Source: a virus
DNA: 31,814 nt
Virus record (IMG/VR): IMGVR_UViG_3300030107_002029
Coordinates: 1-31,814 of that record
Direction: 5' to 3' (one strand)
Position 1 is the stretch's first letter, and each line of letters starts with the position of its first letter. The notes under the pieces are model-generated. The model was given only the letters and a program-made list of their open reading frames with translations. It ran no database searches and had not been told where the DNA came from. The position numbers were made by a program, and so were the translations under genes. This document shows positions 1 to 31,814 of this stretch, piece by piece.

Positions 1-5
1 AAGAA

Positions 6-188
6 CTAGCCATTTTCCGACACAACTGGTTCTTTATCAATTAATGAAATATCTGAACCGTGAGGATAAAACTCTAGCGATAATTCAAAAGAACAAGGAA
101 GGTCTCCAATCACCTTATCTAGTTGCTTTTGAGCATCCTTTTTATCCTTTGCAAACAGATCAACTGCTATAATTGCTCTATATCTCAT
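6..188 (-). CDS. Small hypothetical protein, last gene of left operon
   Basis: A 60-residue protein I do not recognise. It opens with a predicted beta strand (MRYRAIIAVDLFAKD) followed by a lysine- and glutamine-rich helix, and has no signal peptide or membrane segment. Its ATG overlaps the stop of the SpoVG-like gene by one base (TAATG), so the two are probably translationally coupled. Only five bases follow its TAG stop before the window edge, so what lies downstream is unseen. The tight coupling supports it as a real gene; the function is unknown. Confidence 0.6.
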   Translation of the reverse strand: MRYRAIIAVDLFAKDKKDAQKQLDKVIGDLPCSFELSLEFYPHGSDISLIDKEPVVSENG

Positions 189-460
189 TAAAACGGTACA
201 TCACTATTTTCTGGAACTTCCATTTCTTGATGATAATATTTGATAGCTAAATCATTAGTTTGTTGCCTTAATTCCTTATCAGCAAAAACAGTATCATTAT
301 ATTCATCATCTTTATTTTTTTGACTTGGAAACCCAACAAATAAACCATCATTACCTTCAACAATCTTAAAACCTTTTATAATATAACCTTCTTCTGTTTT
401 AAGATCAAAAAAAGCAACAATTTTGCCCCATTGTCCTCTTTTCATTCTATCTATACCCAT
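188..460 (-). CDS. spoVG: SpoVG-like protein
   Basis: A 90-residue protein with the compact SpoVG fold signature: an N-terminal strand region (KIVAFFDL, residues 13-20), then GFKIVEGNDGLFVGFPSQ (30-47), which matches the hallmark segment NGLFVAMPS of SpoVG, then a C-terminal helix ending in KYYHQ. Cellular SpoVG proteins are small nucleic-acid-binding regulators; phage copies are known but their job is not settled. Here it follows a possible annealing protein and overlaps both neighbours by one base, which suggests a role in phage DNA or RNA metabolism. An ATG at codon 6 is also possible, but the TAATG coupling favours the first. The family call is strong, the role is inferred. Confidence 0.8.
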   Translation of the reverse strand: MGIDRMKRGQWGKIVAFFDLKTEEGYIIKGFKIVEGNDGLFVGFPSQKNKDDEYNDTVFADKELRQQTNDLAIKYYHQEMEVPENSDVPF

Positions 461-1035
461 TATGCTAACTCCTTTTCTTTTTGTGAATCATATTCTTCTG
501 TTCTTTGTTGCATTTGCCTTAACATTAGTTCTGTTTTGCTCAAACTATCACACTCCAACCAATGTTCTTTTACTCGTTTTTTATTACCTGCAAAACAAGG
601 ATGTTCTAATAAAACAGCAAATTTATCTATATGGTTTTCTGTTTTTTGAAACCCCTTCTCTGGATTCTTAAAATCATCTGCTTCAACTTCTGATGATATA
701 CCATACTGGTAAGCATTAATTAATTTTAATACGGCTCGATCAATCCCTCTTTTTTCCGCCATAGCCCCAAGGTATTTTGACATACAATTTGACTTATCAG
801 CTTCACCAATAGTAGTAACAACCCTATTCCTCATTTTCATAGTAATTTTAAATCTGCAAAAATCTCTTTCACTATTTAAAGTTTCCCAATCAACAAGTTC
901 TATTTTTTCAGATGTAGCTATTTTTTCAATGGCATTATGTGTAATTATCCATTGTCCAGATTGCTTGTGATGCCAAAAATCTACATTTGGCTCTTTGCTC
1001 AAACCATATTCTTCAGCTAGTTGTGTTATTGTCAT
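460..1035 (-). CDS. Unknown DNA-metabolism protein, possibly ssDNA annealing
   Basis: A 191-residue protein. The central part has the stretch GEADKSNCMSKYLGAMAEKR followed by GIDRAVLKLINAY and SEVEADDF. This block (acidic lead, alanine-rich helix, EKR...DRAVLKL) is shared by a group of phage proteins I usually see unnamed, and recalls the end of the core in Rad52/Erf/RecT-type annealing proteins. The C-terminal third is charged and helical (ELMLRQMQQRTEEYDSQKEK). It sits between an XRE-type regulator and a SpoVG-like gene in an early operon, which fits a recombination role. The annealing idea is inference; conserved phage protein of unknown function is the safe call. Confidence 0.55.
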   Translation of the reverse strand: MTITQLAEEYGLSKEPNVDFWHHKQSGQWIITHNAIEKIATSEKIELVDWETLNSERDFCRFKITMKMRNRVVTTIGEADKSNCMSKYLGAMAEKRGIDRAVLKLINAYQYGISSEVEADDFKNPEKGFQKTENHIDKFAVLLEHPCFAGNKKRVKEHWLECDSLSKTELMLRQMQQRTEEYDSQKEKELA

Positions 1036-1257
1036 TTACTTCTCCTGTTTATTATTAGGGAAAAGAATTTCTTTTCTTATTCCCAGTATTCTAGAAAATT
1101 TATCCATCATTTGATCGGATATTTTCTGTTGCCCTTTTTTTATCAGAGTGTAATTACATCTATGAACACCTGCCTGTCGACATAACCAAGCAGGTGTCCT
1201 GTCGATGTCCTCCAATATTTGATCTACTACTTTAAGACTTTGCACTTTCCTCTCCAT
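1036..1257 (-). CDS. Small Cro/XRE-like helix-turn-helix regulator
   Basis: A 73-residue protein starting at the ATG at 1257, because GGAGG lies six bases before it; an upstream in-frame ATG at 1275 has no comparable ribosome site. Residues 23-42 (AWLCRQAGVHRCNYTLIKKG) form the helix-turn-helix, followed by QKISDQMMDKFSRILGI, the usual last helices of Cro/XRE DNA-binding domains. No second domain is present, so it resembles Cro more than a CI repressor. It overlaps the 3' end of the zinc-motif gene upstream. A likely target is the control region at 1914-2000 at the head of the operon; that is inference. Confidence 0.75.
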   Translation of the reverse strand: MERKVQSLKVVDQILEDIDRTPAWLCRQAGVHRCNYTLIKKGQQKISDQMMDKFSRILGIRKEILFPNNKQEK

Positions 1258-1537
1258 TAAAATCCTCCATAACATCTAAAATCATTTTATTTGCCATTCT
1301 ATTAGATGGTGCAATAAAAAAAACAATTTTAAATATTGTTCTTAATAATTGTAAACATATAGTCGGTCCATTAAATTCCGCCCAATGTTCTTGCTTATCT
1401 AAAAACCGACTTAAATCATTTGTAACTATATTTGAAGGATCAAATTCCCAACCCAGATCATCATATTCTTCATTACAATTATCGCATTTATTTTTTTTAG
1501 CAGGATCGTTTCTTAAAATCATTTTTGTTTTACTCAT
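1232..1537 (-). CDS. Hypothetical protein with a CxxC motif
   Basis: A 101-residue protein I do not recognise. A single KCDNCNEEYDDLGWEFDP stretch near residues 17-34 contains one CxxC pair, which could be half of a zinc site. A hydrophobic stretch (LLRTIFKIVFFIAP, about residues 64-77) might be a short membrane-associated helix or a buried core. Its ATG follows directly on the stop of the 56-residue gene, and its end overlaps the regulator gene, so it sits firmly in the operon. Function unknown. Confidence 0.55.
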   Translation of the reverse strand: MSKTKMILRNDPAKKNKCDNCNEEYDDLGWEFDPSNIVTNDLSRFLDKQEHWAEFNGPTICLQLLRTIFKIVFFIAPSNRMANKMILDVMEDFNGEESAKS

Positions 1538-1708
1538 TTATACAACCTCCTCATCTTTAATAAATCTACCATTTAACCAAAAACCACCTTCTGGTTCTTC
1601 TAATTTACTTATTAATCTTTGCATTGACTTTCTTTGTGCCAAAGTCCAACCATAACCTCTTTCATATATAATATTATCTATTTCATTAAATAATTCTTCG
1701 TTTTTCAT
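1538..1708 (-). CDS. 56-residue hypothetical protein
   Basis: A short open frame of 56 codons that exactly fills the space between two other genes. The ATG at 1708 follows the stop of the 67-residue gene by one base, GGAGG lies nine bases upstream, and its own TAA abuts the ATG of the next gene. The protein is charged: it starts MKNEELFNEIDNIIYERGYG, has WTLAQRKSMQRLISKLEE in the middle and ends GGFWLNGRFIKDEEVV. It contains another GGAGG-type site near its end for the gene downstream. No family recognised. Confidence 0.6.
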   Translation of the reverse strand: MKNEELFNEIDNIIYERGYGWTLAQRKSMQRLISKLEEPEGGFWLNGRFIKDEEVV

Positions 1709-1709
1709 A

Positions 1710-1913
1710 TTATGCAACCTCCTTATTTAATCTATTATTTATTTCAACACAATCCCAGCACATAACAGAAATATCATCATTTTTTAATCTTTCATTCCAC
1801 ATATTTTCTACAAATTGAGGCAACTCTCTAACAGATATTTTCATATCTTTTAAATGCTTAATTTGTTTTAAAGTTAATTTTTTATGAAACTTTGCAGTTC
1901 TTTTAATTTTCAT
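1710..1913 (-). CDS. 67-residue basic hypothetical protein, first gene of left operon
   Basis: A small, lysine-rich protein that starts MKIKRTAKFHKKLTLKQIKH and later has two cysteines in SVMCWDCVEIN. The CxxC pair may bind metal, but only one pair is seen. It is the first gene after the terminator at 2010-2035 and so is probably the promoter-proximal gene of the early operon. Its start is preceded by AAAGGGCAAA, the same ten bases found before the gene at 31757. No known family. Confidence 0.55.
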   Translation of the reverse strand: MKIKRTAKFHKKLTLKQIKHLKDMKISVRELPQFVENMWNERLKNDDISVMCWDCVEINNRLNKEVA

Positions 1914-1945
1914 ATCTTTGCCCTTTATGTTGTTTGTTTAACGAT

Positions 1946-1974
1946 ATTTAAAGTTAACACTTTTTATATGTAAC
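1946..1974 (-). promoter_or_regulatory. Weak candidate sigma-70 promoter for left early operon
   Basis: On the minus strand GTTACA (1969-1974) and TTAAAT (1946-1951) are separated by 17 bases, each matching four of six consensus bases. It lies between the terminator of the tail operon and the first early gene, where a promoter is expected. The same stretch holds GTTAAC and GTTAAAC copies that could be operator sites. In AT-rich DNA such matches arise by chance, so this is only a candidate. Confidence 0.3.
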
Positions 1975-2000
1975 CACCAAACAATTTGTTTAGAATAGAA

Positions 2001-2041
2001 AAGAAAAAAATGCTATGAGGGCAAAATCATAGCATCTTTTT
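2001..2041 (-). terminator. Rho-independent terminator after the tail genes, bidirectional
   Basis: A nine-base-pair perfect stem (ATGCTATGA at 2010-2018 with TCATAGCAT at 2027-2035) closes an eight-base loop. On the minus strand it is followed by a run of T's (complement of 2001-2009), and on the plus strand by CTTTTT. It lies about 50 bases beyond the stop of the last tail gene, so it should end the long late transcript and insulate the early operon. Confidence 0.85.
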
Positions 2042-2088
2042 GTGTCATCAGGCGTTACTTGGCTTTTAGGAGGGCATTGTAGTAAGAC

Positions 2089-3159
2089 TTACCAAACTTC
2101 TCTAATTTTTAGCTTTATTGTGTATAAATTAGGTGCAGTCTGGTTAAATTGAAAACTATCTTGGTCGAACATACATATTGCAAAATTTGTTTTATCATCT
2201 TTATCTGGTTGAAATACAAAAGGTAAAGCACCGCCATTAGTTTTTTGTATTACTTGTGAAAAAAATGTATTTTCTGTTGTTAATGTATTTTGCATATAGG
2301 CATTATTAGCTTCTGTTCCTGTTTGATAATCTGTTAAAGATGTCATTGTTGGATGCAGGTCTGAATCTTGAATAAAGCTAAAACTTAAATCCCAAACCCT
2401 TCTTCCTGCACTACTTATATTTTGTAAAGCTATATCTCTGTCTGTATATAAATCTCCTGATCCAAGTTCCCAAGCACCTAGTCCATTAGACCAATTTGGC
2501 TGTTTTGTCCAATAACTATTAGTAAGTGTTGAACCACCTCTTGTTTCTATTGATTTTGTTCCTGTAAATTCTCTGGTCATAGTAATATTTAAATCTGCAC
2601 TATGTGGCATTGTGTAATAAGTTCCATAGAGTATTGAACCTATATTAATTTGTGTGTCTGTATCATAAGAACCATTAAATCTTAATTTAATATATGTACC
2701 ATCATCTGGAGATGATCCACCACCCTCTGACAATCCAAAATCGTGACCATCTGATCCTATATTAATACTATAACCATTATATCCTTGATTATTAAAATTA
2801 ACCATACTATTAACATAGTCATTAGTAGCAACAGCATAGTTTGTTGATGCTGTTGTATCCCAAGATGTTTTTAAATATAAATTAGTTAATCCTATTGATG
2901 CAAAATTATGCCCTAAAACCATATAAAAATTATTATCATTTATCATTATATCTTTAAAATTATATTCAGAATTAATTGCAATATAATCATCAGCAGTAGC
3001 ACCTCCTGTCAATACATTTCCATTTACAGGATTTAAATTAAATAAATTTAAATTAGCACCTGAAAAAGAAGTATTGTTCCAATACAATAATCCTTTAGAA
3101 TTTAACCATTGTAATGTTGATACCCAAAATCTTGGTGTTGTTACCGATTGATATGCCAT
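2089..3159 (-). CDS. Minor tail protein, possibly distal-tail-like
   Basis: A 356-residue protein rich in Asn, Ser, Thr and Gly and predicted to be nearly all beta structure, as in tail fibre or tip proteins. The C-terminal part runs ALPFVFQPDKDDKTNFAIC, then FDQDSFQFNQTAPNLYTIKL and ends KIREVW; this ending recalls distal tail or minor tail proteins of siphoviruses that present a small beta sandwich. It is the last late gene before the terminator and follows the other tail tip genes, which supports a virion role. The exact role (tip, fibre or receptor binding) cannot be read from the sequence. Confidence 0.6.
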   Translation of the reverse strand: MAYQSVTTPRFWVSTLQWLNSKGLLYWNNTSFSGANLNLFNLNPVNGNVLTGGATADDYIAINSEYNFKDIMINDNNFYMVLGHNFASIGLTNLYLKTSWDTTASTNYAVATNDYVNSMVNFNNQGYNGYSINIGSDGHDFGLSEGGGSSPDDGTYIKLRFNGSYDTDTQINIGSILYGTYYTMPHSADLNITMTREFTGTKSIETRGGSTLTNSYWTKQPNWSNGLGAWELGSGDLYTDRDIALQNISSAGRRVWDLSFSFIQDSDLHPTMTSLTDYQTGTEANNAYMQNTLTTENTFFSQVIQKTNGGALPFVFQPDKDDKTNFAICMFDQDSFQFNQTAPNLYTIKLKIREVW

Positions 3160-3168
3160 AAATTACTC

Positions 3169-3681
3169 CTAATATGATGTTTCTGTAGATATAGATAATA
3201 CTTGTGGTGTAGCAGTAGTCTCAACACTACCATCTAATGCTTCTTGTGTTAATTGTCCTGATAAATAATTATTTGCTAATACTTGATTTGGCTTTTTAGT
3301 AGGCTGAACTAATGTACTTGCAACTATTCTATCTTTTGTATACGTTGTGTTCATTTCATCTATATTAATTGTAGCATCTTCAGAATTAGTTTTTATTTTT
3401 TCCGTGTAATCATTCTGCTCATTAACAGTTAATGGTATAAGTTCTGCATTAGAATCTACTGCTATTACTGATGTAATTTTAAAAAATCCTATATAGTCAA
3501 ATAAATCTGATAATATTCCTAAACCAAGTGGGTAAAATATAACCCTATTATTTTTAATAGTTACAACAAAAGAATTTGTTGTTTTATCTGTTAGCTCTAC
3601 ATTGCCTTTAAAATCTATTTGTATTGCCCTAATATCACCTTCAACGCTACAATTACCATTTCCATAATATAAATTAGCCAT
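3169..3681 (-). CDS. Hypothetical tail-tip-region protein
   Basis: A 170-residue protein with no family I recognise. The N-terminal two thirds look like beta strands (GDIRAIQIDFKGNVELTD, then NNRVIFYPLGLGI), and the C-terminal third is polar and Thr/Ser-rich, as in flexible tail proteins. It overlaps the end of the dockerin gene by a few bases and precedes the last tail gene, so it most likely belongs to the tail tip complex. No signal peptide or membrane helix. Confidence 0.5.
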   Translation of the reverse strand: MANLYYGNGNCSVEGDIRAIQIDFKGNVELTDKTTNSFVVTIKNNRVIFYPLGLGILSDLFDYIGFFKITSVIAVDSNAELIPLTVNEQNDYTEKIKTNSEDATINIDEMNTTYTKDRIVASTLVQPTKKPNQVLANNYLSGQLTQEALDGSVETTATPQVLSISTETSY

Positions 3682-4327
3682 TTAAAATTTTCCTGCTTAA
3701 ATCAATTACATCATATTTATCCACAATACGATCTTTGTTTATATCTGCAAAATCAGGCCTATCTATTGCTTTACCTTGCAATATATGATCCGATAATGCA
3801 ACCAAATCTCTCAAATCTATAATTCCGTCACCATTTACATCCCCAATATTCTTTGATGGCTTATATTCGAATCTAATAAAAATCTGTTTAGTATGCATAT
3901 TATCTGCTATAAGTTGAAAAATTACATAAAAAGATTGATCCCTGCTAGTGTCTATAATTTCAAACAAATCTTCTTCAAAATTAACAAATTCAAATTCTTG
4001 TTTGTCATTATTGTAATCTATTTCAACATCAAAACTTTTATTTTGCAATAAAATATTTATATTATTATTAAAAGTAATAGTTCTTAATTCAACTTTTGAA
4101 TATAAGTCTTTTTCATTATCTTTTTTTATTTCTATTTCTGTTGTTAATATTAAATTTTTAATAGAAAATTTTTTATTTTTTATTGAAGAAACCAGATAAT
4201 TATTACTTACAACAATTCCATCTTTGTTATTTTCAGGCAAAGTTAATCCTTTAATCCAATTTATACTTGGCATATATAAAACATTATTTTTTTTTGATGG
4301 TATTATTTCTAGCGAATTAAGTATCAT
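3674..4327 (-). CDS. Tail-region protein with C-terminal dockerin type I domain
   Basis: A 217-residue protein. Residues 1-155 are a beta-rich domain of unknown type. Residues 161-217 form a dockerin: two duplicated calcium-binding F-hand loops, DVNGDGIIDLRD (163-174) and DINKDRIVDKYD (195-206), each with Asp/Asn at loop positions 1, 3, 5, 9 and 12 and followed by a helix (LVALSDHIL and VIDLSRKIL). Dockerins bind cohesin domains in cellulosomes and other surface assemblies. Here the gene lies between the tail tip protein and two minor tail genes and overlaps both neighbours, so it is probably a virion protein. No cohesin is evident in the window. The domain call is strong; the virion location is inferred. 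Confidence 0.75.
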   Translation of the reverse strand: MILNSLEIIPSKKNNVLYMPSINWIKGLTLPENNKDGIVVSNNYLVSSIKNKKFSIKNLILTTEIEIKKDNEKDLYSKVELRTITFNNNINILLQNKSFDVEIDYNNDKQEFEFVNFEEDLFEIIDTSRDQSFYVIFQLIADNMHTKQIFIRFEYKPSKNIGDVNGDGIIDLRDLVALSDHILQGKAIDRPDFADINKDRIVDKYDVIDLSRKILNG

Positions 4328-7300
4328 TACCCTCCCTGTGGCTGTCCTGTGCCACCTTCACCACCACCACCACCCCAATCATCTGCTTCTTTATACCAAT
4401 CTGGAACGTGAAATCCACCATTTGAAGCCATAAATGATGGAGCCATAAATTTATCAGTTGTAAAGACGCTGTCATCATATAATTGTATAGCATAAACATC
4501 TTGTCCTGTAAATGGATATATAGTATCTAACAAAGGTGTTACGGTAAAGGGAGTTATAGGGTCACTATTAGTCCAACCATATATAGAAGATTGTGCCATT
4601 AAGTTTCCTGTTGTGTATTCAACAATATCACCTCCATAGGCACCATATATAATTAGTTTTGATGAAGGATTCCAATTAAATGGATTTATTCCATTTTCAT
4701 CATATGTAAATTTTTGTATGCTTCTAATTGCAGGAATATGAGTTCTTAATTCTTCTAACATAGAACTATTATCTGGTGCCATTGATGTAAAATTGCACAA
4801 CGCCCAATTCACCGAACTAAAATCTCGACCTAAAAGTTCATATCCAGCCCAATTAGTAAAAGTGCAAGTTCCATTATCAACAGTAGCCCAATAATTGTAA
4901 TTGTCAGCATTTTGGTTTGTGCAACCTTGAATTTCTGCCGCTTCATAGGCTTCTGAAAATACATAGTTTATAACTTCATCGTCATCAAAGACAACATCTG
5001 ATGGCATTCCTTGATGTAATTGTATGCATTCAATTTCAACAAATTCCATATTCTTATTTGTTTTTGTTATTAAAAATTCTCCTTGAATGTTTTGATTATT
5101 TAATCCTGTTTTTAAAAGCGTCATACCTTGTGCCACAAAATCAGTATAGTCAATTCCGTAAGGTTTTATTCCCCCCAAGAGTTCATCAAATTTTATTACA
5201 TCTCCAATTTCTCTAGGCAAACCTACTGATAAAGGAACTTTTATATTTATTATCAAATGCTGGTTCATATACCAACCCAGAATAAATCGGCAAAATGCCA
5301 TTGCAGACCTGTCATCTCTTATATAATCTGACCTATGGTCATCTATAATTAAAGTCGATTCTGAATGATCTTGATTAATTTTGTAATAACTAAAAACATC
5401 TCCATTATTTGCACCAATTCTTGCTTCAACAGATTTCCCATAATTGTCTCTTGCATAACTCTTTGCATATTTTAAAACAACTTTTGTTACTACATCTTCT
5501 GCCTTTGTTCTAGAAAATGAAAAATCAATCACATCTTTTGCACTTATATCATATTCATCATTTGTACCAGTTAGAGTAGTAGGAATTGAAAAAATCTTAA
5601 ATTTATTTTGATTGCTAAAAAATGATACATAAGGAGATGCTGAAGAAATTTCTTCTATTAATTTTTTTGCATTAATATTTTGATGAACTGTAAAATTGTG
5701 CTGTATGTCTCTATATGGATTAAGCTCTAAACTAGTTGTGTTATCTGTAAGTGTGCGAATTTGTGTAAAATCAAAATCAATTGCATTTTCTTCTACTCCA
5801 CCTCGTAATTCAAAATTAATTATATTTTTAATTACATTATAAGGTTGAGGAAATTGAGTTTCTGAAACAAACTCTCTACCATTTACCCCTGCATAATAAT
5901 CTTGATCTAGCACTCCTTTTACTAAAGATGATTTTTGAATCCATAAAGTTTTAAATTTTACTTTTAATGCACCCATATATCCTTCATTTATCCCATTATT
6001 TACTGGCATTACAAATAAAATTATATTATTAGTTTTTAAATTTGGATGAAATTTTATTGATTGCTTAAAAGCAATAGTATCATCTCCATTCCATATACCT
6101 GAATTACTTATTTCAACCCAATCTGTAGTATCTAAATTGGAAAACTCCATTATTCCCTGTGCTTCATATTCTGTATCTGCACCTGTTAATACATTAAGAG
6201 ACACAGCCCTTTGCCCCCAATCATTTGCACCCATATTTCCATAATATGCTTCAACTCTACCATACAAAGTAAAAATTACATCTGCTAAACTTCCATCACT
6301 AATTGTATTAGTATTTATATTAAGACCTAAACCAGAAACATCTCTTTCATCGTCTGATACTTCCATATTTGTAATATTAACATCATTGCCATTACCTGTA
6401 ATAGCTTTAGATAATGAATTACCATCCCAGTTATATACAATCGTACCTATAACATAATCATCTTTAACAAATGTGCCAAACATTTCCTCTGAATCCTTGT
6501 TATACAAGGTTGTAAAAAATATATGATCATTTGAGGTAGAACCTACATCCATATTAGAAGCTAAAAATCTAGTGTTATTTTTTTCTATTAAAGGTGTAAC
6601 TGCCATATCTTTCAAATCTCTTTGTTCTAAAATAGGAAGTAAATCTTTTGATATAAAATTATCTTCGCTTGATTTTAATCTAATATATGGAGTTGTCGGT
6701 TTGCCATCATCATCAAACAAATCTTCAATAATTATTGTACTATTACATTCTATATTGTAATCGTGAACATTATACACTTCATCTCTAATTTCCCCATAAC
6801 CTGAATCAAGAAATATATGTGGTTTTACATATGTTAAAGGAATCCTATCAACATAAATATCTACCGAACCATCGCTTAATGAAAAGCCATCTGGTGTTTT
6901 ACTTACATTAGTTTTTAAAACACAAGGACTTTTATCAACTTTACCATAGACCATTGGAACAGGTTTATTTTTATATTTATCAGGAACATCATTTGTATCA
7001 CCTAAATTTTCCAATGGAATTGTTTGATCTAAAATTGCTTGTGATTTATCTTCTAATTCTATTTTTACTTTTTCATCTGTGTGTGTATATCTTCTAACTG
7101 TTCCTGTATATATTTGAAATGCTCTAAAATGAGCATTAGTATCAGCAGGATCATAAGGAACAATATCAAAAAAAGCTAAATCTGTAGTTGATGGTGATGA
7201 CCAAAATATTCTAACTTCTGTATTCATCAAAGAACCAAATTTTTCATCTATTTCATCTGATAATCTTGTTCCTTGATATTCTACATTACTGCAATCTAAA

Positions 7301-7560
7301 GTAACTGAACTTATTTTATATTTTCTTGTTTCTAAATCTATTGATTCTTTTAATGATGGAACATTTAATAAAAGAGGTTTAAAATTTACACCTAATCCTG
7401 TTAATATGTTTCCACTATTTGTTGATAAATATATTGCATCTGTAGGTATTGTTTGACCACTTGCATCTTTTATCAAATTTCTTATAACAATTAATGGAAC
7501 AATACTAGTATGATTGCTTTGTATATCATTGTTAAAATTTGCAGGTATAGCTAGTGCCAT
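4327..7560 (-). CDS. Large tail tip or baseplate hub protein
   Basis: A 1077-residue protein immediately after the tape measure gene (TAAATG junction), the usual position of the distal tail and hub proteins. The N-terminal 220 residues contain FQIYTGTVRRYTHTDEKV and ELEDKSQAILD followed by PVPMVYGKV, resembling the hub-type tail proteins of marine siphoviruses. Residues about 640-850 look like a second conserved hub region (SASPYVSFFSNQNKFKIF). At 879-900 there is a Cys-bounded motif, GCTNQNADNYNYWATVDNGT followed by C, typical of bacterial surface proteins. The protein ends with a Gly-rich tail (WGGGGGEGGTGQPQGG). It may combine hub and receptor-binding functions. Confidence 0.65.
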   Translation of the reverse strand: MALAIPANFNNDIQSNHTSIVPLIVIRNLIKDASGQTIPTDAIYLSTNSGNILTGLGVNFKPLLLNVPSLKESIDLETRKYKISSVTLDCSNVEYQGTRLSDEIDEKFGSLMNTEVRIFWSSPSTTDLAFFDIVPYDPADTNAHFRAFQIYTGTVRRYTHTDEKVKIELEDKSQAILDQTIPLENLGDTNDVPDKYKNKPVPMVYGKVDKSPCVLKTNVSKTPDGFSLSDGSVDIYVDRIPLTYVKPHIFLDSGYGEIRDEVYNVHDYNIECNSTIIIEDLFDDDGKPTTPYIRLKSSEDNFISKDLLPILEQRDLKDMAVTPLIEKNNTRFLASNMDVGSTSNDHIFFTTLYNKDSEEMFGTFVKDDYVIGTIVYNWDGNSLSKAITGNGNDVNITNMEVSDDERDVSGLGLNINTNTISDGSLADVIFTLYGRVEAYYGNMGANDWGQRAVSLNVLTGADTEYEAQGIMEFSNLDTTDWVEISNSGIWNGDDTIAFKQSIKFHPNLKTNNIILFVMPVNNGINEGYMGALKVKFKTLWIQKSSLVKGVLDQDYYAGVNGREFVSETQFPQPYNVIKNIINFELRGGVEENAIDFDFTQIRTLTDNTTSLELNPYRDIQHNFTVHQNINAKKLIEEISSASPYVSFFSNQNKFKIFSIPTTLTGTNDEYDISAKDVIDFSFSRTKAEDVVTKVVLKYAKSYARDNYGKSVEARIGANNGDVFSYYKINQDHSESTLIIDDHRSDYIRDDRSAMAFCRFILGWYMNQHLIINIKVPLSVGLPREIGDVIKFDELLGGIKPYGIDYTDFVAQGMTLLKTGLNNQNIQGEFLITKTNKNMEFVEIECIQLHQGMPSDVVFDDDEVINYVFSEAYEAAEIQGCTNQNADNYNYWATVDNGTCTFTNWAGYELLGRDFSSVNWALCNFTSMAPDNSSMLEELRTHIPAIRSIQKFTYDENGINPFNWNPSSKLIIYGAYGGDIVEYTTGNLMAQSSIYGWTNSDPITPFTVTPLLDTIYPFTGQDVYAIQLYDDSVFTTDKFMAPSFMASNGGFHVPDWYKEADDWGGGGGEGGTGQPQGG
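4858..4926 (-). other. Cys-bounded GCT...NY...ATVDNGTC surface motif
   Basis: Codons 879-901 of the tail tip gene encode a short unit with the pattern GCT-x5-NY-x3-ATVDNGTC. Units of this pattern (often written GCTDxxAxNYxxxATxDDGSC) recur in secreted and surface proteins of marine bacteria. It marks the point where the phage hub-like part ends and the C-terminal 180-residue part begins, and looks like an acquired module. Confidence 0.6.
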
Positions 7561-9309
7561 TTATGATACTCCAAAATCATTACCACGCCTAATAGCTTCT
7601 TTTATCTGCTCTGCTAATTCACCTTCTACATAATCTTGGCTCATAACATTGCCTGATACATTTATAGTTACGCTTCCTTGACCTTGCGGTCCATTTATGT
7701 TGGGCGAAGAAAGAGGAGTAACTTGGACACGTTCTCGACCGCCCATATTATCCCCTACTTTTATTAATTGCGGTCCACTTGTAACAAAATCACCACCTGT
7801 TGCAAATGATGCTAACCCTTTATCCATTATTCCACTAACAGTTGCACCTGCACCTGCCGCTAATATTGCATTTACTGGAAACGGAACAGTCTTTAATATA
7901 GATGCAATTAAATTTGCAACACCTTCCATACTAGCATTTTTAACTGCCGATTTCATAGCATCTTTAGCAGAACCTGTTGTTTTAGCAAAACCTGCTAATT
8001 CAGTTGATGTTAATTTTTTGTTAAAAAATATTCTTTTTTTAGTTCCTTCATTTGAAGTTTCATTTTTATTTTCTTCACTTTTTTCAACTTCTTTATTTTT
8101 AACAATTATTTTATTTAAATATTCACCTAGCAATTCAGATTGTGCACCTGCTAAATCAGTCAATGTATTAATATTATCTTCTGAACCTTGTTTAAATAAT
8201 TGCACAACCTCTGCATTAGCCATAGATAAACCTTCTAAATCTATTAACTGCCCCATTTCTAGTGGTTGTATATTTGCACCTAATGTATTTGCAATACCTA
8301 TCAATACATTAAACTGTTCCTTTAAAAAATTTGTCATAGTAATAAAAGAATTTCTAATTTTTCCTATTACTATCTGGATTCCTATAAACAAGGGTTCAAA
8401 TAAAAATCCTCCTACATTTTTTACACCTTCAAGCAAACTTGTTAAAACCTTACCTGCCATTGGTAATATTTTATTAAATGCAAAACCAAAAATATCTGGA
8501 ATAAAACTAAAAGACAATTTAAAACTATCTATCATAAATTTACCTATTAAGCCCACATTTTCCTTTAAATTGTTAAATGTTTCTTTAAAATCAATATTTC
8601 CTATAAAATCAAAAGCATTAATAGCATCTTCACTAAATTGTTTTAAAACTTTTGCACCCTCTGTAGCCATAGGCAATAATAATTTACCCAATGCTTCTGT
8701 AGCATCTCCCATAGCATTCTTGGCTTGATCCATAGCACCAGAAAATGTTTTTATTTCAGCTTCTGCCGCACCTTTAAACATTTCCCTCATAACTTCTATA
8801 CCTTTACCTGCTTTCAATTCTTCTGCTGATAAATTCTTTAATGCACCAACACTTTCTCCCAATTCACCTTGCATACCAGATAATGTTTTTGCAGTATTCT
8901 TTACAGCAGATTCTAAAGACATACCTGTCGCAGATGCTAAATCTAATGTAACAGGAATCATATCTTTTATTTGCTGTTCAGACATTCCAATAGATGCTAA
9001 ATATGCTTGTTGCTGAATTATAGCTTCATCACCAAATCTTGATGTTTGTTGTAATGCACCTGCTTGTTTTAATAAAGCATCTGTATTTTTGCCTAATGCT
9101 TGTGCTAGTTTTCTTTCTTGCAACTCTTGTTCTGCCGCCGCACTTGTAGCTTTTTTCATAGCAACACCAAGAGCAACTGCACCACCTGTTGCACCTACCA
9201 TAGCAAATTTTGATAAACTAACTAATGATCCAGAAAGTTTTTTAATTCCACTTGATGCAGTTTTAACACCCTTTGTAGTTACATTTATTAATAAATTAGT
9301 TTTTGCCAT
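7561..9309 (-). CDS. Tail tape measure protein
   Basis: A 582-residue protein with the features of tape measures: long Ala/Gly/Lys-rich helical stretches, an early hydrophobic segment (FAMVGATGGAVALGVAM), a conserved block (GMSEQQIKDMIPVTLDLASA) and further hydrophobic helices toward the end. It starts 14 bases inside the end of the frameshifted tail chaperone frame, the classic order. At about 1.5 angstroms per residue, the tail would be near 85-90 nm, a rough estimate from length alone. No lysozyme or peptidase domain is visible. Confidence 0.9.
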   Translation of the reverse strand: MAKTNLLINVTTKGVKTASSGIKKLSGSLVSLSKFAMVGATGGAVALGVAMKKATSAAAEQELQERKLAQALGKNTDALLKQAGALQQTSRFGDEAIIQQQAYLASIGMSEQQIKDMIPVTLDLASATGMSLESAVKNTAKTLSGMQGELGESVGALKNLSAEELKAGKGIEVMREMFKGAAEAEIKTFSGAMDQAKNAMGDATEALGKLLLPMATEGAKVLKQFSEDAINAFDFIGNIDFKETFNNLKENVGLIGKFMIDSFKLSFSFIPDIFGFAFNKILPMAGKVLTSLLEGVKNVGGFLFEPLFIGIQIVIGKIRNSFITMTNFLKEQFNVLIGIANTLGANIQPLEMGQLIDLEGLSMANAEVVQLFKQGSEDNINTLTDLAGAQSELLGEYLNKIIVKNKEVEKSEENKNETSNEGTKKRIFFNKKLTSTELAGFAKTTGSAKDAMKSAVKNASMEGVANLIASILKTVPFPVNAILAAGAGATVSGIMDKGLASFATGGDFVTSGPQLIKVGDNMGGRERVQVTPLSSPNINGPQGQGSVTINVSGNVMSQDYVEGELAEQIKEAIRRGNDFGVS

Positions 9310-9724
9310 TATTTTCCTCTTGCTTTTTATTTATAAAATTAGTGTATTCTTCTTCTATTACAAAAAAATCATCCACTATTTGATAAGGAGTGTCTGCTAA
9401 TACTGGGTATGGAGGACAGGAGAATGCTTTACAATATTGAAACTCTTTTATTCGGTTTTGCATTGAACTATCAACCAACAACTCTGGATCGGCAAAAAAA
9501 TAAATTTGTTTGTATAATGCTTCACCCAATTTAAAACCTTTTTCCTCTGCCTTATCATAAAGTCTTATAATTTCATCATAAACATCCGAAATTGACCTGT
9601 ATTCGGCACTTTTATTAGTTGATAGCTGATTTGCTACATACGGAAAAGGAACGCCAGAATACGCCCCTTTTTTAAAGCCATTTAAACTAACCCATACATT
9701 TATCCGTAATATTGCATCTGCTAT
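9296..9724 (-). CDS. Tail assembly chaperone, downstream (T) half made by -1 frameshift
   Basis: This frame is open from the slippery run at 9724 down to the stop at 9296 but has no ATG of its own; the only in-frame start-like codon is a TTG at 9529. A ribosome that slips back one base on the A run reads on as IADAILRINVWVSLNG and later GFKLGEALYKQIYFFADPEL, giving a fused product of about 231 residues with the 89-residue chaperone. This is the gpG/gpGT arrangement of lambda and many siphoviruses, in its usual place between tail tube and tape measure genes. The fused product binds the tape measure during tail assembly in known systems. Confidence 0.8.
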   Translation of the reverse strand: MADAILRINVWVSLNGFKKGAYSGVPFPYVANQLSTNKSAEYRSISDVYDEIIRLYDKAEEKGFKLGEALYKQIYFFADPELLVDSSMQNRIKEFQYCKAFSCPPYPVLADTPYQIVDDFFVIEEEYTNFINKKQEENNGKN

Positions 9725-9990
9725 TTTTTTTTATTAGCTTGTTCAAATATTGCATTTGCAATAGCTATTATTTCATCAGTTGAATAATTATTCAATTCTT
9801 CTTCACTTAATTCGGTGTATTTTAAAACTACATTTCCCCACCAAGAAAATTTAGGAACATTACCTTCTGAATTTGCTTCAATCATCATATCATTTAACTC
9901 ACACCTCATTTTCCAAGTGATAGTTTTTATTGATATTTCAAATTGTTTAAACTCCTGCCCCTCTGATGCTTTTATTTTAATATCTTTCAT
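9721..9990 (-). CDS. Tail assembly chaperone (gpG-like)
   Basis: An 89-residue protein between the tail tube gene (TAATG overlap) and the tape measure gene. It begins MKDIKIKASEGQEFKQFEIS and is followed by helices with ELNDMMIEANSEG and LSEEELNNYSTDEIIAIA, as in small tail chaperones. It ends with three AAA lysine codons and then TAG, which is the slippery site for making the longer fusion. Position, size and the frameshift signal together support the call more than any single motif. Confidence 0.8.
   Translation of the reverse strand: MKDIKIKASEGQEFKQFEISIKTITWKMRCELNDMMIEANSEGNVPKFSWWGNVVLKYTELSEEELNNYSTDEIIAIANAIFEQANKKK
9724..9732 (-). promoter_or_regulatory. Programmed -1 ribosomal frameshift site (nine A's)
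   Basis: On the minus strand AAT is followed by nine A's and then TAG. The run contains the A_AAA_AAA heptamer, a strong slippery sequence in bacteria. Slipping back one base moves ribosomes from the stop into the frame open to 9296. The two frames join without any intervening stop. Confidence 0.8.
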
Positions 9991-11027
9991 TATGCTATTG
10001 TAATTCCTAACATTTTAGTTGCACTTGAAGTATCATCTAAACCAACCACTACAAATGGTATAGTTTCTGTTAATACAGCACCACCATTATCAATACTTGG
10101 CTCATTTAATAAGCATCTATCTAATGCTATTGCAAAACCACTTGATTCTGCTATATTTATATCAACTGAATTGCTGTCATAAAATTTAGCAAGTAAATCG
10201 TGAACATCATCATTTCTAATACAGGTAATAGAGCCATTAATATCAAAATTTCCTGTCATAGCATATCCAAAAGGCTCATAGCTTCCATTAGTATTATCCA
10301 CATAATGTATTCTTTCTATTGTTCGCTGAACAGATAATTCCCAAGATTGAATAACTAATTCCTCTAATGCACCACCATTAATACCTGTAGAACCAGAAGC
10401 TAGGCTTCTTATGTTTTTAGGTGTTCCAGTATCATATGCCGCACTTGTAATATCATCATCAGCTTGTGCTGTTGCATTATCTGGCATATATGCTGTAGCC
10501 CAACTTATAGTGCAGACAAGTTCACCACCTTCGCTTCCAATATCTTCTGTTAATGTAAACCCTGTTCCCACACAACCACGACAAACTACATTGTGAAGTG
10601 TAGCATCTGCACCTGCATCAATAAATCTTATGTTAAATGTATTAGGTGATGATGCTGAATCGTGCTGATAAGATGCTGTTGGAAAAGCATAATTGTTATT
10701 CAACTCTGCTTCACTTGCGGCATCCTCAAAAACTGCACTTGTTGCTAATAAAACTGATGTAGGTGTACCTCGCAAAGTTGTCTCAAATGTCCACATTTTA
10801 GTTCCTTGCGAATGATGTCCTTGTGTTGTAGTAGTAACAAATTGACCACTACGAGGACTAGAAAATTCAAGAGGAACAGATGCTTCTGGTATTGTAAATG
10901 ATGTGGTTTGTAATTTTGTTAAACCTGCATTGTCCACAGTATCATCTTGACTTCTTCCAACTTTTGTCTCTTTTTCATACCAAACAGAAACATTTTGGCT
11001 TGGAAAGTAATTAGTTGCTTGTGCCAT
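9990..11027 (-). CDS. Major tail tube protein
   Basis: A 345-residue, beta-rich protein located just before the tail chaperone and tape measure genes, as expected for the tail tube subunit. Recognisable parts include WELSVQRTIERIHYVDNTNG, EPFGYAMTGNFDINGSI and CLLNEPSIDNGG with an IPFVVVGLD ending, similar in style to siphovirus tube proteins that carry an inserted domain. A good ribosome site (AAGGAGATAAATA) precedes the ATG, consistent with high expression. It overlaps the chaperone start by one base. Confidence 0.8.
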   Translation of the reverse strand: MAQATNYFPSQNVSVWYEKETKVGRSQDDTVDNAGLTKLQTTSFTIPEASVPLEFSSPRSGQFVTTTTQGHHSQGTKMWTFETTLRGTPTSVLLATSAVFEDAASEAELNNNYAFPTASYQHDSASSPNTFNIRFIDAGADATLHNVVCRGCVGTGFTLTEDIGSEGGELVCTISWATAYMPDNATAQADDDITSAAYDTGTPKNIRSLASGSTGINGGALEELVIQSWELSVQRTIERIHYVDNTNGSYEPFGYAMTGNFDINGSITCIRNDDVHDLLAKFYDSNSVDINIAESSGFAIALDRCLLNEPSIDNGGAVLTETIPFVVVGLDDTSSATKMLGITIA

Positions 11028-11209
11028 TATTTATCTCCTTTTTTCTTTTTTGACTTTAATGGCTCTAAATGCTTTTGTACAGATTCAGGTAAAACCTTAA
11101 TATCTGTAATTTCTATTGAACCACCTTGCTCTAATATTTGAATTTTATGAATACCAAAATATTTATTCTTGGCTGTTTTAAATGATGCTTTTGCTTTATA
11201 TTTTGCCAT
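11027..11209 (-). CDS. 60-residue basic hypothetical protein
   Basis: A small protein starting MAKYKAKASFKTAKNKYFGI and ending in a lysine-rich stretch (LEPLKSKKKKGDK). The middle (GIHKIQILEQGGSIEITDIK) looks like two beta strands. It ends one base into the tail tube gene. Several tailed phages have a small basic protein at this spot, but I cannot name this one. AAGGA lies just before its start. Confidence 0.55.
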   Translation of the reverse strand: MAKYKAKASFKTAKNKYFGIHKIQILEQGGSIEITDIKVLPESVQKHLEPLKSKKKKGDK

Positions 11210-11222
11210 AATATTTCCTTAA

Positions 11223-11251
11223 CTTATACATTAATTTAACCATAATTGCAA
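11223..11251 (-). promoter_or_regulatory. Candidate sigma-70 promoter before tail tube genes
   Basis: On the minus strand TTGCAA (11246-11251) and TATAAG (11223-11228) are separated by 17 bases, matching four and five of six consensus bases. It lies in one of the few gaps of the late region and could boost the tail tube gene. The predicted start of transcription would fall almost on the ribosome site of the 60-residue gene, which weakens the case for that gene but not for the next. Confidence 0.25.
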
Positions 11252-11256
11252 ATAAT

Positions 11257-11499
11257 TTATGCTTTATTTTTTAAATATTCTGCAAATTCTTCTGGTTCCA
11301 TAGTATGCTCTTTATAATAGTCTTTTGATTTAAGACTATCAACTTTAGCTTCTAATTCTTCTTCTGTTGCATAATTTTCTAAATTAGGTTGCCCTGTAGT
11401 TACCCTTTGACCACTTTCTAATTTACCAAAATGCACTACATCACTACCCCAAGCACACCAATAATATTTGTTTATATTCTTATATTTTAATTCAGCCAT
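11257..11499 (-). CDS. 80-residue hypothetical virion-region protein
   Basis: An acidic protein with WCAWGSDVVHFGKLESGQ, then YATEEELEAKVDSLKSKDYY. The segment G-x-Y-A-T-E-E-E-L followed by a short amphipathic helix is a pattern seen in small proteins of phage tail regions, often beside fibres. Its ATG overlaps the stop of the BspA-repeat gene (TAATG), so it is probably co-translated with it and may act with it. Function unknown. Confidence 0.55.
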   Translation of the reverse strand: MAELKYKNINKYYWCAWGSDVVHFGKLESGQRVTTGQPNLENYATEEELEAKVDSLKSKDYYKEHTMEPEEFAEYLKNKA

Positions 11500-14060
11500 T
11501 AACCATCTCCATCAACTATTGTCCAACTATGGTCAGTTTCTAAATTTGTTCTTGCAGTAGCACCATTTCCACCTGCACCTCCATCTGTTGCAGTTGCATC
11601 ACCACCATCAAGTGAATGGTTATCTGTGCTATTTGTTGCATCAAGCCTTACTAATAATTTATTGTAATTAACTGTACTCATTTTATTAGTGCTTGTCTTG
11701 CCATTCATAAATTCATTAAAACCTTGTGATGTATTAGTTACTCCTGAAAAATCCCAAGTTGATAAGTCTTGGTCAAAAGCTAAAGCCCTATCAAACATAT
11801 GCCCCATTATTGTTACATTAGAAACATCCCAATCTGAACCACTTGTGGGAATAGCTTTATTAAAAACTGTTGCTTCTGAAAACATATATCTCATACTTGT
11901 AACACTTGATGTATCCCAACCACTTATATCTCTATTAAATGATGTTGCTTTTTTAAATGTTCTATACATTGAAGTTACATTTCCTGTATTCCAATTATTT
12001 ATATCATCACTACCTCCATTGTCAAAAGCAGTACATTCTCTAAATAATTCAGTAAAATCAGTTACATTAGCAACATTCCAAGAACCTATGTTTTGATTAA
12101 AACTTCTAGCATCATAAAACATAGATGTCATATTGGTTACATTAGACACATCCCAACTACCTATGTCTTGATTAAAAGAAGTAGCATTATTAAACATACT
12201 ATTCATATCAGTAACATTAGATGTATCCCATCCACTTATGTCTTGATTAAAGTTGGTTGATGCCCAAAACATTCCTGCTGTTCTTGTAAATCTTGCTGTT
12301 TTACTACCCCAATTTAATGGACTATTAAATACATTCATAGCTCTAAACATTCCAAAAGCATCAATATCAGAATCTGTTGTAAATGTCCAATTTGATAAAT
12401 CTTGATTAAATGCATCTGCATTGTAAAAAGTATAGGTAAAATCTGTACCTGCACTTACATTCCAACTTGAAATATCTTGATTAAATACAGATGCAAGTTG
12501 AAACATAGATTTAAAAGTTGTTACAGAGCTAACATTCCATTTATTACCATCTGTTGGTAAAGGTTGATTAAAAGATGAAGCACTTCTAAACATTGATTCC
12601 ATATTAGTTACACTAGATGTATCCCAATTTTTAATATTATCACTACCACCATTGTTAAAAGCAGAAGCACCATAAAACATTTCATTCATAGTAGTTACAT
12701 TTCCTGTATTCCAACTACCTATGTCTTGATTAAATATTGCTACTCCTAAAAACATCCTGAAAAAAGTTGTTACATTAGATGTATCCCATCCACTTATATT
12801 CTGATTAAAAGAATCTGCTTGTGCAAACATATAATCCATAAGCTGACCACTTGATGTATCCCAATTAACAACATCAGAACCATTAAAATTTGTACAACCT
12901 TTAAACACATTATTAAATCCTGTAACATTAGAAACATCCCATCCTGTTCCTATTGCTGTTAATGTAGTACAATTCAAAAATGTTGCATTTAAAGTTGTTG
13001 AAGTTATTGTAGGTGCATTACTTGCTGTTACATTTAAATTTGTGCATCCACTAAAAGTTTGTTCTTCTGTAATATCTAACCCACCCCAATTACTAATAGT
13101 TTTTATATATGTTCTACTTGCACTTGTACCTGCAAATTTTAAACCTTTTACAATACCATCTATTGTAATAGTATGGTTGCCTGAATCAAGTGTTTTAGTT
13201 AAATCATCATCATCATGTGAAGTAATATCAAGAGGTGAACCATCACCCCAATCTATAGTAAAATTTGGAGTATGCCCTGCAACTGAAACAAGAGGTAATG
13301 TAAAAGAATTGCCACCTGTATTTACTGTAAATATAAATTTCGGTACATAAGTCCAATTAAATACATCCGATGCTTCATTACCACTAGCACCAGAACTATA
13401 TTTTCCTTCTTCAACTTTTATTGTAGTTGCACCTTGTGATGCAGGTGTAAATGTGGCTGTATAAACTGAACCAGAACCACTAAAGTCACTCAATGATCCA
13501 TTTGTTACTGTTATGCTATTAATATTAAAATCAGTTGTCGGCAAGTTTGTTGTAAAAGTTAAAGATAATGCACTATCAGAAGATGTACCACCATCTGCAA
13601 CTTGTGATGCTGTTATTGTTACACTTGGAGTTAATAGTTGATTATTATGAATACAGGTAAATGATGCAATTACAATAATCTGTTCTTCTTCTGTTTCTAT
13701 ATCTACATTGTCTATACTGCAATCATAGGCAGTAGTTCCATCACCCAATGCTAGAATCTGGTTATTTTCTATTAATGTTTCTATTCTGGATGTTATTCTG
13801 TATATATGATCTTCAAGATTTTTTGTCTTTTTTAATGTATTATAATAATATTGAATTTCAAAATTATAACTTCTTCTTTCAAATATAGAATCATTTGCTA
13901 GATTAACACTTGATGTAGGAACTACTCTTATATATTGAGAATCTTGTATATTTTTATTGTAAATTGAATATACTTTTAAACTACTACCAAACTCAATTTT
14001 TAATAAATTGTTTAATCTATCGGTTATTGATTGCCAATTATTTCCAAAGCCTAAAGCCAT
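11499..14060 (-). CDS. Tail-terminator-like domain fused to BspA-type (DUF285) repeats
   Basis: An 853-residue mosaic. Residues 1-138 are homologous to the whole neighbouring 143-residue protein (NNWQSITDRLNNLLKIEFGS matches NNWKNIGDKLRNIFRSEFGA). Residues 145-238 look like a bacterial Ig-like domain (SLTFTTNLPTTDFNINSITV). Residues 241-312 have the WGDG-type domain that precedes BspA repeats in bacterial surface proteins. Residues 335-780 hold about 16 repeats of 25-29 residues with the consensus MFxxAxxFNQDIxxWDTSNV. Residues 781-853 match the usual C-terminal cap ending in HSWTIVDGDG. BspA-like proteins bind host surfaces or matrix. In this phage the N-terminal domain would place the repeats at the neck or tail. 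Confidence 0.8.
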   Translation of the reverse strand: MALGFGNNWQSITDRLNNLLKIEFGSSLKVYSIYNKNIQDSQYIRVVPTSSVNLANDSIFERRSYNFEIQYYYNTLKKTKNLEDHIYRITSRIETLIENNQILALGDGTTAYDCSIDNVDIETEEEQIIVIASFTCIHNNQLLTPSVTITASQVADGGTSSDSALSLTFTTNLPTTDFNINSITVTNGSLSDFSGSGSVYTATFTPASQGATTIKVEEGKYSSGASGNEASDVFNWTYVPKFIFTVNTGGNSFTLPLVSVAGHTPNFTIDWGDGSPLDITSHDDDDLTKTLDSGNHTITIDGIVKGLKFAGTSASRTYIKTISNWGGLDITEEQTFSGCTNLNVTASNAPTITSTTLNATFLNCTTLTAIGTGWDVSNVTGFNNVFKGCTNFNGSDVVNWDTSSGQLMDYMFAQADSFNQNISGWDTSNVTTFFRMFLGVAIFNQDIGSWNTGNVTTMNEMFYGASAFNNGGSDNIKNWDTSSVTNMESMFRSASSFNQPLPTDGNKWNVSSVTTFKSMFQLASVFNQDISSWNVSAGTDFTYTFYNADAFNQDLSNWTFTTDSDIDAFGMFRAMNVFNSPLNWGSKTARFTRTAGMFWASTNFNQDISGWDTSNVTDMNSMFNNATSFNQDIGSWDVSNVTNMTSMFYDARSFNQNIGSWNVANVTDFTELFRECTAFDNGGSDDINNWNTGNVTSMYRTFKKATSFNRDISGWDTSSVTSMRYMFSEATVFNKAIPTSGSDWDVSNVTIMGHMFDRALAFDQDLSTWDFSGVTNTSQGFNEFMNGKTSTNKMSTVNYNKLLVRLDATNSTDNHSLDGGDATATDGGAGGNGATARTNLETDHSWTIVDGDG
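11721..13058 (-). repeat. About 16 in-frame BspA-type repeats
   Basis: Tandem coding repeats of 75-87 bases within the 853-residue gene. The protein unit reads MFxxAxxFNQDIxxWDTSNVTxM. Some copies carry short insertions before the Trp (GGSDNIKNW, PTDGNKW). Copies differ at DNA level, so this is an old array and not a recent slippage expansion. Confidence 0.85.
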
Positions 14061-14491
14061 TACATATTATCAAAATGAATGCAACTATAATCCATTTCAA
14101 CTATATAATCATAAACCTCATCAACCTCTGTTATTTCATAAGATAACATTATAGAATCAATAGTTTGTGTGCTATCTGCTAATGTCATATTTCTATTACT
14201 TGCAATCAATGATTCTGCTCTTGACATTATTCTATACAATTTGTTGATATTATTCTTGTTAGAATTTGTTTTTGCTATATACAGAAATAAATTAAATGTG
14301 TATTCTTTTATTTCTCCTGTTCCTTGTTTTTCTAATATCTCATTTCCTGTTGGAATTATTTTTATAAATTGTTGATCTGCATAATCGCCTTCACCTATAT
14401 AAACTGGAATTGATGCACCAAATTCTGATCTAAATATATTTCTTAACTTGTCGCCAATATTTTTCCAATTATTTTTGTAGCTAACAGGCAT
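14060..14491 (-). CDS. Tail terminator or neck protein
   Basis: A 143-residue protein starting MPVSYKNNWKNIGDKLRNIF. It lies between the DUF1320-like connector and the tail tube gene, the usual place of the tail terminator or tail completion protein. Size and the pattern of a helix followed by strands (QQFIKIIPTG, EYTFNLFLYI, IVEMDYSCIH) fit that family. It is the shorter member of a tandem duplication; the next gene repeats this domain as its N-terminus. It overlaps that gene by one base. A head-tail connector role is the alternative. Confidence 0.65.
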   Translation of the reverse strand: MPVSYKNNWKNIGDKLRNIFRSEFGASIPVYIGEGDYADQQFIKIIPTGNEILEKQGTGEIKEYTFNLFLYIAKTNSNKNNINKLYRIMSRAESLIASNRNMTLADSTQTIDSIMLSYEITEVDEVYDYIVEMDYSCIHFDNM

Positions 14492-15496
14492 TTACAATCC
14501 ATACCCTCGTCTTGTTAATTGTATTCCACCAGATTCTGCATTTGTTATTTTTCTATGTTCAGAATAAACTTCTATTTCCCATTGGTCATTTACAGACATT
14601 GATGCACCTTGAAATCTGACATATAAACCACTTAACCCACCAAATGTATCAAGAGTTCCACTAATTATATTATCTGTATCCTCTGAACCATATAATTTAT
14701 CACTTCCATAATACTCTACCTTAACCTTTGCTACACCATAAGCACCAGCAGTCGTGCAGGTAATCCGAAGCAAATCAAAGGGTTCTCCAACATAAGCACC
14801 TGCTGTTTCTACTAAATCCATACTTCCTGCTTTTGTTATGGTTCGTATTTTTCCTTGACTTGAATCAGATGTTACTTCAAATGATAATTTTGCTTCTCCC
14901 TTATTTAACTTATCAACAATTCCTGTTCCTTCTATGTTAGTAACTAAAGAATGATAATAATCCGCATTTTCTTGTTTATTCTCTGTTCTTAATAAATTAG
15001 AAGCACATAAATAGCAAGTTGCTTTAATTATGATTGCATCATATTCTGTAGTTCCGCTAGAATGGGCTGTATTGTGGTCATATTGAGTATATTTTGGTAT
15101 TGGGGTAGGATACCTTCGGTCTAACAAATTATTGAGTTCCATTGAAGCATTTACAAGCATTTGATTAAAATATGTAGCATTGTCTATACCTGCTTCAAAT
15201 AATTGATCTAATATTGTTGTTGCAGAGTATCCAGAATTATAATAATAAATAGAATCTAAATCAGCATCATAATACCATTCACCATTTACATTTAATACAC
15301 CACTATTAGCTTCTGGATCACCCTCATCATAGCCATTAACAAAAAATTGGGTAACTAAACCAACATTGTCTGCTCTAAATAAAGTTCCACTATGTACAAC
15401 CCAACCTGTTATTTGTTTTTTTGTATCAAATTGACTAAATGCTGGATAATACATCTCCAAATCTGTTTGATTTGCATATTTAAAATCACTTGGCAT
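14492..15496 (-). CDS. Head-tail connector with DUF1320-like core, enlarged
   Basis: A 334-residue protein. Residues 105-200 contain LNNLLDRRYPTPIP (121-134) and then an alanine- and cysteine-containing helix (IIIKATCYLCASNLL), the pattern of the Mu gp36/DUF1320 head-tail adaptor family, in which helices frame a RYP-type turn. Usual members are about 130-150 residues, so this one carries extra parts: about 100 residues before the core and a beta-rich C-terminal section (GLYVRFQGASMSVNDQWEIE). It lies between the 24-residue peptide gene and the terminator-like gene, as expected for a connector. Confidence 0.65.
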   Translation of the reverse strand: MPSDFKYANQTDLEMYYPAFSQFDTKKQITGWVVHSGTLFRADNVGLVTQFFVNGYDEGDPEANSGVLNVNGEWYYDADLDSIYYYNSGYSATTILDQLFEAGIDNATYFNQMLVNASMELNNLLDRRYPTPIPKYTQYDHNTAHSSGTTEYDAIIIKATCYLCASNLLRTENKQENADYYHSLVTNIEGTGIVDKLNKGEAKLSFEVTSDSSQGKIRTITKAGSMDLVETAGAYVGEPFDLLRITCTTAGAYGVAKVKVEYYGSDKLYGSEDTDNIISGTLDTFGGLSGLYVRFQGASMSVNDQWEIEVYSEHRKITNAESGGIQLTRRGYGL

Positions 15497-15499
15497 ATT

Positions 15500-15574
15500 T
15501 TATTTCCTTCTTTTAGGTGTTTTCTTTTTAGGTCTGCCTACCTTTTTACCATAAGTTCCTGTTCCTTTTGGCAT
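15500..15574 (-). CDS. 24-residue basic peptide (MPKGTGTYGKKVGRP type)
   Basis: A tiny gene in the gap between two structural genes. The ATG at 15574 is preceded by GGAG at suitable distance, and the stop lies three bases before the next gene. The product starts MPKGTGTYGKKVGRP and is then almost all Lys, Arg, Pro and Thr. Very small basic proteins beginning MPKGxGTYG are found in the structural region of many marine and other tailed phages, but their function is not known. Confidence 0.7.
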   Translation of the reverse strand: MPKGTGTYGKKVGRPKKKTPKRRK

Positions 15575-15583
15575 AATATTCTC

Positions 15584-17116
15584 CTATTTTAATCCTATTA
15601 CTTCTATTACTGCATTGATTTTACTATTACAACTTCTCCCTGCTACCTGTACTATAGAATTACCTGCTGATACAGTAAACTCATTTCCTCCAGATAATGC
15701 TGAACCATAATTAGCATCAACAACAAAGTTTGAATTGGCTGGACAGCCCTGCAAGTCTATAGAGCCGCTTTCATAGTTAATAGTACCATTACAAGCACCT
15801 TGTATATTTCCGTGACCATCATCATAAAAGAAAGCACTCATATTAGGAATTGAATTATTAGTTTTAGGATCATTTATTGTATCATCTGGTAATTTTGCAG
15901 GAACTGCCGCTTCTATATCTCCAACAGCCATACTAATAGCACCAACTCCAAAAGGTGTAGTGCCACTTGCAGGTGCAGATATTGCTATTGCTGATGTTGA
16001 TAAATGTTGTCCTGATGTAAATCTAATATCTCCATTTACTATACCAATATGAACCTTTTTATTTAATAAATTAGAACTTGTTGTATAAAATTGCTCATCT
16101 AGTGCTGTTTGAATTTTTTGTATTAAACCATTATTTCCACCAAAATTACCATTTGTAGAATCCGTAGTAAAAGACAATGTATGATCTGATCCGCCATCTA
16201 CCGCTATATCTAAAGCATAGGCAGTTGATGCCGCTAATCCTGTTTTAGTTGAAGTTGTAATTCCTGACAATCCTAATTCTTGATAACCTGCTTGATAAAA
16301 CTTTCCAGAAACCGAACCTGCTACTATACCATCTGCTACTGCATCACCTGTTCGCCCGTATCCGAAAAAATTAAAACATTTAAAACGACCACTTCCGTCA
16401 GTTTGAGCAGTAGAATATTTATCAAAATCTGCATAAGCATTGAAATACGGTAATCTAATTGCAACATCGTCAGCGTGGGTTGCCGCTGTTGAACCATATA
16501 ATCCCCTTTCTATTGTGCAGGTACTATTAGCTAAATCTGCACCTGTTCCAACAGCAGTGACTTTGCATATCTCGTTTTCTATTCTTATTAAATCACCGAC
16601 CTTGAAAAACTTTGAATGTCCATTTTCAAGATTTAATGTTGTATGTGTTGCATCTGAACCCATAGTAGCATCAGTAGCGTGATCTAAATCTGCTGTACTA
16701 TCAGAATATAAACCTAATGGTGCTTGATTTGTAAGTTGATATGAATCACTTGCTGAACCATCTGTAGTTCCATAGTTTATTTGTTTAAAATTAGGTAACA
16801 TCATATAATCACCTGCACCAAGCAAATAGTTTTGAAGTGATACATTTCCATTTGTATCTGGTGTTGCTTGAGACCAAGTCTCTGTTTTTATCTGTATTTC
16901 TGCACCAACAGAACTTGAATTTTTAATAATCAATGTTTTGCAATCCTGCAATGTTCCCTGTGCCTTTGATCCACCAAGAAGAAGATTAATAAAAGTGCTT
17001 GTATTATCACATTCCTGCCTTACATTAAAAACATCTTCATACTGTCCTGATTTTGTTGCAGTTAAAGTATCTCCCCTTCCTGTTGTTATATTTGTTGTTG
17101 TTGTAAAACTTGGCAT
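15584..17116 (-). CDS. Large virion structural protein, fibre- or decoration-like
   Basis: A 510-residue Ser/Thr/Gly-rich beta protein. Residues about 165-220 read KVGDLIRIENEICKVTAVG followed by CTIERGLYGSTAATH, a small beta module seen in many phage fibres and baseplate proteins. The N-terminal part has NYLLGAGDYMMLPNFKQINY. It lies between the capsid genes and the connectors, so it might be a head fibre, neck or tail fibre protein. I cannot assign a more exact role. Confidence 0.6.
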   Translation of the reverse strand: MPSFTTTTNITTGRGDTLTATKSGQYEDVFNVRQECDNTSTFINLLLGGSKAQGTLQDCKTLIIKNSSSVGAEIQIKTETWSQATPDTNGNVSLQNYLLGAGDYMMLPNFKQINYGTTDGSASDSYQLTNQAPLGLYSDSTADLDHATDATMGSDATHTTLNLENGHSKFFKVGDLIRIENEICKVTAVGTGADLANSTCTIERGLYGSTAATHADDVAIRLPYFNAYADFDKYSTAQTDGSGRFKCFNFFGYGRTGDAVADGIVAGSVSGKFYQAGYQELGLSGITTSTKTGLAASTAYALDIAVDGGSDHTLSFTTDSTNGNFGGNNGLIQKIQTALDEQFYTTSSNLLNKKVHIGIVNGDIRFTSGQHLSTSAIAISAPASGTTPFGVGAISMAVGDIEAAVPAKLPDDTINDPKTNNSIPNMSAFFYDDGHGNIQGACNGTINYESGSIDLQGCPANSNFVVDANYGSALSGGNEFTVSAGNSIVQVAGRSCNSKINAVIEVIGLK

Positions 17117-17125
17117 TTCTTCTCC

Positions 17126-17920
17126 TTATCTAATGTGGTAATAAATATCTAGTGTTAATGAAACATCTCCTGTATCTGTTGCATTTTCTAAAAATCCTAC
17201 TACAACTTTTCCACTATCTATATTAGCAGAATCTAGTGTAAATGTTCCTGTTTTAATAGTTGTTGCTGTTGCAGGTATTGAACCACTTGCACACACTACA
17301 CCATTTGACAAATCTCCGTGATTTGTTGTTGTGTCTAAATCATAACTCATTAAATGCATATTAATAGTTCCTGAAGTATCTGCTCTAACCATTGACCTAA
17401 CTAAATCTAATGTAATATTATGTTGTATGTACCAATATACTGCTATCGCATTTTCTGGATCAGTTAATCCGCTAACGTCTAAACTTGTTGCAGGATCAGT
17501 TCCATTACCCCAATCATCATCATAAGTAAGTCCTTCTGCACCTTGCATACCAACCCTATTTGCTATAAGTGGATAATGATACCCTGCACTATTTGGTGAA
17601 AATTCATATACGCCCATCTCTTTGTGCATTGTAAGAACATTTGCTAGTGATGCACCTGCTTTTACAGTAGAATCTGTTGTATTAGCTTGTAATATCTGAT
17701 CACCACCTGCTGTCTGAACATTAAAATTCCCTGTAGAATCTAGTGCTGAACTTGTAGGCTGAATATTTAAACCTGCTTTTCCAATCTTAACTGCACTAGC
17801 AACACCATCACCTGTTTCTATTGCTCTGCTAGAATTGTCAAATCCTGTATTAGATGATTGGCTAACCTGCATAATTCTTTTGTAAAAACTTGATAGTGGG
17901 TTTCCTTGAAATGTTGGCAT
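17126..17920 (-). CDS. Virion structural protein, fibre-like
   Basis: A 264-residue protein. The N-terminal half contains GNFNVQTAGGDQILQANTTD, a pattern seen in trimeric fibre shafts, and the C-terminal half is a beta domain ending SGKVVVGFLENATDTGDVSL and IYYHIR. It shares this layout (short shaft followed by a beta domain) with the next gene, 17925-18530, and precedes the 510-residue structural gene. It is probably part of an external appendage or decoration. No catalytic motif is seen. Confidence 0.55.
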   Translation of the reverse strand: MPTFQGNPLSSFYKRIMQVSQSSNTGFDNSSRAIETGDGVASAVKIGKAGLNIQPTSSALDSTGNFNVQTAGGDQILQANTTDSTVKAGASLANVLTMHKEMGVYEFSPNSAGYHYPLIANRVGMQGAEGLTYDDDWGNGTDPATSLDVSGLTDPENAIAVYWYIQHNITLDLVRSMVRADTSGTINMHLMSYDLDTTTNHGDLSNGVVCASGSIPATATTIKTGTFTLDSANIDSGKVVVGFLENATDTGDVSLTLDIYYHIR

Positions 17921-17924
17921 ATTT

Positions 17925-18530
17925 TTATCCTAAAGTTATTAAATTGGAAGGCAAAGCAGTTACCTTCATTATAAAATCACAATATCTACCTGATGATGTT
18001 CCACCCCAAGCTAGATATTTAGTTGTTCCAGATGTTTTTGCACCAAGCCAATAAGTTGTAGGTCTATTTACTGTTAAGCCCTTTACTACCCAATGATTAA
18101 CAATAACTCCATCATCAGTTTCATCAGGATAGCTTATTAATTGCTCATAGCTGTTACCTAGAGAATTATATGAATCTGAATCAGAAAGACTTAAATATAA
18201 ACTCTTATTAGAACTTAAAGAATTTTGATATATTTGAACCATTATTTCAACACACCCACTTGGTGGCACAATAAAATCAACTTTTAAATCAGCATCTACT
18301 ACAGCATAAGATGTTGTAAGTGATTCTGAAGCGTGTCCTGAATCTGAACCAACAGATGTATAGCCTATAATATCACCTGCCCTGACAGGCATAGTTACAT
18401 CTCCTGCAACTTCCAATGATCCATTTACCCTTGCATTTTCAGTAGATATTTCAAGGGCAGAATTTTGCCCTGCTACTTTTACAGGTCTTAAATTCTCATC
18501 AATACTATTTTGCAGGGTTAAATCATTCAT
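17925..18530 (-). CDS. Virion structural protein, fibre-like
   Basis: A 201-residue protein starting at the ATG at 18530; a TTG codon just before it is less likely. Residues 25-50 contain ISTENARVNGSLEVAGDVTM, the repeat-like shaft sequence of many phage fibres. The rest is a beta-rich domain (VDFIVPPSGCVEIMVQIYQ, YLSLSDSDSY, KYLAWGGTSSGRYCDF), which may be a receptor-binding or trimerisation head. Its start overlaps the end of the coiled-coil gene before it by eight bases. Confidence 0.55.
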   Translation of the reverse strand: MNDLTLQNSIDENLRPVKVAGQNSALEISTENARVNGSLEVAGDVTMPVRAGDIIGYTSVGSDSGHASESLTTSYAVVDADLKVDFIVPPSGCVEIMVQIYQNSLSSNKSLYLSLSDSDSYNSLGNSYEQLISYPDETDDGVIVNHWVVKGLTVNRPTTYWLGAKTSGTTKYLAWGGTSSGRYCDFIMKVTALPSNLITLG

Positions 18531-18696
18531 CAAATTTCTTTGCCAACATCTTTACTTGTTCTTTTAATTTATCTATTTCTGTTTCAGATTTATTAATTTT
18601 AACTTCAAGTTCTGTTCTTAATTTGTAAATCATTTCAACAATATTTGGAATAATTTTATTTGAAATATTTTGTAAAAATGATTTAGTTAAAAACAT
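18523..18696 (-). CDS. 57-residue coiled-coil protein
   Basis: A short gene between the membrane-protein cluster and the fibre-like genes. The ATG at 18696 overlaps the stop of the preceding gene by one base (TAATG). The N-terminal third is apolar and polar mixed (MFLTKSFLQNISNKIIPNIV) and the rest is a heptad-type helix (LRTELEVKINKSETEIDKLK). It could be a small chaperone or a partner of the membrane proteins. No family known. Confidence 0.6.
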   Translation of the reverse strand: MFLTKSFLQNISNKIIPNIVEMIYKLRTELEVKINKSETEIDKLKEQVKMLAKKFDE

Positions 18697-18860
18697 TACC
18701 CTATTACCTTTAATAATCCATCAAAAACTAAATCAACACATTTTTCTGCTATTTTTCCTTCAACTTTTTCAGAAATTATAGGAATATCTACAGCATCATT
18801 AATGCTTTTTGCAATTTTTGCTTTTACTTCTTCACTTTCTAATGCTTCTTTTAATGTCAT
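18696..18860 (-). CDS. 54-residue hypothetical protein
   Basis: A small helical protein that starts MTLKEALESEEVKAKIAKSI and ends with an apolar helix (KCVDLVFDGLLKVIG). Its ATG abuts the stop of the last membrane protein of the lysis cluster and it ends in a TAATG overlap, so the gene order is fixed by coupling. Possibly related to lysis or virion assembly; the sequence does not decide. Confidence 0.6.
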   Translation of the reverse strand: MTLKEALESEEVKAKIAKSINDAVDIPIISEKVEGKIAEKCVDLVFDGLLKVIG

Positions 18861-19160
18861 TTATTTTCCTTTCATTGTTAAGTCTATATAAACTTTTAAA
18901 TCTGATTTTATTTCACTACACCATTTTTTTATTTTTTCTGTATCATCTCTCTCTTGATCAAATCGCAGGTGCATTTCTTTTTTTACTTCATCTAATTCTT
19001 TTAACAAATGATCGTGGCGAGTATCGAAACGAACAAGTGTTCCCTCGACTTTGTCTTTTAAAATATACTTTATTACCCAAGCTAACATTCCAATAGATGC
19101 TACAGCCACAGCAATAGGAAACCCTAGTTCCTGCACTAATTTTATAGCTTCATCAGTCAT
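18861..19160 (-). CDS. Small membrane protein, holin-like (copy 2)
   Basis: A 99-residue protein with one membrane helix at about residues 13-34 (GFPIAVAVASIGMLAWVIKY) followed by a long charged helix (DEVKKEMHLRFDQERDDTEK). The layout, with a short N-terminus, an apolar segment starting LGFP and a charged coiled tail, mirrors the protein at 19852-20133, so they may be paralogs. Proteins of this kind lie next to endolysins and are usually taken as holins or other lysis factors. Overlaps the gene before it by eight bases. Confidence 0.6.
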   Translation of the reverse strand: MTDEAIKLVQELGFPIAVAVASIGMLAWVIKYILKDKVEGTLVRFDTRHDHLLKELDEVKKEMHLRFDQERDDTEKIKKWCSEIKSDLKVYIDLTMKGK

Positions 19161-19461
19161 TTAAAAACATCCTTCTTTTAATATATTCTAAATCATCATT
19201 ATTATTGTTAATTTGTGCTTCTAAATAATCTAATCTTGTATCCTGCTTTATATCACTAGGTATAGGTGCATCTTGCAATTCTTTAATCTCTTTTATAGCC
19301 TGTGTATTTCTACTAGCTTCATTTTCAACAAAAGACATTCTTGTTGTAAGCTGACTATATCCCCAAACCATAGCAGATATAAATCCAACTACCTGTATGA
19401 TCATAGGCAAACTAATATTCAAACTTGTTTTATCACTAATTCTATTGTTCATCTTTGTCAT
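19153..19461 (-). CDS. Small single-pass membrane protein of the lysis cluster
   Basis: A 102-residue protein with a membrane helix at about residues 19-38 (LPMIIQVVGFISAMVWGYSQ) and a polar coiled-coil tail (RLDYLEAQINNNNDDLEYIK). Orientation cannot be stated with certainty. It overlaps both neighbouring membrane-protein genes. An ATG three codons further in (19452) is an equally good start. It could be a pinholin, an antiholin or a spanin-type protein; there is no lipobox, so it is not an o-spanin. Confidence 0.55.
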   Translation of the reverse strand: MTKMNNRISDKTSLNISLPMIIQVVGFISAMVWGYSQLTTRMSFVENEASRNTQAIKEIKELQDAPIPSDIKQDTRLDYLEAQINNNNDDLEYIKRRMFLND

Positions 19462-19855
19462 TACCGTATATTAAATTTTTGCCTTGAACAATTTTAGAAT
19501 CCTTACCTTGTATTCTAATAGATTTATCATCCATTATTATTTCTTTACTGCCTTCATTTGCATCTGTGATATGTGTCACAAGTTCTTTAGCAATAGAAAC
19601 AAGTGGGTCTTCTTTTTCTGCACCTGTAATTCTTTGTAATACTGTAATAAGTCCAATAGTAACAGAAGATACTAATCCAGATATTACTGCAAGTTGGCTT
19701 TCACCTAATGTTTTAGCTGAATAAATTAAAGCACCTACCATAAGGCAGATGCTTGGGAGGGCAAGGATAGAAACTACATAAATAGCCCTATCTTTCATAA
19801 TACGCTGTTTTACTTCTCTTTGCCTTATTTTAGCATCTACATCTTGCTTTTTCAT
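19442..19855 (-). CDS. Two-pass membrane protein, candidate holin
   Basis: A 137-residue protein with a charged N-terminus, two apolar segments (about residues 24-46, IYVVSILALPSICLMVGALI, and 54-74, LAVISGLVSSVTIGLITVL) and a hydrophilic C-terminal region. This is the layout of class II-like holins with a long tail. It lies two genes after the lysozyme and overlaps both neighbours. It is the best holin candidate of the four, from topology alone. Confidence 0.6.
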   Translation of the reverse strand: MKKQDVDAKIRQREVKQRIMKDRAIYVVSILALPSICLMVGALIYSAKTLGESQLAVISGLVSSVTIGLITVLQRITGAEKEDPLVSIAKELVTHITDANEGSKEIIMDDKSIRIQGKDSKIVQGKNLIYGNDKDEQ

Positions 19856-20133
19856 TTTTTAAGTCCATTACCTGTTAGCTTAACCATTAAATCAATAAGG
19901 GTAGTCATCTGTTGATCCCTTGCTTTTGATTCCTGTCTATGCTGTTCCCTTTCCTGCTTTGAATTATCAATTAGCTTAATTACTATGGCTTCAATCCTAC
20001 TTGCATTATCTTGAAGCTGTCGCATCAAATCGTTAGCTAACCATTTAAAAAGATGAACCGCACCCCACGACATTCCAAGCAACATAACAACAGGTAAACC
20101 AAATTTTTCAAGGAGGCTACTCCATTCATCCAT
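19852..20133 (-). CDS. Small membrane protein, holin-like (copy 1)
   Basis: A 93-residue protein directly after the lysozyme gene, overlapping it by eight bases. One membrane helix at residues 12-33 (GLPVVMLLGMSWGAVHLFKW) is followed by a charged helix (KQEREQHRQESKARDQQM). This type is common beside phage lysozymes and is often named holin or i-spanin-like without proof. The related layout of the gene at 18861-19160 suggests duplication. Confidence 0.6.
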   Translation of the reverse strand: MDEWSSLLEKFGLPVVMLLGMSWGAVHLFKWLANDLMRQLQDNASRIEAIVIKLIDNSKQEREQHRQESKARDQQMTTLIDLMVKLTGNGLKK

Positions 20134-20539
20134 TACACTCTCGCACTATCTTTGCATTTCTTTGTGCTCTACTAGGACTATCTGAACGAGCCCATTTAGA
20201 ATCTAACATTTCTTCTGATGCTTCAACCCAATTTCTTTCTGATAAATGAGCCATAGCTTTACGGAATTTGGTCATACCATTAACACCCATTTGAAAAGCC
20301 ATATTTAACATAACATCTTTTACTTCATCTGGCATTTCTACATACCAAGAAAATGTAGCTAATAATTCTCTTTCAAATCTAGGTGCTCGACCTGTTGTAA
20401 CTATATGCAAAGATTCTTCTTCTGTAATCCAAGTTAATCCGTGACCAAATGTATCTATACCATTTGAACATTTGTAGACTTTTGATCTAAAACCTTCATC
20501 TTTACATATTTGCTTTACAGCTTTAGATAAATCTCTCAT
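20126..20539 (-). CDS. Phage lysozyme (GH24 endolysin)
   Basis: A 137-residue T4-type lysozyme that cuts the glycan strands of peptidoglycan. The triad follows the E-8aa-D/C-5aa-T rule: E15 in DEGFRSKVYK, C24, and T30 in IDTFGHGL, so the second residue is Cys, as in several active phage lysozymes. Later helices carry MPDEVKDVMLNMAFQMGVNG and KWARSDSPSRAQR, which match the C-terminal lobe of the family. There is no signal or anchor sequence, so release would depend on a holin from the membrane-protein cluster that follows. Confidence 0.9.
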   Translation of the reverse strand: MRDLSKAVKQICKDEGFRSKVYKCSNGIDTFGHGLTWITEEESLHIVTTGRAPRFERELLATFSWYVEMPDEVKDVMLNMAFQMGVNGMTKFRKAMAHLSERNWVEASEEMLDSKWARSDSPSRAQRNAKIVRECNG

Positions 20540-20542
20540 ATT

Positions 20543-20848
20543 TTAATTTATTGATTCGTGATATGCTTTTGGCTGTGCTACTTCAATTATTTCGACACCA
20601 CAAGCTACAACTGCCGCATTAGCCGCAAATATCTTATCAGTAGCATTTTTTCTAATTATAACAGTATCACTACCATCTAAAGAAAAAGTCCCCAAATCAG
20701 TACCATCTGATGAATTTAATGTTACCAAGTATTCTGTTCCAGTTGTCGCAGTATTGTGAAGCCTTACAAATTCACTTGAACCCACATTTGAAGAACCAGA
20801 ATCATCTGTTCCCAATGCCGCTTCTGTAGTAATTGGAGTAAATACCAT
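20543..20848 (-). CDS. Small virion protein, decoration-like
   Basis: A 101-residue protein with strands SEFVRLHNTATTGTEYLVT, GTFSLDGSDTVIIRKN and VVACGVEIIEV. Small beta proteins of this kind, ending IIRKxxTDKIFA..., are found near capsid genes of marine phages and may decorate the head or sit at the neck. AGGAGG lies six bases before the ATG, which points to strong expression. The role is inferred from size, composition and place. Confidence 0.5.
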   Translation of the reverse strand: MVFTPITTEAALGTDDSGSSNVGSSEFVRLHNTATTGTEYLVTLNSSDGTDLGTFSLDGSDTVIIRKNATDKIFAANAAVVACGVEIIEVAQPKAYHESIN

Positions 20849-20849
20849 A

Positions 20850-21002
20850 TTAAACCTCCTCTACTTTAAAACCTTTTGCTTCATATACTTTAATATAATC
20901 ACCAAGATTCTTTCTAAATATAATTTGACCTGTATCAGTAGTTATTTTATAATTTTTATCAGCAGTTTCTTTTTTAGCTGTTTGTTTTTTAGCTTTCGCC
21001 AT
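20850..21002 (-). CDS. 50-residue basic hypothetical protein
   Basis: A short gene that fills the gap between two others. The start has MAKAKKQTAKKETADKNYKI, a lysine-rich lead, followed by TGQIIFRKNLGDYIKVYEAK, which looks like a small alpha-beta unit. The ATG at 21002 lies just after the preceding stop, and its end carries the AGGAGG site of the following gene. No family known. Confidence 0.6.
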   Translation of the reverse strand: MAKAKKQTAKKETADKNYKITTDTGQIIFRKNLGDYIKVYEAKGFKVEEV

Positions 21003-21003
21003 T

Positions 21004-21267
21004 TCAATCTCCTTTAATTATATTGCCTTGATTGTCAAAACTTATTCCGCCAAATAAACCTATATTGTCAGCACCTCTGCCTTTTTTATTTCTATAAACT
21101 CGGTCTGTAACTTCTTGCATATAGTCAGTATAAGAAATTTTTTGGTTTTTATAATATGCCTGTTGTCCTTTCTCTTTATCTTCTACTAAAGACAATTTAT
21201 TAGTAGGATCAAGTTCAACATTAAATTCTTTATTATTTAAATTCCCTATATCTTTTTTATTTGACAT
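21004..21267 (-). CDS. 87-residue hypothetical protein after the capsid gene
   Basis: A hydrophilic protein starting MSNKKDIGNLNNKEFNVELD, with a tyrosine-rich middle (QQAYYKNQKISYTDYMQEV) and a glycine-containing end (RGADNIGLFGGISFDNQGN). It is separated from the major capsid gene by a hairpin. Possibly a minor capsid-associated protein. I do not recognise the family. Confidence 0.5.
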   Translation of the reverse strand: MSNKKDIGNLNNKEFNVELDPTNKLSLVEDKEKGQQAYYKNQKISYTDYMQEVTDRVYRNKKGRGADNIGLFGGISFDNQGNIIKGD

Positions 21268-21276
21268 AATTTAAAT

Positions 21277-21312
21277 ATATGAGGGCAGAACCTCGACATC
21301 CCACCCTCATAT
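21277..21312 (-). terminator. Hairpin after the major capsid gene, possible leaky terminator
   Basis: A nine-base-pair stem, ATATGAGGG (21277-21285) with CCCTCATAT (21304-21312), encloses an 18-base loop just beyond the capsid stop. The downstream stretch on the minus strand is AT-rich (ATTTAAATT) without a clean T run, so it is at best a weak terminator or an mRNA-stabilising 3' structure that lets the capsid message exceed that of later genes. Confidence 0.5.
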
Positions 21313-21323
21313 TTAATTAACTA

Positions 21324-22250
21324 TTATGATATTTCAGTATGCACTTCTACTCCGTGTGCATTAACTAAAATAGCTTTTGCATAATAAGCATTAGCAACAA
21401 GTGTAGTCATAGCTTTACTTTCATCTCTTTCAGATGTCATTTGGATAAAGTTTCCTCCACCAAAGTCAATATAACCACAACCAAGAGCAGTCCTAGAAAA
21501 TATAGCACCTTTCTTTTCAGTTGCATCACTACCATTAGGTACTGATGTACTTGTATAAAAGTTTATACCTGCAATACTTGTTACAAATCCTGCACCCATA
21601 AACTGATCTGCTACACCACCAGAACCTGCTAGTCCATTAAATGCCGCATTACTACCTTCAACTGCTGTTGATCCAAATTCATTAGACAATCCAAATCCAC
21701 CATAAACCTGTTGTGGATGTAATACAGCCGAATAAGGTCTTGCCGCATCATTTGCTTCCAAAGTAGCAACTGCATTCATTATGTCTAAAAACTTTAATCC
21801 ATTTGTTGAAGTTCCAACTGCATTTGAAAATGAATCAAAATGTCCACATACTTCTTCGTCAAAATGCTTTGCAACATCATTACCTAACTGCATACCTGCA
21901 TTTGTCATTAACTGATCATTGTTTCCATATGCCGCTAAATCAGTAATTTGAGCACGAATACCTCTCCTTAATACTGTCATATCATTAGCAGTTGTTTCAA
22001 TATCAGTTAAATTTGCATCTGTAGCTTCTGCACCACTAGACATTTCTTTTACACCAAATGTTCCATCTGATGGAGTGTGCTTTGTATATACTGGAAACCT
22101 TACTGTGCTAGTACCATTAGGTGCCGCAACCATTGTTATAAGCGATCCCAATACATTACCTTTATTAAATTGAACTATTGCCGCCGCAATAGCTGTGCCC
22201 AATCCACCTTGAGCAACTCCTACATCTGTTATTTCTGCACTCTGTGCCAT
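21324..22250 (-). CDS. Major capsid protein, HK97 fold
   Basis: A 308-residue protein immediately after the scaffold gene. It has the marks of marine siphovirus capsid proteins: LRRGIRAQITDLAAYGNNDQ (E-loop and spine region), AKHFDEEVCGHFDSF helix, ARPYSAVLHPQQVYGG (P-domain) and HGVEVHTEIS at the C-terminus. There is no N-terminal delta domain; the separate scaffold supplies that function. A GAGG site precedes the start. Gene order portal, MuF, connector, scaffold, capsid supports the call. Confidence 0.9.
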   Translation of the reverse strand: MAQSAEITDVGVAQGGLGTAIAAAIVQFNKGNVLGSLITMVAAPNGTSTVRFPVYTKHTPSDGTFGVKEMSSGAEATDANLTDIETTANDMTVLRRGIRAQITDLAAYGNNDQLMTNAGMQLGNDVAKHFDEEVCGHFDSFSNAVGTSTNGLKFLDIMNAVATLEANDAARPYSAVLHPQQVYGGFGLSNEFGSTAVEGSNAAFNGLAGSGGVADQFMGAGFVTSIAGINFYTSTSVPNGSDATEKKGAIFSRTALGCGYIDFGGGNFIQMTSERDESKAMTTLVANAYYAKAILVNAHGVEVHTEIS

Positions 22251-22265
22251 AATTTAATCCTCAAT

Positions 22266-22850
22266 TTAAGATTTATTGTTTGTTCTTTGTCCCCAATTAT
22301 ATCCAGATACATTTTTTGACATATATTCATCGCATCCTTTTGGGTCTTGTTGTGCAAATTCCTGTAAAGAATTATATCCATTAAATTCACCTTTAGGAGT
22401 TTCACCTGCCCTAGCTGAACTTGCTTTATTTGGATTTGCAACTGATTGTTCTTCTTGAACGAACTTTTGAAGATTTGAAATACTCATACCATCCGTGATA
22501 TATCTTCTATCCTCTGAAACTTGATTAACAAGTCCTTCCCTGATAGCAGATAAATCATTATTAAGAACCTCATTTTGTTCTTGAACTTTAATAAATTTAG
22601 AATTAGTTTCATTGTATAGGTCTTCATATTTTTGATTTTTCTTCATAGATTCCAACCTTGCATTTTCTGCTTCTGCTTTCATTTCTTTAATCTGTGCTTC
22701 TAAATCTTCATTTTTAGACTTAAACTGATTCTTAACTTGATTAACTTCTGCAAACCTATCATAAGGTACATCATTTTTATTAGCTTGTGTGCTAGGATTT
22801 GTTTCACTGTTTCCGTCAGCTTGTGGTTGAGCATTCTTTTCTTCTGACAT
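22266..22850 (-). CDS. Capsid scaffolding protein
   Basis: A 194-residue, highly charged helical protein. VPYDRFAEVN (28-37) is a motif seen near the N-terminus of many phage scaffolds. Residues 32-105 form a long coiled coil (KNEDLEAQIKEMKAEAENAR). The end is less ordered and polar, with EFAQQDPKGCDEYMSKN. It is directly before the capsid gene, has AGAGGAATT before its ATG, and shows no protease motif. Confidence 0.85.
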   Translation of the reverse strand: MSEEKNAQPQADGNSETNPSTQANKNDVPYDRFAEVNQVKNQFKSKNEDLEAQIKEMKAEAENARLESMKKNQKYEDLYNETNSKFIKVQEQNEVLNNDLSAIREGLVNQVSEDRRYITDGMSISNLQKFVQEEQSVANPNKASSARAGETPKGEFNGYNSLQEFAQQDPKGCDEYMSKNVSGYNWGQRTNNKS

Positions 22851-22902
22851 TTTAATTCCTCTTTTGTGAGTTTAAAGTTATACTATAAGTTAGTAAATTA
22901 TT

Positions 22903-23394
22903 TTATAATTTTATATTAATATTTTTTTTCTTTATACTTTTTCTAATTTTTTTAAATTCATCATCAACATCTTTTGTCATTTCATCTACTATAAATTTTG
23001 CAACACTATCTGGAACAGGTTTAGCATTAGTAGTTATAGTTCTCCCCATATTATCAAGATGTTTTGCTTTACCTTTATTTGTTAATGTTCCAAAACCAAA
23101 ACCTGTATTTGTAACTTCTGATGTATCGAATGAGTTCATTAATTCACCTGTTAATACTGGTGCTTTTGAATTTTTAAACTTTTCATCTTGTGGCTTACCT
23201 GCACTATCTGCCAATACTCCTCTTTTTTTTCTTTGTCCATAACTATCTATATCGCCACTATTTTTATATTCTTTATAAGTTTTACCAAATACATCTTTAG
23301 CATTTTTACCACCTCCTGCTGGATCAAATATATGTTTTTTATATTTAGCTTGAACCTCTGCTGATAATTGTGCAAAAAATTTCCTTTTAAGCAT
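22903..23394 (-). CDS. Virion morphogenesis or head-tail joining protein (gpG/gp10-like)
   Basis: A protein of 163 residues if it starts at the ATG at 23394, which overlaps the end of the MuF-like gene by eight bases; a longer reading from 23481 would overlap that gene by 95 bases and is unlikely. It contains LADSAGKPQDEKFKNSKAPV, then LTGELMNSF and GFGFGTLTNKGKAKHLDNMG, the pattern of Mu gpG/HK97 gp10-type proteins (a basic protein with a Leu-Thr-Gly-x-Leu turn followed by strands). Very basic C-terminus (KKIRKSIKKKN). The family call is moderate. Confidence 0.55.
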   Translation of the reverse strand: MLKRKFFAQLSAEVQAKYKKHIFDPAGGGKNAKDVFGKTYKEYKNSGDIDSYGQRKKRGVLADSAGKPQDEKFKNSKAPVLTGELMNSFDTSEVTNTGFGFGTLTNKGKAKHLDNMGRTITTNAKPVPDSVAKFIVDEMTKDVDDEFKKIRKSIKKKNINIKL

Positions 23395-24100
23395 TGTCTG
23401 TAAACTTTTTAATATTATAATTTTGATCTTCTGGGCTACTACTTCTTTGTGTCCATTTATGTCTACACCTCCATATCTCATTATTCATATCACCAAATCT
23501 TGATATAATTTCTGCTTGTGTTTTTCCTTCACTTCCACTAAATAATATTTTTTCTTCACACCTCTCTCTTGTACTTCCATCATAAGCACCAACATATATC
23601 CATTTTGTATCAGATGGTAATTCATCAGCTAATAAAGTTGTTAATGTATTATTAAATTGATTATATGCTGTATTTACAACTAATTCTGGATTTGCTATTT
23701 GACCTCTTATTGTTGCTAATGTTTCACCTGTGGTTTTTCCTGTTGATATTCCATCAATTACACCTTGAATAGTTGTTGAAGATATTACTTTCATATTATC
23801 CATTACACTTTTTTTAGTAGTATTTAATAATGCTCTAATACTTGATTCTTGTAATGATACAGTAGTATATGTTTGCCTTAACAACTCAATAACTCCTGCT
23901 TCATAAGATGAAAATGCTTTTGATAATTTTAATTCGTATGCTTTATCTAAATTAATTGATGATAATATTTCTAGTGATTCAGCAGAAGATTTACCTTTAA
24001 CTAATTCACTTAAATATTCAACTAATTCAGATGTTGCTATATCTACTTTACTTGCAAATTCTACAGCAATATTTTCTAAAATATCATTTATATCAGCCAT
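23387..24100 (-). CDS. Minor head protein, MuF/SPP1 gp7-like
   Basis: A 237-residue protein following the portal gene. The N-terminal 150 residues are helical; the C-terminal part has WIYVGAYDGSTRERCEEKIL (167-186) and IWRCRHKWT (209-217), the conserved D-x-x-T-R-x-x-C and C-R pairs of the MuF-type head morphogenesis domain. Proteins of this family bind the portal and are carried into the virion. Its start immediately follows the portal stop. Confidence 0.8.
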   Translation of the reverse strand: MADINDILENIAVEFASKVDIATSELVEYLSELVKGKSSAESLEILSSINLDKAYELKLSKAFSSYEAGVIELLRQTYTTVSLQESSIRALLNTTKKSVMDNMKVISSTTIQGVIDGISTGKTTGETLATIRGQIANPELVVNTAYNQFNNTLTTLLADELPSDTKWIYVGAYDGSTRERCEEKILFSGSEGKTQAEIISRFGDMNNEIWRCRHKWTQRSSSPEDQNYNIKKFTDNA

Positions 24101-25435
24101 TTATACTGGTGATGTTAGTGCTTGTAATAATGGTGATGTTTCTGTTGGTTCTTCTGTTACACCACTTCTTTCTGCAAGATAATCCAGAGCATCTTGTCTT
24201 TCTGGGTATTTGTCTGGGTCTTTCTGCATTAATATATCAGCAGTATCTATAAGACCATTAGCTAATTCCCAATCCCATTTCTCTCTTTGTTCTTGGTCTG
24301 ATAGTATTTCTGTTGATTCCTCAAAATCTACATTTAATAAAAACCCTGCATCTTTCGTTATTTCAACAGCTAATATCCTTTCCTCTACCTCAAATATTCT
24401 TTGTTCAAGTCTTTTATATTTCTCTACATCCGATCTTCTGCTGTCCATTAATTCTTGGTTTCGCAATCGTAAAGCGACACCAGATTCTGCTGTTGAGCCT
24501 TCGACAAATGAAACTGATAAATGATAATTCTGTGCTAACATTTTATAGCTTTCATTTATACTATCAGTAAGTGCAGGAACACTATTAGGAGGAGACACCA
24601 TATTTAAAGAACCATCAAATCCAAGAAAACTCCATTTGTCCTGCCCTATTTCTAATTTTTCTTTTTCTATATTGCTTCCAGTTATAAAACCAAAACCAAA
24701 TGATTGAAACATAATATTAGCATTCTTATTAAACTCTGCTACATTTACAGCTTCATTACTTGCAATAAGGTCTAGTGAAGCATCTGTATCAAAATAGCTA
24801 GATTCTGGCTTACCATCTCTGTAGCATTCAACAAATGGTAGCATAGAATAAGGATTTATCATTTCTGGGTTGTTTTCATCTTTTATTTTTCGACCTGTTC
24901 CCTTCTCATAAATAAAGTGATTTTCTTTATCCCAATAAGCCCAATGCTCTGGAGTAGTATCAAGAACATTTCCACGAACAGACAAAGGATAAGTAATAGC
25001 AGATGGAGTAAGCGGATCATCTGAATCATTATACATAACCTCCCAATCTCTTATAATATCATATTCAATTTTATCATTTCTCCAAGTAGGTTTAATTAAT
25101 ATCACTTCTAACAAATTACATAGCTTTTCTGCTCTTTGCATTTTCATATCTTTTAAGTGAAAGAAATCAACAACATCTTCATTTGAATATTCCCTAATAG
25201 GTGGCTTCATATACACCAAGCTAATCCTGTCAATAATTCTTTTAGTAATATTTACATTAGGGCAAGGTATTTGACTTATTAAACTTTTAGAAAAATATTT
25301 ATTTGTATATTCTTCTGTTCTACCTTTGTAATAATTATAGGCTTTTTCTCTTGTCTTTAACCACCTTTGCTTTTCTTGGTCTTGCCAGTCTATTTTTGAC
25401 ATTTCTACCGCTAATTGTGATGTTGATGGAATCAT
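24101..25435 (-). CDS. Portal protein
   Basis: A 444-residue protein between the large terminase and the MuF-like gene. Signs of the SPP1-type portal family are RWLKTREKAYNYYKGR and NVNITKRIIDRISLVYMKPP near the N-terminus, the ERDPSA-like middle (LIASNEAVNVAEFNKNANIM), the helical wing with SGVALRLRNQELMDSR (stem and channel region) and the acidic C-terminal tail. It would form the twelve-subunit ring through which DNA enters. It overlaps the terminase stop by four bases. Confidence 0.85.
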   Translation of the reverse strand: MIPSTSQLAVEMSKIDWQDQEKQRWLKTREKAYNYYKGRTEEYTNKYFSKSLISQIPCPNVNITKRIIDRISLVYMKPPIREYSNEDVVDFFHLKDMKMQRAEKLCNLLEVILIKPTWRNDKIEYDIIRDWEVMYNDSDDPLTPSAITYPLSVRGNVLDTTPEHWAYWDKENHFIYEKGTGRKIKDENNPEMINPYSMLPFVECYRDGKPESSYFDTDASLDLIASNEAVNVAEFNKNANIMFQSFGFGFITGSNIEKEKLEIGQDKWSFLGFDGSLNMVSPPNSVPALTDSINESYKMLAQNYHLSVSFVEGSTAESGVALRLRNQELMDSRRSDVEKYKRLEQRIFEVEERILAVEITKDAGFLLNVDFEESTEILSDQEQREKWDWELANGLIDTADILMQKDPDKYPERQDALDYLAERSGVTEEPTETSPLLQALTSPV

Positions 25436-26688
25436 CTTTCTATACTCCCTGTTATTGGCTTAATTATTGGATATTCAAAATCTATAAAATATCGAAGTCC
25501 GTCTGTGTAGTGTGTTCGATCTTTATGAGACTTGTCAATTTCCCTCGTGCCTTCCTTATTAACAGTCTGCTCTAAATCGGCTATTAATCCTTTACATCTA
25601 GGATCAATTATTAAATCTTTTTCGCATAATTTATTTACTGCATTAACAGAATCAACTATTCTTGGTGCTTTTGGTTTTACCCTTACTTCAAACCCTCCTT
25701 GCCTTAATATATCGTGGTCAGTAGATAAAGCAGATGTATGTCTTTGATTTGCAGGGTCTGGATATGCAACTACTTTGCTTTTAGGATACCTTGCTTTTAC
25801 TTCTTTTACCATTCTTTCAGTTAAGACTTCTCCTCCTCCACCGTGATGTAACTCAATTTCATCGAATGTCCGCACATATGGAGAGTGCTTATAGGTTTGT
25901 GAAATACTAGCACAAAAGGGTGATATGTTGAAGTCAATTGACAATCGAATTGGTAAGGTGGGATTATAGTTATTTTTTTTGACATTGTTCTCCCTTTTAA
26001 ATTGATAGTAAGTAGCACCTTGTTGAAGATTTACAAATTCTCCATTTAAGTATGCTTTTAATAAGTTTTCATCATAGTTTTCTTTTAAGCTATTAATAAA
26101 TTCTTCAGGTAACATTGTATTATCTTCTGTTTTACCTCTAATTAATTTATAGCCAGTTTTAGGATTATCTCCCCAGTATTTATATACAAATTTAAATCCC
26201 TCTGGCGTACCACTACCAAATGCTGTTAAAGTATTTCCATCTCTTAACCTAGATAGTAGCATTTTCCAAGCCCTATCATCTCTTAATTGATCTGCTTCAT
26301 CTATACCACCTGCCGCCAAATTTAAACCTGCCCATCTCATATAATTTTCTGCACTTCTCATAATAACATCACACCAACCATCCTTCCAATACACCCTGTA
26401 TTTAGTTGATGTTGCAGTATATTCATAATTAAACCCTGCATCTCTTAATACTGCTTCAAATGTTGGTTGTAATACATCTCTAATCATAGGATATGTAGGC
26501 TCTGCAAGTAGTATTGTCTTTCCTGCGTTCATAGAGCATTGTTTTAAAGCCATTAGCGAGAAAGCCAAAGTTTTTCCGCTTCCTACTCCTCCTGTAAGGA
26601 AGGGATATTTATCATCACACATAACATAATCTAATTGATGTTTGAATAATTTAAAGGAGTTCAACACTAAACCCTTTTGGCAATTCAT
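25432..26688 (-). CDS. terL: Terminase large subunit
   Basis: A 418-residue DNA packaging motor. Walker A is GGVGSGKT (33-40), Walker B ends in GGIDEAD (127-133 with D130, E131), and the coupling motif is GSGTPE (158-163). The nuclease half has D252 in LSIDFNIS, D311 in YPDPA and D396 in HYTDGLRY, the three metal-binding acids of the RNase H-like fold. The first ATG overlaps terS by 38 bases and lacks a ribosome site; a GTG or TTG eight or nine codons later follows AAAGGG and may be the true start. Confidence 0.93.
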   Translation of the reverse strand: MNCQKGLVLNSFKLFKHQLDYVMCDDKYPFLTGGVGSGKTLAFSLMALKQCSMNAGKTILLAEPTYPMIRDVLQPTFEAVLRDAGFNYEYTATSTKYRVYWKDGWCDVIMRSAENYMRWAGLNLAAGGIDEADQLRDDRAWKMLLSRLRDGNTLTAFGSGTPEGFKFVYKYWGDNPKTGYKLIRGKTEDNTMLPEEFINSLKENYDENLLKAYLNGEFVNLQQGATYYQFKRENNVKKNNYNPTLPIRLSIDFNISPFCASISQTYKHSPYVRTFDEIELHHGGGGEVLTERMVKEVKARYPKSKVVAYPDPANQRHTSALSTDHDILRQGGFEVRVKPKAPRIVDSVNAVNKLCEKDLIIDPRCKGLIADLEQTVNKEGTREIDKSHKDRTHYTDGLRYFIDFEYPIIKPITGSIER

Positions 26689-26983
26689 TTGTTGTTATTT
26701 CTTGCTTTTCTGATTGTCCTAAAACTTGTTTTCCAAGCCAGATTAACATAGTTACATTTGGTGCTATATTTCTATCTGCATCTCCTATTGCTACTTTATA
26801 TTGTGCTTGTCTTAATCTTATTTTTCCCTTGTCTCTCCCTTTTGTAAGAAATTCGGAATAACTTTTACGAATTAATGATTCATCACAACCAAAAAAAGAA
26901 GCTATTTCAATATTAGTACAACCAAATGATGCTAACTGCTCTACTTTGTTTGGGTCTATATCATATTTTTTAGGTCTAGCCAT
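26651..26983 (-). CDS. terS: Terminase small subunit
   Basis: A 110-residue protein just upstream of terL. It starts MARPKKYDIDPNKVEQLASF and has a helix-turn-helix (residues about 22-45, CTNIEIASFFGCDESLIRKS), then the helix RLRQAQYKVAIGDADRN and NVTMLIWLGKQVLGQ, as in a widespread TerS family. It would bind the packaging start site of phage DNA and load the large subunit. Whether packaging is by headful or cos cannot be read here. Confidence 0.88.
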   Translation of the reverse strand: MARPKKYDIDPNKVEQLASFGCTNIEIASFFGCDESLIRKSYSEFLTKGRDKGKIRLRQAQYKVAIGDADRNIAPNVTMLIWLGKQVLGQSEKQEITTNELPKGFSVELL

Positions 26984-26986
26984 AAT

Positions 26987-27778
26987 TTAATTGGAGCATT
27001 GAGGTCTGTACTGCCCAGCCTTCTCAACATTGGAAATATTGTGTTTTACTTTTAAACTATCAATGCCTAATTTTTCTCCTTTATACATTCCAATACCCAT
27101 TTCTTTTATCTTGCTAAATGGTATAATTGGAACAGTTAAATCTTTTTCTTTTTTCTTGTCTATAAAATAAACATACCTTAACTGATAACCTTCAAGAGGT
27201 TTATATCCTGCTTCTTTAAATATTTTCATACTTGAAGCACCATTATTTTTTCTAATGTTTTTGCCTTTAGATAAAGATGTGCTATTAACTATCTTATTTT
27301 TTATACCAAGCCTTAAAGAAATATCTGTTGCAATTTCTCCATTTGGTGCTTCCCATATAGTTGTATTTTTTTTAATATTAGTTAAATAAAATCCACTTGC
27401 TCTATAAATTGTACCATCTCCACATTGGCAACAATCACTAAAAGATAAAATCCATTTTATATGTGGTGCATTTTTTTTAATTAATTTAATTGATATTGCA
27501 ATACATCTACTTTCTGAATTTTTAGGTAAAACATCATCAAAAGCCATTCTATTTAATTCTAACATTCCATTCCATTTTGTATTTTTAACCAAGCCTATTG
27601 TTCTTCTCTTATCTAATGGACTGCCATAACTCATAACTCCGTGCAAAACATTATTATAAAATGCACCAAAATGCAATTTACTATTTGGAACTACCTTGCC
27701 AGAATAATGATATTTTTTAACAAAATCATTTGCTAATTTAGCAGGAATAACTTTTAATCTTATATCTTTAACCTTCAT
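26987..27778 (-). CDS. mom: Mom-like DNA adenine modification enzyme (GNAT-type)
   Basis: Read from the ATG at 27778 (263 residues); an upstream reading overlaps the ParB-like gene by 125 bases and is an artefact. Motifs of the Mu Mom family are present: KLANDFVKKYHYSGK (14-28), LELNRMAF (73-80), NSESRCIAISIKLI (87-100) and SFSDCCQCGDGTIYRASGF (112-130). Mu Mom, a member of the GNAT fold, converts adenine to N6-carbamoylmethyl-type adenine and protects phage DNA from many restriction enzymes. The last 110 residues are basic and may bind DNA. It overlaps the ParB-like gene by about ten bases and lies beside a methyltransferase, which suggests a common modification function. Confidence 0.82.
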   Translation of the reverse strand: MKVKDIRLKVIPAKLANDFVKKYHYSGKVVPNSKLHFGAFYNNVLHGVMSYGSPLDKRRTIGLVKNTKWNGMLELNRMAFDDVLPKNSESRCIAISIKLIKKNAPHIKWILSFSDCCQCGDGTIYRASGFYLTNIKKNTTIWEAPNGEIATDISLRLGIKNKIVNSTSLSKGKNIRKNNGASSMKIFKEAGYKPLEGYQLRYVYFIDKKKEKDLTVPIIPFSKIKEMGIGMYKGEKLGIDSLKVKHNISNVEKAGQYRPQCSN

Positions 27779-28352
27779 AACTATTACATATCCACCATAT
27801 TGCATTACCATTACTATTTTCATTTCCCGTATCGCCAAAATCATTTTCTTTTGCTTTTTTAATAGCATTTTCAACAATTTCAGCCTGTTCATCTGATAGC
27901 GTAAATGTCATTTGCTTAAAAGGCTCTTTATCTCCATCAGGTAAATTAAATTCCTCTCCATAATCTGCATCAAATAATTTTAAATCATCTTCATTAAATC
28001 CCCAATCAACAAGTTCATCAACCTCAAAGAAATTAGCAAGGCTATCCATATCCCATTCTCCTGTATTTCTATTTAACCTAACATTCAATTCTCTTTCTCT
28101 TTCATAAGTTAAATCTAATTCAAGCACAGGAACTTCTTTAATATTCATATCTTTAGCCACCTTAACCCTTTGATGCCCTCCAATAATAATATTCTTTCTA
28201 TCTTTATTTTTATTAACTAAAATAGGATCAACAAGCCCAAATCTGTCTATTGAATCTTTCAGGTGCTTGTATTGTTCTTTGGTGAGTTGTCTAGGATTGT
28301 ATTCTGCAAAAATCAAGCTGTCTATATCTCTTTGCACTAATTTATGTTCCAT
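27768..28352 (-). CDS. ParB-like nuclease domain protein
   Basis: A 194-residue protein. Residues 1-125 match the ParB N-terminal domain: SLIFAEYNPRQLTKEQYKHL, GLVDPILVN and IIGGHQRVKVAKDM (56-69), with GGHQR as the conserved nucleotide-binding box, then ELNVRLNRNTGEWD. The C-terminal part (MTFTLSDEQAEIVENAIKKA) recurs in phage proteins of this group, which often stand next to DNA methyltransferases. No helix-turn-helix of true plasmid ParB follows. It could guide or regulate DNA modification, or act as a nuclease. GAGGAAAT precedes the ATG. Confidence 0.8.
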   Translation of the reverse strand: MEHKLVQRDIDSLIFAEYNPRQLTKEQYKHLKDSIDRFGLVDPILVNKNKDRKNIIIGGHQRVKVAKDMNIKEVPVLELDLTYERERELNVRLNRNTGEWDMDSLANFFEVDELVDWGFNEDDLKLFDADYGEEFNLPDGDKEPFKQMTFTLSDEQAEIVENAIKKAKENDFGDTGNENSNGNAIWWICNSYEG

Positions 28353-28375
28353 ATTTCCTCATAATTTTGGAAGTT

Positions 28376-28390
28376 AATTTATAATAAATT
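28376..28390. promoter_or_regulatory. Short AT-rich palindrome before the ParB-like gene
   Basis: Seven-base arms, AATTTAT and ATAAATT, flank a single central base in the 62-base gap between the methyltransferase and ParB-like genes. The position would suit an operator for the modification genes, but palindromes this AT-rich are easily found by chance. Confidence 0.2.
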
Positions 28391-28414
28391 ACTTGTATAA
28401 TTAAAAGAATTTGT

Positions 28415-29134
28415 TTATAGATTAAATAAATCTTGTTGTGTTTTTATATTTTCTATCCTTTCTGTTGCCTTAATAAAATGATTTTCATTTAATTCAATTC
28501 CAATAAAATCAAGATTATTTTTTTTACATACAACACCTGTTGTTCCACTACCCATAAAATTATCTAAAATTATATCATTTTCTTTTGAACAAATAGTTAA
28601 TATTCTTTCTACAAGTGCTTCAGGCATCTGTGTTGGATGAATCCTGTCTTTTTTTAATATATTATGTGGAACATACCACACACTACTTAATGAATCATGT
28701 ATTCCACAATCTTGGTTTAAATATATATTATCACCCTTTGATAAATGATAAATAATTTCATAATCTAAATGAAATCTTGCCTTTGTAGAATCAAATGATC
28801 CTGCATATTTCCAAATTATAAAAGATTTTAATTTGAAAAGTTTAAAAGATTGTAAATGCTCAATCCAATGTGGTGTATTTAGTGATTTTTTAAATGTTTT
28901 ACTTTTAATATTAAAAAATATTTGACCTGTTTCTTTTAATATTCTATAATAATTATTAAAAACATCATCTAAAAATTCATTGTATAATTTTAAGAACAAT
29001 ATATCTTTAGATTCTGCACTATATCCTGCACCATGAAAATCCTCATAAGGTGGAGAAGTAATAATTAAATCTATACTATCTGATTTTATATTGCACATTT
29101 CCTTATTGCAATCACCTTTAATTAACTCTATCAT
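28415..29134 (-). CDS. DNA methyltransferase, beta class (N6-adenine or N4-cytosine)
   Basis: A 239-residue enzyme. The catalytic motif TSPPY (26-30) comes first and the cofactor motif DNFMGSGTTG (191-200) near the end, with HPTQMPEALVERIL before it; this order defines the beta class. The middle (about 45-150) holds a variable target-recognition part. SPPY occurs in both N4-cytosine and N6-adenine enzymes, so the target base is open. No restriction enzyme partner follows directly, but a PD-(D/E)XK nuclease lies three genes upstream. It overlaps the RusA-like gene by four bases. Confidence 0.9.
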   Translation of the reverse strand: MIELIKGDCNKEMCNIKSDSIDLIITSPPYEDFHGAGYSAESKDILFLKLYNEFLDDVFNNYYRILKETGQIFFNIKSKTFKKSLNTPHWIEHLQSFKLFKLKSFIIWKYAGSFDSTKARFHLDYEIIYHLSKGDNIYLNQDCGIHDSLSSVWYVPHNILKKDRIHPTQMPEALVERILTICSKENDIILDNFMGSGTTGVVCKKNNLDFIGIELNENHFIKATERIENIKTQQDLFNL

Positions 29135-29541
29135 ATTTCCTCTATTATTATTTCAGTTCTAGGTTGCTTACTATAAACCTTTTCAGCTTGTATTCTGCAT
29201 ATCTGACTATCATCTAAATAAAAACTAGGTTGGAGTATGTCCTCATATAACTTTATTAAATTACTCAAATCTGGAGTATTAGTATGATATTCTGGAACAT
29301 CATCTTTTAATAAATGCTTAAATTTCCCTGTTCTATAATGCTTTTTAGGTCTAGGCATATAAAAGGTTACAAATAATGTTACAGGGCTTTTAATAGGGTT
29401 TCTAGGTTTATACTTTTTAATTTGATTCCAGATTATAAATTTGTCCTTTGAACTTGGATCATACATTATTCCACGCCTAGTGCTTCTATGGCGTTTTAAT
29501 GCAATAGGTTTACCCTTTATTGTAATATTTATATTATCCAC
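29131..29541 (-). CDS. rusA: RusA-like Holliday junction resolvase
   Basis: A 136-residue protein. The first part has IKGKPIALKRHRSTRRG, then YMPRPKKHYRTGK, and the conserved part runs TPDLSNLIKLYEDILQP (89-105) followed by YLDDSQICRIQAEK (108-121) and PRTEI. This is the RusA pattern, in which acids bind metal at the junction. In the usual P-D-x-D-N box the second Asp is Ser (S93), while D91, D101, D110, D111 and K121 are present. Likely role: resolving branched DNA before packaging. Confidence 0.85.
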   Translation of the reverse strand: MDNINITIKGKPIALKRHRSTRRGIMYDPSSKDKFIIWNQIKKYKPRNPIKSPVTLFVTFYMPRPKKHYRTGKFKHLLKDDVPEYHTNTPDLSNLIKLYEDILQPSFYLDDSQICRIQAEKVYSKQPRTEIIIEEI

Positions 29542-29744
29542 TTGCCTAGTTTGTTATCATATTTTGCTAATAACAATTCCTCTAAAGTATGCTTTTTAGA
29601 GTTAAACCATCTTGTTAAAGTTCCTCTACAACCTGTACAAGCCATTCCCCAATGCTTACTAACACCCTTTTTGTTTATAAAACCATTAGGTTTGTCGCAA
29701 TAATTGCAATATCCTTTAATTTTTAAATTCATCTGTTTGTTCAT
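29529..29744 (-). CDS. Small zinc-finger-type protein
   Basis: A 71-residue protein with two cysteine pairs, CNYC (13-16) and CTGC (36-39), separated by about 20 residues that include K and W (KKGVSKHWGMA), then TLTRWFNSKKHTLEELLLA. Four cysteines in this spacing suggest a zinc ribbon. It overlaps the RusA-like gene by thirteen bases. It may be a nucleic-acid-binding partner in DNA metabolism, but no function is known to me. Confidence 0.65.
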   Translation of the reverse strand: MNKQMNLKIKGYCNYCDKPNGFINKKGVSKHWGMACTGCRGTLTRWFNSKKHTLEELLLAKYDNKLGKWII

Positions 29745-30293
29745 TTATTTTTCCTCCATATATATTTGATCTAACATATGTTCTGCATCCAATACTATAT
29801 TTAAATCATAATTATAAATTTCAATATTATCTTTTGTTAATTCCATTTCTCCTAAACCTCTTGGTCTAATTTCACCTTTTTTATAAAGTTTTCCTTTTTT
29901 CCTTAAACCATTTCTAGTTATCCATCCACATACGGTTAATATATCATTTTTTTTATTTAATGAAGAAAATATATAAATATTAGTTTTATAAACACCCTTA
30001 TCTTGTAATGGTTCAAAATTATTAACATAATCTGCTCTTGGTTTAACAGTCCTTGTCATAGTTTTAATATCTACAATATTTTCTCCAACTTTCATATCCC
30101 TTCCACCATCAAACCCTGTATCACCTTTTATCAATTCCATATTACATTCATTTAAAATTGCATTTTGTCCTATTATTCCAGATAGCTGTTGTTCTGCTGT
30201 ACCATTGTTTTTATCCCTTCTACCAAAATTATATTTTTCAATTAATGATAAAGAATATTCTTTTATTTGAGGTGTTACTTTAATATCAAACAT
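29745..30293 (-). CDS. PD-(D/E)XK superfamily nuclease
   Basis: A 182-residue protein. IIGQNAILNE (40-49), FDGGRDMKVGENIVDIKTM (61-79) and YIFSSLNKKNDILTVCGWIT (107-126) reproduce the core of restriction-endonuclease-like enzymes: an acidic residue before a Gly turn (D62), a second acid in a strand followed by x-K (D75-I-K77), then a strand ending in GWI. The family includes restriction enzymes, phage nucleases and resolvases. In this operon with a methyltransferase, ParB-like and Mom-like genes it could cut unmodified DNA, for example the host chromosome, but that is inference. Confidence 0.7.
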   Translation of the reverse strand: MFDIKVTPQIKEYSLSLIEKYNFGRRDKNNGTAEQQLSGIIGQNAILNECNMELIKGDTGFDGGRDMKVGENIVDIKTMTRTVKPRADYVNNFEPLQDKGVYKTNIYIFSSLNKKNDILTVCGWITRNGLRKKGKLYKKGEIRPRGLGEMELTKDNIEIYNYDLNIVLDAEHMLDQIYMEEK

Positions 30294-30371
30294 TTAATTT
30301 AAAAATACAAATAATAAAAACCCAACAATACACCCTAACCAACAACCAAATACAAAACAAGCAAAACTCAT
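30294..30371 (-). CDS. 25-residue single-pass membrane peptide
   Basis: A tiny gene whose ATG immediately follows the stop of the upstream gene and whose TAA abuts the ATG of the nuclease gene, so it fills its gap exactly. The product is almost wholly apolar (MSFACFVFGCWLGCIVGFLL, then a short end) and would span the membrane once; three cysteines and two glycines lie along it. No charged residue occurs. Such peptides can act in superinfection exclusion or membrane signalling, but nothing specific can be said here. Confidence 0.55.
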   Translation of the reverse strand: MSFACFVFGCWLGCIVGFLLFVFLN

Positions 30372-30827
30372 TTAAAAGCCCCTTTCATCTAATAATATTA
30401 ATTGCATTATTTCTGAATTATATGCAGTTTTATACTTATCAATATATACATATTCTACTTTTTTTAAATTTTCTTCACCATATTTAAAAAAATCATCTAC
30501 AATTCTTTCTTGTTCCTGTGATAAATCTTTAAGGCTAAAATATGATGTTTGATTTCCTATAAATGATCTATTAGAATTATAAAGTTTTAAATTTTCTCCT
30601 ATAGTAAAACTTGTATCAGCTTCAAGTTTATTTTTAACACCTCTTTTTAGATTAATATTAAAAGTTAATTCAATTATTCTTCTTTCAGTAGCATCAATTA
30701 ATTTTTTAGTAACTTTAGTTTTAAAGCTAGTAAATCCACCTACTCCTATTTTTTTAAAATAATTTAATCTTTCTTTATAAAAACCTATTAACCAATCATT
30801 AAACTCAATACTATTCTCTAATAACAT
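30372..30827 (-). CDS. Hypothetical protein
   Basis: A 151-residue, helical, charged protein that starts MLLENSIEFNDWLIGFYKER. Basic helices follow (FKTKVTKKLIDATERRIIEL), and a tyrosine-rich end (KKVEYVYIDKYKTAYNSEIM). No catalytic motif is evident. It stands between the small acidic cysteine-containing protein and the membrane peptide in the early operon; likely an early function, unknown. Confidence 0.55.
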   Translation of the reverse strand: MLLENSIEFNDWLIGFYKERLNYFKKIGVGGFTSFKTKVTKKLIDATERRIIELTFNINLKRGVKNKLEADTSFTIGENLKLYNSNRSFIGNQTSYFSLKDLSQEQERIVDDFFKYGEENLKKVEYVYIDKYKTAYNSEIMQLILLDERGF

Positions 30828-30837
30828 TTATAATCCT

Positions 30838-31020
30838 TTAATAATTATCATCTGGTTCTGGTAAATCTAAATCTGCACCACAATCCTCACAGGTCAAACT
30901 TTCTGGTGCATTTACCTCTGGTTCAGCAGGTTGATATTCTTTATTTATATGTAAACACATATCTTCTTCCCTGCAACAATCTTCTTCTAATTCTGACCAT
31001 ATTGCTTTCATTTTGCCCAT
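30838..31020 (-). CDS. Small acidic cysteine-rich protein
   Basis: A 60-residue protein rich in Glu and Asp. It has CC (residues 15-16), a further Cys-His pair (MCLHIN) and a TCEDCGADLDLPEPDD end; the Cys-x-x-Cys near the C-terminus suggests half of a zinc site, possibly completed by the earlier cysteines. It overlaps the preceding gene by one base. Small acidic proteins can be DNA mimics, but the sequence alone does not show this. Confidence 0.6.
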   Translation of the reverse strand: MGKMKAIWSELEEDCCREEDMCLHINKEYQPAEPEVNAPESLTCEDCGADLDLPEPDDNY

Positions 31021-31757
31021 TATTTTCTCCCTATATTTAACATTTCTTTTATTTCATCTGATGATGCAATATCCTTTTCATCTATTTTTGTAGGAACATA
31101 TTTTGGAATTACAGGTCTTGGTATTTCTTCTTTTTTCTTATTATTTCCAAAATCATTATTAGCCCACCTTTCCAATCTCCTTTTAGTATCCCAAGTCTTT
31201 TCCATCTCAAATCGCATCTTGGTCTCTGCACCATTCATTTCTGTCCAATAACTGATAAATTGATTTAATAAATCTTTACCTAAATGATTAAATTCTGTTA
31301 GTATTGATTGAGTGAATTTAAGCTGTCTATCTATTATATTATTTTTTTTAGTTTTATTTAGTTTAGTCTTGTTTAGTGGTTTAGCATTGGTTGATTTTTG
31401 CTTAACCTTTGCTGAAGCAATACCACCTAATCGACCTGCTTCAACTCTTTTTTGTTTCTTTGCATCCATACATTCTAATCTTCTTTTTAATGATTTAGAA
31501 TAAAATAAATCACCTTCAACTTTAAATAAATTATAATTTAATACTATATCAGAAACTACTTCTACATCAACTCTTAAATCAAAAGCAACTCCAGATAAAT
31601 CATCAATATATAATGTATAATCCTGTTGTTCCCTTAATATTTCAATTAAACCAAAGTAAATCCCATAACCTTCCATACCATACTGCATCCTTACCTTCAT
31701 TATCCGCTGATCGTTTCTAGCATTAGAATCGTGAGAAAAATAGTAAGCATCTTTCAT
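31020..31757 (-). CDS. DUF4373-type phage replication protein
   Basis: A 245-residue protein. Residues 3-95 carry the Lin1244/Lin1753-like (DUF4373) start: YYFSHDSNARNDQRIMKVRM, then YGMEGYGIYFGLIEILREQQ, a winged-helix type domain. A basic linker follows (LNKTKLNKTKKNN), then a C-terminal piece (FISYWTEMNGAETKMRFEME, KTWDTKRRLERWANND) that occurs at the end of many phage replication proteins of this kind. These proteins are thought to start DNA replication or load the helicase. It is the first gene of this operon in the window, with AAAGGG before the ATG. Confidence 0.8.
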   Translation of the reverse strand: MKDAYYFSHDSNARNDQRIMKVRMQYGMEGYGIYFGLIEILREQQDYTLYIDDLSGVAFDLRVDVEVVSDIVLNYNLFKVEGDLFYSKSLKRRLECMDAKKQKRVEAGRLGGIASAKVKQKSTNAKPLNKTKLNKTKKNNIIDRQLKFTQSILTEFNHLGKDLLNQFISYWTEMNGAETKMRFEMEKTWDTKRRLERWANNDFGNNKKKEEIPRPVIPKYVPTKIDEKDIASSDEIKEMLNIGRK

Positions 31758-31778
31758 ATTTTTTGCCCTTTAAATTGT

Positions 31779-31810
31779 GCAGGGAGGAAACCCAAATGTA
31801 ACCTCCCTGC
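31779..31810. terminator. GC-rich hairpin before the replication gene
   Basis: Nine-base arms, GCAGGGAGG and CCTCCCTGC, enclose a 14-base loop, the most GC-rich stem in the window. No T run follows on the minus strand, and the plus strand is cut off by the window edge after TGTT. It may be a terminator for the transcript arriving from beyond the edge, a pause site, or a regulatory stem in the leader of the replication operon. Confidence 0.45.
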
Positions 31811-31814
31811 TGTT

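Follow-up and report, generated by a model that had tools for sequence, protein, structure and literature searches.

The window, by which we mean the whole stretch of DNA analysed (31,814 nucleotides, positions 1 to 31,814 of the IMG/VR virus record IMGVR_UViG_3300030107_002029), contains on its minus strand, at positions 11499-14060, an open reading frame of 853 aa without internal stop. The encoded protein comprises a tail-terminator domain (hereafter the anchor) followed by a long C-terminal arm, which is built of a bacterial Ig-like domain of the Big_12 type, a WGDG domain, 16 DUF285/PARCEL repeats and an end cap. TAATG stop/start overlaps couple this armed gene both to a plain terminator copy located upstream and to a small gene downstream. 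The features of the locus are as follows:

14492..15496, minus strand: putative adaptor, the neck gene upstream of the terminators (position, helical segment, conservation in relatives)
14060..14491, minus strand: plain tail terminator, first copy, 143 aa (paralogue of the anchor)
13635..14060, minus strand: anchor, predicted tail-terminator domain, residues 1-142 (paralogy to the plain copy, AF2 model, matches to T5 p142 and lambda gpU)
13365..13631, minus strand: bacterial Ig-like domain Big_12, residues 144-232 (Pfam PF19078)
13131..13364, minus strand: WGDG (PKD-like) beta domain, residues ~233-310 (sequence motif, beta strands in the model)
11721..13058, minus strand: 16 DUF285/PARCEL repeats, residues ~335-780 (PF03382, TIGR02167, repeat spacing)
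11499..11720, minus strand: C-terminal end cap and stop codon, residues ~781-853 (likeness to other DUF285 caps)
11257..11499, minus strand: 80-aa gene lying after the armed terminator and before the tube (89% identical in contig L104, at the same place)
9990..11027, minus strand: probable tail tube protein (position between terminator and tape measure, order in relatives)
7561-9309: tape measure (phrog_991, 1.3e-7)

The names adaptor and tube are inferred from sequence alone, by position and conservation and without family match; profile searches returned no family for the 14492-15496 neck gene. No annotated cultured relative of the phage was found, and its terminase showed only broad similarity to those of cyanophages, enterobacterial and other phages.

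The arm is of a bacterial adhesin type. Big_12 was matched at residues 144-232 (E 1.1e-9, 38.9 bits versus a cut-off of 27) and the DUF285 profile PF03382 over the remaining arm (E 1.6e-124, 409 bits versus a cut-off of 25), while the NCBIfam PARCEL repeat TIGR02167 scored 120 bits with a cut-off of 30. The repeat tryptophans are spaced 25-29 residues apart from position 373 to 768, giving 16 repeats, 14 of them located by pattern and two (W660 and W768) added by eye, in keeping with the tandem units of ~25-26 residues that characterize the family. The WGDG domain of the window protein is not matched by Pfam and was recognized by its motif and by the beta strands at 233-309 in the whole-protein model; confidence of that model is low over the arm as a whole, and a whole-protein Foldseek search added no dependable match for the repeats. 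Caps similar to that of the window protein (YNKLL...TARTNL...WTIVDGDG) occur in other DUF285 proteins, both from phages and from bacteria. The arm belongs, cap included, to the DUF285/PARCEL/BspA family, which is widespread in phages (112 records) and whose PARCEL elements are known to spread horizontally (PMC2996958). No close bacterial donor was found, the best segments being 28-44% identical (Bacteroidota, Asgard archaea and others), and the other phage members fetched had no detectable terminator domain.

Since proteins of the DUF285 type usually belong to bacterial cell surfaces, it could be argued that the armed protein is not part of the virion and acts during infection, for instance on the host surface or after release, as a block against other phages. 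We consider this very unlikely. The gene sits in a structural operon, is coupled to the plain terminator and begins with a terminator domain. Moreover, it stops right after the cap with no export or sorting domain detectable by Pfam, unlike the bacterial relatives of the arm, which carry secretion/sorting domains (CHU_C in L121, Por_Secre_tail in L131). Their apparent lack in the window protein is more in keeping with a virion component than with a protein of the cell surface.

The anchor is a paralogue of its plain neighbour. Residues 1-138 are identical to the 143-aa protein at 47 of 140 positions (34%, E 2e-24), and the optimal alignment score of 213 compares with a mean of 34 and a maximum of 58 in 500 shuffles. 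An AF2 model of residues 1-144, computed from 17 sequences of the window and its relatives, reached a mean pLDDT of 82.8 and showed the order helix, strands, helix, strands. Its best match among solved structures was T5 p142 (Z 16.1, rmsd 2.1 over 134 residues), followed by matches to the Mu and GTA terminators and lambda gpU (Z 13.8), and the match lists consisted almost entirely of terminators, collars and neck proteins. Profile support was weak, as Phage_tail_terminator_8 (PF20765) scored 19.0 bits, under its cut-off of 24.2, and no curated profile identified a terminator above cut-off; the assignment rests on structure. Single-sequence searches with the two terminators of the window returned no matches, and profile and neighbour-gene searches were needed because this family diverges fast. 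Thus residues 1-142 have a tail-terminator fold, as predicted by the model, and are a paralogue of the plain copy. A sequence-only reading of the window had proposed that the N-terminal 138 residues match the neighbouring terminator-like protein, that this domain is a neck or tail-terminator domain, and that the remainder is an Ig-like domain, a WGDG domain, about 16 repeats and a cap; these three claims held. In BFVD, a 946-aa uncultured Caudovirales protein (A0A6J5L8B8) could be aligned with 144 columns of the terminator model (E 2.4e-7) and might be another long terminator fusion.

Relatives of the locus were collected with the probable tube protein, a 510-residue protein upstream of the adaptor and the terminators as queries, plus two arm-based scans. 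The terminator family was present in 141 distinct IMG/VR contigs, all metagenomic (138 counted plus L233, L234 and L236), usually in the order adaptor, terminator, small gene, tube, tape measure. A single plain terminator, with a median length of 145 residues, was the rule, as found in 121 of the 127 contigs complete from adaptor to tube (126 plus L233); L024 has two plain copies. Absence of DUF285 in relatives was judged from open reading frames and the repeat pattern, the PF03382 scan being unusable as its positive control was also empty. Other neck proteins also gain domains, since the adaptor-position protein of L008, L012, L013 and L010 has an inserted domain matching residues ~119-214 of the protein encoded at 15584-17116 of the window. 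Four contigs have an extra ORF of 330-333 aa between the adaptor and the last tube-profile match (L080:12341-13333, L088:12344-13336, L161:6138-7139 and L216:2001-2993), which could encode a tube-like protein.

Long C-terminal arms on a terminator were found in 11 contigs, the window included. This share of 11 in 141 is a biased frequency, given the particular queries and the fact that two were made from arms. Two of the others, L104 (1122 aa) and L105 (548 aa, truncated by the contig end), carry the Big_12-DUF285 arm of the window, in both cases directly behind a plain terminator, and in L104 the repeats are interrupted by a laminin-G domain. The arms of L030, L031, L050, L060, L092, L233, L234 and L236 carry instead Laminin_G_3, a concanavalin-like lectin domain. 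In every armed contig except L050 a plain copy, whole or partial, lies just upstream of the armed one; the L050 contig stops inside the arm, and a downstream plain copy is not excluded. The armed gene was never seen outside the slot between terminator and tube in the contigs examined. L032 remains undecided, as its contig stops just after a second terminator domain. Altogether L030, L031, L032, L050 and L105 end inside the arm or just past the second terminator domain, so armed terminators are possibly undercounted; breaks of this kind would be natural where the sampled population carries repetitive or highly variable arms.

Repeats can mislead assembly, and the termination of four of these contigs (L030, L031, L050 and L105) inside the arm could raise the suspicion that the fusion is an assembly chimera or a decaying gene. 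This explanation was rejected and is all but excluded, since three contigs, the window, L104 and L105, show the same architecture with different sequences. Furthermore, the frames are intact (774-1122 aa in the complete armed cases), dN/dS of the arm is 0.45-0.70 and stop and start codons overlap on both sides of the gene. An assembly error, which the sequence-only reading had left as a possible refutation, was therefore not borne out.

Phylogenetic analysis of the terminator domains grouped the first copies of the window, L104, L105 and L024 in one clade (100/99) and their second copies in another (99/100), which indicates a duplication common to the four. As L024 illustrates, a second copy can exist without arm, having either never gained or lost it. 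The L030/L031/L032 and L060/L092 pairs lie in other parts of the tree, and the armed copy of L050 is nested among plain single copies, a distribution likely to reflect several separate arm gains. The exact placements are uncertain because the alignment behind the tree has 146 columns and some branches are long, the longest being that of the second copy of the window (2.07).

The arms have a history of their own. Between the window and L105 the anchors are only 33% identical, whereas the Big_12-WGDG part is 85% and the repeats 91% identical; synonymous divergence is 0.20 in the arm and 0.65 in the anchor. These are simple Nei-Gojobori estimates, with the anchor near saturation. In addition, region 15520-18530 of the window shares 88.9% DNA identity with L105, while for the adaptor and tube genes the likeness is to the L003/L015 lineage. 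The window is therefore a mosaic with a junction near the border of anchor and arm. The opposite arrangement occurs in the L060 family. Anchors of L060 and L092 are identical or nearly so over the first 150 residues, and their arm blocks drop to 13-40%; pairwise across the five members of the family, anchor windows are 89-98% identical and arm blocks fall to 9-49%, with hinges at 326-375, 526-550 and 701-750 retaining 74-98% identity. Hence, arms move and vary INDEPENDENTLY of anchors in both the window/L105 pair and the L060 family, and the pattern of the latter is the one expected for a fixed mount with interchangeable binding domains.

Taken together, these data make it likely that a second terminator paralogue anchors a long exchangeable adhesin arm, probably at the neck. 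The terminator fold (as modelled), the duplication, the intact fusion, its recurrence, the arm exchange and the gene overlap are shown; the location in the virion, the composition of the ring and the ligand are inferred. In the mechanism that we propose, the coupled genes would give the phage two terminator-fold proteins, one plain and one armed. Armed copies would join the terminator ring, or form a second ring on top of it, at the head-tail joint, and their C-terminal arms would face outward, up to about six of them. The arms may then bind glycans, extracellular polymer or particles, weakly and multivalently, before the tail tip meets its receptor. Domain swapping would diversify the arms, and the anchor would remain constant because, in this proposal, it has to fit the neck. 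A binding task of this kind seems likely from the lectin domains and from the lactococcal neck fibres discussed below, though only by analogy. Neck placement is likewise inferred, without virion data or a multimer model, from the fold of the anchor and from the slot that it shares with the single plain terminator of the relatives. Counting against outward arms, the authors of the T5 work suggested that a C-terminal tag on the terminator may fold into the lumen.

Two rival explanations concern the place and the task of the arm. In the first, the armed paralogue left the terminator ring after duplication and became a virion adhesin elsewhere, for example on the tail side or at the tip. T5 p143 is found on the tail side although gene order predicts the neck, the plain copy alone could do the capping, and the second anchor of the window is unusually diverged; its branch of 2.07, together with a dN/dS against L105 of 0.99, near-neutral but near saturation, calls for caution, since this anchor may have changed role. 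However, the anchors retain the terminator fold, those of the L060 family are as strongly conserved as expected for a part fitting a fixed partner, and the gene stays in the terminator-tube slot in the contigs examined. We therefore regard this alternative as unlikely. In the second, the arm is structural rather than adhesive and braces the neck or spaces head from tail, as collar and decoration proteins do; a reinforcing role at the neck has been proposed for the decoration proteins of phage 812, and a stabilising one for the Milano collar. A brace should be conserved, yet variability within the protein is highest in the arm blocks, which adopt unrelated folds across relatives, and most relatives lack any arm; we hold this explanation to be very unlikely. 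An exchangeable adhesin mounted at the neck thus remains our preferred interpretation.

The terminators of lambda (gpU), T5 (p142) and SPP1 (gp17) have the same fold and the same position just before the tube gene, but they are proteins of ~130-160 aa without adhesin, whereas the window has two copies, one with a 700-aa arm. A terminator fold with an added domain in one chain is also found in phage 812, where a beta-sandwich domain binds the sheath (PMC12886913), in phiCD508, whose terminator ring is double-layered (PMC13324602), and in PVC16, a precedent for an extra terminator domain (PMC11784142). In these contractile machines the addition serves sheath binding or a second ring layer; in the window, a probable siphophage, it is a bacterial-type adhesin, and in relatives a lectin. 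The closest functional analogy is the neck passage structure of lactococcal phages (TP901-1 and the 936 group), whose fibres bind carbohydrate (PMC6669499) and end in variable carbohydrate-binding modules. That structure is held in place by a ring protein of BppU-like type, a separate component with coiled coils, and not by a terminator domain, and the window protein has neither a Pfam match to BppU nor, in its low-confidence model, a long helix from anchor to cap. Whiskers, collars and spikes are also known at the necks of T4, XM1 and phi29 (PMC10491603). The T4 whiskers (wac), XM1 collar spikes and phi29 appendages have proposed roles in host sensing or attachment, but they are separate collar proteins, mostly coiled coils, without terminator fusion.

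Neck whiskers and phage DUF285 proteins are thus already known; what appears to be new is the terminator-anchored swappable arm. The sequence-only reading was aware of no described phage protein of this design, and neither an adhesin fused to a tail terminator nor a swappable arm anchored in this way was found in the open-access literature searched, mostly titles and abstract starts, which is weak evidence of absence. Its suggestion that the arms sit at the neck and hold the phage to polymers or particles remains inference, without virion evidence. It had not foreseen that the arms are exchangeable, DUF285 or lectin, nor that there are usually two terminators, of which the second bears the arm. 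We lean, with some reservation, towards the bolder reading that these proteins represent a new class of neck appendage, in which a dedicated second terminator serves as socket for variable DUF285 or laminin-G arms; by the same narrow margin, this siphophage lineage would possess a binding system apart from the tail tip that diversifies by swaps on a constant anchor.

Phage adhesion has been studied mainly at the tail tip. If the arms are on virions, the head-tail joint would be a second adhesion platform in these phages, and the evolutionary route would be duplication of the terminator followed by the attachment of an exchangeable binding arm to one of the copies. The constant anchor and variable arm of the L060 family make surface or host specificity testable by arm comparison, and the same combination constitutes a sequence signature that can be searched in other phages.

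Several observations lie beside this argument. The contig L106 comes from an unrelated phage and encodes, at 410-7652, a DUF285 protein of 2267 aa directly after a head-tail adaptor Ad1 gene (phrog_477, 1.1e-8); the N-terminal 150 residues of this protein had no matches in searches, and it is conceivable that it is another neck protein with an arm of this kind. Among the tail genes of the window, the protein encoded at 3674-4327 carries at its C-terminus a dockerin type I domain (PF00404, 1.6e-7) and is matched by the end of a 1338-aa tail protein of L013. Finally, region 26987-29134 of the window contains adjoining genes for Mom-like DNA modification, a ParB-like protein and a DNA methyltransferase.
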